This document shows positions 1 through 64,000 of a stretch of 64,000 bases of DNA, piece after piece. The notes beneath the pieces were generated by a model that made no database searches, was not told the origin of the DNA, and saw only the letters and a program-made list of their open reading frames with translations. Source of the DNA: Halomonas sp. (GTDB taxonomy: Bacteria; Pseudomonadota; Gammaproteobacteria; Pseudomonadales; Halomonadaceae); NCBI RefSeq assembly GCF_011050415.1, contig NZ_DRFS01000012.1:1-64000 (forward strand), written 5' to 3'. Position 1 is the stretch's first letter, and each line of letters begins with the position of its first letter. Position numbers and translations under genes: made by a program.

Positions 1-135
1 TCAATTTGGCGGCGTGAGAGTGGCGAGAAGGTCAGCTTTTCAGGTACCATTTTGGAAGCGGCTGTTGGTGCTTGATGGATTGGTTAGGTTCTTGAAATCA
101 TAGCACTTTCAGCCGCTTTCTTTTATACCCTGTGA
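1..135. other. Non-coding left edge of window
   Basis: I see no gene here. A 9-bp inverted repeat (56-64 and 110-118, AAGCGGCTG/CAGCCGCTT) with a long loop, followed by a pyrimidine-rich stretch, could be the terminator of a gene outside the window, but the loop of about 45 bases makes this weak. Confidence 0.3.
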
Positions 136-777
136 GAAATCCGGGTTAGCGGAATCATCACTAAAGAGGATGAAGTCAACATTCTCCTTACCCTGATTGA
201 GCGTTTTAAGCCTACCTCACTACTATCGGTTTCATGGGGTGGTTATGCCGCCATGATGGCATTAGCTCAGTCGCCCAGCTCTATAAAAAAAGCGGTTCTT
301 GCGTCTTTTTCAACCCTGCTTAATGATGGCATGCTGCGTTATATACATGGTGCACGCCACTATATTCAAATTGGTGATGTAAAAACGGCTGCTAATCTTC
401 TTAATGATGAGGTAGGCAAGTATTTGCCCCGCTTATTGAAACATATTAATTACCGGCACCTTTCAAGGTTAGATGAGCAAGAGCTTCAGCAGGTTTGCTT
501 TCATATCGAGCAAATACTATCCATGAACGACACCGACTATGAAAAGCTGCTAGGCAATATTGAGATCCCGACTCTTTTCGTTAATGGCAAATTGGATGAG
601 TACACAACACCAGAAGATATTCTGATAGCCGACCAGTATATGCCACAGTGTGCCTTTGAAGTCGTACCCAATGCAGGGCACTTTCTTGACCTTGAGCATG
701 CTGATGCACGCAAACGAATGGAGAAAATTCTGCGCGGTTTCTTGATTCCTAGCGAGCTTGAAAGGCAGGTTGCCTAA
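136..777 (+). pseudogene. 5'-truncated PhaG/RhlA-like 3-hydroxyacyl transacylase (alpha/beta hydrolase)
   Basis: The frame is open from just after a TGA at 133-135 and encodes the C-terminal two thirds of an alpha/beta-hydrolase. It closely resembles PhaG/RhlA, which move 3-hydroxyacyl groups from ACP for polyhydroxyalkanoate or rhamnolipid precursors. Visible landmarks are the nucleophile elbow SVSWGGYAA (codons 223-249), the segment NYRHLSRLDEQE, the acid-loop region LFVNGKLDEYTTPED and the terminal GHFLDLEHAD with the catalytic His. About 90 N-terminal residues that carry the oxyanion loop are missing, and nothing similar is found in the 135 bases upstream. The first in-frame ATG (253) lies after the nucleophile Ser, so no active enzyme can start there. 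This is a decayed gene; its family assignment is quite sure. Confidence 0.75.
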
Positions 778-810
778 TTCAAGAACCACTGTCATTCAAC
801 AGCACAGAGC

Positions 811-845
811 CACCTCGCTAAGCGTTACAGCCGCTTAGCGAGGTG
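811..845. terminator. Strong hairpin between two converging gene remnants
   Basis: A perfect 14-bp inverted repeat (CACCTCGCTAAGCG, 7-base loop, CGCTTAGCGAGGTG) lies between the convergent transacylase and M20 remnants. The T-run after it is poor on both strands, so it may be a weak or bidirectional terminator. Confidence 0.6.
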
Positions 846-894
846 TCTTGATAGGGCCTTTAGCAACAAACAACGACGCTATCATTTTTTAATC

Positions 895-1299
895 TCAAGG
901 ATTGAGGGCTACCTGCATCAACGCACCCACTGCCAGCGGCATCACTGTCTCATCAAAATCAAAGCAGGCGTTATGATGACCCGCCGCAAGGTCAGCACCA
1001 AAGATCATATAGGTCGCCTGGCCACCGCGCTCCATTACTCTAGCCATAAGCGAAGTGGCATCCTCAGAGCCTGCTGGCGTTACATCGTGCCTTACTAAGT
1101 GGGTGATGCCAGGGTAACCGGCAAGGCAAGTGGCAACTTTTTCTACCAGGGCTGGGCTTGCAGCGCAGGCGCTGGCTGCACCAACGCACTCGATCGAGAC
1201 ACTAACGCCCTGCATAGCAGCAGCGCCTTTAAGGACCTCGTAGGCACGGCTTTCCAATTCGCGTTCATAAGCAGCCTCCGCGTTAGCCCAGCGCCTGAG
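895..1299 (-). pseudogene. C-terminal remnant of an M20 amidohydrolase (AbgA/hippurate hydrolase type)
   Basis: The reverse frame is open from 1299 to a TGA at 895 and encodes about 130 residues ending in the typical M20 C-terminus: GSEDATSLMARVMERGG, then AAGHHNACFDFDE. The His-His near the end and the Glu-Asp pair match the metal/substrate-binding C-terminus of p-aminobenzoyl-glutamate hydrolase subunit A-like enzymes. The first ~270 residues, including the first metal-binding half, are absent. The upstream end of the frame overlaps the 3' end of the GNAT gene (stop at 1283-1285), so the missing part appears to have been replaced by that gene. There is no ATG; a TTG at 1257 is the only candidate start. 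I read it as a deletion remnant and not as a functional gene. Confidence 0.7.
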
Positions 1300-2152
1300 T
1301 CAGCATGCCAAAGCGCGTTAACGGCCCTTCCTCGACAGCCTCGCCACAGCGCATGCGGGTTATTTGATCGACACAGGTGAGTCCTAACGCCGTCAGCCAG
1401 CGATCGTCGCCGGGATCCACCAAGTCGATGCGTATAAAATCCCCCTCAGCATCCGTCAGCAGCGCCAACACCAGCGCCTGCGCCTGTTCGGCACTGCGCG
1501 CCAGAATAGGACCAATATGCTCGCCGCGCCCATAGGTACGCTTTAGCGCTAACCCTTCAATGACACCCGCATTTTCAATCACCACCCCTCTATTAGCCGA
1601 TTGAACGGCCAGCGCATGAGCCGGGCTGTCGGGTGAGAGCGCAATCAGTGCCGCCTGATCGCTTGCCTCCATCGGACGTAAACCCGGCTCATGCGGCGCA
1701 GACGGTGCGCCGCTGACCACTCCTTGGTATTGGCAGATGCGATTGCACGGTTCAAAGCCCAGTTTTTGGTACAGGGGCTGGCCCGCTTTCGTGGCGACCA
1801 ACATCAGTGTTCGTGGGCCCGCCAGCGCCATCAGCCGTACCATCATCTCGCGCCCCAGCCCGAGGCCCTGCCAATCGTCGCTAATCACTACCAGCCCCAG
1901 GGTGGCCACAGCCCCTTGATTAAAGCAGAGCCCAGTGCCCACCAGCTCACCGTCGACATTTTCCAGCACGACGCCCTCTCCCACCTCAAGCATCTGGCGC
2001 CAATCGTCGACGCGGTGGGGCCAACCGAGTTTATGGGACAGGCTTTGCGCCCCCTCAAGATCGTTAACAGTCATTGTTCGCCACGTTAAGTTCTCACGTT
2101 CAAAGCGGACGGGAGCGCTATCTGAAGCAGACATCGAAGGGGAGTCAGTCAT
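1283..2152 (-). CDS. Two-domain GNAT family N-acetyltransferase
   Basis: A predicted 289-residue cytoplasmic acyltransferase. Residues ~20-150 form a GNAT domain with the acetyl-CoA-binding segment LGLVVISDDWQGLGLGREMM (beta4-Q/RxxGxG/A-alpha3) and the common GNAT ending LYQKLGFEP. The C-terminal ~130 residues resemble a second acetyltransferase-like half (YF/FMR-type duplication) without an obvious CoA loop. ATG 2152 was chosen over GTG 2155; AAGGA about 10 bases upstream could serve either. Its 3' end overlaps the M20 remnant, so the gene appears to be at a deletion or insertion junction. The substrate cannot be told from the sequence, and neither neighbour is intact enough to suggest one. 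Confidence 0.8.
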   Translation of the reverse strand: MTDSPSMSASDSAPVRFERENLTWRTMTVNDLEGAQSLSHKLGWPHRVDDWRQMLEVGEGVVLENVDGELVGTGLCFNQGAVATLGLVVISDDWQGLGLGREMMVRLMALAGPRTLMLVATKAGQPLYQKLGFEPCNRICQYQGVVSGAPSAPHEPGLRPMEASDQAALIALSPDSPAHALAVQSANRGVVIENAGVIEGLALKRTYGRGEHIGPILARSAEQAQALVLALLTDAEGDFIRIDLVDPGDDRWLTALGLTCVDQITRMRCGEAVEEGPLTRFGMLTQALG

Positions 2153-2155
2153 CAC

Positions 2156-2427
2156 ACTATTTTCCTTGAGCTGGTGTTGATCGGTTTGCCGCTACTTTGG
2201 CACTCAGGGCGGCGAGGTGCCACGCCGAAAAGGGCGTTTGGTGCAATTCAGCAGATTTAACCGTCGCGGCTATAGGTGAGCGCATCCCCTGCGCCCAACC
2301 ACCCTGTACTCAGCACCCCATGCTGGGTCATCCGACCTAGGATGGTAGGCAAGCAAGACGCCCATTGGGTGCCGTCACCATTACTAATTATTAAGTCTCT
2401 CTAATCAAGGACTACTATCAAGGTATG
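2156..2427. other. Intergenic stretch without recognisable gene
   Basis: Between the GNAT start and the aldehyde dehydrogenase remnant I see no coding frame I can support. It presumably holds the GNAT promoter and the decayed upstream part of the aldehyde dehydrogenase gene. Confidence 0.4.
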
Positions 2428-2697
2428 CAATTTGATAGCGAAGAAGAGGCTATTTGTATTGCCAACGCGACGCCCTTTGGGCTTGCCGCTTACTTCTTTA
2501 CCGAGAGTGTACTCAGGGCCTAGCGGGTAGGCGAAGCGCTGGAGTTCGGTATGGTTGGCCTCAACACCGGTTCCATTTCAATGGAAGTCGCCCCGTTTGG
2601 CGGCATGAAACAGTCAGGATTGGGTCGTGAAGGGGCTCGCCAAGGGCTTGATGAATATCTGGAAGGGAAAGCCTTTCATATGGGCGGGCTGAACTGA
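2428..2697 (+). pseudogene. C-terminal remnant of an aldehyde dehydrogenase (GabD-like)
   Basis: In frame to the TGA at 2695-2697 the sequence encodes the last ~90 residues of an NAD(P)-dependent aldehyde dehydrogenase of the succinate-semialdehyde type: FDSEEEAICIANATPFGLAA, then [20 protein letters not shown] and SGLGREG. An in-frame TAG at 2521-2523 interrupts it, and everything upstream, including the catalytic Cys/Glu and Rossmann domain, is missing. It is clearly a dead fragment. It is the third truncated gene in this stretch, which supports past deletions at this locus. Confidence 0.8.
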
Positions 2698-2724
2698 CGC
2701 TGAAATAACTAACGCCGACATAAC

Positions 2725-2761
2725 CCCACTCGCTCCTTAATTCAAAGGGCGAGCGAGTGGG
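2725..2761. terminator. Hairpin at the 3' end of the reductase gene
   Basis: An 11-bp perfect inverted repeat (CCCACTCGCTC / GAGCGAGTGGG, 15-base loop) sits between the aldehyde dehydrogenase remnant and the 3' end of the minus-strand ghrA-like gene. It is a plausible terminator for that gene, although no clear U-run follows. Confidence 0.5.
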
Positions 2762-2788
2762 AAATGCTAGTGGTAAATACTGGAGGCA

Positions 2789-3715
2789 CTAGTAACCTCG
2801 CTGTGGATCCACACGCCCTTCCATTGGCTCGCCGCGCTGATAACGACGCAGGTTGTCCAGCAGGACGGGGAAAGCGCTATCCGGCTGCGTCATTGCGGCC
2901 ACGTGGGGGGTCAGCAAAATGCGCTCGTCTCGCCAGAAGGGGTGATCGTCAGCGGGCGGCTCTTCGCTCAACACGTCCAGTACCGCCGCACTCAACTGCC
3001 CCTCGTCGAGGGCTTGCGTCAGATCGTGCTCAATCAAGTGTTCACCACGGCCAATATTGATCAGCGCCGCACCTTTAGGCATACGCGCAAAGAGATCTCT
3101 GTTGAGAATACCGCGGGTGGCGTCGGTCAGCGGCAACACACAGATCAAAATATCGCTTCCAGCAAGGAACCCATCCAGCGCTTCCTGGCCACTGTGACAG
3201 TGAACATTAGCCACCTCTCTTGGCGAGCGCGACCAACCGCTCACGTCAAAACCGTAACCTGTCAGATGGGTGGCGATGGCGCAGCCAAGTTGGCCTAGAC
3301 CGAGTATACCGATGCGCCGTTTTGCAGTGGGAACGAGCATATGCGCTTGCCACTGCCCCTCCCTTTGCTGGCGCACATAGTCACCCATGCGGCGGTGCAG
3401 CCACAGCGTGGCGAAGGTGGCGTACTCAATCATGCCGCTCTCAATGGCGGGGTCGAGCATCCGCACGACCGGCAGCTCTGGAGGCAGTGAGTCAAAATCA
3501 AACTGATCGACACCCGCAGAGGTGGCAAACAGCACCTCAAGGGAGGGCAGGCACGCCATGATGTTTTCCGGGGGCATCCACGCCAACAAATAGCGAATCT
3601 CGTTAGGGTCGCCAATATCAGGCCATTGGCGGAACTCAATATCTGGCGCGTGTTGGGCAAAGAGTTCCTTCCACCGGGCGCCGCGCAGCGGGTCAGATTT
3701 ATACAGCAGTACCAT
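2789..3715 (-). CDS. ghrA: D-2-hydroxyacid dehydrogenase, glyoxylate/hydroxypyruvate reductase A type
   Basis: A 308-residue cytoplasmic NAD(P)H-dependent reductase, the usual length for GhrA, which reduces glyoxylate to glycolate and hydroxypyruvate to D-glycerate. The nucleotide-binding motif is GLGQLG at 139-144. The substrate-carboxylate Arg lies in INIGRGEHL (R223), followed by the Glu of LSEEPP and the catalytic His of TPHVAAM near residue 271. The N-terminal ATSAGVDQFDFDSLP segment is typical of the GhrA branch. It is a single-gene unit; ATG 3715 is preceded by AAGGAGAC. The family is secure, but paralogues act on other 2-ketoacids, so the physiological substrate is inferred. Confidence 0.85.
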   Translation of the reverse strand: MVLLYKSDPLRGARWKELFAQHAPDIEFRQWPDIGDPNEIRYLLAWMPPENIMACLPSLEVLFATSAGVDQFDFDSLPPELPVVRMLDPAIESGMIEYATFATLWLHRRMGDYVRQQREGQWQAHMLVPTAKRRIGILGLGQLGCAIATHLTGYGFDVSGWSRSPREVANVHCHSGQEALDGFLAGSDILICVLPLTDATRGILNRDLFARMPKGAALINIGRGEHLIEHDLTQALDEGQLSAAVLDVLSEEPPADDHPFWRDERILLTPHVAAMTQPDSAFPVLLDNLRRYQRGEPMEGRVDPQRGY

Positions 3716-3760
3716 GGCAGCGTCTCCTTAGCTAAAACGTCATCCTACGGTGGTCTGAGA

Positions 3761-3994
3761 GGCAGTGGATACCAGAAAATTCGTCAAGTCGATGAAGTCA
3801 TGGAGTGCCACCTGATTAGTGGTGGTTATGACTATTTACTACGCTTTATAGCGCGCAGCATTGCCCATTATCAGCGCGTGATGGAGGCACTTATTGAGGA
3901 GGAAATCGGCATCGAAAAGTGCTTCAGCTATATCGTTATCAAGACCCCCATCAATAAAGAGCAGCTCCCGCTTCGCACCTTGATGGAGGGTTAG
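3761..3994 (+). pseudogene. C-terminal remnant of an Lrp/AsnC regulator
   Basis: The frame encodes the RAM/AsnC effector domain of an Lrp-family regulator: VDEVMECHLISGGYDYLLRF, then a helix and a strand ending KEQLPLRTLMEG. The whole helix-turn-helix half is absent, and the frame upstream runs into the reverse-strand ghrA-like gene. A full-length Lrp would be ~150-165 residues; only about 77 remain. Without the DNA-binding domain it cannot act as a regulator. It is another truncated gene in the decayed first 4 kb. Confidence 0.75.
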
Positions 3995-4025
3995 CCGCAC
4001 TGTTTGCCACCTAATAGATTACCCC

Positions 4026-4919
4026 TCACCCCTCCCGAAATGCTTCGATTACCCGTTCGGCCAACACCTCGCTGGCATCACCACTGCCTGCACGCTTAAC
4101 TAATGCCACTTGGTAATCTCCTAGTGGCGGCAGTGAGTCGTTGTGCAGACGTTTGAGCGGCGGTCGAACCAAGCTTTTTGGAAATGCCGTCACGGCCAAA
4201 TCGGCCAGCATGGCGGCTTCCTGCCCGGCACAGTGGTCGCAGGAGTATGCAATGCGATAAGCAATCCCCGCTTGATCAAGGGCATTGAGGGTAATGCGAC
4301 GCCAGGCGCAGCCTGGTTGGGCCAGGGTCACCGGCAGTGGCGTTCGCTGCACGGCAACCCCATCCTCACGTCCCGCCCATACCAGCGGTTCGCTATGGAC
4401 GATATCTCCCCGCGCTGCCTGACCAGGCCCTCCAGCCATCACCAGGGCCAGGTCCAGCTCGCCCTCATCCAGCCTGGCGAGCAGGTCTTTGCTGCGCCCC
4501 ACCTCGACGTCGACCTGAACCGCCGGGTGCGAGCGGGCAAACTGGGCCAGTACCGTCGGCAAAATGCGCCCCACCACATCGTCCGTTATCCCCAGCCCCA
4601 CGCGTCCCTCTATGGTAGGGGCTAAAAACTGGGTCACGGCTTCCGCATTGAGTTTAAGTAGACGACGGCCATAGCCCAGCAGCACTTCCCCCTCGGCCGT
4701 CAGGCGTACATGCCGCGCCTCGCGTATAAACATCGCCTGGCCGAGGATCTCTTCCAGGCGTTTGATCTGCATGCTCAGGGCGGAAGGGGTGCGAAATAGC
4801 TGCTGGGCGGCGCGGGTAAAACTACCGCTCTCGGCAATCGTCACGAAGGTGCGCAGCACCTCACTATCCAGTAGCGGCAAGGCGGCCCGGCTGGGAGCTA
4901 TGCTAGAAAGTTGATTCAT
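4026..4919 (-). CDS. LysR family transcriptional regulator
   Basis: A 297-residue LysR-type regulator. The winged helix-turn-helix is at about residues 17-76 (LDSEVLRTFVTIAESGSFT, AAQQLFRTPSALSMQIKRLE), followed by the linker helix and a two-lobed effector-binding domain starting near GRVGLGITDDVVG. ATG 4919 is preferred because AAAGGTGGG lies 6-7 bases upstream; the GTG at 4928 falls inside that ribosome-binding site. It is transcribed divergently from the DUF1127 gene at 5104, with 184 bases between, so it probably controls that gene, itself or both. The effector cannot be inferred. Confidence 0.85.
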   Translation of the reverse strand: MNQLSSIAPSRAALPLLDSEVLRTFVTIAESGSFTRAAQQLFRTPSALSMQIKRLEEILGQAMFIREARHVRLTAEGEVLLGYGRRLLKLNAEAVTQFLAPTIEGRVGLGITDDVVGRILPTVLAQFARSHPAVQVDVEVGRSKDLLARLDEGELDLALVMAGGPGQAARGDIVHSEPLVWAGREDGVAVQRTPLPVTLAQPGCAWRRITLNALDQAGIAYRIAYSCDHCAGQEAAMLADLAVTAFPKSLVRPPLKRLHNDSLPPLGDYQVALVKRAGSGDASEVLAERVIEAFREG

Positions 4920-5103
4920 CACACCCACCTTTCAGAAAAACTTAACACACAGTGTAGTTCTTTTCGTTTGATTGATCCATGGTGAAGCGCCAAGCTGATA
5001 ACCAGAGGTCGCGACCCTCCACTTATTAATCACAAAACACACCTGCCTAGTGAGTGCCCAGGCACCGTTTAGCGAATCGTAGGCGTGAAAATGGAGGTGC
5101 GCG

Positions 5104-5448
5104 ATGAAGTATGAAAACCCTACCCAATATGATGCTCAGCACGCATGGAAAAAAGCGAGCCAATTGGCACCGCCGCCCAAACCGCCACAACCGCATTTTT
5201 ACATGCCAGCCATGCCATCGATGCGGCTAATTCGTGCGCTCGATATGGGCATGTGGCGTTGCCGGCGGCGTTGGCTTTTCCGCCGTCATATACTGCCGTT
5301 ACTGGACTACGACGATCAGGTACTGCGTGATATTGGTTATTGCCGCGAAGATATTCTCTGGGCTAACCAGCTGCCATTAAAGGTCGATGCCATCCACGCC
5401 CTCGAGGCCCGGCAAGCACCACACCATGCTAAACAGGAAAAAGCGTAA
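5104..5448 (+). CDS. DUF1127 domain protein
   Basis: A 114-residue basic protein. The C-terminal half (about residues 55-95) is a DUF1127 module: an Arg-rich helix MWRCRRRWLFRRH, then LLDYDDQVLRDIGYCREDI, the YjiS-like signature. The N-terminal half is Pro- and Gln-rich without a recognisable fold. DUF1127 proteins in proteobacteria are small, often RNA-associated regulators of metabolism; that role is known only for a few members and is not shown here. GGAGGTG just before ATG 5104 gives a strong ribosome-binding site. It is monocistronic, with a hairpin at 5457-5498, and divergent from the LysR gene. Confidence 0.8.
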   Translation: MKYENPTQYDAQHAWKKASQLAPPPKPPQPHFYMPAMPSMRLIRALDMGMWRCRRRWLFRRHILPLLDYDDQVLRDIGYCREDILWANQLPLKVDAIHALEARQAPHHAKQEKA

Positions 5449-5456
5449 AGAGACTG

Positions 5457-5498
5457 GATCAAGCGCGTCGAATCTAGATAGGTTTGGCGCGCTTGATC
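5457..5498 (+). terminator. Hairpin terminator after the DUF1127 gene
   Basis: A perfect 11-bp inverted repeat (GATCAAGCGCG / CGCGCTTGATC) with a 20-base loop lies 8 bases after the DUF1127 stop codon. The following bases (TATATAAG) hold few T residues. Confidence 0.55.
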
Positions 5499-5552
5499 TA
5501 TATAAGCTGTTTACTTCCTATTGAGAGGTTCCCTCAACTCTGCTAAATTAAC

Positions 5553-5571
5553 GCCAATGGTTATCATTAAC
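5553..5571 (+). promoter_or_regulatory. Fur-box-like operator upstream of hemP
   Basis: The 19 bases 5553-5571 match the classical Fur box consensus GATAATGATAATCATTATC at 14 of 19 positions by eye, including the run ATCATT and the left AATG. It lies 18 bases before the hemP start codon, so Fur-Fe2+ binding would block initiation. It is the only such site I found in the haem cluster, which suggests one iron-regulated transcript. Confidence 0.7.
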
Positions 5572-5588
5572 ATAGGAGTTATCCTCTC

Positions 5589-5759
5589 ATGCAGCTGCCC
5601 GAAAAGGGTGCTAGCAAGGAAGCTAAGTCGCCTTCACCACCCCGGGAAGTGGATAGCAGGGATTTACTTAGCAGCTCGGGCCAACTGATTATTCATCATG
5701 AGCAACGACGCTATGTACTGCGACGCACTAAGAGTGGCAAGTTAATTCTTAACGCCTAA
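5589..5759 (+). CDS. hemP: Hemin uptake protein HemP
   Basis: A 56-residue protein in the HemP/HmuP family (COG4256). The N-terminus is variable. The conserved C-terminal core is VDSRDLLSSSGQLIIHHEQR followed by YVLRRTKSGKLILNA, matching the family pattern of S..L..G...I.H....Y.LR.T..GKLILTK. HemP/HmuP proteins accompany haem receptor operons and in rhizobia and Burkholderia activate hmuR expression; that function is inferred here from family and position. AGGAG at 5574-5578 precedes ATG 5589. It is the first gene downstream of the Fur-like site and 127 bases before hmuR. Confidence 0.85.
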   Translation: MQLPEKGASKEAKSPSPPREVDSRDLLSSSGQLIIHHEQRRYVLRRTKSGKLILNA

Positions 5760-5886
5760 AGCCCTTAATATTCAAGACACACCTGTTTAGCCTAAAAGCT
5801 TATAAACCATAGCCAGCCACGCTGCAGCCCTTGCTGCGCTCAGCCAGCGATGTCTTCCATCACTCTTTGTTGGATCTCTCTGGCTC

Positions 5887-7857
5887 ATGAAACACACTCG
5901 CGTTTTTAGCGGTCTCTGCTTAACCCTTATCCCATTTTTGGTAGCCCAGGCTGACGATACTGAGCTTAACCCTGTTACGGTCACAGGCACACGAGCCCCC
6001 ACCGATCTCGCCCAGGCGCCGCTGATTATCGATATTATCGACCGCGATGATGCCGTGTTGGCAACGGCCAGCAGGGTGGAAGATGTGCTCAGTCGCCAAC
6101 CTGGCTTGCATGTCGCAGGTCAAGGGCGTCGCAATGGCCAAACCCTTAGCATGCGCGGCTTTGGACGAGCGGGCGTGCTGGTGCGCTTGGATGGGGTTCG
6201 CCAAGATATTTCCACCGGCCATGTGGGCAACTTCTTTCTCGACCCTGGATTAATTCAAGAGGTACAGATAGCCCGTGGTGCGCTGTCCAGCCTTTACGGC
6301 AGCAACGCCATGGGTGGCGTGGTCAGCTTTACTAGCGTTGATGCGGATGACCTACTCGCCCCTGGGGAAGATAGCGGCGCACGACTTTCCATCGGCGGCG
6401 CCACTGCTAATGATGAGCTACGGGTAAGTATTACTGCCTTTGGGCGCCGAGATACTGCCAACGGACAAGTGGATGGCCTGTTTTCAATCGGCCGCAGTGA
6501 ATCGAGCGATATCCGTCGTGCCGGTGGCGATAAGGCTGAAGAGGACGCCACCCTCAATAGCCTACTGCTAAAAGGTGGTTGGGAGCCAAGCGATGAGCAG
6601 CGAGTGTTTATTAGCTGGCAGCACTATGACGAGCGCGCCACCCAACCAGCGAATCCTCAGCAACTGTCTACCACCGACGCGCTGCGCGACCGAGATGTCG
6701 AAAGTAACAACGTCCAGATCGGCCACCGCTGGCAACCCAGTGTGGCTACCGAGGTCACCTCACGGCTCACCTTTAGTCAGCAGGATATTGATGAGCCACA
6801 GGCCAGTCGCTCACTAGACCGCGTAGGTGTGCAAAGCGACGGCTATCACAGCATGGATCATGGCTGGCTCTCCCAAACGGTAGTGTTCGGTGCCGAACTG
6901 GAACAAGCCCGCCAGCGTCCGGACGGGCAGGCCAATGGTTTTCCTCGGGCGGACATCGACACCCAGGCAGCCTATTTAGACACTACCCTTACCGCAGGGA
7001 GTTATCTGGCAGAAGGCGGCGCGGGCCAATTTGATCTTGGCCTAGGGGCACGCTACGACCGCTATGATGCGACCGGACAAGACGATGCCGATAGCGTCCA
7101 TGACCAAGTGTCTCCGCGCTTCCGCCTGGCCTGGCGGCCCGACGACACCTTAATGCTGTTCTCGGGTTACGCCGAAGCCTTTCGCGCGCCGAGCCTATCA
7201 GAGCTTTACGCCAACGAACGCCACTTTGCTGGCTTCTGCGCGGGCCCCTTCTTCTGCACCCCAGATAACTACTGGATCCCCAATCCCAATCTCGCCCCTG
7301 AAACCAGCACTACATGGGAGAGCGGCGTGGTCTGGCACCAAGGCGACTGGCAGGTGCGCGCCAGCTACTTCGACACCCGCGCAGATGACTTTATCGATAC
7401 CCAAGTCGACATTATGGCGGGCACCACCCAAGCGGTTAACGTGCAGCGCGCCCAGCTGTGGGGCTATGACGCGCGGGTGACTTGGCAGCCCAGCGCTTTC
7501 CCTCTGCTGACAAGCTTTGTGGGACTTTCGGAAGTCTCCGGTAAAGACCGCGACAGTGGCGACCCGCTAGGCAGTCAGACCCCGCTTGAAGCATCGCTGG
7601 GTAGCGAACTCGCGCTCTACAACCGCGCTGTTCGCGTTGGCTGGCAAGGCCGATTTGCTCAATCTTTCGACAAACAGGGCGATGACGAGCGCCTGCCGGG
7701 CTATGGCCTGCACGATGTGCATCTCGCCTGGCGGTTTACACCAAGTATCGATACATCACTGCGTCTCGCCAACGTCGGCGACAAAGTGTGGTATCGCCCC
7801 GACGGTAGCCTGGGCGATGGGCGCAGTCTGTTCGCCACGCTTAACTGGCAGTGGTAA
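5887..7857 (+). CDS. hmuR: TonB-dependent haem/haemoglobin outer-membrane receptor
   Basis: A 656-residue outer-membrane receptor that imports haem using TonB energy. It has a signal peptide (residues 1-22, ending VAQA-D), a TonB-box-like segment ELNPVTVTGTR, a plug domain with RGFGRAGVLVRLDGVR, and a beta-barrel ending in aromatic W-Q-W. The haem-receptor FRAP box is present (FRAPSLSELYANERHF, about residue 432) and the NPNL box lies about 34 residues later, with a His between them (NERHFAG), as in HmuR/HutA/HemR receptors. Two Cys (AGFCAGPFFCTP) may form a loop disulfide. A moderately long leader of 127 bases after hemP has no further Fur site, so the two are probably cotranscribed. Confidence 0.9.
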   Translation: MKHTRVFSGLCLTLIPFLVAQADDTELNPVTVTGTRAPTDLAQAPLIIDIIDRDDAVLATASRVEDVLSRQPGLHVAGQGRRNGQTLSMRGFGRAGVLVRLDGVRQDISTGHVGNFFLDPGLIQEVQIARGALSSLYGSNAMGGVVSFTSVDADDLLAPGEDSGARLSIGGATANDELRVSITAFGRRDTANGQVDGLFSIGRSESSDIRRAGGDKAEEDATLNSLLLKGGWEPSDEQRVFISWQHYDERATQPANPQQLSTTDALRDRDVESNNVQIGHRWQPSVATEVTSRLTFSQQDIDEPQASRSLDRVGVQSDGYHSMDHGWLSQTVVFGAELEQARQRPDGQANGFPRADIDTQAAYLDTTLTAGSYLAEGGAGQFDLGLGARYDRYDATGQDDADSVHDQVSPRFRLAWRPDDTLMLFSGYAEAFRAPSLSELYANERHFAGFCAGPFFCTPDNYWIPNPNLAPETSTTWESGVVWHQGDWQVRASYFDTRADDFIDTQVDIMAGTTQAVNVQRAQLWGYDARVTWQPSAFPLLTSFVGLSEVSGKDRDSGDPLGSQTPLEASLGSELALYNRAVRVGWQGRFAQSFDKQGDDERLPGYGLHDVHLAWRFTPSIDTSLRLANVGDKVWYRPDGSLGDGRSLFATLNWQW

Positions 7858-7885
7858 ATACCCGCAAACCATTAAGAGGTGCGTC

Positions 7886-8938
7886 ATGATTTCATCCCAA
7901 CAGATTGCGATTCTCGAGGCTTTTGACGCTGCGCGCGCCGCTCAACCGCGACTTCCCGCGATTGAGATTGCTGAACGTCTAGCCATTAGCGAAGGCGAGC
8001 TACAGTCCGCCCGTCTAGGACGAGATGTATGGACGCTGCCGCTCTCGCCCAACGATATTGCCGCCCGACTACCCCCGTTGGGGCGGGTGAAAGCGATGAC
8101 TCGCTCGCGTTTAGCGGTGCTAGAACAGACCGGCGACTATCCCGAACTAAGCGGCGGGCCACACACAGGCCTGCTGCTCGACCCCGGCGGCCTGGATTTA
8201 CGGCTGCTCTACACGCACTGGCACTGGGCCTGCCTGATTCGCGATCCGATGCCTTCCACCAATGAGGAAACCCAGTGGCGCTGGAGCCTTCAAATATTCA
8301 ATCAGCATGGCTGTGCGGTGCACAAATGCTTTGCCTTGGAGCATCCTCTGCCTCGCCCCTGGGGAACACTAGCCGCCTTAGGCACACGGGATACACCGGC
8401 ATTTACCCAGAGTATGCCTCGCCAAAAGCGCCCTATTCCTGAGGCACCGACCCTGGCCAGTGAATGGGCCGCCATGCGTGATGTGCACCAGTTCTTCGCG
8501 CTTCTCCAACGCCATCACCTGGAACGTATTGAAGCCAACCAGCTAATGGAAGGCCGCTATACCCGCGCGCTTCCCGTGCAGGCGCTGGAAACTGCACTCC
8601 ACTTCGCCAGCCAGCGTGAGCTGCCGTTGATGCTGTTTGTCGCCAGCCCTGGCTGTGTGCAGATTCGTACCGGCACTCTGCCCGCTCCGCAACGTGCACA
8701 CGGCTGGTTAAACCTGTTTGGCGAGCAGTTCACCCTGCACCTGGATGACGCTGCTATCGACCAAGTGTGGCAAGTCAATAAACCCAACCGCGACGGCGGT
8801 GTGACCAGTATCGAAGCCTTCGATGCAGCGGGATCTCTGGTGCTACAAATTTACGCCGAACGCCAAGAGGGACGCGCTGAAAGGCGCGAATGGCGGCAGC
8901 TATTGGACGAGCTGGGGAACTGCGAGGAGGTTGCATGA
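7886..8938 (+). CDS. hmuS: Hemin-degrading/haem-trafficking protein HmuS
   Basis: A 350-residue cytoplasmic protein of the HemS/HmuS/ChuS family, built of two repeated halves. It receives haem from the ABC importer and traffics or degrades it. The N-terminal half begins with a short helix-turn-helix-like segment (IEIAERLAISEGELQSARLG). The two haem-domain halves are recognisable as LPPLGRVKAMTRS near residue 60 and ALPVQALETALHFASQRELPL later, with SPGCVQIRTG before the C-terminal LHLDDAAIDQVWQVNKP. ATG 7886 follows AGAGGTG. Its stop overlaps the hmuT start (ATGA), so translation is coupled. Whether it has haem oxygenase activity or only carries haem cannot be told. Confidence 0.9.
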   Translation: MISSQQIAILEAFDAARAAQPRLPAIEIAERLAISEGELQSARLGRDVWTLPLSPNDIAARLPPLGRVKAMTRSRLAVLEQTGDYPELSGGPHTGLLLDPGGLDLRLLYTHWHWACLIRDPMPSTNEETQWRWSLQIFNQHGCAVHKCFALEHPLPRPWGTLAALGTRDTPAFTQSMPRQKRPIPEAPTLASEWAAMRDVHQFFALLQRHHLERIEANQLMEGRYTRALPVQALETALHFASQRELPLMLFVASPGCVQIRTGTLPAPQRAHGWLNLFGEQFTLHLDDAAIDQVWQVNKPNRDGGVTSIEAFDAAGSLVLQIYAERQEGRAERREWRQLLDELGNCEEVA

Positions 8939-9837
8939 CGCAGCACCGCTGGGGCATCCGCTTATGCTACGCCATGGCGCTGGGCTGGCTACTCACAGGC
9001 GCGCCCCTGGCCCATGCCGACGAGCGTAAGCACGGCGACGAACGTTGGATCGTGCTGGGCGGCGATATCGCCGAAACCCTGGCAGCCCTGGGTGCCGATG
9101 CCAACGTAGTGGCCCGCGACGATACCGTCCTCTACCCCCCTGAGATGGCCGAACTGCCCTCCGTCGGCTATCTACGCCAGCTCTCTGCAGAGAGCCTGTT
9201 GTCCGTTCAACCCAACCGCGTTCTGGCTAACCAGTATGCTGGCCCGAAAGAAGTCATTGAGCAGTTGGCCGCCGTTGGCTTAGAGATTGATATGATCGAC
9301 GCCCCGCCGACCCTTGCGGCCATTGCCGATAAAGTACGCGCCGTCGCACAGCAAACGAACCGAGCCCCCCAAGGCGAGGCATTGGCCGGTGAGTTAACAA
9401 ACACCCTCGACTCCTTAGCCAGCCTGCCGCCGCTACCGCCAACGAGAGCCATGTTTATTCTCCAGCACAGCGGTTTAACGCATCGCGTGGCGGGTAGCGA
9501 TACCGCAGCACACACCGCGCTGGAAGCCGTTAGCCTGGACAATGCGTTTGCAGCGATGAAGGGCTACCACAGTGTCGGCGCTGAAGCGCTGGCAAAGGAG
9601 GCCCCCGAGCTAGTGGTCATTTCCAAGCGGGGGTTAGACGCTCTGGGAGGGGAAGCAGCACTGTGGCAACTGCCCGGTATGGCGCTAACGCCCGCCGGCC
9701 GCGACCAACGCTTAATTGTCATCGATGACCAAGCACTGCTCGGCTTTGGCCCCCGCGCGCCTGACCAACTTATGGCGCTGCGCCGTGATGCAGAAGCGCT
9801 GCTAGGCGCAGCCACTACCGCCCAGGTAAGCCCATGA
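8935..9837 (+). CDS. hmuT: Periplasmic haem-binding protein HmuT
   Basis: A 300-residue cluster-A2 (BtuF-like) substrate-binding protein of the haem ABC importer. It has a signal peptide (residues 1-28, ending PLAHA-D) and the typical start RWIVLGGDIAETLAALGA. It continues with VVARDDTVLYP and VGYLRQLSAESLLSVQPNRV; a conserved Tyr here is a likely haem ligand, as known for HmuT/ShuT. The long backbone helix lies in the middle. It overlaps hmuS and hmuU by four bases each. GGAGG is close upstream of ATG 8935. Confidence 0.9.
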   Translation: MTQHRWGIRLCYAMALGWLLTGAPLAHADERKHGDERWIVLGGDIAETLAALGADANVVARDDTVLYPPEMAELPSVGYLRQLSAESLLSVQPNRVLANQYAGPKEVIEQLAAVGLEIDMIDAPPTLAAIADKVRAVAQQTNRAPQGEALAGELTNTLDSLASLPPLPPTRAMFILQHSGLTHRVAGSDTAAHTALEAVSLDNAFAAMKGYHSVGAEALAKEAPELVVISKRGLDALGGEAALWQLPGMALTPAGRDQRLIVIDDQALLGFGPRAPDQLMALRRDAEALLGAATTAQVSP

Positions 9838-10874
9838 TCGCGAGCCTCAATACGTATCGCTACCGGGCCTGGCTACCGATGCGCCGTACGCCCCGCGTTT
9901 TGATTGGCTTAATCATCGCCCTTATCGCCGCACTGGCGTGGAGCGCAAGCTCTGGTGCGCTGGGCATTTCGCCTTGGGCGCTAATCACTGGGGAGGCGAA
10001 TGCCCTTAGCGTACAGGTATGGTGGCAGTTGCGTTTGCCGCGCCTGCTGTTAGGCGTGGTGGTCGGCGCCATGCTGGCAGGCAGCGGCGCTGCCATGCAG
10101 GGCTTGTTTCGTAACCCCTTAGCCGACCCCACCTTGCTGGGGCTTGCCAGCGGCGCGGGACTGTTTGTGGCGCTATGGATAGTGCTGTTTCAGGGGAGCG
10201 GTGCGGCCAGTCTATATGGCCAATTTGCGGCTGGGTTTCTAGGCGCACTAAGCGTGTGTGTCATTGTGTTTGGCTTAGCCAAGCGCCAAGGCGGCGGTAG
10301 TGCCGCAGTCATGACACTACTATTAGCGGGTCTGGCCATTAACACCCTGGCGGCAGCTGGTGGCGGTTTGCTAGCCTTTATCGCCAGCGACGAACAGCTC
10401 CGCCAGCTCAGCCTCTGGGGCATGGGCAGCCTAACCAACTCGCTATGGCGCACCACAGCGCTGGCCCTGATGCTTATTCCGCTGGCCCTTTGGATGCTAC
10501 TGCGCAGCGCCAGCGAGCTCGATCTACTGCAACTTGGCGAAACCACTGCCCATGCGGCGGGATTAGATGCGCCACGTCTTAAGCGCCGTATCGTAGTGGC
10601 CACCTCCCTTGGCGTTGGTCTCTGCGTGGCATTGACCGGCGTGATTGGCTTTCTTGGCCTACTGGTTCCCCACTGCCTGAGGCTATGGCTAGGGCCAGGC
10701 CACCGCCTGTTGCTGCCCGCCTCAATGCTTGGCGGCGCGCTGCTGTTAGTGGTCGCCGATACCCTGGCACGTACTCTGGGCGCCCCAGCGGAAATCCCCG
10801 TGGGGCTACTCACCAGCCTGTTAGGCGGCCCCTACTTCCTGTACCTACTAATGCGCAGGAGCCGAGCATGCTAA
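9834..10874 (+). CDS. hmuU: Haem ABC transporter permease HmuU (FecCD family)
   Basis: A 346-residue inner-membrane permease of the FecCD/BtuC family with about ten hydrophobic segments. Family landmarks are RLPRLLLGVVVGAMLAGSGA with MQGLFRNPLADPTLLG (first third), the LGETTAHAAGLD coupling helix that contacts the ATPase, and GVIGFLGLLVPH followed by a C-terminal AEIPVGLLTSLLGGPYF. It pairs with HmuV to move haem across the inner membrane. Overlaps of 4 bp with hmuT and 7 bp with hmuV indicate a tightly packed operon. Confidence 0.92.
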   Translation: MIASLNTYRYRAWLPMRRTPRVLIGLIIALIAALAWSASSGALGISPWALITGEANALSVQVWWQLRLPRLLLGVVVGAMLAGSGAAMQGLFRNPLADPTLLGLASGAGLFVALWIVLFQGSGAASLYGQFAAGFLGALSVCVIVFGLAKRQGGGSAAVMTLLLAGLAINTLAAAGGGLLAFIASDEQLRQLSLWGMGSLTNSLWRTTALALMLIPLALWMLLRSASELDLLQLGETTAHAAGLDAPRLKRRIVVATSLGVGLCVALTGVIGFLGLLVPHCLRLWLGPGHRLLLPASMLGGALLLVVADTLARTLGAPAEIPVGLLTSLLGGPYFLYLLMRRSRAC

Positions 10875-11629
10875 CACTCCATCAGGCTGGTTTAACCACG
10901 ACTCCCACCATCACTCCGCTAGACGCCACCATTCGCCCAGGTGAGCTGCTGGCCATTGTCGGGCCTAACGGGGCCGGCAAAAGTACGCTCATTAGCATGC
11001 TGTCGGGTTTTCGCGCCTGTGAACGGGGCGAGCTTCACCTGGATGCTAAACCACTGCGCGAATGGCCTATCACCGAGCTTGCCAGCCGCCGGGCGCTGGT
11101 CGCCCAGCAGGAGCCCCTGGGGTTTGATTGGCAGGTGACAGAGTTAGTGTCTCTTGGCAGCAATCCAGAACAATCGCTGGTCGCTAAACTGCTGGATGAC
11201 TTAGATCTTACTCACCTGGCCAAACGCAGCGTGCTATCGCTTTCCGGCGGTGAACGTCAACGTGTGATGGTGGCACGCGGGGCTTGCCAGCTACTCTCAA
11301 GGCGTTCTTCCACTGCCAAGGATGGCGGTCTTTTATTGCTGGACGAGCCCACTAGTGCGCTAGATATCGGTCAGCAGCAGCGCCTGATGCGCCAGTTGCG
11401 CACCTGGGCGATACAACATCGCATGGCGGTTGTCTGCGTGCTTCACGATCTGAATCTAGCGGGCACCTTTGCTGACCGCGTGTGGCTCATGCATCAAGGG
11501 CAGCGGATCAAACATGGCACGCCCAATCAGGTGCTTGACCCCGCCATCATCGCTGAAATTTATGCTGCCGAGCTGCAACACATTGGGGGGTGCAGCCAAG
11601 GCAAGCCACTGCTTGCCCTAGCGCCTTAA
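10868..11629 (+). CDS. hmuV: Haem ABC transporter ATP-binding protein HmuV
   Basis: A 253-residue ATPase of the haem importer. Walker A GPNGAGKST is at 32-40, a Q-loop is in LVAQQEPLGF (~80), the ABC signature LSGGERQRV at 125-133, Walker B LLLLDEP at 155-161, and the H-loop in VLHDLNLA. The insertion SRRSSTAKDGG before Walker B is common in HmuV proteins. ATG 10868 lies inside the end of hmuU, after AGGAGC. It closes the hemP-hmuRSTUV unit; the next gene is convergent and only 12 bases away, with no terminator seen between them. Confidence 0.92.
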   Translation: MLTLHQAGLTTTPTITPLDATIRPGELLAIVGPNGAGKSTLISMLSGFRACERGELHLDAKPLREWPITELASRRALVAQQEPLGFDWQVTELVSLGSNPEQSLVAKLLDDLDLTHLAKRSVLSLSGGERQRVMVARGACQLLSRRSSTAKDGGLLLLDEPTSALDIGQQQRLMRQLRTWAIQHRMAVVCVLHDLNLAGTFADRVWLMHQGQRIKHGTPNQVLDPAIIAEIYAAELQHIGGCSQGKPLLALAP

Positions 11630-11641
11630 CAAAAGCCTTAC

Positions 11642-12907
11642 TCAACGCCGTTCTTTACGTAACTGCGCTAATTCATCTTGAGCGATATCAACACGCACAC
11701 TGCCTCGTTTCACCAGTGCTTCAGCTACCAGGGCAACTTCCTCACCTTCGGCCCCTGCCATTAGTGCGATATTTTTAGCATGCAGCGCCATATGGCCTTT
11801 TTGAATGCCGGTCGTCGCCAACGCTTTTAATGCTGCAAAGTTCTGCGCCAAACCAACCGCGACGATGATACGTGCCAGCCGATCAGCGCTGCTCACAGCT
11901 AAAATATCGAGACAGCGACGCGCGGTGGGATGCGCGCGCGTGGCACCACCTATTAATCCCACGGGCATAGGCATTTCAAGGGTACCGGTTAGGTTTCCAT
12001 CGCGATCAGCTTCCCAGTGGGTAAGCGAACGATAGCGCCCGGTACGGGCTGCATAGGCATGGGCACCGGCTTCCACCGCGCGGGTATCATTACCCGTTGC
12101 CAAGACCACCGCGCTGACGCCATTCATTACCCCTTTATTATGGGTAGCCGCCCGGTAAGGATCTAAATCAGCGAAGCGATAGGCCTGCAACATGCCGTCG
12201 CGTACCGACTCTCCACCAATTTGATCAAGACGCCATGTCGCTCTGGCCCTAGCCAAGCGGCGGTCAGCCAGATTAGACAGAATACGCAGCCGACTCTCGC
12301 CGCCCGACCACTCTGCTAACGAGGGAGCGACCGCTTCTGCCATCGAATTGACTGCATTGGCGCCCATGGCATCACGTACATCCACCAAGAGATGGACAAT
12401 CACCATGTCCTCCAGTACGCGCACTTCTATGTCGCGAAAACCACCCCCATGCTTTAACAAAACAGGATCTGTGGCGTCACAGATTTTTTTAATCTCCTCA
12501 CGTGCTTCTAGTAAACGTAGGCGAGCAAAATCTGGATTAGAAACTCCTACCAGTTGCACCTGGGCGATCATGATGGGACTAGAGGTATCGGTATAAAAGC
12601 CGCCGGAATCGCGACACTGAAGTGCAGCATTACACACAGCAGCGACCACCGAGGACTCTTCCGTTGCCATGGGCACCAGCGGCTCTTCGCCATCAATAAT
12701 TAAATTGGTAGCCACGCCGATCGGTATATTTAAGGTACCAATGACATTTTCGATCATGCTATCGGCAGTCTCTGCTGGCAGATTACCGGTGTCTGCCAAA
12801 TGAGCCTCCCCATCGGCATCAAGTCCACTCAGGTCAGCTACTTTGCGCAACCGCTCGCGTGGTGAAAGTTGATAAAAGCCAGGGATGCGCGATGTTGTCG
12901 TGGTCAT
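11642..12907 (-). CDS. mvaA: Class II hydroxymethylglutaryl-CoA reductase (degradative, MvaA type)
   Basis: A 421-residue cytoplasmic enzyme. Class II HMG-CoA reductases such as that of Pseudomonas mevalonii oxidise mevalonate to HMG-CoA with NAD+ for mevalonate use as carbon source. The active-site residues are visible: Glu83 (ATEESS), Lys258 (THNKGVMNG), Asp274 (ATGNDTRAVEAG) and His372 (KGHMALHAKN). They are spaced exactly as Glu83/Lys267/Asp283/His381 of the P. mevalonii enzyme, minus nine residues. ATG 12907 follows TAGGTAC. The gene is downstream of a TctA-like permease, which fits mevalonate uptake then oxidation. No HMG-CoA lyase gene is adjacent, so the next step must be encoded elsewhere. 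Confidence 0.9.
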   Translation of the reverse strand: MTTTTSRIPGFYQLSPRERLRKVADLSGLDADGEAHLADTGNLPAETADSMIENVIGTLNIPIGVATNLIIDGEEPLVPMATEESSVVAAVCNAALQCRDSGGFYTDTSSPIMIAQVQLVGVSNPDFARLRLLEAREEIKKICDATDPVLLKHGGGFRDIEVRVLEDMVIVHLLVDVRDAMGANAVNSMAEAVAPSLAEWSGGESRLRILSNLADRRLARARATWRLDQIGGESVRDGMLQAYRFADLDPYRAATHNKGVMNGVSAVVLATGNDTRAVEAGAHAYAARTGRYRSLTHWEADRDGNLTGTLEMPMPVGLIGGATRAHPTARRCLDILAVSSADRLARIIVAVGLAQNFAALKALATTGIQKGHMALHAKNIALMAGAEGEEVALVAEALVKRGSVRVDIAQDELAQLRKERR

Positions 12908-12975
12908 AATCGTACCTACATTTAGATAAAATATTGTTTTAAAAACCATCGTTGTAACGGTATTTAAATAAGCGC

Positions 12976-14337
12976 TTAGGCCATCCAACCCATTAACCAA
13001 GGGGCGGCGTAAAGGGTCATAAACTGCACGCCATAGTTCACCCCCCAGCGGTTTAGAAGCCCTGCTACCAGCGCTAGCACCCCTACGCCGAGAATGCCCA
13101 TCACACCCGCATCCATATAAGCCAGCAGCATCACCAGCGAGAAGAACATCGCCAGGAATGCCTCGTGAGGAATGCGCTGAAAAACAAACACACAGATATG
13201 CCGGGCATAGCGAACGGCAATGGGATAGGTAATCAGTAGCGCCACCCCAGCGCCCAAAATGCTGGCCACCGCGATCTCGCCAAAACTCATCAGGTGGTGG
13301 GCATTCTGTTCCAGGGTGAGCACGGGAGGCGCGTTAAAGAAGGCATTACCTGGGCCAATCGCCATGGGGCTCATGGGGATACCTAATGCCGCCAGGGGTA
13401 TCAAAATGCCAGCGATATAAGCGGCATTGGTGACCGCATCCATTGAGGAGAGCGCACGACTAGCTTTTTCAACGGTCCCCTTCACCCAACTGGACATTAC
13501 TTCACCCAGGAAAATGGTGATCCCGACAGGGCTCATAAAGAAGGTGACCGAGCCAAGCACCGAGCTGGCGGTTGCAGAAACAGCTTCCTGACGAGTCAAA
13601 ATACGAAAAGGATTGGGGAAGCTGCTAGTATCATCACTATCATCATTGGCGTAGATTTTGATCGTTTTAGGTTCACCGGTAGCCATTTTTCGCCGCTCTT
13701 CGCGAACGGTTAGCTGCGCTAAATTGAAGATCATCGGACCGATAGTGATACCTAGGAAGAACGAGATGAAGACAACCTGGCCTTCAGGGATCACCCCCAT
13801 TCCCCAGTAGAAGTGGCGCAGTGCCTGTATCAGCGCTGCCAATATGACAATACTGATGAGACTGATGACTTTTTCGCGACTCATTAACGCCAGGAACACA
13901 GCGCCAACAAAAAATATCTGACTGGCGTACTGACTCAGCACATCAGCCAAAGGTGTCAGCAGGAAGGCCAGTAACAAGCTAACGGGAATCGCGACGAGTG
14001 TGCCAATCACCGAGCCCGAAGCCATTTTGCGAATCGCCAAGGTGGCGTGGCCTTCACGCTTGAGAATCATTGCGTGCTCGACCATAGGGGCCGACATCAC
14101 CCCGCCGGGTATGCCCGCGACCGAAACGGGTATCGAGTCCGTGAGTTTTTTCGCCACAATGGCCGCCATAAAGAAAGCCAGTACGACGGGCAGGGGAATA
14201 CCTGCGACTACCAACGCTAGCGTCACGGGCGCAAGTACCGCCGTTTCATCGGTGCCCGGCGCGACACCAATAGCGGTATAGACAACAACCCCTATCAACG
14301 CTGCAATTAACATCTGCAGAAGTATTAGCGCATCCAT
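12976..14337 (-). CDS. TctA-family permease, candidate mevalonate transporter
   Basis: A 453-residue inner-membrane protein with about 11-12 hydrophobic segments, distantly like the large permease of tripartite tricarboxylate transporters. Family-like Gly/Pro-rich loops are SIPVSVAGIPGGVMSAPMVEH in the N-terminal half and ALGIPMSPMAIGPGN in the C-terminal half, at the positions where TctA proteins have PGTP and LGIPGS loops. A polar insert (REERRKMATGEPKTIKIYANDDSDD) divides the halves. No TctC receptor is present in the operon, unlike the two other TctA systems in this window. Its position before mvaA suggests mevalonate as substrate; this is inference. Confidence 0.75.
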   Translation of the reverse strand: MDALILLQMLIAALIGVVVYTAIGVAPGTDETAVLAPVTLALVVAGIPLPVVLAFFMAAIVAKKLTDSIPVSVAGIPGGVMSAPMVEHAMILKREGHATLAIRKMASGSVIGTLVAIPVSLLLAFLLTPLADVLSQYASQIFFVGAVFLALMSREKVISLISIVILAALIQALRHFYWGMGVIPEGQVVFISFFLGITIGPMIFNLAQLTVREERRKMATGEPKTIKIYANDDSDDTSSFPNPFRILTRQEAVSATASSVLGSVTFFMSPVGITIFLGEVMSSWVKGTVEKASRALSSMDAVTNAAYIAGILIPLAALGIPMSPMAIGPGNAFFNAPPVLTLEQNAHHLMSFGEIAVASILGAGVALLITYPIAVRYARHICVFVFQRIPHEAFLAMFFSLVMLLAYMDAGVMGILGVGVLALVAGLLNRWGVNYGVQFMTLYAAPWLMGWMA

Positions 14338-14339
14338 AT

Positions 14340-14579
14340 CTACGCCTCCCCTTCAATATCTAGGCGGCGTTTAGGGCGCAAACAGACTGCATTAATTGCA
14401 AAACCCAACAGCGCACCACATAAACCGATAATTAACGGCATCGGCGCAGGCCACGGGGTGAAGATAAAGCCCCCTAGTGTCAGTGGAGTAGAGACCGCTA
14501 AGGCGATGATCAGGTCTTTACCTGTCACCGTATCGTCCCAAACGGTTAAGTACGAAGTTGTTTTATTTGGCATGCCCAT
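14340..14579 (-). CDS. Small two-helix membrane protein, partner of the TctA-like permease
   Basis: A 79-residue protein with two clear transmembrane segments (about 25-42 and 47-67), a polar N-terminus and a basic C-terminus (LRPKRRLDIEGEA). It is the first gene of the mvaA operon and ends 2 bases before the permease start, so translation is probably coupled. By position it could replace the four-helix TctB small subunit, but it is half the usual length and I see no clear TctB motif. ATG 14573 (MPNK) is an alternative to 14579. I do not recognise the family. Confidence 0.6.
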   Translation of the reverse strand: MGMPNKTTSYLTVWDDTVTGKDLIIALAVSTPLTLGGFIFTPWPAPMPLIIGLCGALLGFAINAVCLRPKRRLDIEGEA

Positions 14580-14656
14580 TCTCCGCGGAGATCATTATTA
14601 GTGTTGTATACCCAATTAGGCTGACCATAGCTTGTGGAAAGATAAGGCGCTGAGTA

Positions 14657-14712
14657 AGGTACAGTTATTGAAATTGTACGAAGTACTGTACCTATAAAAC
14701 AAAAGGTACAGT
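14657..14712. promoter_or_regulatory. Three AGGTACAGT sites in the mvaA operon/MocR regulator intergenic region
   Basis: Between the divergent genes the 9-mer AGGTACAGT occurs exactly at 14657-14665 and 14704-14712 on the plus strand and at 14685-14693 on the minus strand. Two direct copies with an inverted copy between them resemble MocR/GabR/PdxR-type operators, which use direct repeats. They very probably bind the adjacent MocR protein. Confidence 0.7.
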
Positions 14713-14735
14713 TCCACCGCCATTGAGAAGCCTTC

Positions 14736-16109
14736 ATGTCAAAATCTCGCCAAGTAGCCACCGCTCTTCTAAAAGCCATCGACGAAGGGCGCCTCTCACC
14801 TGGCACGCGCGTGGCCTCCATCCGAGAAGCCGCTCAACAGTTTGGCGTATCGAAAAATACGGTGATTGATGCTTATGACCAGTTGGTTGCCCTTGGCCAT
14901 TTGAGCGCCCGCCAGGGAGCAGGCTTTTTTGTAGCGCGTCCCCGTACATCCCCTATTGACGAGCCAACTCATAACCTCTCGGAGGCGGTGGATAGCGTCT
15001 CACTTCTGCGGGAACAGTTAGTCGGCAATTTTGCAGTACGTGTGGGGGACGGCCGAGCGCCCGCCAGCTGGATGGGGGGCACTGAGTTGACGCGCTTAAT
15101 AAGACGCAGGACTGGCTTACCAGATGAAATGAGCGACGTCGAATACGGCATGCCTCAGGGCCACTCCCCCCTGCGCGAAAGTGTAGCGATGGCATTGGCC
15201 GGACGTTCAATCCACGCCTCCCATGAGCAAGTCATGATGACCTTCGGTGCCAATCACGCCTTCGATCTCATCATTCGTCACTTCGTTGCTCCAGGAGAGA
15301 GTGTTCTGGTTGAAACACCGGGCTACTACCCACTGTTTGGAAAGCTACGCCTGGCGAAAGCAAAATTAGTAGGCGTCCCGCGAACTGCGGATGGCCCTGA
15401 TCTGGAAGAGTTTGAGAGAAAAGCCAAGCAGTATCGGCCTCGGCTGTTTTTCTTACAGCCCAACGCACACAACCCCACCGGCAGCTCAATGTCGCTCAGC
15501 AACATGCATCGGCTATTAAAGCTCGCCGACCATTACGGGGTGACGCTGGTGGAGGATGATGTTTTCGCGGATATTCTACCCAAAGGCAGCGCTCATCTTG
15601 CAGCTCTAGATGGGCTAGAAAGAGTTATTTATGTAGGCACTTTTTCTAAAACGCTCTCCACAGGCCTACGCTGTGGCTATGTGGCAGGCAGCCGCTCAAT
15701 TATCCGGGCGCTGGTCGATATCAAGATGCTCACTGTTGTAAACACCTCGACCTTCAATGAGATGGTCATACATGACCTGTTAGTGAGAGGACGCTACCGG
15801 CGCCACCTTGCACAGCTTCGTGAGCGGGTTGCCAAAGCGAGCGCCACAGCAGTACGGGTGCTGAAGCAGATTGGTGTTAACGATGTGACTGGCCCAGGCG
15901 GGGGTTACTATCTGTGGGCCAAGCTGCCCACCCATATCAACACCACTGAGCTTGCTAAACGGGCATCAGAGAAAGGCATTTTTATTGCGCCCGGCGCCAT
16001 TTTTTCACTACGCCCTGACAGTACCGATGCGAACTCCATGCGTATTAATATTGCTCACGCCAACGATCACCGTTTTTTGGAGTTTATTAGCAAAGCGCTG
16101 AATGAATAA
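14736..16109 (+). CDS. MocR-type PLP-binding transcriptional regulator (GntR/aminotransferase fusion)
   Basis: A 457-residue fusion. Residues 1-70 are a GntR winged helix (SIREAAQQFGVSKNTVIDAY, HLSARQGAGFFV). Residues ~95-455 form a fold-type I aminotransferase-like domain with QPNAHNPTGSSMS (239-253), the PLP-phenolate Asp in VEDDVFADI (272-280) and the Schiff-base Lys305 in GTFSKTLSTGLR. Such proteins sense PLP plus an amino compound and seldom catalyse. It is divergent from the mvaA operon with three 9-bp sites in between, so it likely controls that operon and itself. A MocR regulator for mevalonate use is not what is described for P. mevalonii (MvaR), so the effector is unclear. Confidence 0.88.
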   Translation: MSKSRQVATALLKAIDEGRLSPGTRVASIREAAQQFGVSKNTVIDAYDQLVALGHLSARQGAGFFVARPRTSPIDEPTHNLSEAVDSVSLLREQLVGNFAVRVGDGRAPASWMGGTELTRLIRRRTGLPDEMSDVEYGMPQGHSPLRESVAMALAGRSIHASHEQVMMTFGANHAFDLIIRHFVAPGESVLVETPGYYPLFGKLRLAKAKLVGVPRTADGPDLEEFERKAKQYRPRLFFLQPNAHNPTGSSMSLSNMHRLLKLADHYGVTLVEDDVFADILPKGSAHLAALDGLERVIYVGTFSKTLSTGLRCGYVAGSRSIIRALVDIKMLTVVNTSTFNEMVIHDLLVRGRYRRHLAQLRERVAKASATAVRVLKQIGVNDVTGPGGGYYLWAKLPTHINTTELAKRASEKGIFIAPGAIFSLRPDSTDANSMRINIAHANDHRFLEFISKALNE

Positions 16110-16130
16110 TCTCTACCTTTGAGCAGATGC

Positions 16131-16799
16131 CTAAACCAATGGTGCGGCCTCTCCATTGGTATATTTTATCCACGTTTTACCTAAGTGATTACGCAGTTCA
16201 CGTCCCACGCGCTCCCCGTCCCGAGCCTCTAAAGCCGCCATGATAGCTTCGTGCTCCTCCATGGCCGTTGCCCATTTTTCGTTTTTTTGATTCGACAAAT
16301 AGCGAACGCGATAGAGCTGGCGGCTGAGGTTTGCGTGCATATCAATCAGGGTGGTATTGCCAGAGAGCGCCACCACCCGGTTGTGGATATCCTGGTTTAA
16401 GCGAAAATAGTTCTGGCGATCTCGCCTTAAAAAGGCAGCCTTCATTTCATAATGAAGCGCCTGCAGTTCTGCAATATCGTCATCGCTGGCGATAGCGCAG
16501 GTAAGTTCAGCTGCGGCCTGCTCAAGCACGCTTAAAACATACGCTTTCTCTTTCATATCGGCGGGACTTACATCCGCCACCACTGCACCTCGGTTTGGCG
16601 AAATTACCACCAAGCCTTCTGCGGCAAGAATTTTCAACGCCTCACGCATCGGCGTACGCGACACCTGAAGCTCCACCGCTAAGGTTCTTTCAGGTAGACG
16701 CTGGCCCGGTTGAAAGTGATCCATCACGATATGTTCACGCAGGTAATTTGCGACTTTTTCAACGAGCCCTGCGTGGCTAGGCTGAGCAGTTTCTTGCAT
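16131..16799 (-). CDS. FadR-subfamily GntR regulator (FCD domain)
   Basis: A 222-residue regulator. The winged helix-turn-helix is at about 10-70 (GQRLPERTLAVELQVSRTPM, REALKILAAEGLV) and the FCD effector domain at ~85-210. The FCD metal-type residues are visible: DIHNRVVALSGN and later HEAIMAALEARD. An ATG at 16838 would add 13 residues, but it lies inside a near-palindrome TGGCATACCA (16833-16842) that looks like this protein's operator, so ATG 16799 is preferred; neither start has a good ribosome-binding site. It is divergent from the acid-sugar operon and probably represses it until a substrate-derived acid binds the FCD domain. Confidence 0.85.
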   Translation of the reverse strand: MQETAQPSHAGLVEKVANYLREHIVMDHFQPGQRLPERTLAVELQVSRTPMREALKILAAEGLVVISPNRGAVVADVSPADMKEKAYVLSVLEQAAAELTCAIASDDDIAELQALHYEMKAAFLRRDRQNYFRLNQDIHNRVVALSGNTTLIDMHANLSRQLYRVRYLSNQKNEKWATAMEEHEAIMAALEARDGERVGRELRNHLGKTWIKYTNGEAAPLV

Positions 16800-16832
16800 A
16801 AATTTATTCACATTAGGTGCGAACCCAAAGAA

Positions 16833-16842
16833 TGGCATACCA
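16833..16842. promoter_or_regulatory. Candidate GntR (FCD) autoregulatory operator
   Basis: TGGCATACCA differs by one base from the perfect palindrome TGGTATACCA at 16970-16979. Both lie in the divergent region and match the TGGTATACCA-like form common for FCD-type GntR proteins. This one lies just upstream of the chosen regulator start. Confidence 0.55.
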
Positions 16843-16969
16843 AAACAATGCTTTCAATTTAATAACCTGAATTTAACTCAACTTTTTACTCCATATTAAT
16901 CAACGATCTAACTATCAAAAGAACAACATCAATACCAAAGTCTAAACACCAACCAATTGACCCTTAAAA

Positions 16970-16979
16970 TGGTATACCA
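16970..16979. promoter_or_regulatory. Candidate GntR (FCD) operator for the acid-sugar operon
   Basis: A perfect 10-bp palindrome, TGGTATACCA, lies 115 bases upstream of the chosen start of the SAF-domain oxidoreductase gene. Together with the near-copy at 16833-16842 it forms a pair of sites 137 bases apart, which could allow looping. Confidence 0.6.
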
Positions 16980-17084
16980 CTACATTTCATATCCATAAGC
17001 GTCACATAACCTCTCGTTTTAATGCCATTACGGTCGTCAGTGACAACACTGCAGATTGATCAGCACAGGAATTACTCACACCTC

Positions 17085-18509
17085 ATGAACTACTTACAAC
17101 ATTTTCATAAAGACACGGTGGTTGAGGCCTGCATCGCAGGTGCTGGCGACTTTGGCCGTGGCGTATTGCGCCAGGCTCGGCAAATGGAAAAGCTTTCAGC
17201 GCGTATAGCAATCGATATTAATTCAGAGAAAGCTGCTGAAGCCCTGCGCCATGCGGGCATATCCGACTCACAAATAATGGTATGCCATTCCCAAAGCGAT
17301 GCGCAGGATGCGTGGCAGAAAGGCTTTTTTATCGCCACTTCTTCCTTTGAAACGATTCAATCGCTGCCCTTCGACATTTTAGTCGAGTCCACCGGTATTC
17401 CCGATGTAGGGGCACGCTATGCAGAGGCAGCGTTATTGGCAGGTAAGCACGTCGGCATCGCCACCAAAGAGACAGAGTCAGTGGTTGGGCCGTACCTAAC
17501 GCGCTTGGCTTATCAACAAGGGCGTTTGTTCACACCGTTAGATGGCGACCAACCTAGCCTGCTTATTGGCCTACTCACCTGGGCTAAAACCCTTGGCTTT
17601 GACATTATTGCTGCAGGTAAAAGCAGTGAATATGACTTTATCTGGGATGAAGCGAATAGCACCGTTACCTGTAATGGCACTGCGTTTCCTGCTCCCGGTT
17701 TGAACGAACTGTGGGAATTACCAACAGGGCGTGAGCGCGAGGTGGTTGAAGCACGCAGTAAATTACTCGCTGCGATTCCACAAATTTCAGTGCCCGACCT
17801 GTGTGAAATGGTTAACGTAGCCAATGCCACAGGGCTAAGCCCAGACCGGCCCGAGTTTCACGCCATGGTGCTGAGAACGGCTGAAGTGCCTACGCTGCTG
17901 GACCTTCAGGCGCAAGGCGGCGTGCTGCAGGGACTAAAGCGCCTGGAGGTATTCAATTGCCTGCGCCGCCCTGATGAATTGAGCTTTGCAGGGGGCGTCT
18001 TTGTAGTGGTTCGCTGTGAAGACCCGCACGTTTGGACACTATTACGAGATAAAGGCCATATATTGAGCCGCAGTGGCAATAGCGCCATGATTTATTTACC
18101 TCGCCACCTGCTTGGCTTGGAAGCACCGATTTCCATGTTGGATGTGGTGCTGAATAACCAAACTTCCGGCGGCGGACATGCTACGACGCCTAAATTCGAT
18201 CTCACCGCACGTGCTACACAAGCTATCAAAGCAGGCCAACAGCTCGAAATGCGGGGCCACCATCGGCATATCGAGGGCTTGCGCCCGGAGCTTCACCCTG
18301 CAGCGCCACTCTCTCCAACTGCCAAGGTGCCGTTTTATCTGCTGCCAGGTGCTGAAGTGATTCGCGATATTGCTTCAGGCAGCCCCATCACCTTAGCGGA
18401 TGTGGAACTGCCTGAATCAACCTTAAAAAGGCTACGCGAAAAGCAGGATCAGCTGTTTCAACTGGGTACATCAACATCCGAAGCCACTGCCATTAGCACG
18501 CTCATCTAA
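17085..18509 (+). CDS. NAD(P)-dependent oxidoreductase with C-terminal SAF domain (COG4091 type)
   Basis: A 474-residue protein (from ATG 17085; an in-frame ATG at 17022 is possible and neither has a strong ribosome-binding site). The N-terminal Rossmann fold starts VVEACIAGAGDFGRGVLRQA, followed by a homoserine-dehydrogenase-like middle (VESTGIPDVGARYA, GIATKETESVVGPYLT). The C-terminal ~90 residues (KVPFYLLPGAEVIRDIASGS, PITLADVELPES) form an SAF domain. COG4091 members are called predicted homoserine dehydrogenases, but the operon with an OtnK-like kinase and OtnC-like decarboxylase argues for oxidation of a sugar acid to the 3-oxo acid those enzymes need. LtnD and DenD, the usual enzymes for that step, are absent. 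The function is inferred from context. Confidence 0.75.
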   Translation: MNYLQHFHKDTVVEACIAGAGDFGRGVLRQARQMEKLSARIAIDINSEKAAEALRHAGISDSQIMVCHSQSDAQDAWQKGFFIATSSFETIQSLPFDILVESTGIPDVGARYAEAALLAGKHVGIATKETESVVGPYLTRLAYQQGRLFTPLDGDQPSLLIGLLTWAKTLGFDIIAAGKSSEYDFIWDEANSTVTCNGTAFPAPGLNELWELPTGREREVVEARSKLLAAIPQISVPDLCEMVNVANATGLSPDRPEFHAMVLRTAEVPTLLDLQAQGGVLQGLKRLEVFNCLRRPDELSFAGGVFVVVRCEDPHVWTLLRDKGHILSRSGNSAMIYLPRHLLGLEAPISMLDVVLNNQTSGGGHATTPKFDLTARATQAIKAGQQLEMRGHHRHIEGLRPELHPAAPLSPTAKVPFYLLPGAEVIRDIASGSPITLADVELPESTLKRLREKQDQLFQLGTSTSEATAISTLI

Positions 18510-18561
18510 ACCTCCCTAACGGGAATAAGAAAAGCAATAACAATCAGATTGGAGAAACACC

Positions 18562-19545
18562 ATGTTTACCAAGCTCTTGCTCACTAAGCACACCCTCAAA
18601 ATGACCACCCTCAGCATTGCGTTGGTTAGCTGCGCAACGGCTGTCAGCGCTGACGATGCAGCAGACTACCCTACAAAACCCATTCAATTCCTGGTCGCTG
18701 CCGGAGCCGGGGGCGGGGTCGATAATTTTGCTCGCGTGGTCCGCCCAATGTTTGAAGAAGCGCTGGGGGGTGCACGCATTACCGTCATTAACCTGCCTTC
18801 CGCCTCTGGTGCATTGGCTCACCAGCGCACCGCCAACGGTGCCCCGGATGGACATACGCTGGATTTCGCCTCAACCACCTACGTGACCTCCTTGGCAGCC
18901 GGGCAAAACCCTATTGGGCTGGATCAGATTACCCCTATTGCACGCATGCAGTCTGATGTGATGGCGCTATTCGTTAATCCAGAGCGCTACCCCGATTTTG
19001 AATCTTTCCTTGAGTATGCCAAGGCAAACCCAGGCAAAGTCACCGTGGGCGGCACGCACACGGCAAGCCCTGATCATGTGGCGTTTCTCTCCCTGCGCGA
19101 CGCCTCGGGCCTGGATATGAACTTTATCCCTTACGACAGCACCGGGAATGCCACCGCGAACGTACTGGGCAACAACATCGACGCCTCTACTACCTCGCTA
19201 AGCCCTTTGTTGAGCTATATAGAAGCGGGCCAGATGATGCCGATTTTGGTGTTCAGCGATGAGCGCCTGGCAGATTTCCCTGACGTGGACACTACTGTCG
19301 AACATGGCTGGGACCTTACGGATGGCAATGACCGGGCAGTGTTTGTTCATGCAGATACACCCGCCCCCATTGTCCAGCGGCTTGAGGAAGTACTGAAAGG
19401 CATTTTCGATTCGGAAGACTACCAGGAGTATGCGGAGCGGGTGAACCTGACCTACCGCGAAGGCTGGATGGATAGCGACGAATACCGTCAGCGCCTTGAG
19501 AGCAATTATGAGCTCTATTCGCGGCTGCTAAGTAACGAACAATAA
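18562..19545 (+). CDS. TctC-family periplasmic solute receptor (acid-sugar operon)
   Basis: A 327-residue extracytoplasmic receptor of a tripartite tricarboxylate transporter. It has a signal peptide (about 1-31, ending AVSA-DD), then YPTKPIQFLVAAGAGGGVDN, the TctC start that forms a ligand loop, and later the second loop VGGTHTASPDH. It delivers a small carboxylate to TctAB; the operon suggests a C4 sugar acid. GGAGAAAC precedes ATG 18562. A stem-loop (19568-19594) separates it from tctB, which would favour receptor mRNA over the membrane subunits. Confidence 0.85.
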   Translation: MFTKLLLTKHTLKMTTLSIALVSCATAVSADDAADYPTKPIQFLVAAGAGGGVDNFARVVRPMFEEALGGARITVINLPSASGALAHQRTANGAPDGHTLDFASTTYVTSLAAGQNPIGLDQITPIARMQSDVMALFVNPERYPDFESFLEYAKANPGKVTVGGTHTASPDHVAFLSLRDASGLDMNFIPYDSTGNATANVLGNNIDASTTSLSPLLSYIEAGQMMPILVFSDERLADFPDVDTTVEHGWDLTDGNDRAVFVHADTPAPIVQRLEEVLKGIFDSEDYQEYAERVNLTYREGWMDSDEYRQRLESNYELYSRLLSNEQ

Positions 19546-19567
19546 ACAGTGAATAAAGCACTAAGTG

Positions 19568-19594
19568 AAGGCAAATAAGTAACTTACTTGCCTT
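19568..19594 (+). terminator. Stem-loop between tctC and tctB
   Basis: A 13-bp inverted repeat with one mismatch and a 1-base spacer (AAGGCAAATAAGT / ACTTACTTGCCTT) follows the receptor gene by 22 bases and is followed by only two more T residues. It lies inside the operon, so it probably acts as a partial terminator or 3' mRNA stabiliser and not as a full stop. Confidence 0.6.
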
Positions 19595-19658
19595 TTGATA
19601 CTCACTGGCAGGGGCTTATCATCAGGTAGCTCCTGCCACGTTCCCTTCGGGGTTTATC

Positions 19659-20147
19659 ATGCACGCCAGGATTTCTCTCTTCGCGCTTGTGGTGGTATTG
19701 CTGGCACTCGTTAGCTTGGTGCCCACGCTGCAGTTTCCCAGCTCCGAGGAAGTTTCGACCTTTATTGGCCCTCGGGTATGGCCTTTGTCACTACTCATTG
19801 CGCTACTTGGGCTGGGCAGTGCGCTGTTACTGATCACTTGGCGTGATGCGCGGCGAGGTACCACCTATGACGATGAGCCAGACGCAGCCTCTCTGCCTCA
19901 AAAAGCGCCCGCCGCCACTCAACGCTTCACCCTAGCGTCCACGCGGCACTGGTGGCTGATTGCCGCCACCATTATCTACACCGGGTTAATCAGCATGGTG
20001 GGCTTTTTAATCGCCAGTATCGCTTTCACGTTGGTAGGTACGTTGCTGCTTGGCGCTCGCTCCTGGCGCACAATTCTCATTACCGTGGTGGTTGCCACAC
20101 TGCTTATGCAGGGTGTCTTCGTCATGCTGCTTGGCATCCCGCTATGA
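19659..20147 (+). CDS. TctB-family small transporter subunit (acid-sugar operon)
   Basis: A 162-residue membrane protein with four hydrophobic segments (about 5-22, 38-58, 93-113, 120-160). The TctB hallmark segment STFIGPRVWPLSLLIALLGL is at ~32-50 and a polar cytoplasmic linker lies between helices 2 and 3. It is the small subunit of the TctCBA transporter. It comes between tctC and tctA in the usual order; a 58-base gap to tctA holds its ribosome-binding site. Confidence 0.85.
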   Translation: MHARISLFALVVVLLALVSLVPTLQFPSSEEVSTFIGPRVWPLSLLIALLGLGSALLLITWRDARRGTTYDDEPDAASLPQKAPAATQRFTLASTRHWWLIAATIIYTGLISMVGFLIASIAFTLVGTLLLGARSWRTILITVVVATLLMQGVFVMLLGIPL

Positions 20148-20205
20148 CACATATTTTTATGACGCCCCCCGATAACCGCTACTGCTTCCTGTTTAGGAGT
20201 TGATG

Positions 20206-21696
20206 ATGCTAGAGAATTTTCTAGGCGGGCTGGCCGTGGTGATGCAGCCACTCAACCTGCTACTGCTTACCTCTGCCGTGTTTATCGGGTTTATTGGCGG
20301 TGCCTTGCCCGGTATCAGCGGCGTTATTCTGGTGGTTATCCTGTTGCCCATCACCTACGGCATGGATTCAACCACCGCCTTTATGCTGCTAACTGCCATT
20401 TATGGCGCAACCGTTTTTTCTGGCTTGATTACCGCCATACTCTATCGCGCCCCTGGCACGCCAGAAGCCGTCATGACCGCCTTTGATGGCTATCCAATGA
20501 CCCAACAGGGCCAGGCAGGCAAAGCGCTAGGCATAGGCGTACTTAGCTCTGCAATTGGTGGTTTGGTAGGTACCATTGCACTGATTATCTTTACGCCCAT
20601 GCTGGCTAAAATGGCGCTAAGGTTCTCCTCTCCCGAGTATTTTGCGCTTGCCGTGCTTGGCTTAACCGTGGTGGCCTCTTTGGGTGGCCGACTGATCTAC
20701 GGCTTAATTGGCGCCACGCTTGGCCTGTTTATCGCCACGATTGGTATCGACCCGCTCACTGGCACCAGCCGTTATACCTTCGATAACCTTAACCTTATGG
20801 AAGGGGTCGGCTTAATCCCTATGATTGTGGGGCTGTTCGCTGTTTCTGAAGTGATGAAGCGCTCGTTAGACCAAGACACCCATCAGCCGCTGAAAAAGGT
20901 AAAGGTGAAAATCTTTGATCTGCCCATCTTGCGCCAGATCGGCACCACGCTGGCGCGCTCCTCTATTATCGGTGTGATCATTGGCATTCTACCGGGCATT
21001 GGTGCCAGCACTGCCGCCATGGTGAGCTATAGCGAAACCGTGCGCTGGTCCAAACACCCTGAGAAATTTGGCAAAGGGGCACCGGAAGGCATTGCTGCGC
21101 CTGAGTCTGCCAATAACGCTGCTGCCATGGGCGCCTTAGTGCCACTGTTTGCCCTGGGCATTCCGGGCAGTGGTACCACAGCGGTAATTTTGGGTGCTTT
21201 TATCATGCACGGCCTGCAGCCTGGCCCGATGTTTATGATGACCCATAGCAGCCTGATCTATGCGGTCTTCGCAGGCCTATTTATCGTCAACTTTATGATT
21301 CTGCTGTTTTCAAAACCCTTTATCACCCTGTTCACCAAGCTTTTGAACGTACCCTACTCGGCACTCAGCCCAATCATCATTATGTGCTGCATCGTAGGCA
21401 CCTATTCGGTACGTAATTCGATGTTTGATGTGTGGCTGATGCTGGGTTTTGGCGTACTGGGTTATCTGCTGGAAAAGCTAAAATTCCCGCTGGTTTCGAT
21501 CATTCTCGGCTTGGTGCTCGGCCCCATTGCAGAGAGCGAGCTACGTCGCGCCCTGTCGATGTCTCAAGGCGATATCGCGATTTTCTTTACTCGTCCGATT
21601 AGCGCAACGCTTCTCGCTATCGCTGCGCTGCTGCTGGCGGTGACCATTATCTCACCTCTCATTAAGCGCGCACGCATGAAAGCTGCCACGCACTGA
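20206..21696 (+). CDS. TctA-family large permease (acid-sugar operon)
   Basis: A 496-residue inner-membrane permease with about 11-12 transmembrane segments. It has both TctA motifs: FIGFIGGALPGISGV near the N-terminus and GVIIGILPGIGAS with LFALGIPGSGTTAV in the second half. It works with the receptor at 18562 and TctB at 19659. ATG 20206 is chosen because AGGAG ends 6 bases upstream (20195-20199); TTG 20200 and ATG 20203 are too close. It is followed after 22 bases by the kinase gene, so uptake and catabolism are one transcript. Confidence 0.88.
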   Translation: MLENFLGGLAVVMQPLNLLLLTSAVFIGFIGGALPGISGVILVVILLPITYGMDSTTAFMLLTAIYGATVFSGLITAILYRAPGTPEAVMTAFDGYPMTQQGQAGKALGIGVLSSAIGGLVGTIALIIFTPMLAKMALRFSSPEYFALAVLGLTVVASLGGRLIYGLIGATLGLFIATIGIDPLTGTSRYTFDNLNLMEGVGLIPMIVGLFAVSEVMKRSLDQDTHQPLKKVKVKIFDLPILRQIGTTLARSSIIGVIIGILPGIGASTAAMVSYSETVRWSKHPEKFGKGAPEGIAAPESANNAAAMGALVPLFALGIPGSGTTAVILGAFIMHGLQPGPMFMMTHSSLIYAVFAGLFIVNFMILLFSKPFITLFTKLLNVPYSALSPIIIMCCIVGTYSVRNSMFDVWLMLGFGVLGYLLEKLKFPLVSIILGLVLGPIAESELRRALSMSQGDIAIFFTRPISATLLAIAALLLAVTIISPLIKRARMKAATH

Positions 21697-21718
21697 ACCC
21701 TGACAACGGAAGCGACGT

Positions 21719-23005
21719 ATGACAATCATATTAGGCGCCATTGCCGACGACTTTACCGGGGCCACCGACCTCGCCAATAACCTGGTGCGCGGGGGCATGC
21801 GCTGTCTGCAGGTGATTGGCGTGCCTTCCGAGGAGATCGATCTGCGAGAGATTGATGCGGTGGTGGTAGCGCTCAAGTCCCGCTCCTGCCCAGTTGAAGA
21901 GGCCGTAGCGGACTCCCTCGCGGCACTGCATTGGCTCCGCCAGCAGGGCGCCCGCCAGCTGTTCTTTAAGTACTGCTCCACCTTTGACTCCACCGATCAG
22001 GGCAATATCGGCCCGGTGGCCGATGCGCTTCTCGAAGCCCTTAGGGATAGCCAAACCGTGATGGTACCCGCCTTCCCGATTAATGGCCGTACGGTCTACC
22101 AGGGCCATCTGTTTGTCGGTGATCGCTTGCTTAACGATAGCGGTATGCAGCACCACCCATTGAACCCCATGCAAGACGCGGATTTAGTCCGCGTGCTCTC
22201 CCGCCAAACGCCACACCCGGTGGGCTTGGCCAACCGTGCCGTGCTGGCTAAAGGGGCGGAGACTACCCGCGCTCATTTATCAGCTTTGGCGGAGCAAGGC
22301 GTCCGCCATGTGATCTGTGACTCTCTGGATGAACAGGATTTGGATGTATTGGCCGACGCCACCGTCTTGATGCCGTTAGTCACCGGTGGCTCTGGTCTGG
22401 GACAGGCGCTGCCAGCCCAGTACCGTGCCCAGGGCTGGCTGGAGAAAATTACTGAGCCGGGCCGTTTATCTCCTGCCTCGGGCGGTGCGCTAGTGCTCTC
22501 CGGCAGTTGCTCCCGGGCAACGCTGGCCCAGGTGGCGGACTTTCTGGCCAAGCACCCTGACGGTGGCTTTGCCCTGGACCCCTTATCGCTGAGCGAAGGA
22601 GACAAACAGTGGGAGCAGGCGCTGGCCTTTGCCTTGGAGCGTTTATCCAGCAACGCTCCGCTACTGATCTACGCCTCGGCGGACCCAGAGAAGGTCAAAA
22701 CCGCGCAAGCCGAGCTGGGCGTGGAGCGTGCGGGCCATCTCGTCGAAGAAGCCTTGAGCCAACTGGCCGTCACGCTGGTCAACGAAGGCGTGGGCCGCTT
22801 GCTGGTGGCTGGGGGGGAAACCTCGGGCGCAGTCGTCTCAGCACTAAGGATCAACACCCTGCGCATCGGCGAGCAGATCGACCCCGGCGTGCCCTGGACC
22901 CAAGCCCCACTGCCAGGGCGGGAGGCGCCGCTGTCGCTGGCGCTAAAGTCCGGCAACTTCGGTGGGGTGGATTTCTTTACTCGCGCGTTTGAGGTACTGG
23001 CATGA
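21719..23005 (+). CDS. otnK: Four-carbon acid sugar kinase (OtnK type, DUF1537)
   Basis: A 428-residue cytoplasmic kinase of the DUF1537 family, which phosphorylates 3-oxo-tetronates (OtnK) or D-threonate (DtnK). The substrate domain begins LGAIADDFTGATDLANNLVR, with the DDFTGA motif, and FKYCSTFDSTDQGNIGPVAD lies at ~81-100. The nucleotide-binding domain ends with LLVAGGETSGAVVSAL and SGNFGGVDFF. Pairing with an OtnC-like decarboxylase, 4-bp overlap included, favours the OtnK role (3-oxo-tetronate to its 4-phosphate) over DtnK, which is paired with PdxA2. Five- and six-carbon substrates are known for relatives, so the exact sugar is unproven. Confidence 0.85.
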   Translation: MTIILGAIADDFTGATDLANNLVRGGMRCLQVIGVPSEEIDLREIDAVVVALKSRSCPVEEAVADSLAALHWLRQQGARQLFFKYCSTFDSTDQGNIGPVADALLEALRDSQTVMVPAFPINGRTVYQGHLFVGDRLLNDSGMQHHPLNPMQDADLVRVLSRQTPHPVGLANRAVLAKGAETTRAHLSALAEQGVRHVICDSLDEQDLDVLADATVLMPLVTGGSGLGQALPAQYRAQGWLEKITEPGRLSPASGGALVLSGSCSRATLAQVADFLAKHPDGGFALDPLSLSEGDKQWEQALAFALERLSSNAPLLIYASADPEKVKTAQAELGVERAGHLVEEALSQLAVTLVNEGVGRLLVAGGETSGAVVSALRINTLRIGEQIDPGVPWTQAPLPGREAPLSLALKSGNFGGVDFFTRAFEVLA

Positions 23006-23661
23006 GCGTGCACCTTCGCCATCATCATCAGAACAGCCTGCGGGAACAGATCAGCACCCTGGGCAAATCGCTATTTGATCGCGGCCTGACCATGGGCTCC
23101 AGTGGCAATATCAGTGTGCGGCTAGACGATGGCGGCTGGCTGATGACACCCACCAACGCCTGCTTGGGGCGTCTGGATCCTGCACGAATATCCCATCTGG
23201 ATAACAGCGGCCAGCTGCTGAGTGGCGATAAGCCTACCAAAGAGCAGTTTTTGCACATGGCGATGTACGAGGAGCGGCCACAGTCTGGCGCTATCGTACA
23301 TCTGCATTCCACCCATTCGGTGGCGGTGTCGTGTTTGCCGGGCGTTGATCCTTGCGACTGCATTCCCCCACTCACCGCCTACTACGTGATGCGGGTGGGC
23401 AAACTGCCGCTGATTCCCTATCACATTCCCGGCGACCCCAAACTGGGCGATGCGGTGCGGGGCTTAGCGGGTAAACATAGCGCGGTACTACTGGCCAACC
23501 ACGGCCCGGTGGTGGCGGGGAAAAACCTAGAAGCAGCGGTTTATGCTACCGAGGAACTGGAAGAGACTGCCAAGCTTTACCTGCTGCTACGGGGCGCAAA
23601 CCCGCGGGGGTTAACGCCCGAGCAGGTAGCCGAGTTAGAAGCACGTTTTCCGAGAGACTAA
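23002..23661 (+). CDS. otnC: Class II aldolase, 3-oxo-tetronate 4-phosphate decarboxylase type
   Basis: A 219-residue class II aldolase/adducin-family enzyme. Likely Zn2+ ligands are His100 and His102 (IVHLHSTHSVAVS) and His167 (LLANHGPV); Glu81 (TKEQFLHM) is the likely acid-base. The N-terminal GSSGNISVRL is the phosphate-binding loop. OtnC decarboxylates 3-oxo-tetronate 4-phosphate to dihydroxyacetone phosphate, completing the route from a C4 sugar acid to glycolysis. Overlap of ATGA with otnK couples translation. Its last bases overlap the convergent regulator gene (stop at 23658). Confidence 0.85.
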   Translation: MSVHLRHHHQNSLREQISTLGKSLFDRGLTMGSSGNISVRLDDGGWLMTPTNACLGRLDPARISHLDNSGQLLSGDKPTKEQFLHMAMYEERPQSGAIVHLHSTHSVAVSCLPGVDPCDCIPPLTAYYVMRVGKLPLIPYHIPGDPKLGDAVRGLAGKHSAVLLANHGPVVAGKNLEAAVYATEELEETAKLYLLLRGANPRGLTPEQVAELEARFPRD

Positions 23662-24164
23662 ACCGGCACCTTATGAGTCGAGACCACCTGACGAAGCCCC
23701 ATAAACGAGCGGATCTGGCGCACGCCGGGCAGGTAGAGCAACTGTTCAGCGTGCAGCCTGTTGAAGCTTTGGCTGTCCCGGGTGCGTACCAGCATAAAGT
23801 AGTCAAACTCCCCTGTGACTACATGACACTCCATACAGCCTGACACCTTCTGGGCCGCCTCTTCGAAGGCGGCGAAGGATTCCGGCGTCGAGCGATCCAG
23901 CACCACACCAATCAACACCACCATACCTGCCTGTAGCTGCTCCGGGTCTAAATGCGCCACCACCCGGCTGATTACCCCATCCCGCTTGAGCCTTTCCACC
24001 CTGCGTAAACACGCCGCCGGGCTCAAGCTCACCTGCTCTGCCAGTGCCACATTGGAGAGCGTGGCATCGTCCTGAAGCAGTTTAAGGATACGCCGATCTG
24101 TTCGGTCTAGTTCTGCGGCCTGATCATCAGGTTCAGGGCGTGAACGGGAGGTTTTTGAGCGCAC
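23658..24164 (-). CDS. acdR: Lrp/AsnC regulator, AcdR type
   Basis: A 168-residue Lrp-family regulator. The helix-turn-helix is at about 18-60 (LDRTDRRILKLLQDDATLSN, VALAEQVSLSPAACLRRVER) and the RAM effector domain follows (MECHVVTGEFDYFMLVRTRD). It is divergent from the ACC deaminase gene, the arrangement of acdR-acdS in pseudomonads and Burkholderia, where AcdR activates acdS in the presence of ACC. The start is a GTG at 24164 with a weak AAGG upstream. A 16-bp perfect palindrome (24207-24222) sits between the two genes. Confidence 0.85.
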   Translation of the reverse strand: MRSKTSRSRPEPDDQAAELDRTDRRILKLLQDDATLSNVALAEQVSLSPAACLRRVERLKRDGVISRVVAHLDPEQLQAGMVVLIGVVLDRSTPESFAAFEEAAQKVSGCMECHVVTGEFDYFMLVRTRDSQSFNRLHAEQLLYLPGVRQIRSFMGLRQVVSTHKVPV

Positions 24165-24206
24165 TATTATTTACCTTATTCGTCTATAAACACTATTTAA
24201 ACCCAC

Positions 24207-24222
24207 ATAAAACATGTTTTAT
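24207..24222. promoter_or_regulatory. Palindromic operator candidate between acdR and acdS
   Basis: A perfect 16-bp palindrome, ATAAAACATGTTTTAT, lies 43 bases from the acdR start and 146 bases from acdS. Lrp-family proteins bind AT-rich palindromes of about this length, so it is a likely AcdR site. The rest of the 203-base intergenic region is AT-rich and should carry both promoters. Confidence 0.55.
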
Positions 24223-24367
24223 CAACTTTTATTGCTTTAAACCAGCCAACTTTGCAACACAAAAATCATAGCTAACACTTACTATAAATAGCAGAGAGCA
24301 CGCCAATTGTTCACAACAACCTTAGCCGCCCTATATCGTCCCCAATGTTTTAAAGCTGGAGATTGCT

Positions 24368-25384
24368 ATGAACCTCGAACGCTTCCCACGTTACCCACTC
24401 ACCTTTGGCCCCTCTCCCATTACGCCGCTCAAGCGGCTAAGCGAACATTTAGGTGGTGAAGTTGAGCTCTACGCCAAGCGCGAAGACTGCAACAGCGGCC
24501 TGGCCTTCGGTGGTAATAAAACCCGCAAACTGGAGTACTTAATTCCTGAGGCGCTGGAAAAGGGCTGCGATACGCTGGTATCGATTGGCGGCATCCAGTC
24601 CAACCAGACCCGGCAAGTGGCAGCAGTGGCCGCTCACCTGGGCATGCAGTGTGTGCTGGTGCAGGAGAACTGGGTCAACTACTCCGATGCGGTATATGAC
24701 CGAGTGGGTAATATCGAGATGTCGCGCATTATGGGCGCCGATGTGCGCCTGGATGAGGCGGGGTTTGATATCGGTATTCGCCCAAGCTGGGAGCAGGCCA
24801 TGGAGGATGTTCGTCAGCGCGGCGGTAAGCCATTCCCTATCCCCGCTGGCTGCTCCGAGCACCCCTATGGCGGTTTAGGCTTTGTGGGCTTTGCCGAAGA
24901 GGTGCGTCAGCAGGAGAAAGAGCTCGGCTTTAAATTTGACTATATCGTAGTGTGCTCGGTAACCGGCAGCACCCAGGCAGGCATGGTAGTGGGCTTTGCC
25001 GCTGATGGCCGCGCTCAGCGAGTGATCGGTATAGACGCCTCAGCCAAGCCCGAACAAACCCGCGATCAAATCCTGCGCATTGCGCGCAATACGGCTGAGC
25101 TGGTGGAACTGGAAGGCGGCATTGCCGATGACGATGTGATTCTGGATACCCGTTACGGCGGCCCGGAATACGGCCTACCCAATGAAGGCACACTGGAAGC
25201 CATTCGCCTGTGCGCTCGGCTGGAAGGCGTGCTCACCGATCCGGTCTACGAAGGCAAATCGATGCACGGCATGATTGATATGGTGCGCAATGGTGAGTTC
25301 CCCGCTGGCTCAAAAGTGCTATATGCCCACCTGGGAGGCGTACCTGCGCTCAATGCCTACAGCTTCCTGTTTCGTAATGGCTAA
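24368..25384 (+). CDS. acdS: 1-aminocyclopropane-1-carboxylate deaminase
   Basis: A 338-residue PLP enzyme (fold type II) that opens ACC to 2-oxobutyrate and ammonia. The residues that define a true ACC deaminase are all at the standard numbers: Lys51 ([10 protein letters not shown]), Ser78 (IQSNQTRQ), Tyr268, Tyr294, Glu295 ([11 protein letters not shown]) and Leu322 ([10 protein letters not shown]). D-cysteine desulfhydrases carry other residues at 295 and 322, so that alternative is unlikely. GCTGGAGAT precedes ATG 24368. It is monocistronic, divergent from acdR and followed by a hairpin. The enzyme lets the cell use plant-derived ACC as nitrogen source; any role in plant association is inference. 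Confidence 0.92.
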
Positions 25385-25408
25385 ACCAGCTGCTTAGCTT
25401 ATCAATAC

Positions 25409-25435
25409 CGCCTGAGCGATCATATCGGTCAGGCG
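25409..25435 (+). terminator. Hairpin terminator after acdS
   Basis: CGCCTGA and TCAGGCG (7 bp), with an inner CGAT/ATCG pair separated by one G-G mismatch, form a strong hairpin 25 bases after the acdS stop. The bases that follow are pyrimidine-rich (TCTACACTTCCTCCC). Confidence 0.55.
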
Positions 25436-25611
25436 TCTACACTTCCTCCCGCGCTCGTAATGCTCAAAACCTTCCTCCTTTCCCATTAATCCAATACTTT
25501 CACAGCCCCTCTACATAGCTTTCAACCAAGCCTGTCGATAAAATCTTCAATGAGCCATCAAGAGCTTTCAGGTGATTGGATTGAAAATTAATTTTCCAGA
25601 GGATGGACTCT

Positions 25612-26967
25612 ATGCGCGATGATGAAAAATATGCCAATACCGAGGAGCAACTGCTGTATCTTCAAAAGCTGTTAGATGAAGAGGATACCACTGCTCTAAA
25701 AGCGCTATTCACTGAGCTCGATATTTTAGCAATTGCGCGCACACTTGAGTCTTTTCCTGCTAAAACTCGTGACGTACTTTGGACGTACATTCCTGAGGAA
25801 ATAATCGGTGAAGTGCTGGCAGAGGTCGATGAAGACATACGTGCTGACTACATCGAGGATCTGTCCGCAAGCGATGTAGAACAGATCGTTAAAGGCCTGG
25901 ATGCCCAAGAAGTTGCTGAAGTATTAGATGTTGCTGACGAGGCCATAAAGACAAGCGTTTACGCAAGCTTAGATGAAGATATCCGCGCTCACGTTGAAAT
26001 TCTTCATGCCTATGAAGATGATGTCGTTGGGCGCTATATGGATCCAGAGACGGTTAATGTAAAGCAAGGTGTGTCATTAGAGGCGGTGCAACGCTATATC
26101 CGTATTCATCATCTGCTCGACGATGAATCGCAGCAGATCATGATTACCGATAAGGAAAAGCGTTTGCTCGGCACTTTGACCTTAATTGACTTAATCAAAC
26201 AACCACAAGACGCCGTGGTTGACGATTATATGGATGATTTTTTTACTCTAAATGATCAAATGAAAGTCAGTGATGCCGCCGCATTATTGCGCTCTAAAGA
26301 ACTTCACTTTGTCCCGGTATGCGATAGTGATGGGTTATTGGTTGGGCAGTTAAACGCTGCCGACGTACTAGAAATCACCCAAGACGATGCAGATCTAACG
26401 CTGAAGCATATGTCAGGCGTTAGCGACGAAGAGGAAGTGTTTACGCCCATTTTGCGCAGCGCAAAAAGTCGTGGCATTTGGCTGGGTATTAACCTATTAA
26501 CCGCTTTTTTAGCCGCCTTCGTGATTGGGCAGTTTGAGGCGGTGTTGGATCAGATTGTGGCACTGGCCATTTTGATGCCGGTAGTCGCGAGCATGGGGGG
26601 AATTGCCGGAAGCCAGACGCTTACCGTTGTAATTCGAGGCTTAGCGTTAGGTCAGCTCGCGGGTAACAATAAACAGTGGCTCTATAACAAAGAGCTATGG
26701 GTGGGTATGAGCAACGGTTTGGTGTGGGCGTTAGTAGTCGGTTTAATTGCCTTCATGTGGTTTGGCGACCCGCTGATTACGCTGGTCATCACACTGGCGA
26801 TCTTTATTAATATGAGCCTAGCCAACTTATCAGGCGTGCTGATTCCGCTAGTGTTGAAAAGGCTGCAGATTGATCCGGCTTTGTCGGGAGCCGTCATTTT
26901 AACTACCGTGACCGATGTAGTCGGCTTTTTATCCTTCTTGGGGCTCGCCACATTGATTATCCTGTGA
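25612..26967 (+). CDS. mgtE: Magnesium transporter MgtE
   Basis: A 451-residue Mg2+ channel. An acidic N domain (about 1-125) is followed by a CBS pair (~130-255, with VGRYMDPETVNVKQG and VDDYMDDFFTLND) and a five-helix membrane domain from ~280. The membrane part has the family motif SMGGIAGSQTLTVVIRGLAL and ends TTVTDVVGFLSFLGLA with the pore Asp. Cytosolic Mg2+ binding between the N and CBS domains closes the channel in MgtE proteins. ATG 25612 is preferred over ATG 25603 because AGAGGA (25598-25603) is 8 bases upstream of it. It is a single-gene unit ended by the terminator at 27057. Confidence 0.92.
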   Translation: MRDDEKYANTEEQLLYLQKLLDEEDTTALKALFTELDILAIARTLESFPAKTRDVLWTYIPEEIIGEVLAEVDEDIRADYIEDLSASDVEQIVKGLDAQEVAEVLDVADEAIKTSVYASLDEDIRAHVEILHAYEDDVVGRYMDPETVNVKQGVSLEAVQRYIRIHHLLDDESQQIMITDKEKRLLGTLTLIDLIKQPQDAVVDDYMDDFFTLNDQMKVSDAAALLRSKELHFVPVCDSDGLLVGQLNAADVLEITQDDADLTLKHMSGVSDEEEVFTPILRSAKSRGIWLGINLLTAFLAAFVIGQFEAVLDQIVALAILMPVVASMGGIAGSQTLTVVIRGLALGQLAGNNKQWLYNKELWVGMSNGLVWALVVGLIAFMWFGDPLITLVITLAIFINMSLANLSGVLIPLVLKRLQIDPALSGAVILTTVTDVVGFLSFLGLATLIIL

Positions 26968-27056
26968 CCCACATTTTAGCGGCAGGCGGCGCAGTGTTTG
27001 CCAAGTTGAGCAATGGACGCTTCGCCCGCTAACGTTTATCTAATGCTATGCTTTGC

Positions 27057-27080
27057 AGCCCCGCGCCTACGGGGCTTTTT
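27057..27080 (+). terminator. Rho-independent terminator after mgtE
   Basis: AGCCCCG, a 6-base loop and CGGGGCT are followed directly by TTTT. This is a canonical intrinsic terminator between mgtE and the next gene, about 90 bases after the mgtE stop. Confidence 0.85.
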
Positions 27081-27115
27081 GATGTATGGCTTTTATTCAC
27101 GACAACGAGGCTTCA

Positions 27116-27859
27116 ATGCTCCCTGACTACTCCGTCATCGCTTGGCTGTTAATCGTCTTTTCCGTTTACCTGACCGGCGTTTCAAAAGGTGGTTTTGCCG
27201 GTGGCTTCGGTACGCTCTCGGTGCCACTGATGGCGCTGGCGATTAGCCCCACCCAGGCAGCAGGTCTGCTGTTACCGCTGTTGCTAGTGATGGATGTATT
27301 TGCGGTAAAGGCCTGGTGGGGCAAACAGTCAAATGCAGAAGTGTGGCGCTTTGTGCCAGGGCTGTTTATAGGCGTGACGGTGGGCACGCTGCTATTTGGA
27401 AGTCTTAGTGAGGCAGGCGTCCGCCTGGCATTAGGGATTCTCTCAGTCGTGTTTGCCGCCTATATGCTGCTAAAGCCTGTCGCTAAGAAACCTATTTCCA
27501 GCCGTTGGGCGCTGCCCGCCGCCAGCGTTTGCGGATTCACCAGCTTTATCGCCCATGCGGGTGCACCGCCAATGAACATGTACCTGATGCCGCGCAAGCT
27601 TACTAAAGAGACGTTTATTGCTACCTGTACGATCACTTACGCCGTCGTCAACACCATCAAATTAGGCCCTTATGTATGGCTTGGCGAGGTCAACATGACC
27701 AGCGCCTGGGCATCGCTTCTGCTGGTGCCAATCGCCTGGATCGGAGTACGAAATGGGCTATGGCTACAAAGCCGCGTTAATGAAGCGCTGTTCTACCGCG
27801 TAGTGATTATCGCCATGTTCTTGGTAGGGATTAATCTCGTCTGGCAGGCATTGAGCTAG
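27116..27859 (+). CDS. TauE/SafE family sulfite/anion exporter-like permease
   Basis: A 247-residue inner-membrane protein with seven to eight hydrophobic segments. It shows the internally repeated TauE/SafE pattern: TGVSKGGFAGGFGTLSVPLM in the first half and AGAPPMNMYLMPRKLTKETF in the second. Family members export sulfite, sulfoacetate or other anions, or take up organosulfonates; no neighbour reveals the substrate. ATG 27116 follows ACGAGG; the in-frame ATG at 27086 is only six bases after the mgtE terminator. It is a single gene. Confidence 0.8.
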   Translation: MLPDYSVIAWLLIVFSVYLTGVSKGGFAGGFGTLSVPLMALAISPTQAAGLLLPLLLVMDVFAVKAWWGKQSNAEVWRFVPGLFIGVTVGTLLFGSLSEAGVRLALGILSVVFAAYMLLKPVAKKPISSRWALPAASVCGFTSFIAHAGAPPMNMYLMPRKLTKETFIATCTITYAVVNTIKLGPYVWLGEVNMTSAWASLLLVPIAWIGVRNGLWLQSRVNEALFYRVVIIAMFLVGINLVWQALS

Positions 27860-27933
27860 GCTTATCATTCAAAGCTGTTTCCACAGACCGTTTTTACTCC
27901 CGCACCAGCAAACCACGACTTTCACGTAGAAGC

Positions 27934-27983
27934 TGTAAGCTATCGCTTAAAAGCTTGTAAGCCATATCTTACAATCGTGTAAG
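27934..27983 (+). promoter_or_regulatory. Phased TGTAAG repeats upstream of the vgrG island
   Basis: TGTAAG occurs at 27934, 27956 and 27978, exactly 22 bp apart. The first two units are also palindromes with centres 22 bp apart: TAAGC-N4-GCTTA (27936-27949) and TGTAAG-N6-CTTACA (27956-27973). Two helical turns between sites suggests cooperative binding of a dimeric regulator on one DNA face, about 110-150 bases before vgrG. Confidence 0.5.
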
Positions 27984-28084
27984 AGATCGTGGTGACTTGC
28001 CCCAAATGCCATTTAAAGGGTTTTTTTTCATATCTTACTCGCTATCCTGACTGTTTCTCATTTATCGGTTACAGGAGCGGCTCG

Positions 28085-30157
28085 ATGGCAGATGGCACCG
28101 GCTTGCAATTCACTCTAACGCTACCCAGCGTTGATGAGATTGCAGTAATCGATTTCACACACCGTGAAGCGCTCTCCCAGCCCTTTGAGCTGGCGCTGAA
28201 CTTGGCTAGCAAAGACGGCACTCTTGATGCTGCCGAGCTACTGGATCGAGAAGCCACCCTGACCATTTGGCAGGACGGCGCTCCGCTGCGCCGGATACAT
28301 GGTGTGGTGAGTGAATTCGGTCGGGGTGACAGAGGCCATCGTCGCACCTTCTATTCCTTAGTGCTTCGCCCTGCCCTGTGGCGGCTCTCCCTGCGCCAAA
28401 ACTCACGGATTTTTCAAAAAGTCGACCCGCTTACTATCATTAATACCCTGTGCGACGAGCGGGGTATTACCGATGTGAGCTTTGCGGTTAATCGTGAACT
28501 CGCCGAGCGCGAGTACTGCGTGCAGTACCGCGAGACCGATCTCGCCTTTATTGAGCGCCTGGCCGCGGAAGAGGGCCTGTTCTACTTCCATGAATTTGAC
28601 GAGAACAGCCACCGGCTGGTCTTCGCCGATGGCCCTCAGGTACTTACCAATCTTGGAGAACGGCCTTATAACAGCCGTGCTGGTGGTACTGCGCCCACCC
28701 GCCATGTGCGCAAGCTTAGTCACAAAGCCCGCGTCGCGGCCGCCTCCGCCACGCTCAAAGATTACAGCTTTAAAAACCCCGCCTATGCACAGTTGCATGA
28801 GCACCTGGGGCGTGATGTTGAAGCCCATGGTCAAAACACCGACTACGAACACTACGACTACCCTGGCCGCTATAAACAGTATGCCTCCGGTGAACCCTTC
28901 ACCCGCATTCGTCTAGAGCAACTACGCCGCGAGGTTATTACCGCTCAAGCGGAAAGCGACCTGCCCGAACTCGCCCCCGGTCTGCGCTTTACCCTGAGCG
29001 ATCACGATACCGACAGCCTCAATCGCGATTGGCAGGCGATTAGCGTTCTTCACCACGGTGAACAGCCCCAGGCGCTGGAAGAAGACGGGATGACGCAGAA
29101 CGATGGTAGCGGTATGACCCGCTATCATAACCAAGTCACCCTCATCCCCGGCGATGTCCCCTGGCGAGCAACGCCTAATCCCAAGCCACGTGTCGATGGC
29201 CCCCAAGTAGCATTTGTGGTCGGCCCGGAAGGCGAAGAGATTCACTGCGACGAACACGGCCGGGTCAAAGTGCAGTTCCCTTGGGATCGCTACGCTGAGC
29301 CCAACGACACGGCGAGCTGCTGGGTACGGGTCGCCCAAGGTTGGGCAGGCGGCGGTTACGGCAGTATCGCCATTCCCCGTATTGGCCATGAAGTGATTAT
29401 TTCGTTTTTAGAGGGCGACCCGGATCAACCGCTCATCACAGGTCGCACCTACCACGCCGTAAATACCGCGCCTTACCCGCTGCCGGAACACAAAACCCGT
29501 ATGGTGATCCGCACCCAAAGTCACAAGGCCGAAGGCTTCAATGAGCTACGCTTTGAAGACGAAGCTGGCGAAGAGCAAATCTGGCTCCACGCCCAGAAAG
29601 ATTTAGAGCTGTTAACCCTTAACGACCGCACCGAAGAGATCCGCAATGACAGCTTTTTGCGCGTCAATAACGACCGCATCAGTGAGATCGACAACGACGA
29701 CCACCACACGGTGCACGGCAACCGCTTTGAACACACCGAAGGCCAGCAGCACTTCAGCGTGGCAGGCTCGCTACATATCAAAGTGGGCCAAGCCTGGCTA
29801 AGCGAAAGCGGCCGAGAACTGCATATCAAAGCAGGCCATAAAGTAGTACTTGAAGCCAGCGATGAACTCACCCTGAACGCCGGGGGCAGTTTTCTTAAGC
29901 TGGACAGCAGCGGTGTAACGATGGTCGGCCCCAAAGTGCGCGTCAACGCAGGCGGTAGCCCTGGCAATGGTTCCGGGCAAGCGGTGGAAAGCCCGCTGCT
30001 GCCGGGGCATGCGGTGGCGGAGGCGCATGAGCGAATTGAGAATATTTCACAAGCTGCGCTATTGAAGACCAACCTTAAGCTGCCAGAAGTATGCGAAGAG
30101 TGTTGGCAGAAAGCATTAGCTGAAGGCCAGAGCGCGATACCAGGGGAACAGGCATGA
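28085..30157 (+). CDS. vgrG: Type VI secretion spike protein VgrG
   Basis: A 690-residue tail spike. Residues ~1-370 are gp27-like (FTLTLPSVDEIAVIDFTHRE, FERGDRGHRR-type loop, YCVQYRETDLAFIERLAAEE with GLFYFHE). They are followed by a gp5 OB-fold with EEIHCDEHGRVKVQFPWDR, SCWVRVAQGWAGGGYGSIAI and GHEVIISFLEGDPDQPLITG. The C-terminal needle is repetitive, and a tail of ~60 residues (VCEECWQKALAEGQ) is not a recognisable toxin domain. ATG 28085 follows AGGAG. It overlaps the DUF4123 gene by 4 bp. No T6SS sheath, baseplate or membrane-complex gene is in the window, so this is an orphan vgrG island served by a system elsewhere. Confidence 0.93.
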   Translation: MADGTGLQFTLTLPSVDEIAVIDFTHREALSQPFELALNLASKDGTLDAAELLDREATLTIWQDGAPLRRIHGVVSEFGRGDRGHRRTFYSLVLRPALWRLSLRQNSRIFQKVDPLTIINTLCDERGITDVSFAVNRELAEREYCVQYRETDLAFIERLAAEEGLFYFHEFDENSHRLVFADGPQVLTNLGERPYNSRAGGTAPTRHVRKLSHKARVAAASATLKDYSFKNPAYAQLHEHLGRDVEAHGQNTDYEHYDYPGRYKQYASGEPFTRIRLEQLRREVITAQAESDLPELAPGLRFTLSDHDTDSLNRDWQAISVLHHGEQPQALEEDGMTQNDGSGMTRYHNQVTLIPGDVPWRATPNPKPRVDGPQVAFVVGPEGEEIHCDEHGRVKVQFPWDRYAEPNDTASCWVRVAQGWAGGGYGSIAIPRIGHEVIISFLEGDPDQPLITGRTYHAVNTAPYPLPEHKTRMVIRTQSHKAEGFNELRFEDEAGEEQIWLHAQKDLELLTLNDRTEEIRNDSFLRVNNDRISEIDNDDHHTVHGNRFEHTEGQQHFSVAGSLHIKVGQAWLSESGRELHIKAGHKVVLEASDELTLNAGGSFLKLDSSGVTMVGPKVRVNAGGSPGNGSGQAVESPLLPGHAVAEAHERIENISQAALLKTNLKLPEVCEECWQKALAEGQSAIPGEQA

Positions 30158-31017
30158 AGGCTGATACTCTTCCGCCATGGCAACGCTCCTCATCATCAGA
30201 AGCCCCTGAAATAGAGCGCTATGCCTTAATTGAGCTATCTCACCTACCCGTATCCGCACGAACGGCTCTGTTCAATGAGCTGGTTCAAGACAGCCATTAT
30301 TGGCCGCTAGTTAAAGATGAAAGCCAGCCCCATTTGCAGCGCGAAGGCCCGTGGGTGTTACAGGTTAGGCAAGACAAACTTGATAAACTGCTAGCGCTCG
30401 ATGGCATCGTATGTGCTTTACAAGGCTGGATCGAGAGTCCACTTACCGGAACTGAACTGGCTAGCCATCTGGCTCCGGCCATGGCGGTGGAAAACCCGCA
30501 AAAGCAGCGCTCATTACTACGATTTTATCTCCCCGATGTCATTACCCAGTTGCATAAGGATGCGCTTGAGAATCCAGCAAACGCACTGTTTTTAGGTGTT
30601 ACTCGCTGGTGGTATCGAGATGCAACATTAGGCTGGACGGCTCTTGAAGGGAAAGCCTTGCCAGAGAGCTTGCCCCCATGGCAACTGACAGTAGATGAAG
30701 CCCGCTGGCAATCCCTACACGGTGAGCCGGAGGTTATGCAATTGACCGCCGAGTTAGTCGATTTTTCACCGTCCTTATTTGAAGGAATATGTCTTTGCGA
30801 GCGACCCCGTCAGGTGGCTAAAGCGCTAATGCAAGCCAGCAACTATGGTTTGACCGCCATTGCCGACAAAAGAACCTTTGTCTATGTGCAATTAAGCCAG
30901 GGCAATGACGCTTGGGCATCAGAAGATATGCAAGGTCTTTTACAGCGCGCGTCTGGTGGTGAAGCCACTCTGGCTGACTTACTGACAACCACTTACCAGC
31001 AGGCTGAGGAGTGTTAG
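30154..31017 (+). CDS. DUF4123 T6SS effector adaptor
   Basis: A 287-residue cytoplasmic protein with a DUF4123 domain (about 20-145: YALIELSHLP, then SHYWPLVKDE and WGWIESPL-like GWIESPLTGTELASHL). DUF4123 proteins (Tap/TEC) are chaperones that load a specific effector onto its cognate VgrG tip. The gene overlaps vgrG by four bases and the next gene by seven. The cargo is presumably the Tle1-like protein at 32024, with two small DUF3304 genes between. There is no signal peptide or membrane segment. Confidence 0.85.
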   Translation: MKADTLPPWQRSSSSEAPEIERYALIELSHLPVSARTALFNELVQDSHYWPLVKDESQPHLQREGPWVLQVRQDKLDKLLALDGIVCALQGWIESPLTGTELASHLAPAMAVENPQKQRSLLRFYLPDVITQLHKDALENPANALFLGVTRWWYRDATLGWTALEGKALPESLPPWQLTVDEARWQSLHGEPEVMQLTAELVDFSPSLFEGICLCERPRQVAKALMQASNYGLTAIADKRTFVYVQLSQGNDAWASEDMQGLLQRASGGEATLADLLTTTYQQAEEC

Positions 31018-31487
31018 TTCGCTGGGCAATAAGCCGTTATATGCGCCTGATACCTGTTTGGCTTCAGGTGTCGTTGGCTGCCTTGGTGGTTGTATGGCTT
31101 GCTTGGGGCATGATTTTTAACACTTCAAAGAGTGGCTCTTTAATGGGGCATAGTTATATAGACCGACCAATTTACAGCTTTTGGGTTGATGGAAATTGGG
31201 GTGGGAATCTTTCTGCCTACACTGGCGGTTTGTATACGGGAGGTGGGACTACCTGCTGCTGGCCCTTCCAGAGCGGCACTGTTGAGGTGGTGTGGATTCT
31301 AGACGTTACCCCTGAAGATATAGAATCTGGACTAGAGGAAGAAAGGCATAGCATAACTGTATCAATGCCGTCCTATAGCCAAGAGGATCAATACTTGCAC
31401 GTTCACTTCCTTCCAGACAATCAAGTCGAGCTTGCTTGGAGTCCAGACTTACAGTCTCCGCTTTCTGAGCGACTCCGAGATAAGTAA
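31011..31487 (+). CDS. DUF3304 membrane-anchored protein, copy 1 (candidate immunity protein)
   Basis: A 158-residue protein with an N-terminal membrane anchor (about 13-36, VWLQVSLAALVVVWLAWGMI) and a periplasmic DUF3304 domain: GHSYIDRPIYSFWVDGNWGG, then GGGTTCCWPF and QYLHVHFLPDNQVELAWSPD. DUF3304 proteins are frequent beside T6SS lipase effectors and are suspected to be their immunity partners; no activity is shown. The start is a GTG at 31011 inside the end of the DUF4123 gene, with GAGGA just upstream. It is a clear paralogue of the next gene. Confidence 0.75.
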   Translation: MLVRWAISRYMRLIPVWLQVSLAALVVVWLAWGMIFNTSKSGSLMGHSYIDRPIYSFWVDGNWGGNLSAYTGGLYTGGGTTCCWPFQSGTVEVVWILDVTPEDIESGLEEERHSITVSMPSYSQEDQYLHVHFLPDNQVELAWSPDLQSPLSERLRDK

Positions 31488-31550
31488 CGTAGCTAGGATT
31501 AATGATAAGCACTGTGCGGAATTTATTATGAAAAAAAGGAATTATTTACC

Positions 31551-32021
31551 ATGTTAGCTCGCTGGGCAATAAGCCATTATCTGCGCCTAATACCTGTTTG
31601 GCTTCAGGTGTTATTGGCCTCTATAGCCATTGTATGGCTAGCTTGGAGCATGTTGTTTAATGCATCAAAGAGCGGCTCACTGGCAGGCTATAACCATACT
31701 GATAGACCTATTGGGAGCTACTGGGTTGATGATAATTGGGGTGGAAATATGAATGCCTACTCCTGGGGTGGCACCACCTGCTGTTGGTCTTTCAAAGGAG
31801 ACACTGTCGAGGTGGTATGGATACTAAGTAGGACAGGAGATCAGAAGCGCCAGGGGATTGAAGAAGAAAGGCACAGCATAATTCTCCCTATGCCAGAACA
31901 TGATCCAGAGGATCAGTATCTACACGTCCATTTCCTTTCTAATAATGAGGTGGATTTAGTATGGAGTGAGAATATTCGTTCGCCAAAGTTTGAGCAATAT
32001 CGTGGTTCGGGAGTTGACTGA
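31551..32021 (+). CDS. DUF3304 membrane-anchored protein, copy 2 (candidate immunity protein)
   Basis: A 156-residue paralogue of the preceding protein, alike over its whole length. Its N-terminal anchor is YLRLIPVWLQVLLASIAIVW (about 10-32), followed by NHTDRPIGSYWVDDNWGGN, GGTTCCWSF and QYLHVHFLSNNEVDLVWSEN. The two Cys of GTTCCW are kept in both copies. ATG 31551 has AAAAAGGAA upstream. It ends 2 bases before the Tle1-like gene. Tandem copies with drifted sequence are typical of immunity genes that follow changing effectors; this is inference. Confidence 0.78.
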   Translation: MLARWAISHYLRLIPVWLQVLLASIAIVWLAWSMLFNASKSGSLAGYNHTDRPIGSYWVDDNWGGNMNAYSWGGTTCCWSFKGDTVEVVWILSRTGDQKRQGIEEERHSIILPMPEHDPEDQYLHVHFLSNNEVDLVWSENIRSPKFEQYRGSGVD

Positions 32022-32023
32022 AA

Positions 32024-33811
32024 ATGAATGAAACAATTATCGAGAGTATTTGCTCATTAAACTCAAGAAGAGAAAGTAGTCTGACAGGTCGCCTTGGGGC
32101 TGACTGTAGCCAAATATTGGATATAGGTTTTTTCTTTGATGGCATATCAAAAAACTTAGAAGCAGACATTCAAGATAATAAAGTTAGTAACGTTGGAAGT
32201 TTATTCTTAGCTTATCCCCCAGAAGAAGAAGGTAAGCTTGGCGCTCCGATTCGTAGGCATTATTATTCTGGTCTTGGTACTTCTTTTGACTCCAGCCTTT
32301 CCGAAAATATGGTGGGTGCTGCTCATCGTGTACCTAGCGAAGCAGTCGGTACGGGTGAAGGGCAGTTGCGCTCCAGTGGCACGGATGCCGCAAAAGACGT
32401 TCTCTCTGGTGGTGGTTCGGGGCGCTGGTACGAAGTTTTTGGGCGTTCATTGAAAGTATCCATAACTCAACCCTGGAACTGGGTAAAAGCGGCCCGGGAT
32501 GCCGCTATTCGCACGGGTATTGAAGCCGCTGCACCTGTCCGGGACACCTCTATTGCCGCCAATCTCTTAATGAGTGGAAGCCACACCCGCCTTTCCTCCG
32601 CTGTTCGCGATTTCCACAATAGCGTTGCTGATGTTAAGCAAAACAGTGAGCTACCGTTGGCCAGAATACGTGTCTCTGTCTTTGGCTTCGATTTTGGTGC
32701 CGCCATGGCAAAAGCATTTGTACGGCGGCTGCTGGATGAAGTGTGCGATCAAGACGGGGAGCGCTTTGTTTATCAGGACAGCGATGTGGAGGTGGTATTT
32801 GTAGGCTTGTTGGACTGTGTGGATCGTACCCATGCCGAGATGGGACTGCTGGATTGGTTTCACCCGTTAAGCCCGGTACTTGATGATGGCGGAGAGCTAC
32901 ATCCGGGCTGCCAGCGAGCGCTGCATCTAGTCGCTGCCCATGAGCGGCGTTTTTACCGCCGTTGCCGTCCGCTGGGAAGGGAAAATCCGCAATGGCATGA
33001 AGAACTATGCCCTGGCATTAGCGAAGATATTGGCGGTGGCCTAGTAGCCGACGAACAGAAAGCCAGCGCAGAATTATCGCGTGCTGCCCTGCACCGCATG
33101 TATCGCCGTGCCACTATCGCTGGCGTACCTTTTCCGCCATTGGATACGCTGAAGGAGCAGAACGAGTTTACTGCTCAGTGGTTTGAGCTGAATGACGAAA
33201 TCGAAGGTTATTCATTACCTGCTTTGGCACGCCACTATCAACGATATACCAATTCTCGACGCAGTCCTACAGGTGAAAACTTTCGCCTCCATACCCTGGT
33301 TTATCTGGCCTGGCTAGCACAACGTTACCGTGACTATCAGGATACCCTGGCTGCTCTAGAAGCGCGCGAGGATGACTTGCCCAACCGTTATTACCATCGC
33401 ACGATTGGTTCACTGGTGGCATCGGTTTCAGGCTCTCAAGAAGAGTGGTCGATTCAAACGGCAGAGCGCGCTGAGATTGATGAGGCATTGTCAGCATTAA
33501 AGCAAGCCTGGGGCTGGCTCGATGATGTGGACAGCGAGGCGAAGGATATACGCCGCCGCGAACGTTCATCAGACAGGAATACCTATTTGCATGCCCGTGC
33601 AACGCTTCGTAATCACTCTCAGTTAGCTAATAGTTGGTATCAGTGGACAAGAGAAGAGTCACCTCCTGAGCTACCTGAACCTGTGGGCCTTTTATTTGCC
33701 TATGGTTTGCATGACAAGCAGCCCGAAGAGATGACTTATCGAAATCGGCAACCTTCACAGCTCGTTGGCGGGTATCGTTTTATGACGTGGCGGGGTATTG
33801 ATCAGCCTTGA
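32024..33811 (+). CDS. Tle1-like (DUF2235) T6SS effector with altered catalytic motif
   Basis: A 595-residue protein of the DUF2235/Tle1 lipase fold. The family opener is GFFFDGISKN (35-43), the strand-elbow RIRVSVFGFDFGAAMAKAF (214-232), VGLLDCVD (260-267), the HLVAAHERR helix (301-309) and PGISEDIGGG (330-339). In active Tle1 the elbow reads GFSRG, but here residue 223 is Asp (codon GAT). The usual GVHSD(I/V)GGG has Ser333 where His is expected. So either the lipase is dead or it uses an Asp nucleophile as epoxide hydrolases and haloalkane dehalogenases do. The frame ends at a TGA (33809-33811) but stays open beyond it (see next entry). Position after VgrG-DUF4123 supports T6SS cargo. Confidence 0.75.
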   Translation: MNETIIESICSLNSRRESSLTGRLGADCSQILDIGFFFDGISKNLEADIQDNKVSNVGSLFLAYPPEEEGKLGAPIRRHYYSGLGTSFDSSLSENMVGAAHRVPSEAVGTGEGQLRSSGTDAAKDVLSGGGSGRWYEVFGRSLKVSITQPWNWVKAARDAAIRTGIEAAAPVRDTSIAANLLMSGSHTRLSSAVRDFHNSVADVKQNSELPLARIRVSVFGFDFGAAMAKAFVRRLLDEVCDQDGERFVYQDSDVEVVFVGLLDCVDRTHAEMGLLDWFHPLSPVLDDGGELHPGCQRALHLVAAHERRFYRRCRPLGRENPQWHEELCPGISEDIGGGLVADEQKASAELSRAALHRMYRRATIAGVPFPPLDTLKEQNEFTAQWFELNDEIEGYSLPALARHYQRYTNSRRSPTGENFRLHTLVYLAWLAQRYRDYQDTLAALEAREDDLPNRYYHRTIGSLVASVSGSQEEWSIQTAERAEIDEALSALKQAWGWLDDVDSEAKDIRRRERSSDRNTYLHARATLRNHSQLANSWYQWTREESPPELPEPVGLLFAYGLHDKQPEEMTYRNRQPSQLVGGYRFMTWRGIDQP

Positions 33812-34171
33812 AACTTGGCACTTGCGACCACTTTCATACCCCACAAGAGCCCCAGAGCCCTTTTGCTTACCGTACGCTTTCTGGTCAAGCGCAAGGTGGC
33901 AGAAGAAAGCATTAATATAGGGCAGACCTCCGTAACCTCTACATCACGCCTTCGCATCGCCCTACAGGCAAGAGTCGAGTGGGAGCTTGGCGAAATGGTG
34001 CTGCCCACTCCCCTACTTAAAGAGTACGAACCTTACGCCGAAGGCCAGCATGATGCACTACCGGGCCGGTCAGACCGTACGGTAAACAACCCGATCACTA
34101 ATTTGATCAACTCCTTGACGGGGTGCCACCAGGATCCACGCTATTGGTATATCAAGGAATTTCAGATATGA
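33812..34171 (+). pseudogene. In-frame continuation of the Tle1-like gene beyond a TGA
   Basis: Directly after the TGA the same frame continues open for 119 codons to a second TGA at 34169-34171. The second half has normal coding composition (VEWELGEMVLPTPLLKEYEP, DPRYWYIKEFQI). The end overlaps the next gene by ATGA, as genes in this island do, and that gene's AAGGA lies inside it. No ribosome-binding site or good start codon is found after 33811 (only TTG 33815). I read it as the original C-terminus of a ~715-residue protein cut by a nonsense mutation, or a read-through extension. A frameshift near 33810-33900 is an alternative, because the first ~40 codons look less coding-like. Confidence 0.5.
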
Positions 34172-35226
34172 GTGAGGTCACGCCCTCCCATTACGGTTCT
34201 GCTGCTTACCAAGCCGGTGACATTCCCTTAATGCCAGCACCGCAAAGAAAACGTGAACGTGTCGGTGAGGAGCTACTGCCCTTTGGTGATTACGCTGGCA
34301 TTGACCCCTATCAGCAGCTTTGCGAAGATTCTGAGTTCGTTCAGCATCAGGATAGTCTGGATAAGGCGTTTTATAAGACAAATGACTGGTGGTGGGATCA
34401 CCAGCGCATTCGTTTTCTAGAGAGCAAGATGGGAGTTACAGCTCTTCTTTTGCTGCTTCCCTATGTGTGTGCTGTCGCGCTTCTTGCATTCGTGGTTTAT
34501 ATAGGTATTGAGCTGACTTTTTTTTTAGACCCTGTGATTGGGGGGTGGGCGATATTAGCAGGAATGATTTTTTTCGTTTTAGGGGTGACTTTTATTTTTG
34601 TTGTGATGCCATACGTTAGTCGATTCACTATGAGTGGTGCTATTTGGCTGGTAACGCCCCTTCACAAATATTTTTCTCATCAGGGACAGCGCTACATGGA
34701 AAGCCGCCAAAGCGAGCTAAACCGCCAAACAGGTCTGGCTAGCTTTGCCCAAGGCAAGAAAACGCCGCCGCTAGTTGCTCCCTTTATCGAATTTGATGGC
34801 TATGTAGAGCGAGTGGTACAGCGGGGCGGTATCTTCTATCGGCTGATGTTTGTGCATCGCTATACCGGTAAGCAGTTCAGCCAGACCTCTCTTAGCACCA
34901 TCGTCGATCACAAGCACGAAGTGCATGCCCTCTGGGATATGCTGCAGCGCTACATGGATGTTAGCCAGCCGATGCCCGATGTGCCGCGCCTAGAGCCTTT
35001 CCGCCATCTCGACCCCACTACCGCCGAACATGACCAAAAGACCGGGCGCGAACCGCGCTACTGGCGTGATCTGGATTTAGAGGAGTGGAAAAAAGGCGAT
35101 GGAGCCGCTCACCTAAAGGCGCAGATGGAGTACCCCTGGTCCCGTCAGCGCTGCCAGCTTACCCCACAGTTGGGTAAGGTTGAGATGGCTACCTACCGAG
35201 AGCGGCAGCAAGCGGCAGAAGCATGA
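34168..35226 (+). CDS. T6SS-associated membrane protein (DUF6708-like), copy 1
   Basis: A 352-residue protein. It has a cytoplasmic N-terminus (1-88, with GEELLPFGDYAGIDPYQQLC and TNDWWWDHQRIRF) and two hydrophobic regions (about 93-118 and 126-150). The C-terminal cytoplasmic domain (200-352) starts LASFAQGKKTPPLVAPFIEF and contains PRYWRDLDLEEWKKGDG. It is probably of the DUF6708 family, found beside T6SS effectors; I am not certain of that number. An immunity or accessory role is inferred from position. ATG 34168 with AAGGA at 34154-34158. It overlaps its paralogue by ATGA at 35223. Confidence 0.7.
   Translation: MSEVTPSHYGSAAYQAGDIPLMPAPQRKRERVGEELLPFGDYAGIDPYQQLCEDSEFVQHQDSLDKAFYKTNDWWWDHQRIRFLESKMGVTALLLLLPYVCAVALLAFVVYIGIELTFFLDPVIGGWAILAGMIFFVLGVTFIFVVMPYVSRFTMSGAIWLVTPLHKYFSHQGQRYMESRQSELNRQTGLASFAQGKKTPPLVAPFIEFDGYVERVVQRGGIFYRLMFVHRYTGKQFSQTSLSTIVDHKHEVHALWDMLQRYMDVSQPMPDVPRLEPFRHLDPTTAEHDQKTGREPRYWRDLDLEEWKKGDGAAHLKAQMEYPWSRQRCQLTPQLGKVEMATYRERQQAAEA
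34777..35211 (+). repeat. Near-identical 3' half of membrane-protein copy 1
   Basis: These 435 bases align without gaps to 35827-36261 (constant offset 1050), with only scattered, mainly synonymous differences. The membrane-spanning parts of the two genes are in contrast very different. This indicates recent duplication or gene conversion limited to the C-terminal domain. Confidence 0.85.
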
Positions 35227-36270
35227 AAGAGGTAAGTTCTTCACATTACAGCGCTACTGCTTACCGAGCCGATGACATTCCTGCCATGCCAGCACCGCCC
35301 AAGAAGCGCGAGCGTATTGGAGAGGAGCTACTGTCCTTCGGCGACTACGCTGATATCGACCCCTACCAGCAACTTTGCGAAGATACCGAATTCGTTCAGC
35401 ATCAGGATCGTCAGGACAAGTCATTCTTCGAAACTGATGACTGGTGGTGGGATCAACAACGAATTAGATTTCTTGGTAGTAACTACAGCATGCTAGCCAG
35501 TTTTACAGTGATTCCATATCTTGTGGTTTTGGTTTTGGGTGGGTTTTGGCTTTACGTTCTTATAAAGCTCCCTGGGTTTGAGGGAGGTGCTTTTTTAAAT
35601 AGTATTTATACGCTTGTTGTCGCTATTGTGGGTTATGTGGGAATTTTTTTAGTTGGACCTCACCTTACTCAGTTAATAGTGAACGGAGTGACTTGGATTT
35701 CAACTCCTATTCATAAACGGATTGCCGAAAAAACCGACAGCTACATCCAAAATCGAAGCAGCGAGTTCAATCGCTATACCGGCATGGCAAGCTTCGCTCA
35801 GGGCAAAAAAAAAGCCACCTTTGATAGCTCCCTTTGTAGAATTCGATGGCTATGTGGAGCGAGTGGTACAGCGAGGCGGTATCTTCTATCGGCTGATGTT
35901 TGTGCATCGCTATACCGGTAAGCAGTTCAGCCAGACCTCACTCAGCACCATCGTCGATCATAAGCACGAAGTGCATGCCCTATGGGATATGCTGCAGCGC
36001 TACATGGACGTAAGCCAGCCGATGCCCGATGTGCCGCGCCTGGAGCCTTTCCGCCATCTCGATCCCACCACCGCCGAACATGACCAAAAAACCGGGCGCG
36101 ACCCGCGCTACTGGCGCGACCTGGATTTAGAGGAGTGGAAAAAAGGCGATGGAGCCGCTCACCTAAAGGCACAGATCGAGTATCCCTGGTCACGGCAGCG
36201 CTGCCAGCTTACCCCGCAATTGGGTAAAGTTGAGATGGCAACCTATCGAGAACGGCAGCAACTTTCCTGA
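35223..36270 (+). pseudogene. T6SS-associated membrane protein (DUF6708-like), copy 2, frameshifted at an A9 run
   Basis: A paralogue of the preceding gene. The N-terminal part (ATG 35223, GEELLSFGDYADIDPYQQLC, DDWWWDQQRIRF) and two different hydrophobic segments read in one frame to about 35813. There, nine A (35805-35813) shift the frame, and the intact C-terminal domain (KKPPLIAPFVEFDGYVERVV to the end at 36270) is one frame away. Eight A would restore a 348-residue protein. Without correction the frame stops at 35921. Transcriptional slippage at A9 could still make the full protein, so it may be a working gene. The preserved C-terminal domain argues for recent loss or continued use. Confidence 0.75.
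35827..36261 (+). repeat. Near-identical 3' half of membrane-protein copy 2
   Basis: The partner of 34777-35211 at a constant offset of 1050 bases. Recombination between the two would delete one membrane segment and leave a chimeric gene. Confidence 0.85.
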
Positions 36271-36307
36271 GTAACTACTTTAGCAGCAAGAGCGCTGAGT
36301 ACTTTCC

Positions 36308-37201
36308 TTACAGGGCCACCAGCACCAACCCCGCTAACATCACCAAAGTGCCAATAGCCTTTGCCCTAGAGGCAGGCTCTTTAAGCCATAGCACGCCCAT
36401 CAGTACACCCACGGGAATAGAGAGCTGGCGCAACGCTACGATATAACTGACCTCTTCGGTGAGCGCCATGGCCATTAATACCAGGCCATAGGTGCAGGTC
36501 ATCATCAACCCTGTGACGATCAGCATGGCTATCCCCCGCTGGCGAAGCGCTGGTAGGCGGCGGCGCTCTGCGGGTAGCATTGCCAGCAGGGGAACTGCCC
36601 AGGTTAGCGTCATCAGCGCTTGCAGCACCATAAATACCGCCCCGGCGGTAAGCCCGCTATGCCCTACCGCTTGCATGACACCCAGCGCCTGCTTGTCGAT
36701 TAATGAATAACCCACCGTGCCCACCGCTGCCAGCAACGCAAACCCCATAGCAGGCGTTAAGTATGTGGATAGTCTGCGCGCCTCTGGATGGCTCAGCGGC
36801 AAGCAGAGTGCGCCCACCACCACTAGCACCATGCCAACACCATCCCAACTATCCAGCACGCGATTGCCCAGCAGCGTAATGGATACCAGCGGCACTAGCA
36901 CCACCGGCAGCGCCCGGGCGATGGGGTAAAGCACACTGACCTCCCCCCGCGCATAGGCCCAAGCTAAGCCGCCCATATAGAGCATTTGGCACAGCCCTGA
37001 CAGCGCCAGCCAGCCCCAGAAGGCCGGTGACAGCGCAGTCAACGATGGTCCCAACCATAGCAAGGGCATAAGCACTGCCCCACCTGCGCCGTAGGCCAGC
37101 GCAAATGCCCCCAACGAAGGGGCATTGCGTTTACCCAGTACGTTCCACCCTGCATGCATACATACCGACACCAGCACTAATGTAAGAGCGGCTGGACTCA
37201 A
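36308..37201 (-). CDS. EamA/DMT-family transporter in the phosphonate operon
   Basis: A 297-residue inner-membrane protein with ten hydrophobic segments in two EamA halves. Landmarks are [11 protein letters not shown] at the first helix, [20 protein letters not shown] and later [20 protein letters not shown] with [18 protein letters not shown]. It starts at TTG 37201, overlapping the phnX stop, with GGGAGA upstream. It is the last gene of the 2-aminoethylphosphonate operon and may export a product or an excess amine, or import a related compound. The substrate is not known from the sequence. Confidence 0.85.
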
Positions 37202-38016
37202 GGGCGCTCTCCCTGTTGAAGGCGGCTATGAATGGCCTCTATCACCTTAGGCAGCTCGGCGATGGTCTCAATGCAGTAATGCGGCTGTGAGGAGGCAAAC
37301 TCGGCCGCCACACGTTCATGGGCAGCTTGGCACTCTACCTCGCTGAGCGCCTGATACTGATCAAAGGTTAACCCCAGCGCATTGCCTGAACAGGTAAGCG
37401 CGACGGTCCACATACCGGCGCTGCGCCCTTCCAGTATGCCCGGCGTGGTGTCATCAACTTTCACGCATGCAGCGACATCGCTAACGCCTAGCGCAATGAC
37501 ATTGGCCAGCGCCTGGGAAGGATGCGGGCGGCCATTGGGCACTTCATCGGTGGCCACCACATGATCTACCTGCAAGCCGTTAGCCCCTGCAAGGGCGACT
37601 ACTTTTTCCATCACTACTAATGGATAGCCGGAGCAAGAACCAATCTTAAGCCCCTGAGCACGTAGCATCGCTAAGGTGTCGAGTGCACCGGGAATGACCG
37701 CCGAGTGGTCAGCAATTTTGGCGATTTGTAACGGCATAAAGCGCTCGTAGAGGGCCGTCACGTCACTATCGGTTGGCGCATGGCCTACTGCTTCGGCAAA
37801 GCGTTCGGCGATGGCCGGTTGATTACATAGTGTGCGGATATGATCCCACTTGCCCATACCCATGGGGCCGCGGGCTTCCTCCAGGCTAATCGCCACTCCG
37901 AGTTCGGCAAAGGCTTCAACAAAGATCTGGGTCGGCGCAAATGAGCCAAAATCAACCAGGGTGCCTGCCCAGTCACAGATAACCGCCTGAAGGCGCTGAG
38001 GAGTTTGATAATGCAT
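37198..38016 (-). CDS. phnX: Phosphonoacetaldehyde hydrolase
   Basis: A 272-residue HAD-superfamily enzyme (phosphonatase) that cleaves phosphonoacetaldehyde to acetaldehyde and phosphate. The nucleophile Asp15 is in [11 protein letters not shown], the Schiff-base Lys56 in [10 protein letters not shown], and the Mg2+ Asp pair in [16 protein letters not shown] supplies the HAD motif II Ser. It accepts the product of PhnW, encoded one base upstream (the phnW stop and phnX start share a base). Acetaldehyde would be used elsewhere in metabolism. Confidence 0.93.
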
Positions 38017-39188
38017 TAGGCGCTCCCTGATTGTAAAAATGACGGTGCAGATGAGTGTGAAGATGAGCTTGAAGAAAGAACAACGCCCATCTCACTCAGC
38101 GCATCTTGGATAGCCACCAACAGCGTTGCTATTACCGTCACATCCAACTGGCCGATGCAGCCGATGCGAAAACTATCTACCTCGGTTAACTTGCCGGGGT
38201 AGATTAAAAAGCCGCGCGCCTTTAGCGCCGCGTAGAAGGCGTTAAACTCAAAGGCGGGGTCGGTGGGGCTTAAAAAAGTGGTGATAATCGGCGATAGCCA
38301 TTCGTCTTCCAGCAAGGTACTGAAGCCCAGTGCTCGCATGCCTTTTACCAGCGCATCACGGTTACGGGTATAGCGTGCACAGCGCCCCGGCACACCGCCC
38401 TCCTCCCGGTGTTGGGCAAGTGCGGCCTGAAAGGCCACCACGGTATGCGTGGGTGGAGTAAAGCGCCATTGACCGCTGCGCTCCATGTACTCCCACTGGG
38501 CGGACAAATCCAGACTCAAGGAGTGCGCACGGCCTTTACCGGCAATCAGCAGCGCTTGGCGAAGTATCACAAAACCAAAGCCCGGCACACCTTCAATGCA
38601 CTTGTTGGCAGAGGAAATCAGTACATCGATGGGGGTCTTCACCACGCTGATCGGCACGCCCCCAAACGAACTCATGGCGTCCACTATCAGCGTCTTACCC
38701 GCAGCGTGTACCACCTCCGCAATCGCTTCTAGCGGATTCAAAATGCCCGAGCTGGTTTCGCAATGGACTAAAAATACCGCGGTTATATCAGGATACTGCG
38801 CCAGCAGCGCTGCGACCTCATTCGGTTGAGGCGGCAGGTAGTCGCCTTTGTCTAACGTGATATAGGCACGTCCCATGGTATCGAGCAGTTGAGCAGCCCG
38901 CTTGCCGTAGGCACCGTTCATCAGCACCAGCACTTGGCCATCCGGATCGGTAGCGCAGGCCAGCGCACTTTCTACCGCAAAGGTACCGCTGCCCTGCATA
39001 GGCACACAGGCATACTCGTCGCTGGCTGCCTCAGCCATGGCCAGCAACTGCGTTCGAATGTCGGCTGTTACTTGGTTAAAGTCGTCATCCCAGGAGCCCC
39101 AGTCGCGCAGCATCGCTGCTTTGGTGGCGTGGGAGGTAGTCAGCGGCCCTGGGGTTAATAGATACGGCTCTTTTACGTTATCAACCAT
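38016..39188 (-). CDS. phnW: 2-Aminoethylphosphonate:pyruvate aminotransferase
   Basis: A 390-residue PLP enzyme (fold type I) that converts 2-aminoethylphosphonate and pyruvate to phosphonoacetaldehyde and alanine. The start [13 protein letters not shown] is typical. [13 protein letters not shown] (64-76) binds the cofactor phosphate, and the PLP Lys196 is in [14 protein letters not shown]. The C-terminus is extended by a Ser-rich tail ([15 protein letters not shown]) absent from most family members. A copy of the operon's operator (39191-39202) lies only 2 bases upstream of ATG 39188, and no ribosome-binding site is visible there. Confidence 0.93.
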
Positions 39189-39190
39189 TT

Positions 39191-39202
39191 TGGTCTATAC
39201 CA
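39191..39202. promoter_or_regulatory. Phosphonate operator copy 2, upstream of phnW
   Basis: TGGTCTATACCA is the exact reverse complement of the site at 43172-43183. It has TGGT/ACCA half-sites as expected for a GntR/UTRA dimer. It covers the place where the phnW ribosome-binding site should be, so binding would also hinder translation-proximal transcription within the operon. Confidence 0.7.
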
Positions 39203-39241
39203 GATTTTATTGATAGATTAGTCGCTGTTACGGCGGGCTGT

Positions 39242-40948
39242 CTAGCCCGCCAAGCGCCACCGCTGAGCGTTATTCAAAAGCACATGGGTAAGTGCTGTGT
39301 GAAGCAGCTTAACCACCAAGGACGTCAGGAAGATCAGCACCGCCATGGCCGCAGCGCTGGCAAAGTAGCCCGCCTCATCCAAGTGCAACACCGCCACCGA
39401 GGCAAGCCGCGTATCGCTGTTATAGAGAAACACCACCGCGGACACCGTCGTCATCGCGTTAACGAACAGATACACCGAAATATCCAGCACGGCGGGCAAC
39501 GACACCGGCAGCGTTACCCGGCTGAACGTGGTCCAAAACGGTACTTTCAGTGACGCACCGACGGCTTCAAACTCAGGATCGAGCTGTTTAAGTGCAGTGA
39601 CTGAAGTGAGATGACATACCGTGTAAAAGTGCACCAAGGTGTTCAGCACCAGAATTGCCATGGTGCCGTAAAGCCAGTTAAGCGGGTTGCCGGCCTGGTT
39701 GAAAAAGAAGATATACGCCAAGCCCAGCACCATGCCCGGCACCGCCATGGGCAGCATGGCCATAAAATGCAGCCCTTGGCGCAGTGGCCGGTAGCCTTCA
39801 CTCTTTTCGATCAACCAAGCGTTAAAGAAGATCACCAGCGTGCCTATCAACGCCACGCTAAAGGCCAGTTTAAGCGAGTTAAACCACGCCCCCCAGCCAC
39901 CGCCGCCTAAGCCTTGAAAGGTATAGTGCTGTAGCGTAAACGACAGGTTATAGGGCCAGAACTGTATCATTGAGGCATACACCGCCGTGCCAATCACCAG
40001 CAAGATGATGCCCGCGACGGCGTAGCACAGTAGCGCAAAGCTCCAGTCGCGTAGTGGACTAGGCGTTGGCTGCCACGGCACTGCCCGGGCTGAAAGCTGA
40101 GCCACTTGGCGCCGCTGTATCCAGCGGTCAACGATAAACGAGAGCACCGCAGGCAGCAGCAGAATAACGCTGACCACCGCACCCATTTGGAAATTCTGCT
40201 GGCCCACCACCTGGCGGTACACATCGGTGGCTAACACACTGAACTGGCCACCGATAATTTTCGGCACACCAAAGTCGGTAATCGCCAGGGTAAATACCAC
40301 AAACAGGCAGGAAATCAGCCCGTAGCGAACGCCCGGTAGGGTAATGGTTAAAAAGGTGCGCCACTTCGGCGTACCCAATGCTTCGGCCGCTTCATAGAGT
40401 CGTGCATCGCTATTGGTCAGTGCGGTGGTCAGCAGCATTAGTGCGTGGGGGAATATCCAAAAACTCATGCCCATCACAATGCCGATGGGCCCGTAAATCG
40501 AGTGCCCTGCCAGCACATCACGCAAAAACCCCTGATTGCCAAACAGATAGACCAAGCTAATCGCGGGCAGCAGCGAGGGCGCCAGAATGGGCAAAATCGC
40601 CAGCATACGAAATAGCCGTTTGCCTGGCATACAGGTGCGGGTAATGCCATAAGCGCATATAAACGCCAAACTCACTACGGTGACCGTGGCCATCAATGCC
40701 ACGCTCAACGAGTTGGCAATGGAATTTACCAGTGCGGGGGTTTGAAAATAGCGGATGAAGTTAGCAAGACCAATAAAGTCGCCTGCTCGATCTTGGAGGC
40801 TTTTTATCAGCATGGTGACCAGTGGAAATAGTAGTCCCACCACCAACAGTGCCACGCCTGCCAGCAATACCAGCAAGCGGATCAGCGCCTCTGGTGAAAC
40901 GCTTGCACTGCGCTTAGGCACAAACCTTGGTAACGTCCTCTCGGTCAT
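39242..40948 (-). CDS. 2-Aminoethylphosphonate ABC transporter permease (fused two-domain)
   Basis: A 568-residue inner-membrane permease of the FbpB type with two ABC permease domains in one chain (about 12 hydrophobic segments). Each half has an EAA-like loop: YEAAEALGTPKWRTFLTITL in the first and FEAVGASLKVPFWTTFSRVT in the second. It belongs to the putative 2-AEP transporter group (PhnU2-like) by its place between phnW and its ATPase. It overlaps the ATPase gene by 4 bases. Confidence 0.88.
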   Translation of the reverse strand: MTERTLPRFVPKRSASVSPEALIRLLVLLAGVALLVVGLLFPLVTMLIKSLQDRAGDFIGLANFIRYFQTPALVNSIANSLSVALMATVTVVSLAFICAYGITRTCMPGKRLFRMLAILPILAPSLLPAISLVYLFGNQGFLRDVLAGHSIYGPIGIVMGMSFWIFPHALMLLTTALTNSDARLYEAAEALGTPKWRTFLTITLPGVRYGLISCLFVVFTLAITDFGVPKIIGGQFSVLATDVYRQVVGQQNFQMGAVVSVILLLPAVLSFIVDRWIQRRQVAQLSARAVPWQPTPSPLRDWSFALLCYAVAGIILLVIGTAVYASMIQFWPYNLSFTLQHYTFQGLGGGGWGAWFNSLKLAFSVALIGTLVIFFNAWLIEKSEGYRPLRQGLHFMAMLPMAVPGMVLGLAYIFFFNQAGNPLNWLYGTMAILVLNTLVHFYTVCHLTSVTALKQLDPEFEAVGASLKVPFWTTFSRVTLPVSLPAVLDISVYLFVNAMTTVSAVVFLYNSDTRLASVAVLHLDEAGYFASAAAMAVLIFLTSLVVKLLHTALTHVLLNNAQRWRLAG

Positions 40949-42069
40949 AGGGGGTTACTCCCAGCCGGGTAAAGGCACGCAGCATCAGCGGGGATGTTGA
41001 TTCCCAGCGTCTGCCCCAGGCGTAGGTTTAGCTCGCTGCTATCGCGGCTGGGCACATCGGCCAAGAGCGTTTGATCAGTGCCTAGCAAGCGAAGGGTGAC
41101 GCGCTGAAAAGCGCCCAGAAACTCGATGTCTGTAACCTCGCCTGCCAGCATCCCCGCTTGGCGTGTTAGCGCCACCACTTCTGGGCGCACCGCTAACCGA
41201 GCGACCTCACCTACTGGCAAACAGTGCGGCTGACAAGTGAAAGGGGTTGCCGCCAGTTGCACCTGAGTGGCGCTGTTGACCGTCACGTCGAGGAAATTCA
41301 TCGTGCCGATAAACGATGCAACGAAGGCACTGGCAGGCTGGTGGTAGATCTCGGCTGGGGTGCCCACCTGCTCAATCACACCATGGTTCATCACCACGAT
41401 GCGGTCGGCCATGGTCAGCGCCTCTTCCTGGTCGTGGGTTACCATAATGGTGGTCACCCCCAGGCGTGCCTGGAGCGCTTTAATCTGGCTGCGCAAATGG
41501 CCGCGCACACGGGCATCTAGCGCCGAAAGCGGCTCATCGAGCAACAGCAAACCTGGCTCAGTGGCTAGCGCCCGTGCCAGCGCCACCCGCTGCTGTTGCC
41601 CGCCGGAAAGCGCCGCTGGGTACTTCTGCTCACTGCCACTGAGATTCACCAGCGCCAGCAACTCAGTTACCCGAGCAGTGATACGCGCCCGATCTACCCG
41701 GCGGTTACGCAGCCCGTACGCCACGTTGTTAAACACCGTCAGGTTGGGAAATAGCGCATACGATTGGAACACAATGCCGAAATCACGCGCCTGAGTTGGC
41801 TGGGTGGAAATATCGTTACCGCGCTGAATAAGCGTGCCCGAAGTTTGCCGGGCGAGCCCTGCAATGGTGCGCAACAGCGTGGTTTTACCACAGCCGGAGG
41901 GGCCCAAAAAACATACGAACTCCCCTTCGTTAATGGTGAGGGAGATATTGTCCAGGGCGGTAAAACTACCAAACTGTTTAGTGACCGCTTCAATGCGTAA
42001 ATGCGGCGTCGTGGGGGTCATCACCGTTGGCGAGTCCGCCGCCAGCAGCGAGGTCATGGTGGTGTGCAT
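40945..42069 (-). CDS. 2-Aminoethylphosphonate ABC transporter ATP-binding protein
   Basis: A 374-residue ATPase of the CysA/FbpC type. Walker A GPSGCGKTT is at 56-64, the Q-loop in IVFQSYALFPN, the signature LSGGQQQRV, Walker B GLLLLDEPLSAL and the H-loop VTHDQEEAL. The C-terminal ~130 residues form a TOBE-type regulatory domain (LAVRPEVVAL, GEVTDIEFLG). ATG 42069 is chosen because GGAGA lies 4 bases upstream; longer in-frame versions run into the receptor gene. It energises the fused permease next to it. Confidence 0.9.
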   Translation of the reverse strand: MHTTMTSLLAADSPTVMTPTTPHLRIEAVTKQFGSFTALDNISLTINEGEFVCFLGPSGCGKTTLLRTIAGLARQTSGTLIQRGNDISTQPTQARDFGIVFQSYALFPNLTVFNNVAYGLRNRRVDRARITARVTELLALVNLSGSEQKYPAALSGGQQQRVALARALATEPGLLLLDEPLSALDARVRGHLRSQIKALQARLGVTTIMVTHDQEEALTMADRIVVMNHGVIEQVGTPAEIYHQPASAFVASFIGTMNFLDVTVNSATQVQLAATPFTCQPHCLPVGEVARLAVRPEVVALTRQAGMLAGEVTDIEFLGAFQRVTLRLLGTDQTLLADVPSRDSSELNLRLGQTLGINIPADAACLYPAGSNPL

Positions 42070-42121
42070 AACATCTCCAAGCCCCGGCACTAGGCCGGGG
42101 CAACTGATCTCAAGTGGCGGC

Positions 42122-43150
42122 TTACTGTTCGGTTTTGCCGTCATAGCGGCGCTGCCATTCGGCCAACACACGCTCGCGGTTAACCGCCGCCCATGAGAAG
42201 TCAGCGTCAATCATGCGATCAGTAATATCGGAGGGGTAGTTTTCGATCGGCTGAGCTACGCCAGGGTAAGCAACCACAGCATAGCCTTCGTTATAAAGCT
42301 CATTGGCTTCACGGGTGACGATCCAATCCATCAGCGTTTGTGCGGCGTCGCGTTTATCCGTGCCTTCCACAATCGCGGCGGCTTCCATATCCCAGCCCAG
42401 GCCTTCTTCAGGGAAAACCACTTCAATCGGAGCACCCTGAGACTTCAAACGCGCAGCGCGGAAAGCAAACGACACGCCAATCACGGCCTCACCGGTAGCC
42501 GCCAGGCTGCAAGGTGCTGAGCCTGAGTGGGTGTAACGGGAAATATTATTGTGCAAGCGATCCATATAGTCCCAGCCCTGCTCTTCGCCCCATAGCTGCA
42601 GCCAGCTGGCCACATCCAGGTAGCCGGTGCCGGAAGAATTAGGGTTGGGCATGATGACGTGGCCGGCAAATTCAGGCTGGGTCAGGTCTTCCCAGGAAGT
42701 CGGCATAGGCACGCCCTGGCGCTCACCCTCAACGGTGTTGTAACAAATAGCGGCAACCCAGGCATCCATCCCCACCCAAGCCGGGTCTTCGCCATCTTGA
42801 TAGGCAGCATCGACAAATTTAGCATCCAGATTTTCCACACCTTCCGGCGCGTAGCGCGCCAGCATGCCCTCTTCTTCCAGCACCAGTAGGCTAGTGGCGG
42901 CCAGGCCCCAAATCACGTCAGCCTGGGGATTGTTTTTTTCCGCTAGCAGGCGAGCAGTAATAACACCGGTAGAATCGCGTACCCAGTTAATGGTGATATC
43001 CGGGTGGGCTGCGTTAAAGCGCTCGGCGTATTTTTGCAGGTCGTCTGATTCAACGGCGGTATACACCGTTAATTCGGTGGCCTGGGCATATGAGGCAAGC
43101 GCAACGGCACCTGCTAGCAATGTGGAAGCGAATAAACGGCGTGGCATCAT
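42122..43150 (-). CDS. 2-Aminoethylphosphonate-binding periplasmic protein
   Basis: A 342-residue periplasmic binding protein of the FbpA/PotD-like class. It has a signal peptide (1-24, ending YAQA-T), then ELTVYTAVESDDLQKYAERF, TGVITARLLAEKNNPQADVI and GTGYLDVASWLQLWGEE, the pattern of the putative 2-AEP receptors. An Asn/Ser-rich loop (MPNPNSSGTG) may hold the phosphonate. GGAGA stands 8 bases before ATG 43150 and an operator (43172-43183) just upstream. It is the first gene of the transporter-phnWX transcript. Confidence 0.88.
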   Translation of the reverse strand: MMPRRLFASTLLAGAVALASYAQATELTVYTAVESDDLQKYAERFNAAHPDITINWVRDSTGVITARLLAEKNNPQADVIWGLAATSLLVLEEEGMLARYAPEGVENLDAKFVDAAYQDGEDPAWVGMDAWVAAICYNTVEGERQGVPMPTSWEDLTQPEFAGHVIMPNPNSSGTGYLDVASWLQLWGEEQGWDYMDRLHNNISRYTHSGSAPCSLAATGEAVIGVSFAFRAARLKSQGAPIEVVFPEEGLGWDMEAAAIVEGTDKRDAAQTLMDWIVTREANELYNEGYAVVAYPGVAQPIENYPSDITDRMIDADFSWAAVNRERVLAEWQRRYDGKTEQ

Positions 43151-43171
43151 GGTGGTGGTCTCCTGGCTAGT

Positions 43172-43183
43172 TGGTATAGACCA
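43172..43183. promoter_or_regulatory. Phosphonate operator copy 1, upstream of the 2-AEP receptor gene
   Basis: TGGTATAGACCA (TGGTCTATACCA on the transcribed strand) lies 22 bases before the receptor start. It is an exact match, inverted, to the phnW-proximal site. It is the likely operator of the GntR/UTRA regulator encoded upstream. Confidence 0.75.
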
Positions 43184-43269
43184 GAAGTTTGCCGCTAATA
43201 AATGACACTGGGATGACGCTTGTTTGACGGATTGTTTAAGTTCTTATGTATGCGAGCAGGCAACCATTG

Positions 43270-43432
43270 CTAGGCTTTGTCTGAAAAGTCGGCGAGCGAA
43301 GGCCAGACAAGGCAAAAATCGGCGAAAAGACGGAGTTTACATACAGTACATGAGTATTTTGATCGGACTCGCGCACGAGCCGATTTTTAACGCCGTATGG
43401 TCGAGCGCAGCCAGTTTTCAGACAGAGCCTAG
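43270..43432. mobile_element. 163-bp MITE-like element with 18-bp terminal inverted repeats
   Basis: The ends are CTAGGCTTTGTCTGAAAA (43270-43287) and its reverse complement with one mismatch (43415-43432), beginning and ending in CTAG. The interior has no gene and can fold through several shorter inverted repeats (for example AAAATCGGC with GCCGATTTT). Size, termini and lack of coding capacity fit a non-autonomous transposable or REP-like element of a type I associate with Halomonas genomes. It lies between the phosphonate regulator and the operon it controls, and its right end forms the regulator's TAG stop codon. Confidence 0.75.
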
Positions 43433-44139
43433 GTTTGGCCCGACAGCTCCACGCAGATACATAGCGAATCGTGTAGCCAATGCTCTTCATCAAACTCAAT
43501 TGGCCGCTGCTGGTCGTCTAAAATTGCGCGACGAATATTAAGACCTGCGGTGCCGGGCGCCACAAATAGCTCTTCAGCATCAATTGGTGCAAGCGCCTCT
43601 GAAACCATGCGGATAGAGCGGTTGGCCAAGTGATGCCCCCAGCGCCCGCGCAACAACCCCCATAGCGATTGATCGGTATAGATCTCTAATAGCTCCGGGG
43701 CGCGGTCGGGCACTACCCAGAGTGATTCCACTAATACAGCGCGATCATCCACATAGCGGCGGCGGCGAATATGGTGAAACGGCTGGTCATCAGGTAGCCC
43801 CAGGGCACGCGCAGCGGGAGGATGGGGGCGTGTTTCCATACTCAGCACGGCTGTTCGCGGCTGACGTCCCTGAGCACGCACATAATCGTTAAAACCCGCG
43901 TCGCGGGTGGGGTCATAGTCCAGACGAGCAGGTGAAATAAACCAGCCACGCCGGTTGCTGCGATGAATAAGACCTTCGCCCTCCAACTGTGACAATGCTT
44001 GCCGTAGCGTCACGCGGGTGGTGGCAAAACGCTCGGCCAATGATCTCTCAGCGGGGAGTTTGCCTTCCCACTGCGCGGCATTTTGGTCGATCAAATGACG
44101 CAGCTGTTCGGTTAGCTGTAAATAGTACGCATCAGACAT
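43429..44139 (-). CDS. GntR/UTRA transcriptional regulator of phosphonate use
   Basis: A 236-residue HutC-subfamily regulator. The winged helix-turn-helix is at about 10-75 (KLPAERSLAERFATTRVTLR, EGLIHRSNRRGWFI) and the UTRA ligand domain at 85-230 (FHHIRRRRYVDDRAVLVESL, later RPIEFDEEHWLHD). It is the phosphonate-utilisation regulator type, expected to bind 2-aminoethylphosphonate or a metabolite and release the TGGTCTATACCA sites. ATG 44139 was chosen because the UTRA family starts here; AGGA is 12 bases upstream. The TAG stop comes from the terminal CTAG of the MITE, so the original C-terminus may differ slightly. Confidence 0.87.
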   Translation of the reverse strand: MSDAYYLQLTEQLRHLIDQNAAQWEGKLPAERSLAERFATTRVTLRQALSQLEGEGLIHRSNRRGWFISPARLDYDPTRDAGFNDYVRAQGRQPRTAVLSMETRPHPPAARALGLPDDQPFHHIRRRRYVDDRAVLVESLWVVPDRAPELLEIYTDQSLWGLLRGRWGHHLANRSIRMVSEALAPIDAEELFVAPGTAGLNIRRAILDDQQRPIEFDEEHWLHDSLCICVELSGQT

Positions 44140-44162
44140 GCACCAATTTTCCTGGCAGGGCG

Positions 44163-44864
44163 TTAGGCCGTAAACCGCTTGGGAGGCGCGGCTGTTCGCC
44201 AGTCTAAGCGTCGCCACCCTTCAACGCTAGCTACCTCAGCCAGTACCGGATCCGGATTGACCGCTACAGGACAATCGACGTATTGCAATAACGGTAGATC
44301 GTTGCGGGAGTCTGAGTAAAACGTGGTGTGGCTGGGGGTGATCTGCCGTTCGCCCAGCCACTGCTGTAGGCGTAACACCTTCCCGCCACGATACGAAAAT
44401 ATACCTTCGCTTTGGCCGGTGTAGCGGGCCTCTTCATTAATGCCACGCTCTACCGTCAGTTCCACCGCCAATACGTGCTCTATCCCTAACACCGTCGCTA
44501 CCGGCTCGACGAGGTGACGCGATGAAGCCGATATTAGCACCAGGGTGTCCCCCGCCTGGCGATGCTCTTCAAGGCAGGTCCAGGCTTGCTCAAAAATACG
44601 CGGCTGTAGATGCGTCGCGACAAAGCGCTCGACCTCTTTTTGCACATCCGCCACTCGGCGACCACGCAAGGGCGCTAGGGTCATGGCTAAGTACTCTTCA
44701 AGCTTTAGCTTGCCTGCGTGGTAGGCCTGATGCATTTTCTCCGCGCGAGCCATAAAGGCTTCGGCATCGCTGATCCAACCTTGCTCTATCATCCATAAAT
44801 TCCAGCGGTCGCTGCAGTCTCCATCCAGGAGGGTGTCATCAAGATCAAACAGGGCCAGGCGCAT
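44163..44864 (-). CDS. HAD-IB family phosphatase
   Basis: A 233-residue cytoplasmic phosphatase of the SerB-like HAD-IB group. Motif I is LFDLDDTLLDGDCSDRW (4-20), motif II VLISASSRHLVEP, motif III Lys in YRGGKVLRL and motif IV YSDSRNDLPLLQYVDCPVAV. ATG 44864 follows AAAGGAGT by 7 bases. It sits 23 bases before the phosphonate regulator and in the same direction, so the two are probably cotranscribed. The substrate is unknown; the family includes phosphoserine and other small phosphomonoester phosphatases. Confidence 0.85.
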   Translation of the reverse strand: MRLALFDLDDTLLDGDCSDRWNLWMIEQGWISDAEAFMARAEKMHQAYHAGKLKLEEYLAMTLAPLRGRRVADVQKEVERFVATHLQPRIFEQAWTCLEEHRQAGDTLVLISASSRHLVEPVATVLGIEHVLAVELTVERGINEEARYTGQSEGIFSYRGGKVLRLQQWLGERQITPSHTTFYSDSRNDLPLLQYVDCPVAVNPDPVLAEVASVEGWRRLDWRTAAPPKRFTA

Positions 44865-44962
44865 GGGAGCACTCCTTTCATCGCGGGTTGGCGGCGCGTA
44901 GGTTATGCCACAGATCATGACAAGACGATGACGCTGGCGGTTAATATAAAAGGCGGCGAGCG

Positions 44963-46486
44963 TTAATCATCAAATCGCGCAGCGATAGTACCTGGAGCGA
45001 GCGGCAATGCTTGGCAGCGCTGCCAAATGCGCTCGTAGGCAGGCCGTAAGGTTTCGGTCATTTGTTCGGCATTAGCAATCTCGGGCCTAAGCCGCTGCAT
45101 AGCTTCGCTAATACGTTTGGATATCTCACGTTGATCAAGACGGGTTAATTTGCCATCTGCAGCGACACATTCGCCGTCTACCAGTACGCTATGAATTCCG
45201 TTGCCGCTTTCCCCAAATACTAATTGCCGTAAAGGGTTATTAAGCGGCGTAAATGCAGGGGCATCCAACCGATAGAGCACCATGTCTGCACGCTGGCCAA
45301 CCTTTAAGCAGCCCAGTTGTTTCTCAAGCCCAAGCGCTTTTGCGCCGCCTTGGGTAGCAGCATAAAAGGCCTCTTCAGCGCCCACCCAGCGGCGATAGTC
45401 ATTACCACGCAGCTTGTGCAGCAACGCCGTATTAGCGACCACACGTAGCATATCCGTGGTCTCTAACGAACCGCAGCCATCGGTGCCCAGACTAACGTTT
45501 ACCCCGGCATCCAGCAGTTGGCGAAGGGGCATCAAGCCTGAACCCAGCTTCAAATTGCTGTTGGGGTTATGCTGCACGCTGGCACCATTAGCGGCAATCC
45601 GCCCAATATCATCATCTGTCAGCCACACGGAATGAATAAGCGATGTGCCTGCTGCCAAAAAGCCCAATTCGTCCAAATGTTGGAACAGCGTTTTGCCTCG
45701 CTGATGCCATGCTGAAGCCGCCTGTAAGCGGGTCTCCTGCACATGAATAATCACCGGCAAGCCGGTGCGATCAGCCAGCGCACGCACCTCTTTTAAGAGG
45801 CCATCGGTGCAGCGCTGTGGGGCTGACGGTGCTAAAAGCACACCGACTCGGTTATTACGTGGGTGGCGCGTTGCCGCCAGTGACTCAACAAAGCGCAAAT
45901 ACTCGGCGATGGGCGTTGCGTTACCTGGGGCTAAGCTGGCCAACGTTTCATGGCTAAACTCTTCGTGAATAAACGGCACGCTTTCATGAAAAGGCACGTC
46001 AAATAGCGTCGGCCCTACCAACGCGCGAATACCTATATCTTCATAAGCCTTTAAGGCGGCCTGCACATGGTCAGGGTTTAAAACCGGTGACGCATTGAAA
46101 TCATCGATAATACAGGTGGTGCCCGACAGCAAGGCTTGGCTAGCACCGACCAACGTACGTAGGTAAATATCATCAGCGGTTAGCGGCAGCGGCTTGGCTG
46201 GCCGTACGTAATTCATCCACAGCTCAAGGGGCAGGCGGTCATAACGTCCCTTGTGGAAATTTTCATGGGAGTGGTGGTGGCCGTTAATAAATCCCGGAAC
46301 GGTAAAGGTATCAGAAGCATCGACACACTCGCCCTCTACTGGCCGGCTTCCCGATGGGCGGATGTCGTCTATCACGCCATTACGAATGACGATATCCACC
46401 GGCCCAGTGCCGACTGAAACACCATCGCTATTCAGGGCCAACGTACCCACCAGCGTTATGGTCTTGTTCATATTGGTTTTATCCAT
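44963..46486 (-). CDS. COG0402 amidohydrolase (cytosine/s-triazine deaminase-like), copy 1
   Basis: A 507-residue metal-dependent amidohydrolase of the ATZ/TRZ family, which deaminates or dechlorinates N-heterocycles. The metal site is seen as GFINGHHHSHENFH (HxH), HVQETR (third His), IHSVW and GTDGCGSLETTDM with the catalytic Asp. The C-terminal ~60 residues (MQRLRPEIANAEQMTETLRP) form an extra helical tail. ATG 46486 has GGAAA upstream; ATG 46471 is possible. It follows a TctCA(B) transporter in the same direction, past a strong hairpin, so its substrate may be what that transporter imports. It differs from the second family member at 52588. Confidence 0.82.
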   Translation of the reverse strand: MDKTNMNKTITLVGTLALNSDGVSVGTGPVDIVIRNGVIDDIRPSGSRPVEGECVDASDTFTVPGFINGHHHSHENFHKGRYDRLPLELWMNYVRPAKPLPLTADDIYLRTLVGASQALLSGTTCIIDDFNASPVLNPDHVQAALKAYEDIGIRALVGPTLFDVPFHESVPFIHEEFSHETLASLAPGNATPIAEYLRFVESLAATRHPRNNRVGVLLAPSAPQRCTDGLLKEVRALADRTGLPVIIHVQETRLQAASAWHQRGKTLFQHLDELGFLAAGTSLIHSVWLTDDDIGRIAANGASVQHNPNSNLKLGSGLMPLRQLLDAGVNVSLGTDGCGSLETTDMLRVVANTALLHKLRGNDYRRWVGAEEAFYAATQGGAKALGLEKQLGCLKVGQRADMVLYRLDAPAFTPLNNPLRQLVFGESGNGIHSVLVDGECVAADGKLTRLDQREISKRISEAMQRLRPEIANAEQMTETLRPAYERIWQRCQALPLAPGTIAARFDD

Positions 46487-46511
46487 ACCGGTTTTCCACA
46501 GCGCACACAAA

Positions 46512-46540
46512 CAAGCAGCTCCTGACTCAGGAGCTGCTTG
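46512..46540 (-). terminator. Perfect 14-bp hairpin between tctC and amidohydrolase 1
   Basis: CAAGCAGCTCCTGA and TCAGGAGCTGCTTG are perfect complements with one base between. On the minus strand this lies 14 bases after the tctC stop and is followed by TTGTTTGTG. It could terminate most transcripts after the receptor gene, or protect the 3' end of the upstream message. Confidence 0.75.
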
Positions 46541-46554
46541 AGCGGGTGGCGTCT

Positions 46555-47523
46555 TTATTCGCCGAGGTAAGCAGCACCCAGTGCTGCCTGCTCAGCCGTT
46601 AAGGCTTCAGCAAAGGCTTCATGGTCAAGAAACTGGATACCTGAGCCAATCTGACCAATCAAGCGTAGAAAACCTTCATCCTGAGTTAAGCGCTCAAAGC
46701 CATCGCTGAGTTCAGCCACTACTTCAGGCGGTGTGCCTGCGGGTGCCATTACGCCCCGCCAAAACTGGAAGACAACATCGTAGCCCTCTTCCTGGCAGGT
46801 GGGGATATCCGCATAGGCTTCAAAGCGCTGAGTATCGGTAACACACAGACCAACGAGCGTACCCGCGTCGAGATGCTCGCCCACCACACTGGGGTCGCCC
46901 GCATAGGCCATGGTATTGCCACCCACCAGTTGGGTCACCGCAGGGCCGCCTCCACCAAGCTCTACGCCGCGCATATCAATGTCAGCCGTCGACTTGAGCA
47001 TTTCAAAGACGGTAAAGGTAAAACCATTGCGGTTATCGGAGCTGTAAACCAGCTCGTTGGGATTGCCTTCGGCGTAATCGTCCAGCTCTTCGATGGTTTG
47101 AAAAGGCTGATCCGGCGTCGTAACAAAAATCGCAGGGCTGTAATTGATGCGTGCTACGGCAACAAAATCATCCATTTCGTAAGGTAGGTCTTCGACTTGA
47201 GGGCGCAACGAGTTAATCGTTGGGTCACCAAACAGCAGCAAGGTGCCATTGGGCGTACTGCGCGCCACTTCAGCCGCAGCAACGGCACCACCACCGCCGC
47301 CACGAATAGTGGAAATTAGCGGGCGGCCCAAAAAGTCCTCCCCCACCGCAGTGATAATACCAGCATGGAGTGAGTGCGACCCACCGGCTGGATACGGCGT
47401 TACGAAACGGATAGGTTCATCGGCTAAATGGCTATCTTGAGCTAACGCTTGCCCAGCAGTGAGGGTCGCAGCGGCCATAAATGAAGCGGCTATTAACGTA
47501 CGAGCAAAAATGGGACGAGTCAT
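46555..47523 (-). CDS. TctC-family periplasmic solute receptor (cyclic-amide cluster)
   Basis: A 322-residue extracytoplasmic receptor. It has a signal peptide (1-28, ending QALA-QD) and the TctC loop IRFVTPYPAGGSHSLHAG; GGGPAVTQLVGGNTMAYAGD stands at about 188-207. GGAGTTACCTC precedes ATG 47523. It lies after tctB and tctA, the reverse of the acid-sugar operon order. The sequence does not reveal the ligand; its neighbours suggest a heterocyclic amide or ring-opened carboxylate. Confidence 0.85.
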   Translation of the reverse strand: MTRPIFARTLIAASFMAAATLTAGQALAQDSHLADEPIRFVTPYPAGGSHSLHAGIITAVGEDFLGRPLISTIRGGGGGAVAAAEVARSTPNGTLLLFGDPTINSLRPQVEDLPYEMDDFVAVARINYSPAIFVTTPDQPFQTIEELDDYAEGNPNELVYSSDNRNGFTFTVFEMLKSTADIDMRGVELGGGGPAVTQLVGGNTMAYAGDPSVVGEHLDAGTLVGLCVTDTQRFEAYADIPTCQEEGYDVVFQFWRGVMAPAGTPPEVVAELSDGFERLTQDEGFLRLIGQIGSGIQFLDHEAFAEALTAEQAALGAAYLGE

Positions 47524-47534
47524 GAGGTAACTCC

Positions 47535-49079
47535 TTAGTGCTTTTGGGACGGGGAAGGAAGACGTTTAAAGCGCTTTTTAATAATTCCTGCCGTCGTTAG
47601 CCCACGCCAAGCCATCACGACGATGACCAGAGCTAATAAGACCAGCAGGATAAGGCTGCCTGGACGCGACCAGAAGATCGCCAGGCTGCCGTTTGAGAAC
47701 ACCAGCGATTGGCGCAGAGCGCTCTCAAAACCCGGCCCCAGCAACAGGCCAATAATTAGCGGTGCAACGGGAAAACCTGTACGCCGCATGACATAACCCA
47801 AACCACCGCCCGCCACTAATACCAACAAATCAAAGGAGCTGGAGTTGACGGCGTAAGCGCCACACAAACAGAGCAGCATGACGCAGGGATAGAGTACGGT
47901 GGGGGGAATACGCGTGACCTGTTTGAGCCAGCGAATCGCCAATAACCCAAAACCCAGCAGCAGCACATTGGTGACCAGCAGCACTAAGAACATGCCAAAT
48001 AGAAAGCCGGGATTTTGCTGGATCATCAACGGCCCTGGCATCATGCCCTGCGCCATTAAGGCACCGATAAGCACTGCAGTAATCGTGTCGCCGGGGATAC
48101 CAAAAATAGTCATCGGAATAAGCGCGGCGGGCACGACAGCGTTGTTACCGGATTCCGCGGCGGCTAGACCTTCCAGTGAACCTTTTCCAAATTTTTCTGG
48201 CTCGCGAGAGCGACCCCGGGCGACCCCATAGGCAATCCAACAGGCAATTTCAGCCCCTAACCCCGGTAGCGAACCTAAAAATGCACCTAACGTGGTTGAG
48301 CGAATAATCGTTGGCCGCAAGGCCCAAAACTCAGCCCAGCGCAGCCGCTCGCCGCCATGTTCCACCACCCCGGCATGACTGTTTTCCGCCGAATGCGAGG
48401 GAGGATGAGTGAGTTGCATAAGGATTTCGCTGAGTGCGAACATGCCAATTAGTAGCGGAATTAACGATACCCCCGCTAATAAATCGGTGCTGCCGAAGGT
48501 AAACCGCTGATAGCCAGTCATGGGGTCAAGACCAACACAGGCAACCAACAGGCCTAGCCCTGCGGCAATCATGCCTTTGAGAAAGCTTTCACCGCTCACC
48601 GTCGCGATCATGGTCAGCGCGATCAGATAGAGCAGCGCAAACTCTGGTGATCCAAAGCGGATAGCAATACTGGCCAGAGGTATGGCCACCACAATCAGTA
48701 CCAAGGTTGCGAGAAAATCAGCTGCAACCGAGCTATACAAACTCAGCTCTAACGCTTTGCGCGACTTGCCCTGTTGCGTTAGCGCATAGCCATCCTTAGC
48801 CGTTGCGGCCGCCGCCGCCGTTCCCGGGGTATTGACCAAAATGGCCGGAATCGAGCCGCCATAAATGGCCCCTTTGTAGATTCCCAACAAAAACGGAATG
48901 CCGATAGTGGCGTCCATAAAGAAGGTAAAAGGGGCAAGCACGGCGACCGCCATGGTGGCGGTAAGCCCAGGCAGCGCGCCAATCAAGATACCACCGGCCA
49001 GACCTGCAGAAAGCGCCAGGAAGGTCCACGGACTGGCCAGCATTGCCAGCCCCTGCTGCAGCACACTCAAGTCAATCAC
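47535..49079 (-). CDS. TctA-family large permease (cyclic-amide cluster)
   Basis: A 514-residue inner-membrane permease with about 11-12 hydrophobic segments. It shows GGILIGALPGLTATMAVAVL near the N-terminus and TLGAFLGSLPGLGAEIACWI plus MTIFGIPGDTITAVLIGAL later, the paired TctA loops. The third loop has GIPGD where the acid-sugar permease has GIPGS. It overlaps tctB by 4 bases and is followed by tctC 11 bases later. It belongs to the operon that starts with the racemase-fold and hydantoinase genes. Confidence 0.88.
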   Translation of the reverse strand: MIDLSVLQQGLAMLASPWTFLALSAGLAGGILIGALPGLTATMAVAVLAPFTFFMDATIGIPFLLGIYKGAIYGGSIPAILVNTPGTAAAAATAKDGYALTQQGKSRKALELSLYSSVAADFLATLVLIVVAIPLASIAIRFGSPEFALLYLIALTMIATVSGESFLKGMIAAGLGLLVACVGLDPMTGYQRFTFGSTDLLAGVSLIPLLIGMFALSEILMQLTHPPSHSAENSHAGVVEHGGERLRWAEFWALRPTIIRSTTLGAFLGSLPGLGAEIACWIAYGVARGRSREPEKFGKGSLEGLAAAESGNNAVVPAALIPMTIFGIPGDTITAVLIGALMAQGMMPGPLMIQQNPGFLFGMFLVLLVTNVLLLGFGLLAIRWLKQVTRIPPTVLYPCVMLLCLCGAYAVNSSSFDLLVLVAGGGLGYVMRRTGFPVAPLIIGLLLGPGFESALRQSLVFSNGSLAIFWSRPGSLILLVLLALVIVVMAWRGLTTAGIIKKRFKRLPSPSQKH

Positions 49080-49564
49080 AGCAGAATACCCCGCGGAAAA
49101 TAGATCCCCATCACCCCTTCAAACAGATGGATGACAACCGTAGGAGGAATAACTGCCAAGGCCAGTAGTACATACCAGCGCTGCTCACCAAAACACACCG
49201 CTAACAGCGGCACTGCCAGCATGCTGACTAACCAAATACCCGCTACGTTGATCAATAACGCCATCGCCAGCATTAAGAGGAAAGCGATAAGCGCTACTCC
49301 GGTACGGCCCCGCTCAAATACAACGTTTGCGTTGGCTCGCCATGTCCCCAACAGCATGATCACTCCCAAGCCGGTGACCAATAGCGCCACAAGGCCAGGG
49401 AAAAATGCCGCCGAGCCAATATCTCCCGGCGCGCCATAGGGGGGTGGTGTGCCGTGCACAATGCGCAAAAAGCTAATTCCAATGACAATGACCCCTAACG
49501 CAAGTAACGACGTAAGCAGTTTGCCAATAAGTAGAGGGTTACTGGCCCATGCTTTTGACATCAT
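49076..49564 (-). CDS. TctB-family small transporter subunit (cyclic-amide cluster)
   Basis: A 162-residue membrane protein with four hydrophobic segments. The TctB signature GDIGSAAFFPGLVALLVTGL occurs at ~43-62 and a polar stretch (NANVVFERGRTG) lies between helices 2 and 3. ATG 49564 is chosen because GGAG is 5 bases upstream; an upstream extension would overlap the hydantoinase gene. It ends in a 4-base overlap with tctA. The gap to the hydantoinase gene is 43 bases. Confidence 0.82.
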   Translation of the reverse strand: MMSKAWASNPLLIGKLLTSLLALGVIVIGISFLRIVHGTPPPYGAPGDIGSAAFFPGLVALLVTGLGVIMLLGTWRANANVVFERGRTGVALIAFLLMLAMALLINVAGIWLVSMLAVPLLAVCFGEQRWYVLLALAVIPPTVVIHLFEGVMGIYFPRGILL

Positions 49565-49607
49565 GCTGGCTCCGCGCGCATTAGCAGAAGTGCTATCGCT
49601 GAAGAGA

Positions 49608-51050
49608 TCACCACGCGACACCCCCTTCTGGTCGCGGCTTGGGCCGCGCGGGAGCAGGCAGGTCGCAGCGCAGAAAGGCACCGCGCCCAGGCGTACCTAA
49701 ATAGTCGCCATCCCGCCAGACCACTTCACCTCGCGACAGGGTTAGGGCAGGCCAAGCGGTGACGGGAATGCCTTCGTAGGGGGTGTAATCAACGCCATGA
49801 TGTAAATCCACATTGCGAATGGTGCGCTCAAGGCCGGTATCCCAGATCACTAGATCCGCATCAGCACCAATGGCAATTGACCCCTTACGCGGATAAATCC
49901 CATACATGCGCGCTACATTGGTGGCCGTGAGCGCCACAAACTGCTGAATGGTAATTCTGCCGGTCTCTACACCGTGGCTAAACAGCAGCGCTAAACGGGT
50001 TTCAAGCCCTGGAATACCGTTGGGAATGCGCGCAAAGCTGGCATCTTCCCCTGCCGCAAACTTGCCTTCAGGGCCTTCAAAGGTGAACGGTGCATGATCC
50101 GAGGAGAACACCTGAAAAACGCCGTTTTCTAGTCCATCCCAGACGAATTGCTGATTCGCCTTATCGCGAGGTGGCGGGCTGCAAATGCACTTGGCACCCT
50201 GAGGGTCATCGTCTAGGCCCAGGTCATCGGCCGTTAAGAATAAGTACTGGGGACAGGTTTCGGCATAGACGCGTAAACCATGTTGGTGCGCCCAGCGCAG
50301 TTGCTCCATTGCTTCGCGTCCGGAGACATGCACAATCAGGATGGGCACATCGACCAGCTCGGCGTAGGCAATGGCGCGATGGGTGGCTTCCCGCTCAACC
50401 AGCATGGGCCTGGCGGCGGCATGGTAGCGGGGTGCCGTATGGCCATTGGCAAGCAGGCGCTCGGTTAACCAGGCAATGCAGTCGGCATTTTCGGCGTGGA
50501 CCATTACCATGGCACCGTGTTCACGGGCAACCGCCAGCACATCAATGATTTCACGATCTGCCAACTTCAGATCGTCGTAGGTCATGTAGATTTTAAACGA
50601 GGTGTACCCTTCGCGGATCAGTTCAGGTAGCTCTAAGGCAAGCACGTCGGGAGTGGGGTCGGTGACAATCAGATGGAAGGCGTAATCGATGCACGCCTTG
50701 CCCTCCGCCCGGTTGTGATAATCCTCGACTGCAGCCCGCAGGCTCTGGCCCTTAATTTGGCAGGCAAAAGGGAACACCGTCGTGGTGCCACCGCAGGCCG
50801 CTGAACGTGTCCCAGTGAGGAAGTCGTCGGCCATTTTAGAGCCATCGGACGTCGGCTGATCCAGATGGCAGTGGCCATCAATACCGCCAGGCAGTACCCA
50901 GCGCCCTGCCGCGTCGATCTCCTCCTTCCCCGCCCCCAGCGCATTGCCCAAGGCAACAATGACCCCATCGCGAATACCAATATCGGCGTCAAAAACATCG
51001 GCGGCGGTGGCACAGCGCGCCCGACGGACTACTAAATCGAACTCAGCCAT
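49608..51050 (-). CDS. Dihydropyrimidinase/D-hydantoinase family cyclic amidase
   Basis: A 480-residue binuclear metal amidohydrolase that opens hydantoins or dihydropyrimidines to N-carbamoyl acids. Metal ligands are His60 and His62 (GIDGHCHLDQP), the carboxylated Lys153 (YTSFKIYMTYDD), His185 (MVHAENAD), His241 (VHVSGREA) and Asp318 (SSDHAPF). All are present, so it should be active. The loop HLDQPTSDGSKMADDF after the first His pair differs from HLEMPFMG of common D-hydantoinases, hinting at another ring substrate. No N-carbamoyl-amino-acid amidase is encoded nearby, which is unusual for a hydantoin route. It precedes the TctBAC genes in one operon. Confidence 0.87.
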   Translation of the reverse strand: MAEFDLVVRRARCATAADVFDADIGIRDGVIVALGNALGAGKEEIDAAGRWVLPGGIDGHCHLDQPTSDGSKMADDFLTGTRSAACGGTTTVFPFACQIKGQSLRAAVEDYHNRAEGKACIDYAFHLIVTDPTPDVLALELPELIREGYTSFKIYMTYDDLKLADREIIDVLAVAREHGAMVMVHAENADCIAWLTERLLANGHTAPRYHAAARPMLVEREATHRAIAYAELVDVPILIVHVSGREAMEQLRWAHQHGLRVYAETCPQYLFLTADDLGLDDDPQGAKCICSPPPRDKANQQFVWDGLENGVFQVFSSDHAPFTFEGPEGKFAAGEDASFARIPNGIPGLETRLALLFSHGVETGRITIQQFVALTATNVARMYGIYPRKGSIAIGADADLVIWDTGLERTIRNVDLHHGVDYTPYEGIPVTAWPALTLSRGEVVWRDGDYLGTPGRGAFLRCDLPAPARPKPRPEGGVAW

Positions 51051-51051
51051 A

Positions 51052-51783
51052 TTACAGAGTCCCTTCCATCAAACGTCCCCAGCCTTTGACTGGAGTAGTT
51101 GCGTGCCCCGTCATGCGCATCATTTTCCATACCACTGTTGCGGTGGTATCCAACACCGGCACGCCTAGCTCCGCTTCCCACTGGGCCACTAGTTGAGCAG
51201 AGTTGAGGTTGGTACAGGCGACGACTATCAAGGGAGCGCCCTGTTCAGCGACCCGCCGTACCTGGGCAGTCAGGGTCTCGGCGCTCACCTCGGCAAAGGC
51301 AAAATTTTCACTGATGCTAAGGTGATCTTCCGCAACAATGCTGAAACCCTCAGCGTGGTAATTCGCCAAAATACGCTGCTGTACGTCGTCGGTATAAGGT
51401 GTCACTAAACCGAATTCACGCACACCGTGCTCGGTCATGATCTCGTTAAGCGCCAACATGGATGTGGTGGCTTGAATACCCGTTTCAGCCTTAATGCGCT
51501 GGCACAAGGTGACGTCGTGGTCAAAGCCGAGCCAGCCTGCGGAGGTACCGCTCCAACCAATCACATCGACCCTGGCATCGGCGAGTAGCTTGGCGGCAGC
51601 CAGCACATGGGTATCGTCAAATTGGCCCAACGCCCGCTGACTTAGGGCTATTTCAGTGACACCAAAACGAGAAAAATGCGCAGTGACGCCAGGCACCTGA
51701 GCCACCATTGCGGAGGTTAATGGCTCTAGTGCGGTATTCGAAGAAGGCGTTAAAACACCAAAGCGGCTACGTGGCGTGGTCAT
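51052..51783 (-). CDS. Asp/Glu-racemase-fold protein, arylmalonate-decarboxylase/maleate-isomerase-like, single cysteine
   Basis: A 243-residue cytoplasmic protein of the Asp/Glu racemase superfamily. The usual first catalytic Cys is Gly79 in GWSGTSAGWLG, while the second is kept (Cys190 in VVACTNLNSA). With Thr80, Ser81 and Tyr130 (VTPYTDD) this matches the Gly74-Thr75-Ser76/Tyr126/Cys188 set of bacterial arylmalonate decarboxylase, where one Cys protonates a planar enediolate. Maleate isomerases and racemases have two Cys. A decarboxylase or one-base isomerase is therefore more likely than a racemase. GGAGCACTATA precedes ATG 51783. Its stop and the hydantoinase start are 1 base apart. Confidence 0.78.
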   Translation of the reverse strand: MTTPRSRFGVLTPSSNTALEPLTSAMVAQVPGVTAHFSRFGVTEIALSQRALGQFDDTHVLAAAKLLADARVDVIGWSGTSAGWLGFDHDVTLCQRIKAETGIQATTSMLALNEIMTEHGVREFGLVTPYTDDVQQRILANYHAEGFSIVAEDHLSISENFAFAEVSAETLTAQVRRVAEQGAPLIVVACTNLNSAQLVAQWEAELGVPVLDTTATVVWKMMRMTGHATTPVKGWGRLMEGTL

Positions 51784-51815
51784 TATAGTGCTCCTGAATT
51801 TATAGGTTGTGTGCC

Positions 51816-52568
51816 TTAAGGGATGCTTTGCCGTCCGATTAACTGACCTAATGCAGGCGATAAGCCTTGCCAGTTTTTTTCAGGCGGTGGAGCGTAGCTT
51901 CCCGCCGTCGCTTTATAAGGGCTCAGCCTTGCCAGTAGTTCCGCCTGATGAACGGCACAGCTCACACCATCCACAACGGGCACCGGAATCCGCTCTGCTA
52001 CACTGCGTGCCAACCCTGCTAGCGGTGCGCCTGCAATAATCAACACATCGGCCCCGTCTTCGCGCACAGCGGCTTCGCACAGCGCCACTAGCTGCTCACC
52101 TTTGTCCTGCTGAACGCTGCCAATGTTGGGCAGCGGTTCATCTAAGCAGCGGATACTTGCCAGGCGAGAGGCCATTCCATAGCGGTCAACGGTTTCGCTG
52201 TACCAAGCGCGAATACGCCGCGAAATCGCCACAATACCGATGCGACCGCCCAGCATGGCGGCACTCATCAGGGCACTCTCAGTAAGCCCAACCACCGGGA
52301 TCGGCAGCATTTCACGGGCAGCCTCTAAGCCAGGGTCGCCGAAGGCCGCAATGATCGCGGCGTCATGCCCCGCGTAGTGTTCCGCAAGCTCATTCAATGT
52401 TGCATAGGCCCCGACCGCTGCTTCAGCGCGGGTTTCGATATAGGCCACCCCAAAGGCAGCCGTGCGCAGCGTCAACTGTGTATCGCCGCTTGCCGAACGC
52501 CGCGCCTCAGCAGCGATAAGGTCGGTGACACTTTGCGAGATATTAGGGTTAACAATCAGTAGCTTCAT
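51816..52568 (-). CDS. Asp/Glu/hydantoin-racemase-fold protein without catalytic cysteines
   Basis: A 250-residue relative of hydantoin and allantoin racemases (HyuE). It has the family start MKLLIVNPNISQSVTDLIAA and the loops IIAAFGDPGLEAARE (72-86) and LIIAGAPLAGLAR (176-188). Racemases carry Cys in the first loop (AC.GDPG) and in the second (LGCAG); here they are Ala75 and Gly180/Ala181. The fold is intact, so the enzyme may not racemise but perform another acid/base or ring-opening step, or bind a ligand. ATG 52568 has GGAG 8 bases before it. It sits between the second amidohydrolase and the single-Cys relative, in one operon. Confidence 0.78.
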   Translation of the reverse strand: MKLLIVNPNISQSVTDLIAAEARRSASGDTQLTLRTAAFGVAYIETRAEAAVGAYATLNELAEHYAGHDAAIIAAFGDPGLEAAREMLPIPVVGLTESALMSAAMLGGRIGIVAISRRIRAWYSETVDRYGMASRLASIRCLDEPLPNIGSVQQDKGEQLVALCEAAVREDGADVLIIAGAPLAGLARSVAERIPVPVVDGVSCAVHQAELLARLSPYKATAGSYAPPPEKNWQGLSPALGQLIGRQSIP

Positions 52569-52587
52569 AAAGGCAGTCTCCACCGCA

Positions 52588-53955
52588 TCAAACCTGAGCC
52601 CGGGCACGCGCCCAGAGCGCTTCAGCCGCGTGCTGCGCATCGGCCAGCAATGCGGGCGTATCGGCCAAGCACAGCTCGCCTTCTTCAACCACTATCTGGC
52701 CGTTGCACACCACCATCTCGACATCCCGCCCTTGAGCGGTGTGTACCAAGTTGCCGAGGGCATTAATCAGCGGCACTAAGTGCGGGCGACGGAAGTCAAA
52801 CACCACTAAATCAGCGCGCTTGCCGGGGGTAAGTGATCCCAGCTCTGCATCCAACCCTAACGCTTTAGCGCCACCCAGAGTGGCCATTTCCAGCACGTGA
52901 TGAGGCTGCCAAGTGTCGTTAATCTCGCTCTCCTGCACCCGGCCCATAATCAATGCCCAGCGCATCACTTCCACCATATCGCCGTGCATGTTGTCGGTGC
53001 CTAGGGCAAGGTTTGCACCTGCAGCGCGTAACCGCGTGGTGGGGGCAATTCGACCGCCGGTGGCATTACCCCGTGGGATATGGGCAATGTTGGTGCCGGT
53101 ACGGCCTATGCGCTCGATATCGCTGTCGGTCACGTACATACAGTGGGCGGCGGTAAAGCGCGGGCCCAGCAGCCCAACATCTTCCAGCAGCTCACTAGGC
53201 GTCATACCGTCACGCTCCATCACTCGACGGTTCTCTTTAACGCTTTGGGAAAGGTGGCCATTAACGTGAATACCCAGCGCATCGCGGGCAGTGGCAACTT
53301 TGGCTAATAAAGCACGGGAACAGGTATCAGGCGCATGGGCAGCAAGCTCTACGCCTAATCGGCCATCCAACTTGCCTTGCCAGCGCTCGTGAAGCGCAAT
53401 GGCTTCATTCAGCGTTCGCTCGCCAATCCCATCGCGGTGCTCCCAAACCCCTTCGTGCACACGGCTGAAATCCACATCGTGAATGCGCCCGCAGGTAATC
53501 ACCCGCATGCCTAGCTCGCCCATGGCAGGAAGCGTTAAGTCGGCATGCACATAGCTGTCGTTAATCAGTGTTGAACCAAATAACAGCGCTTCGGCGGCCC
53601 CTAACCGTGCCAAGGCAACGGCTTCCTCTTCGCTCACTTCATGGCCATGGGGCACACCCGGGGTATAGGCCGGTGCGAAACCCATATCTTCAGCAACGCC
53701 GCGCACCATGCTCAGAATGGTGTGGGTATGCACATTGACGAAGCCTGGGGTAATCACTCGGCCGGTTAAATTAAGGGTGCGGCGCGCGGGGGGTAGCGGC
53801 TGTGCCGGATCATTTGGCTCCACCTCGACTAAGCGGCCCTGATGAATCACCAGGCGGGCATTTGGAATTTCGCCCAGCAGTGGATCAACCGTCAGCACCC
53901 GAGCGCCATGGATAACCAAATCAGCGGGATGCTGAGAATCGAATGGTTGCGTCAT
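52588..53955 (-). CDS. COG0402 amidohydrolase (deaminase/chlorohydrolase-like), copy 2
   Basis: A 455-residue metal-dependent deaminase of the ATZ/TRZ family. It has the HxH motif FVNVHTHTILSMVRG (the usual GLVNxHxH context), AAHAPDTCSR, HVNGHLSQSVKENR with the substrate-side His, and ALGTDNMHGDMVEVMRWA with the metal Asp. The C-terminal half ends with KRADLVVFDFRRPHLVPL. ATG 53955 follows GGAG by 6 bases. It is about 30% alike to copy 1 by eye and lacks that protein's helical tail, so the two probably act on different rings. It lies between a TRAP transporter and the racemase-fold genes in the same direction. Confidence 0.82.
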   Translation of the reverse strand: MTQPFDSQHPADLVIHGARVLTVDPLLGEIPNARLVIHQGRLVEVEPNDPAQPLPPARRTLNLTGRVITPGFVNVHTHTILSMVRGVAEDMGFAPAYTPGVPHGHEVSEEEAVALARLGAAEALLFGSTLINDSYVHADLTLPAMGELGMRVITCGRIHDVDFSRVHEGVWEHRDGIGERTLNEAIALHERWQGKLDGRLGVELAAHAPDTCSRALLAKVATARDALGIHVNGHLSQSVKENRRVMERDGMTPSELLEDVGLLGPRFTAAHCMYVTDSDIERIGRTGTNIAHIPRGNATGGRIAPTTRLRAAGANLALGTDNMHGDMVEVMRWALIMGRVQESEINDTWQPHHVLEMATLGGAKALGLDAELGSLTPGKRADLVVFDFRRPHLVPLINALGNLVHTAQGRDVEMVVCNGQIVVEEGELCLADTPALLADAQHAAEALWARARAQV

Positions 53956-53973
53956 TATCTGCTCCGATAACAT

Positions 53974-55254
53974 TTAGTAGCCAAGCGCGCGGGGCAGCGC
54001 AGTGACTAACTGAGGAACGAAGATGCATAGGGCAAGCACTGCAAACTGGAAGGCCACAAACGGCAGCGACTCTTTTACAAGCTGCATCATGGGCACTTTG
54101 GTGATGCCGCTCATAACGAAATAGAGCACACCTACCGGCGGCGTCATCATGCCGACGACCAGGTTGTACATAAACAGAAAGCCGAAGTAGAGCGGGTCGA
54201 TGCCATAGGTCAGCGCAACAGGCGCAAACAGCGGCACCAACATGATGTAAGCAGCGTTAGATTCTATAAGCATGCCCACCACGACCAGCAGCGCCATGGT
54301 GAGTAAGATGAAGGTCATCGGGTCGCTGGTCAGCTCCTGAATAAAATCAGACAACATCATCGGCACCATCTCGATGGTGAAGATGAATGTCAGCACAGAA
54401 GCAAACGCAATCAACGCGCCGACCATTGCCGATGTGACTGCAGCACGGTAGAGACAGCCAGGCAGGTCGGAAATTTTCAGCCGCCGTGTGACGACAAAAC
54501 CGATCAGCGCGGAGTACACCACGGCGATGGCAGCGCCCTCGGTAGCGGTAAAAATGCCGCCGACAATCCCGCCTACGACAATCACCGGCATCATAATGAT
54601 GACCATCGCGCGTCGCCCTTGGTACAACACATTGGCCAGATTAAAACGCTCGCCGGTCAGCGGATAACCCCGCTTCCACGAGATCCAGCTGGCAATCACC
54701 ATAAAGCCAACGGCTAGCAATATCCCGGGCAGTATACCGGCGATAAAAAGCCCGCCCACGGAGACCGAAGAGCCCGCCATCAGCGCATACACGATCATTG
54801 CATTGCTGGGGGGAATCACCGGCCCCAAATTAGCTGCGGAGGCAATAACGGCCCCTGAGTAAGCATCGGGATAGTACTTGCGTAGCGAGGGAACCAAGGT
54901 GCTTCCCATAGCGCTGGCACTTGCAACCGCGGCACCACTGACAGAGGCAAAAATAGTCCCAGAGGTGATCGTCACATGGGCCAAACCACCATGCATCCGT
55001 CCGACCAAGCTGTTTGCGAAGGCAATCAGGCGATCCATAATGCCAGCACGCACCATTAGCTCACCGGCCAACATAAATAGCGGAATAGCCATTAAGGGGA
55101 AGCTATTAACCGCATGCATCATGCGCTGCGGCATGACCACTAGCTCGAAGTCGAGCATCCATAGCCCCGCTAGAGAGCCAAAACCAAGCGCAAAGGCCAA
55201 CGGCATACCGAAAAAAGCCAGGGCCAGAAATAAACCAATTGCCATCCACGTCAT
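53974..55254 (-). CDS. TRAP transporter large permease DctM (cyclic-amide cluster)
   Basis: A 426-residue inner-membrane protein with about 12 hydrophobic segments. TRAP DctM landmarks are FFGMPLAFALGFGSLAG at the N-terminus, FASVSGAAVASASAMGSTLV and IPPSNAMIVYALMAGSSVSV in the middle, and MTPPVGVLYFVMSGITKVPM near the C-terminus. It uses a Na+ gradient to move a carboxylate delivered by the DctP receptor. ATG 55254 overlaps the dctQ stop (ATGA) with GGGAGGAG upstream; longer in-frame versions run into dctQ. It precedes amidohydrolase copy 2 by 18 bases. Confidence 0.88.
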   Translation of the reverse strand: MTWMAIGLFLALAFFGMPLAFALGFGSLAGLWMLDFELVVMPQRMMHAVNSFPLMAIPLFMLAGELMVRAGIMDRLIAFANSLVGRMHGGLAHVTITSGTIFASVSGAAVASASAMGSTLVPSLRKYYPDAYSGAVIASAANLGPVIPPSNAMIVYALMAGSSVSVGGLFIAGILPGILLAVGFMVIASWISWKRGYPLTGERFNLANVLYQGRRAMVIIMMPVIVVGGIVGGIFTATEGAAIAVVYSALIGFVVTRRLKISDLPGCLYRAAVTSAMVGALIAFASVLTFIFTIEMVPMMLSDFIQELTSDPMTFILLTMALLVVVGMLIESNAAYIMLVPLFAPVALTYGIDPLYFGFLFMYNLVVGMMTPPVGVLYFVMSGITKVPMMQLVKESLPFVAFQFAVLALCIFVPQLVTALPRALGY

Positions 55255-55820
55255 GACAACTCCTCCCAGGTGCGCGATCCACCCCATGCCAACAGCGCTA
55301 AGTGTAAAAAGGCGTGGGCGCCGCAAATCAGCACAGCGATGTAGTAGATGGCAGAGGTGACCGGCAGGGTCGGCATTAGCTCCGGCCAGCGATCAACTGT
55401 CGCGACCCACGCGCCAATCATCACCATCAGCATCAGAAGCGTGGAAACACCGGCCATCAGGCGAAAGAGAACCTCCTTCAACCAAGCGGGCATCATCATC
55501 ACAAATAGATCGATACCGACATGCACCCCGTGTTTCACGCCATGGGGAATGGCCAGGAAGATCGCCCACACAAAGCACAAGCGTGATAGCTCATCGGCGG
55601 CGTCAATGGAGGAACCAAGCACATAGCGCCAGAACACCTGAAGCGCCACGATGGTCACCATTAGCGCCATGACAGCAACAATGCCCCAGTAGGTAACGGC
55701 ATCTAAGCGTTCAACGACCCATTTCGCCCGTTGAAAAGCAGTGCTGAAATGCGGAGGCACAGGCCCCCGCTTAGTATCATTTTGAGGTGATGCAGAAGTA
55801 GGCGTCATGGCAGGCCTCAC
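55251..55820 (-). CDS. TRAP transporter small permease DctQ (cyclic-amide cluster)
   Basis: A 189-residue protein with four hydrophobic segments (about 38-60, 74-94, 108-130, 150-175) and a long polar N-terminus. The DctQ motif ELSRLCFVWAIFLAIPHGVK is at about 80-99. It bridges receptor docking to the large permease. It overlaps dctM by 4 bases and dctP by 4 bases, the tight packing usual for TRAP operons. Confidence 0.87.
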   Translation of the reverse strand: MRPAMTPTSASPQNDTKRGPVPPHFSTAFQRAKWVVERLDAVTYWGIVAVMALMVTIVALQVFWRYVLGSSIDAADELSRLCFVWAIFLAIPHGVKHGVHVGIDLFVMMMPAWLKEVLFRLMAGVSTLLMLMVMIGAWVATVDRWPELMPTLPVTSAIYYIAVLICGAHAFLHLALLAWGGSRTWEELS

Positions 55821-56818
55821 AGTGCTGCTTCAGCTTCCTGGGTGACCAGCTCAATGAACGCAGGGTCTATACGATCCTTGAGGCTTTCCGTGACTTCCAG
55901 CGTAGCTTTGCGCAGTTCAGCCCGTAGCTCCGGTGAGATCGGCGTAAACTCCATGCCGTCTGCAATTAGCTGCTCACGCCACTGTTCCTCTTCATTCGCG
56001 GCGGCTTCACGCTGCCAAGCCATTGCATCCGCCATGGCGGTATCAATAATGGCGCGGTGCTCTTCTGAGAGGCGCTCGTAGCTACGCTGGTTAGCCACGG
56101 CATTGATAAAGTCATAGAAGTGGCCACTATCTGAGAGGTACTCCTGTACTTCGTTAAAGCGACGGCTGGCGATGATGTTGTAAGGGTTCTCCTGGCCATC
56201 GAGGACACCCTGCTGCAGCGCTGAATAGAGCTCTGATACATCCATCGACACAGGGTTGGCACCCAGTGCACGGAAGGTCTGCAGGTGAACTTCATTAGGC
56301 TGAAGGCGAATGCGCATGCCCGCAAAATCTTCTACAGAGGTAATGGGGCGCAAACTGTTCGTCACATGGCGAAATCCCAGCTCACCATAGCCAAGGTTAA
56401 CGAACCCTAGCTCTTCCATCTTTTCGTCCAATTGCTCGCCAACGGGACCGTCCATAACGGCAAACGCCTGTTCACGGTTATCAAACAAGAAGGGTAAGCT
56501 CACCGCCTCATACTCAGGTATGGAGCGCGTGAAGTAAGCGATCGACGTAAACACAGCGAAGATAGTGCCAGAGCGTACTTGGTCAACGTTTTCAGTAGCA
56601 CCGCCTAGCTGCATGGCGGGAAATAGGTCAATTTGCAGTTCGCCATCAGACTCGCGCTCTACCTGCTCTTTGAACACTTCCATGGCGCGTGAAACAGAGT
56701 GATCGGTGGGGAAGTTGCCCGCTACACGCAGTCGTTCAGCCGCCTGTAGCGATGAGGAGAATAGGGTCGCGGCCGTCAGCAGCGAGGCCAGCTTTACAAC
56801 GTTAGCTTTAGAGATCAT
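55817..56818 (-). CDS. TRAP transporter substrate-binding protein DctP (cyclic-amide cluster)
   Basis: A 333-residue periplasmic receptor. The signal peptide is 1-26 (ending LQA-AE). DctP hallmarks are FPAMQLGGATENVDQVRSGT (~64-83), DFAGMRIRLQPNEVH with the carboxylate-binding Arg, and ALQQGVLDGQENPYNII. It therefore binds a carboxylic acid. GGAGGC lies upstream of ATG 56818. It is the first gene of a TRAP-amidohydrolase operon that reads on to the TTT genes, and a GntR regulator is divergent from it. Confidence 0.88.
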   Translation of the reverse strand: MISKANVVKLASLLTAATLFSSSLQAAERLRVAGNFPTDHSVSRAMEVFKEQVERESDGELQIDLFPAMQLGGATENVDQVRSGTIFAVFTSIAYFTRSIPEYEAVSLPFLFDNREQAFAVMDGPVGEQLDEKMEELGFVNLGYGELGFRHVTNSLRPITSVEDFAGMRIRLQPNEVHLQTFRALGANPVSMDVSELYSALQQGVLDGQENPYNIIASRRFNEVQEYLSDSGHFYDFINAVANQRSYERLSEEHRAIIDTAMADAMAWQREAAANEEEQWREQLIADGMEFTPISPELRAELRKATLEVTESLKDRIDPAFIELVTQEAEAAL

Positions 56819-57171
56819 GGGGAGGCTCCAGCGGTTTCATGAAGTGACCATCGCCTGCGGGAACGGGCGAGTACTTGAAATGAAACAGCAAGCGCCATGC
56901 CATTCAGCGAGTTGTGATTAAAAAAAAAGCCCTAAAAGCAGCACAAACCAATGATTTACAATAAAATTAAAAGAGTGCAAAAAATATTCAAGTGATATTG
57001 TCTCATAAATTGCATACAATTTATTAAACATAATAATGCACATAATTGATGCTTCTCAGGATACCCCTGCACTTGAATAGTGCGCTATTCCAAATTTTTC
57101 ACGTTTTGAACACAGCACTACAGACCACCGTATCCTTACGGCATACTGAACGCAGTTTTCGACAGGATAAA
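56819..57171. promoter_or_regulatory. Divergent promoter region between the TRAP/amidohydrolase operon and its GntR regulator
   Basis: These 353 bases are AT-rich and hold no gene I can support. They should contain both promoters. An FCD-type operator candidate, ATTGCATACAAT, is at 57009-57020. In-frame codons upstream of the chosen GntR start (57046-57171) are treated as leader. Confidence 0.55.
57009..57020. promoter_or_regulatory. Candidate FCD-GntR operator
   Basis: ATTGCATACAAT is a near-perfect palindrome with half-sites ATTG/CAAT and the TGYATRCA core common to FCD-type GntR operators. It lies about 150 bases before the GntR start and 190 bases before dctP in the AT-rich divergent region. 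Confidence 0.5.
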
Positions 57172-57861
57172 ATGACCATGGACGCCGTCCCGACGACCAA
57201 GCCTGCCATTGAGCAGATAGCAGAGCGCATTACTGACGCAGTAATGGAGCATCGGTTACCGCCTGGTATTAAGCTTGTAGAGGAGAAGCTAGCAAGTGCC
57301 TTTGGCGTTAGCCGGACCAAAATCCGCCAGGCCCTGACCCTGCTTGCTAAAGAGGGACTAGTAACCCTGCATGCCAATCGAGGCGCATTTGTGACTCGCC
57401 CAAGCGCGGCTGAAGCGCGTGATTTATTTGCTACTCGTCGGCTCGTTGAGCCTGAAATCGTACGCAATGTAATTGCCCGAGCTTGCGAACATGATCTTGC
57501 TCGATTGCGTCAACATTTAGTCGCTGAGTCGGAAGCCAGGCAGGAAGGAGATCGGCGCAGAATTATTCGCCTTTCGGGGCAGTTTCATATGCTGCTAGCG
57601 GAAGTCAGTGGCAATAAATTTATCGAAAAACTGATGGCAGAACTGTGCCCTTTAACCTGCTTAATTATTGCGCTTTACGACGCGCCACAAACACCTGCCT
57701 GTCCTGAAGATGAGCATAAGCTAATCGTAGATGCCATTGCTGCCCACGATGAAACGGAGGCTATTAAGCTAATGCTGCATCATTTGGAGCACATTGAGTG
57801 CGAGTTACAGCTAGATACCGAACCTAAGCGTGATATTCACTGGGAAACACTTTACGGCTAG
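57172..57861 (+). CDS. FadR-subfamily GntR regulator (FCD domain) of the cyclic-amide cluster
   Basis: A 229-residue regulator. The winged helix-turn-helix is at about 10-75 (GIKLVEEKLASAFGVSRTKI, LAKEGLVTLHANRGAFV) and the FCD domain follows at ~85-220 (FHMLLAEVSGN, DEHKLIVDAIAAHDETEA with the metal His residues). ATG 57172 is preferred because AGGATAAA precedes it and because the added upstream residues are not family-like. It is divergent from the dctP operon and most likely represses it until the imported acid binds. Convergent with the GGDEF/EAL gene, 16 bases apart. Confidence 0.87.
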   Translation: MTMDAVPTTKPAIEQIAERITDAVMEHRLPPGIKLVEEKLASAFGVSRTKIRQALTLLAKEGLVTLHANRGAFVTRPSAAEARDLFATRRLVEPEIVRNVIARACEHDLARLRQHLVAESEARQEGDRRRIIRLSGQFHMLLAEVSGNKFIEKLMAELCPLTCLIIALYDAPQTPACPEDEHKLIVDAIAAHDETEAIKLMLHHLEHIECELQLDTEPKRDIHWETLYG

Positions 57862-57877
57862 TTTGTTTAGGCTGGCG

Positions 57878-60562
57878 TTAGCTTAGCCACTGCGCCGCGA
57901 ATTCGTCGGCTGGCAGCGGGCGGCCAAACCAGTAGCCTTGCGCTTCGTTACAGCCCATTTCGGCCAACAGTCGGGCTTGCTCGCGTGTTTCAACGCCTTC
58001 GGCCACGGTCTTCATCTCTAACGCTTTCGCCATGGCGATGATGGTTTGTACGATGGTGCGGTCATGGTGGTTATCAAGCATTTCGCGCACAAAGGAGATG
58101 TCAATTTTCAGTGCATCGGCGGCGAACCGGCGAAGATAGGAAAGCGAGGAGTAACCAGTTCCAAAATCGTCGATAGAGAGTGAGTAACCCGCTTGGCGCA
58201 TGGTGTGGGTTATCTCAATCGCTTGATCAGGGTCGCGCATAAAATCACTTTCGGTGAGTTCTAGTGCAATGGCGCTGGTGGGAACGCCCGCCGTTAGCTG
58301 GGCAATATGAGCCGTTAATTTCGGGTCGGCAAACTGTTGTGCGGAAATATTGATCGAGAGTCTGCCCGGTAGCGCCGTTTGGTGGTGGTTACGCCAAGCT
58401 ATTAACTGCCTAGCAGACTCCTCCAGCACCCAGTCTCCCAGGGGTCGAATCAAACCGCGCTCTTCTGCCAGCGGAATAAACTCACCTGGGCTTACCCAGC
58501 CCCACTCGGCGTCAAACCACCGGCAGAGTGCTTCAGCGCCAGTAATCTGCCCACTGGCAAGATCCACCTGTGGTTGATAATAGAGTTCCAGTTGATGCTC
58601 AGTAATTGCCGCACTAAGCCGCTCGCTCATCAGTTGGCGCCGTTGTAGCGCATGCCGCATGGTTTGGGTATATGGGCAAGTGTTGTTTTCTCTCCGCTTG
58701 GCATGATGGAGCGCAATACTAGCGGCATTGAACAGCTCGCCAGCCTCATTGGCATCTTGTGGGTAGCAGCCAAAGCCGATACTTATATCAAGATGAAAGA
58801 GACGCCGATCCAACTGAATAGGACGGTTAATCGCTGAACGTAATTGTTGGACGATCGTGCTTAAGGCATTTTTCTCGGTACCTACCACCAACATGGCAAA
58901 CTCATCGCCCGATAAACGCGCCAACAAACCAGCCGCAGGCGTCATCTGTTGCAAACGATCCGCTACGGTAACTAGCAGTTGATCCCCCACGTGATGGCCA
59001 TATAAATCGTTAACTTCTTTAAATCGGCGGATATCCAATAGCAACAAACAGAGCGGATGTGATGCTTGCTGCGCTTCTCTCCACATACGCCCCAACAACT
59101 CCATAAATCGAATGCGATTAGGCAGACCAGTGGTGCTATCCGTATAGGCCAATTGGTGCATATGGCGATGGTCTCGACGGCGTTCAAGCTCTGCGGATGC
59201 GCCGGTGGACAATATCTGCAGTACGGAGGTTGCGAAAGCATTAGTAGTCAGCGGTTGGCGGTAATATACGATCATGACGCCGATCGCCTCTCCATTCGCA
59301 TTATCCAAGCGCCGCCCAATCCACGCCCGAGCCTGCATGGCTGTACTTAGTACGGGCAACGGCGGTCCATCATGAACAACGGCTTCACGCTCGAGCACTA
59401 CCTGTTCACATGTCGACCCACGCAGCGCAAAAGATTGAGGTTCAAGCTGGCTTCCATCTACCACCATACTGACGGTGGTTGCTTGGCCCACCACATGTGC
59501 GACACCCTGAGGAGAGGTGTGAAGCAGAGCAATAAGGCCTGCATCGGCTTCCAGCACCTCCACTAACGTGGCTATCAATTGTTGAAAGTAATCATCGCCA
59601 ACCCGAGTAGTAACGGTGGAGGCAACCTGCACCACGGCATTTTGGACGCGTTGAGACTCTTGCTGATCAGTAACGTCCGAAATAAACCCTTCCAGACAGA
59701 CCACCTCGCCAGCCTCATTCAAAATCGCTTGCCCCTGCTCCCACATCCAGCGGTAGCTGGTATCACGGTGGCGCAGGCGGTAAAACGCGCGATAAGGGCG
59801 CCTGCTGGCAATAGCCAGTTGTACCTCTTTAAAAAGCTGCTCTTGATCATCAGGATGAATAAGGGCAGCAAAGCTTGTCAGCCGATTATTTTGCAACTCA
59901 TCCGACCGATATCCTGTCAGGTCCTCAGCTCCCTGGCTAACCAGTTGCATTGTCCAATTAGCATCATTCAAACAACGATACGCCATACCAGGCAGATGAT
60001 TTAACAACGTATCTAAACGACGCTCGCTCTCCCGCGCGACCTCTTCGCTCTCTTTTAAAGCCTCTTCCGCTTGATGACGGCCAAGCTCGGCTCCTGCCTG
60101 TGCGGCGGCAATACGCAATATCTCACTCGATAAATCATCAATTTGCATCGGGTCATTTTTAAGCACCGCTAACAACCCAATAGGCGAGCCATCTACCGCA
60201 TAAAGAGATAGCCCCATATAGCTATCGGCACCTAGCGTATGTAGCAGACTATCATTAGGAAAGCGTAACTGGACATCGCAATCATAGAGGCAAAACTCAC
60301 GTCCCAAGACAGTTTCGCAGGGTGTTCCCGCTAAGGAGTAAGTGAAGTTGTCTTGAGGCGCACCGTTTGACCAAACGGCCAATGTTTTGGCCGCACCTTG
60401 CTCAGCGATGGCGGCCACTAATACATGCTCAACACCCATTATTGCGGCTAAGCGCTCAACCAAGGCGGCATAAAAATGCGGCGTTCCACTTTGGCCCATT
60501 CCTTCTGCCAACTGGCGAAAAATATCTATCGCTTCCAACCTCGTTCGCATTAGTCCACTCAC
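57878..60562 (-). CDS. GAF-PAS-GAF-GGDEF-EAL cyclic-di-GMP signalling protein
   Basis: An 894-residue cytoplasmic protein without membrane segments. A GAF domain (about 1-165) is followed by PAS/PAC (185-305, LLNHLPGMAYRCLNDANWTM), a second GAF (310-465), GGDEF (475-640) and EAL (650-894). The GGDEF motif is SGDEF (RLSGDEFAMLVV), a tolerated variant, with the metal Asp in LLLLDIRRFKEVND. The EAL motif EALCRW and DDFGTGYSSLSYLRRFAADA are complete. Both synthesis and breakdown of c-di-GMP are possible; GAF/PAS inputs would choose between them. The start may be GTG 60562 (GGGGA upstream) or ATG 60550. Confidence 0.87.
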   Translation of the reverse strand: MSGLMRTRLEAIDIFRQLAEGMGQSGTPHFYAALVERLAAIMGVEHVLVAAIAEQGAAKTLAVWSNGAPQDNFTYSLAGTPCETVLGREFCLYDCDVQLRFPNDSLLHTLGADSYMGLSLYAVDGSPIGLLAVLKNDPMQIDDLSSEILRIAAAQAGAELGRHQAEEALKESEEVARESERRLDTLLNHLPGMAYRCLNDANWTMQLVSQGAEDLTGYRSDELQNNRLTSFAALIHPDDQEQLFKEVQLAIASRRPYRAFYRLRHRDTSYRWMWEQGQAILNEAGEVVCLEGFISDVTDQQESQRVQNAVVQVASTVTTRVGDDYFQQLIATLVEVLEADAGLIALLHTSPQGVAHVVGQATTVSMVVDGSQLEPQSFALRGSTCEQVVLEREAVVHDGPPLPVLSTAMQARAWIGRRLDNANGEAIGVMIVYYRQPLTTNAFATSVLQILSTGASAELERRRDHRHMHQLAYTDSTTGLPNRIRFMELLGRMWREAQQASHPLCLLLLDIRRFKEVNDLYGHHVGDQLLVTVADRLQQMTPAAGLLARLSGDEFAMLVVGTEKNALSTIVQQLRSAINRPIQLDRRLFHLDISIGFGCYPQDANEAGELFNAASIALHHAKRRENNTCPYTQTMRHALQRRQLMSERLSAAITEHQLELYYQPQVDLASGQITGAEALCRWFDAEWGWVSPGEFIPLAEERGLIRPLGDWVLEESARQLIAWRNHHQTALPGRLSINISAQQFADPKLTAHIAQLTAGVPTSAIALELTESDFMRDPDQAIEITHTMRQAGYSLSIDDFGTGYSSLSYLRRFAADALKIDISFVREMLDNHHDRTIVQTIIAMAKALEMKTVAEGVETREQARLLAEMGCNEAQGYWFGRPLPADEFAAQWLS

Positions 60563-60678
60563 TTATCCCCGCTTTTTATTCAGCTTAGCTTGAAGATTGC
60601 TTTCAAAGAAGCATCACTGAAGCATCTAAGTACTAATAAATAGTAGTGAGATGCTTATCAGGGATAAATAGCAGCTCT

Positions 60679-61983
60679 TTAACGCGTCATTGCTTCAGGA
60701 AGGTAGAGAACAATGCCAGGGAAAAGGTGCATCAAGGCAATCGCCAACAGCATCAAAAGGAAGAACGGTAGCGTGGCTTTAGTAATGGTCAGAATATCTT
60801 TACCGGTTAGGCCCTGAATCACGAACAGATTGAAACCAACGGGCGGCGTAATCTGCGACATTTCGACAACGACCACTAAGTAGATGCCAAACCAGATCAA
60901 GTCAAAACCGGCAGCACTCACCAACGGCATCACAATGGCAGTTACTAATAAAATCAGCGATATACCATCAAGAAAACACCCCATCACCAACAGCAAAAGT
61001 GTTAGGGCAATCAGTAGCATGGTGGGCGAAAGCCCCATTTCGCCAATCGCTCTCGCCAGTTGCATCGGCACTTGCGTAAAGCCCATTGCAGAGGTCAGAA
61101 ACGACGCGCCGGCAATAATGAATGCGATCATGCAGGCCGTACGTACTGCCGCAAACAAAGAGCTCGTAAAAATTTCACGATCAAAATGCCCATTAAAGCG
61201 GGCAATAATAATCGACAGTACGACACCCACCGCTGCCGCTTCTGTAGGTGAAGCCAGACCACCATAAATAGAAAAAATAATACCGCCAATTAATAGCAAA
61301 ATTGGCATCAGAGACCAGGTATTGCGCAGTTTTTCAGCAAAGCTCATGTCGGACTCATCGGCCCCCGTCAGCCCCTCCCTGTTGCCTTTAAGCAGCGCCC
61401 ACAGAATGAGGTAGCTCATAAACATCGCCAGTATCATCAGGCCAGGGCCGATACCGGCCATAAACAGCCTGGAGATCGACTGCTCAGTGACGACGCCGTA
61501 AACGATCAACACAATAGACGGCGGAATCAACAGCCCTAACGTGGAGGCGCTGGCCAGGGTGCCAATCGCCATATTGCTATCATAGCCACGCCGCTCAAGC
61601 TCCGGCAGCGTCATTTTGCCCACCGTGGCACAGGTCGCCGCCGATGAGCCACACACCGCTGCAAACATGCCGCTACCAATAATATTGGTATGCAGTAGAC
61701 GACCCGGTAGGCGATTTAGCCACGGCGACAGGCCACGGAACATATTGTCAGCAAGGCCCGAGCGAAACAGAATCTCGCCCATCCAGATAAACATCGGCAG
61801 TGCGGTTAGGTCCCAGCCGTAGCTAGCACTCCAGAAATCCGACGCCAAGATAGAACCTGGCGAAAACGAGCTGAAGAATTCTAACGCGATCCAAGCAGTG
61901 CCGATCAACGCAAAGGCGATCCACACCCCACTGCCCAGCAGCAGGGCTAAGGTAAAAACGGTAGCCAGACTTAGTAGTAGCAC
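60679..61983 (-). CDS. TRAP transporter large permease DctM (second TRAP operon)
   Basis: A 434-residue inner-membrane permease with about 12 hydrophobic segments. Landmarks are LIGTAWIALEFF at the N-terminus, FAAVCGSSAATCATVGKMTL, LIPPSIVLIVYGVVTEQSIS and the C-terminal QITPPVGFNLFVIQGLTGKD. The GSSAATCATVG loop is the form found in DctM proteins for branched-chain 2-oxoacids and other organic acids, but this is not diagnostic. The start is GTG 61983 with GGAGAG 6 bases upstream. No catabolic gene follows within the window, so the ligand is unknown. Confidence 0.88.
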   Translation of the reverse strand: MLLLSLATVFTLALLLGSGVWIAFALIGTAWIALEFFSSFSPGSILASDFWSASYGWDLTALPMFIWMGEILFRSGLADNMFRGLSPWLNRLPGRLLHTNIIGSGMFAAVCGSSAATCATVGKMTLPELERRGYDSNMAIGTLASASTLGLLIPPSIVLIVYGVVTEQSISRLFMAGIGPGLMILAMFMSYLILWALLKGNREGLTGADESDMSFAEKLRNTWSLMPILLLIGGIIFSIYGGLASPTEAAAVGVVLSIIIARFNGHFDREIFTSSLFAAVRTACMIAFIIAGASFLTSAMGFTQVPMQLARAIGEMGLSPTMLLIALTLLLLVMGCFLDGISLILLVTAIVMPLVSAAGFDLIWFGIYLVVVVEMSQITPPVGFNLFVIQGLTGKDILTITKATLPFFLLMLLAIALMHLFPGIVLYLPEAMTR

Positions 61984-62058
61984 GGGGGTCTCTCCAGAGT
62001 AAAAGGCTTGTGCTGGGTGTCCACGAATCGCGTTAATGTGTGCTGGGTTTTCATAAAC

Positions 62059-62622
62059 TCAGTGCATCTCGCTATCATCAGTCGCGGTAGCCTCACGAAA
62101 ACTGGAGGGGTCACGAGCCGCTATGCGCAGCGCCATAAACAAGGCTTCTGCAAGCGCCAGACACAGCAGTCCTACGCTAGTGGCCAGAACAGTCTGGGGA
62201 ATCCACAGCGGAATGGATAAGAAGCCCGACGATACATCGTTGTACTGCAGGCTCTCTCTTGCTAGCTCAATCAAGCCATAACTTAGCAACAGGCTAATCG
62301 CCAGCGCCACAATCAGGCCAAATACCTCAAACCAAACGCGAATGGCCGACGGCAATCGCGAGATAAGCAGCGTCACACGGATATGGGCATGATGGACAAA
62401 GGTGTAGGCCAACCCCAAAAACGTTGCACCCACTAGAAGATAGGCCGCCAACTCCGAAACACCGGTAATACTTAGGCCTAGCCGACCAAAGCCAGCCAGT
62501 TTTAGCAATGCGTCTATCAAGCGGAAAGTAACCTGCAACGCTATCAGCCCACAGATCGTTACCATACAGGCCGCCGCTCCCCAAGCCCCTAGGCGATAGA
62601 GTTTGTCGAATTTAAATCTCAT
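62059..62622 (-). CDS. TRAP transporter small permease DctQ (second TRAP operon)
   Basis: A 187-residue membrane protein with four hydrophobic segments. The DctQ-like segment LSITGVSELAAYLLVGATFL lies about 45-64, followed by LAYTFVHHAHIRVTLLISRL, a family feature with the His pair. ATG 62622 is preferred (GGTGAGG upstream, and MRFKFDKLYRLGAW is a usual DctQ start); the in-frame extension to 62724 is not family-like. The 110-base gap to dctP contains two direct copies of AAGCACTTA and no gene. Confidence 0.83.
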   Translation of the reverse strand: MRFKFDKLYRLGAWGAAACMVTICGLIALQVTFRLIDALLKLAGFGRLGLSITGVSELAAYLLVGATFLGLAYTFVHHAHIRVTLLISRLPSAIRVWFEVFGLIVALAISLLLSYGLIELARESLQYNDVSSGFLSIPLWIPQTVLATSVGLLCLALAEALFMALRIAARDPSSFREATATDDSEMH

Positions 62623-62732
62623 GTTCGCAGCCTCACCATTCACGTGGGAACAAGCACTTAAGAAAAAGCACTTAGGGAAAAGCAGGGTCGGGGCCAATGC
62701 CACCTTCCCTGCGAGAGATATCAAGAAATGAC

Positions 62733-63716
62733 TTAGCTGCCGCGCTGCTCGCGATAGGTCTCGAGCGCCTGCTTAGCTTCGTCATCGGCACGTGACTGCC
62801 AATCTTCAAACAGCACATCGCCTGCTGCCTGAAGCGCCTCTGAAATTGCGTCGTTAGGCTCAGAAACCGCGATACCGTTCTCTTCTAGCACTGCCAAACT
62901 GGCATCGTTGTCTTCACGGCTCATTTCCCAGCCACGCTTTTCAGCCTCAGCGGCGGCTTCCATCAGCGCTTCCTGCGTCGCTTCATCTAAGCGATCAAAA
63001 CTACGCTGGCTGATAAACACGATATTTTTCGGTAACCACAGGTTGGCATTGGTGTAATCACTTACATAATCCCAAGCGGCCATGGAGTTACCGGTAGAGC
63101 TTGAGGTAATCATGGCATCAACGCGACCGGTGCTAAACGCTGTCGGTATATCGGATTCTTCGGTTTCAGTGGGGCTGCCGCCTAAGTTGTTCACGAAGCG
63201 CTGGGTATTGATGTTAGGGGCACGAACGCGCAGACCTTCAAACTGTTCAGGGTCGGTTAGCGGCTCAGCGGTGTAAATGCCCTGGGCGGGCCACGCCACG
63301 GCGTATAAAGGAATCAAACCTTCATAGGCAAACAGCTCGGTGATCATTGGCTTGGTGGCTTCCCACAATGCGTAGGCATCATCATAGCCGCCCGCGACAC
63401 CCGGCAAGGTATCGACTTCAAAGATAGGATCATCGTTGGAGAGCACGGAGAGGAATACTTCCCCTGCATCAATGGTGCCACGACGAACCGACGGTTTAAT
63501 TTCACCGTGCGCCACCAATGAACCACCGCTGTGTACGGTGATGGTTAGCTCGCCGCCGGTGGCTTCCGCCACATCTTCGGCAAACTGCTTGGTGTTTTGG
63601 GTATGAAAGCTGGCATCGCCGTAGGGCGTGGCCATGGTCCATTCCGCGGCGTGAGCCGACACGGTTAAGCCGCAGGCGGTCGCCAGTAGCAGAGAAGTCG
63701 TTATGGTCTTGCGCAT
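62733..63716 (-). CDS. TRAP transporter substrate-binding protein DctP (second TRAP operon)
   Basis: A 327-residue periplasmic receptor. The signal peptide is 1-23 (ending AHA-AE). Hallmarks are HTQNTKQFAEDVAEATGGEL, IKPSVRRGTIDAGEVFLSVL, FEGLRVRAPNINTQRFVNNL with the carboxylate Arg, and IPTAFSTGRVDAMITSSSTG. The SSSTG stretch after the second motif is seen in receptors for ketoacids and aromatic or cyclic acids, but this is not decisive. It is the first gene of a dctPQM operon, 39 bases after a LysR gene in the same direction. Confidence 0.88.
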   Translation of the reverse strand: MRKTITTSLLLATACGLTVSAHAAEWTMATPYGDASFHTQNTKQFAEDVAEATGGELTITVHSGGSLVAHGEIKPSVRRGTIDAGEVFLSVLSNDDPIFEVDTLPGVAGGYDDAYALWEATKPMITELFAYEGLIPLYAVAWPAQGIYTAEPLTDPEQFEGLRVRAPNINTQRFVNNLGGSPTETEESDIPTAFSTGRVDAMITSSSTGNSMAAWDYVSDYTNANLWLPKNIVFISQRSFDRLDEATQEALMEAAAEAEKRGWEMSREDNDASLAVLEENGIAVSEPNDAISEALQAAGDVLFEDWQSRADDEAKQALETYREQRGS

Positions 63717-63755
63717 CGTGAGAACCCTCTTATTTCTATTAATAGTGTGGTGCTT

Positions 63756-64000
63756 TTAGTGGTTTGTTGCTGTTGCTTTGGTAGTGCCAGAGGAGACGCT
63801 TGGGGAGATCCAGCGCCCAGAGAAAAGTGTTGTTGTCATATCAGCACGACGCGCCTGGGCATAGCTGCAGGCGCATTGTTGAGCCAAACGGGAAACGCCG
63901 CGACAAAAGCGCGGATGATTAGCGCTACGCCATATCACATCGTAGTGCATAGCCGGTAACGGCACCGGTAGTTCAAGGCGATAAAGTGCCCCCTGCTGCC
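63756..64000 (-). CDS. LysR family regulator, 3'-partial (window edge)
   Basis: The reverse frame is open from the window edge to the stop at 63756 and encodes ~80 C-terminal residues: QQGALYRLELPVPLPAMHYD, then VIWRSANHPRFCRGVSRLAQ and a polar tail. The segment MHYDVIWRSANHPR and the end helix match the last strand and helix of LysR effector-binding domains. The gene continues beyond the window. It is upstream of and in the same direction as the dctPQM operon, so it is likely its regulator. Confidence 0.65.
   Translation of the reverse strand, partial: QQGALYRLELPVPLPAMHYDVIWRSANHPRFCRGVSRLAQQCACSYAQARRADMTTTLFSGRWISPSVSSGTTKATATNH

Follow-up and report, generated by a model that had tools for sequence, protein, structure and literature searches.

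Gene content and layout of the locus

The window, by which we mean the whole 64,000-nucleotide stretch of Halomonas sp. DNA that was analysed, carries eleven minus-strand genes between positions 44963 and 56818, all of which were found by ORF inspection to be open and co-directional. TRAP and TctABC transporters are encoded here together with two amidohydrolases, a hydantoinase, an AMDase-like protein and a protein of the HyuE fold, and a GntR regulator lies divergently beside the set. In the order of transcription, followed by the promoter and the regulator, the features are:

55817..56818, minus strand, TRAP solute-binding protein DctP (Pfam PF03480)
55251..55820, minus strand, putative TRAP small permease DctQ, assigned by its position between DctP and DctM and its size
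53974..55326, minus strand, TRAP large permease DctM, start uncertain (NCBIfam TIGR00786, 377 bits against a cut-off of 268)
52588..53973, minus strand, AH-B, COG0402-like amidohydrolase with Gln for the catalytic Glu (HLSQ; PF01979)
51816..52568, minus strand, HyuE-like racemase-fold protein, cysteine-less (Ala75, Gly180), assigned from PF01177, AlphaFold, residues and tree
51052..51783, minus strand, AMDase/EutA-like protein (PF17645 Amdase, Asp_Glu_race)
49608..51050, minus strand, D-hydantoinase/dihydropyrimidinase-type cyclic amidohydrolase (PRK13404, TIGR02033; Pfam Amidohydro_1)
49076..49681, minus strand, TctB, start uncertain, ORF overlapping the end of the hydantoinase (PF07331)
47535..49079, minus strand, TctA (PF01970)
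46555..47523, minus strand, TctC (PF03401)
46512..46540, minus strand, 13-pair hairpin with a weak T tail between TctC and AH-A (terminator-like scan)
44963..46510, minus strand, AH-A, COG0402-like amidohydrolase with canonical HxxE (PF01979)
57009..57020, no strand assigned, candidate operator, a palindrome (ATTGTATGCAAT) within the divergent promoter
57046..57861, plus strand, GntR/FCD regulator, divergent, true start perhaps inside the ORF (Pfam GntR and FCD)

Every gene named in an earlier sequence-only reading of this DNA was confirmed from ORFs, Pfam and NCBIfam as present, open and running in one direction on the minus strand at these coordinates. Neighbouring ORFs lie no more than 44 bp apart, several of them overlapping at the coordinates given; start positions are uncertain, and ORF inspection of the window found no frame breaks in the operon. 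The ORF of the HyuE-like protein reaches 52688 and its homology begins at the Met encoded at 52568. In this region the terminator-like scan gave 19 sites, compared with 16.1 for shuffled sequence, and the hairpin at 46512..46540, which stands out by length only, is possibly an attenuator or an mRNA end; in relatives hairpins of different sequence, as judged by eye, lie at the same spot between TctC and AH-A. Another TRAP transporter lies further upstream (60679-63716). The idea that it is what is left of the TRAP-amidase unit found in sister species was rejected: its large permease shares 97% identity with the one in locus L009 but about 41% with those in L010, L011 and L015, and it is therefore a different transporter.

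Regulator and candidate operator

A relative of the GntR regulator adjoins the module in all nine closest loci. The palindrome in the divergent promoter, searched as ATTGTATRCAAT, has one exact match in the 4.7-Mb genome against none for the control, and when one mismatch was allowed in the 64-kb window, where 0.61 chance matches are expected, the sole matches were the two strands of the 57009-57020 site. It is exact in 7 of 9 close relatives and altered in L013 and L016, which are among the many of the 60 related loci examined, like L017, L092 and L093, in which the strict palindrome was not found. With a looser pattern 13 of the 15 matches in those 60 loci fell near GntR or AMDase-like starts, and in Marinobacterium (L018) the palindrome fronts both a TRAP-amidase unit and an AMDase-hydantoinase unit. 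The promoter scan gave fewer sigma-70-like sites than shuffles (4 versus 9.8). As to whether the TRAP, amidohydrolase and TTT parts are regulated separately, which the sequence-only reading took to count against its interpretation, they are contiguous behind one candidate operator, and a strong hairpin precedes the last amidohydrolase.

Conservation of the module in related bacteria

Sixty loci were examined. Each was picked for a protein similar to the AMDase-like, hydantoinase or HyuE-like one, which inflates co-occurrence among them; near-identical species enter as separate counts, and some contigs end within the neighbourhood. Nine loci in which no AMDase-like gene was called (L023, L035, L040, L042, L044, L046, L047, L094 and L133) were dropped, of which L035 and L040 carry an AMDase-like annotation and L023 and L133 had been fetched by a match to the AMDase-like protein. 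In the remaining 51 the hydantoinase was found in 38, the HyuE-like gene in 32, GntR in 31, an amidase in 20, an FAH-family gene in 13 and a PuuE-like gene in 6; the hydantoinase was not called in the other 13, for example in Caballeronia L034. The module thus has a core of three genes, for the AMDase-like protein, the hydantoinase and the HyuE-like protein, mostly accompanied by GntR and by a transporter that varies. This core recurs in Alpha-, Beta- and Gammaproteobacteria, whereas TctABC and the last amidohydrolase were seen, among the 60 loci, in Halomonadaceae/Marinobacter only. Nine of the fetched loci have an AMDase-like protein with 75% identity or more; among these the hydantoinase, HyuE-like, AH-B, TRAP and GntR genes are present in 9/9 and TctA and AH-A in 8/9, with the gene order kept, which speaks against a chance grouping. 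The AMDase-like protein of V. neptunia is 98% identical to that of the window. The AMDase-like gene itself has a patchy distribution: 12 of the 82 genomes in the genus carry it, one of them with an in-frame stop, as do 17 of 398 genomes in the phylum sample.

Active sites of the operon enzymes

The hydantoinase scores over both NCBIfam cut-offs (PRK13404, 791 versus 647 bits; TIGR02033, 536 versus 393), and its alignment to solved D-hydantoinases shows that the metal ligands and the carboxylated-Lys position are kept (HCH, SFK, VHAEN, VHVSG, SDH). It is like the D-hydantoinase family in retaining the HxH, Lys, His, His and Asp ligands and the ring-amide residues, but it differs in its lid loops, which are polar (DQPT.., YMTYDDLKL) where those of the Bacillus enzymes are hydrophobic, and in its company, as a carbamoylase-type homolog occurs in just 4 of the 60 related loci (one M20 and three CN_hydrolase-like at 27-28%). 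At the lid position where the Bacillus D-hydantoinases have a Phe, the enzyme of the window has Lys, as do 27 of 37 rows in all; the Lys is absent from the other ten, including the core-bearing Rhizobiales L024, L025, L028 and L029.

The AMDase-like protein has an active site with a single Cys190 together with Gly79-Thr80-Ser81 and Tyr130, and the structures nearest to its AlphaFold model (pLDDT 92.2) are maleate isomerase and AMDase. In AMDase numbering, the equivalents of Gly74, Thr75, Tyr126 and the single Cys188 are each present in 40/40 rows, and that of Ser76 is Ser in 33 and Ala in 7. The protein therefore resembles arylmalonate decarboxylase (EC 4.1.1.76) in its fold, in the first-site Gly and in the Thr75, Tyr126 and Cys188 equivalents, and also in its surroundings, as section 13 of an AMDase study records neighbourhoods with TTT and TRAP transporters and section 12 calls the Gly/Cys pattern distinctive (PMC4996985). 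It differs from that enzyme in having PSSN for the Pro14-Pro15 pair and Thr for Gly189 (PSSN and CTN in 40/40 rows), so that it falls outside the strict AMDase definition, and it scores 81 bits against the NCBIfam AMDase cut-off of 225. Its top NCBIfam match is the EutA equivalog, with 85 bits, far under the cut-off of 318. With maleate cis-trans isomerase it shares the PSSN loop and its nearest fold matches but not the first-site Cys, which is Gly in 40/40 rows. The sequence-only reading had offered decarboxylation or isomerisation at this step; because the single-Cys arrangement of AMDase is kept, decarboxylation is plausible, and because the first of the two cysteines of maleate isomerase is replaced throughout, isomerisation was rejected. 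On what such enzymes might do and which substrates they meet in nature, the AMDase survey claims no more than an initial insight (PMC4996985), and the module could supply a physiological setting for AMDase relatives.

The HyuE-like protein (AlphaFold model, pLDDT 88.6) is closest to allantoin racemases and resembles allantoin/hydantoin racemase (HpxA/HyuE) in its fold (TM 0.86-0.90 for the five best-matching chains) and FGDPG motif, but Cys79 is replaced by Ala and Cys184 by Gly. Both Cys are missing in 26/26 rows at least 44% identical, the window included, and both motifs are altered in 31/31 genes at least 40% identical, whereas in rows at most 35% identical (n=20) both Cys are found in 11, one in 4 and neither in 5. 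Racemisation was therefore rejected; for the two racemase-fold proteins of the sequence-only reading the fold was rightly assigned, but the two-Cys site is present in neither. The catalytic Cys pair is not absolute, as 5lfd, an allantoin racemase of known structure, itself has a Gly aligned to the first Cys. Arg47 and Trp122 are invariant in 32/32 rows of the HyuE-like subfamily and absent at those columns in 10/10 two-Cys rows, one long-branched two-Cys row being excluded. The rows of this comparison and the tree labels were sorted by the two Cys-site motifs themselves, so that the Cys-site count of 32/32 there is circular and the uncircular counts are the 26/26 rows and 31/31 genes given above. 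In this cysteine-less branch the annotation 'aspartate/glutamate racemase family protein' can mask different chemistry.

Of the two amidohydrolases, AH-A has, by alignment, the HxH, HxxE and Asp motifs, with Glu in 18/18 rows, nine of which are close orthologs. In AH-B the catalytic Glu of HxxE is Gln in 12/12 rows (at least 38% identity), and the protein scored under every NCBIfam cut-off shown. That both COG0402-like enzymes act as deaminases, as had been supposed, is therefore unsupported: AH-A is a putative deaminase with the canonical motif, and AH-B has no catalytic Glu. Three enzymes of the operon thus have lost or changed catalytic residues, and the family names HyuE racemase, AMDase/isomerase and deaminase mislead.

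Amide hydrolases in the genome

None of the genome's 12 M20, 7 TIGR01879 hydantase, 11 CN_hydrolase or 9 amidase places lies on C12, the contig of the window, and with no carbamoylase-type match there the stated lack of an N-carbamoyl amidase holds. The genome has eight amidase loci (nine places), all on other contigs, and none of its amidases is orthologous to the ten module amidases compared, the best being 38.5% identical. The search for exact matches found no second operator site in the genome, so that a carbamoylase sharing the control of the operon is not in evidence, and that candidate was rejected. The lack of an amidase holds for the window and not for the module, since an amidase-signature gene is present in 20 of the 51 AMDase-like loci; the absence of an amide hydrolase is lineage-specific.

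Gene content also rejects both classical pathways, in agreement with the sequence-only reading. For the hydantoin pathway no N-carbamoylase accompanies the hydantoinase on C12, and for the reductive pyrimidine pathway dihydropyrimidine dehydrogenase and beta-ureidopropionase are not in the operon. A set resembling the latter is on contig C19, where a hydantoinase paralog (39%) at about 175-181 kb lies beside CN_hydrolase and, by eye, PreA/PreT-like genes.

A tentative pathway and its alternatives

From the observed gene content, its conservation, the residue changes and the conserved palindrome we infer the reactions, their order, the induction and the substrate class. Our tentative explanation, held at somewhat less than even confidence, is that the operon is induced by, and serves to break down, a carboxylated cyclic imide or ureide, ring opening being coupled to cofactor-free decarboxylation. 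The TRAP transporter, and in this lineage TctABC, would import the acid, and AH-A and AH-B probably form the ring substrate from a precursor that bears an amino group or another substituent. The hydantoinase would open the ring at its CO-NH-CO face, the lid Lys being placed to hold an acidic side chain, and the AMDase-like enzyme would decarboxylate the ring-opened malonate-type acid without a cofactor, its lone Cys protonating the carbanion. The cysteine-less HyuE-like protein would catalyse a non-racemase reaction on this intermediate or on the one that follows. In related bacteria the amidase-signature enzyme would then hydrolyse the remaining amide and the FAH-family enzyme would act downstream; the window has neither gene and the pathway as drawn is therefore incomplete here, where an unlinked amidase would have to hydrolyse the amide unless the product is excreted. 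It can also be worded, with confidence clearly below even, as a pathway across Alpha-, Beta- and Gammaproteobacteria in which hydantoinase-type opening of an anionic cyclic imide or ureide and decarboxylation by a single-Cys AMDase relative are joined by a cysteine-less racemase-family branch with a new non-racemase reaction around Arg47/Trp122. In the open-access literature we found no gene cluster combining arylmalonate decarboxylase, hydantoinase and amidohydrolase, nor, going by titles and the starts of abstracts, one among papers on hydantoin racemase, dihydropyrimidinase, TRAP and amidohydrolase, and nothing was found on DUF3830. With a short operon, one candidate operator and two solute-binding proteins, the substrate can be searched for by growth and a ligand-binding screen.

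A somewhat unlikely alternative is a cyclic-imide pathway without decarboxylation, where the hydantoinase is an imidase that yields a half-amide, an amidase yields a dicarboxylate for central metabolism, and the racemase-fold pair adjusts stereochemistry or tautomers only; no carbamoylase is then needed. The amidase and PuuE-like genes in relatives fit this, particularly in the sister loci L010 and L011, where TRAP, amidase and PuuE-like genes lie directly upstream; in these and in L015 the flanking amidase is just upstream of the regulator. There is also a precedent in Aspergillus nicotinate catabolism, where, in the passages of the published account that deal with it, a PuuE-related cyclic imidase (HxnM) is followed by an amidase (HxnN) (PMC9304392); the sister loci with PuuE-like and amidase genes show the same logic of imide ring opening before amidase action. 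However, the ring opener here is of the hydantoinase type, the AMDase-like and HyuE-like proteins have no counterpart in those passages, the cluster has no half-amide amidase, its contig no amidase at all, nor did the operon show a PuuE-like gene. Moreover, the catalytic Cys of the AMDase-like protein is kept in 40/40 rows, which makes a purely accessory role unlikely.

Distinctly unlikely is a purine-, pterin- or barbiturate-related catabolism in which the amidohydrolases would make trioxo rings by deaminating amino-heterocycles, ring opening by the hydantoinase would give a malonate-type ureido acid, and the AMDase-like enzyme would decarboxylate a substituted malonate. The AMDase-like loci of Caballeronia (L034) and Paraburkholderia (L019) do have an NCS2 transporter, a COG0402-like amidohydrolase (that of L034 passes PRK12393) and UbiD, and the Halomonas operons have two amidohydrolases, as do Rhizobiales L028 and L029 with members of other subfamilies. 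But a nucleobase transporter was not seen in most module loci, the operon here imports by TRAP/TctABC, and the substrates of known dihydropyrimidinases are saturated rings.

A variant hydantoin pathway of racemase, hydantoinase and an unlinked carbamoylase is very unlikely. It could draw on a hydantoinase that is true to its family and on two M20 enzymes, encoded at C19:143753 and C19:153434, that score over the TIGR01879 cut-off; in L022 one of these two has a 58% relative about 5 kb from the HyuE-like gene. Yet both C19 genes sit in other gene neighbourhoods, the palindrome has no other exact match in the genome, carbamoylase-type homologs are as rare in related loci as noted above, and the 'racemase' lacks both catalytic Cys. 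Finally, a decayed or chance assembly of unrelated transporters and hydrolases gathered by horizontal transfer, with no joint pathway, agrees with the patchy occurrence of the AMDase-like gene and its one in-frame stop but is highly improbable, because the gene order is kept in the closest loci, the core recurs across classes, and the operon in the window has unbroken frames behind one palindrome.

Gene content of the operon

Eleven minus-strand genes with unbroken frames, intergenic gaps of at most 44 bp and several overlapping ORFs make up the operon, which is divergent from its regulator.

Features of the operon and its regulator
44963-56818, minus strand: in reading direction, DctP, DctQ, DctM, AH-B, HyuE-like, AMDase/EutA-like, hydantoinase, TctB, TctA, TctC, AH-A
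Between DctP and DctM, minus strand: DctQ, assigned by position only
57046-57861, divergent from the operon: GntR/FCD regulator

AH-A and AH-B are COG0402-like amidohydrolases, the HyuE-like protein has the hydantoin/allantoin racemase fold, and AMDase is arylmalonate decarboxylase. When the genome was searched by family, no M20, CN_hydrolase, hydantase or amidase match was found on C12, the window's contig. The core observation of the sequence-only reading, a hydantoinase without a carbamoylase among co-directional genes, was borne out, and it was correct in not assigning the set to a known pathway. Its ring opening followed by decarboxylation is kept here as a tentative reading of the operon, and a plain cyclic-imide route is unlikely.

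The operon is bordered at 37198-44217 by what appears by eye to be a putative 2-aminoethylphosphonate catabolism set (aminotransferase-like and phosphonatase-like proteins, an ABC transporter and a UTRA-type regulator). Another TRAP transporter, oriented like the operon, lies at 60679-63716; its large permease is 97% identical in the nearest relative, L009, and about 41% identical to the permease that accompanies the amidase in the sister species.

Active-site residues

Identities are to the window proteins unless stated otherwise, and rows are aligned homologous sequences. In the AMDase-like protein, Gly at the first cysteine position and Thr, Tyr and Cys at positions named in the AMDase study (PMC4996985) were present in 40/40 rows. 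The equivalent of Ser76 was Ser in 33 of these and Ala in 7, and Pro15 and Gly189, also named there, were not found in the AMDase-like protein. According to the title of entry 2xed, a covalent succinylcysteine is present in maleate isomerase when the second Cys is mutated, and the nucleophile of that enzyme is therefore the first-site Cys. Since this position is Gly here, isomerisation, which had been proposed as the other possible last step, is much less plausible, and decarboxylation, with the AMDase-type Gly and Cys kept, is plausible. The AlphaFold models of the AMDase-like (pLDDT 92.2) and HyuE-like (pLDDT 88.6) proteins were confident and had the expected folds.

Racemisation by the HyuE-like protein is also much less plausible because the allantoin racemase cysteine pair, named as Cys79/Cys184 in PMC12661438, is replaced by Ala/Gly in all 26 rows of at least 44% identity, the window included, and the altered motifs were seen in 31/31 fetched genes of at least 40%. 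Among the 20 rows of 35% or less, both Cys were present in 11, one in 4 and neither in 5, the last being L046 and L059/L091-L093 of amidase-PuuE clusters. In the alignment, 5lfd, an allantoin racemase of solved structure, has Gly at the first site, and one Cys may therefore be enough for racemisation. A tree built from 53 rows separated 32 altered from 11 two-Cys rows with support of 99/96; rows of other types were on the altered side, and the altered 32 by themselves had a node support of 91/69. Tyr43, Arg47 and Trp122 were invariant in these 32 and absent at those columns in 10 two-Cys rows. No family member devoid of both Cys is known to racemise.

The SGL lid loops of hydantoinases determine side-chain specificity. 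In the window's enzyme the metal and ring-amide residues are retained, SGL-1 is polar and the SGL-3 lid residue is Lys (27/37 rows), the aligned residue being Phe in Bacillus enzymes (1k1d and others). The lid Lys and polar SGL-1 point to a substrate with an acidic side chain, which would agree with the TRAP and TctABC transporters. The catalytic Glu is present in AH-A (18/18 rows) and is replaced by Gln in AH-B (12/12 rows).

Related loci and the missing amidase

The loci compared came from named genomes (23), plasmid regions (16; L043 and L046 without annotation) and further genome stretches, and their ORFs were compared with the window proteins and recurrent neighbour proteins. Sixty loci were counted, and in 51 an AMDase-like gene was called at 40% identity or higher. 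These 51 held a hydantoinase in 38, HyuE-like gene in 32, GntR in 31, amidase-signature gene in 20, TRAP of a second type in 16 and of the window's type in 13, FAH-family gene in 13, NMT1-type ABC in 12, MFS in 8, DUF3830 in 6 and PuuE-like gene in 6. TctA with AH-A (at least 60%) was found in 8/9 loci with an AMDase-like protein of 75% identity or higher (Halomonadaceae plus one Marinobacter) and in 0/42 others; for AH-B (at least 38%) the counts were 9/9 and 0/42. Outside the 51, AH-B (53%) adjoins AMDase-like and hydantoinase genes in Azospirillum L040, and there were matches of 53-54% in seven Azospirillum plasmid records and of 40% in Allorhizobium L046; hence AH-B is not restricted to Halomonas relatives.

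In the sister loci L010, L011 and L015, TRAP and amidase genes (amidase 56-57% identical to the Marivita one) lie immediately upstream of the regulator, in L010 and L011 with a PuuE-like gene. An FAH-family gene follows the hydantoinase in L010, L014, L015 and L016, and DUF3830 lies between the HyuE-like and AMDase-like genes in L012-L014 and L095. These four (amidase, PuuE-like, FAH-family, DUF3830) were called neither in the window operon nor in L009. In the more distant Halomonas L091-L093, Pseudomonas L017 and Marinobacterium L018, a GntR relative stands in front of the AMDase-like and hydantoinase genes, with an amidase-TRAP unit divergent from it. When the M20 and CN_hydrolase proteins of the window's genome were used as BLAST queries against the 60 loci, a carbamoylase-type homolog was found in only four: an M20 at 58%, about 5 kb from the HyuE-like gene, in L022, and, at 27-28%, CN_hydrolase-like ORFs in L024, L029 and L133. 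Hence other loci of the module tend to rely on an amidase, which would be expected if the ring-opened product is the amide of an acid and not a carbamoyl amino acid. The window's genome has 8 amidase loci, among which no ortholog of the ten module amidases was found (best 38.5%).

Arthrobacter plasmid L038 (HyuE-like 53%, AMDase-like 42%, hydantoinase only 32%) is a looser member of the module, and Rhizobiales L028 and L029 have core genes with two amidohydrolases from other subfamilies. In Klebsiella michiganensis (L032, 2626-12836) the core module is carried by an IncFIB-typed plasmid, alongside NAD-epimerase, SDR, FAH-family and hydroxyisobutyrate-dehydrogenase-like genes. Caballeronia plasmid pNK83 (L034, 1241-9789) and L019 have AMDase-like, COG0402-like amidohydrolase, NCS2 transporter and UbiD genes, with hydantoinase not called, and UbiX plus two more amidohydrolases are additionally present in L034; the two loci possibly represent a related nucleobase-type pathway. 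At L130 (6816-15481) AMDase-like and amidohydrolase genes have nearby, by eye, a molybdenum-hydroxylase-type 2Fe-2S subunit and a large ORF, which hints at heterocycle hydroxylation.

Regulation

The candidate palindrome ATTGTATGCAAT in the divergent promoter is exact in 7/9 close relatives (altered in L013 and L016); in the 4.7-Mb genome it is matched exactly at one site, against 0 for the control pattern. In Marinobacterium L018 the palindrome ATTGCATACAAT fronts both the amidase-TRAP unit and the AMDase-like/hydantoinase unit. A somewhat looser pattern gave 15 matches over the 60 loci, 7 of them the Halomonas sites that supplied it, and its reversed control 0; many loci had no match. Thirteen of the 15 were in zones extending as far as 400 bp before the start of a GntR or AMDase-like gene (0.56 expected if uniform), and those in L020 and L125 were outside these zones. 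Independent matches were those of L018 (two), L040, L041 and L129, and the one at L091:345 adjoins another GntR. A strong 13-pair hairpin lies at 46512-46540, after TctC and before AH-A, and hairpins of other sequence were seen by eye at this spot in relatives; AH-A may therefore be expressed at a different level.

Genome context and distribution

Elsewhere in the same genome, on contig C19 at about 178-181 kb, a hydantoinase paralog (39%) adjoins a CN_hydrolase gene; an NMT1-type transporter and PreA/PreT-like genes were recognised there by eye, and this set resembles the classical reductive pyrimidine set. On contig C25 a third paralog (34%) lies with an amidohydrolase (30%), an M20 gene and, by eye, an NMT1-type ABC transporter, and the stretch L097 of that contig (G000:C25:56000-75000), where the hydantoinase-like match is 32-34%, makes up another uncharacterised cluster.

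The distribution of the operon is patchy: the AMDase-like gene was found in 12 of the 82 genus genomes, in one of them with an in-frame stop codon, and in 17/398 of the phylum sample. HyuE-like matches at 1e-20 or better were found in 13/369 genomes of the class sample and, the window's own excepted, were 29-35% identical. The region around 9146-11119 of L094 (G404) is a decayed copy, in which an AMDase-like fragment contains a stop codon and an FAH-family gene is left over.
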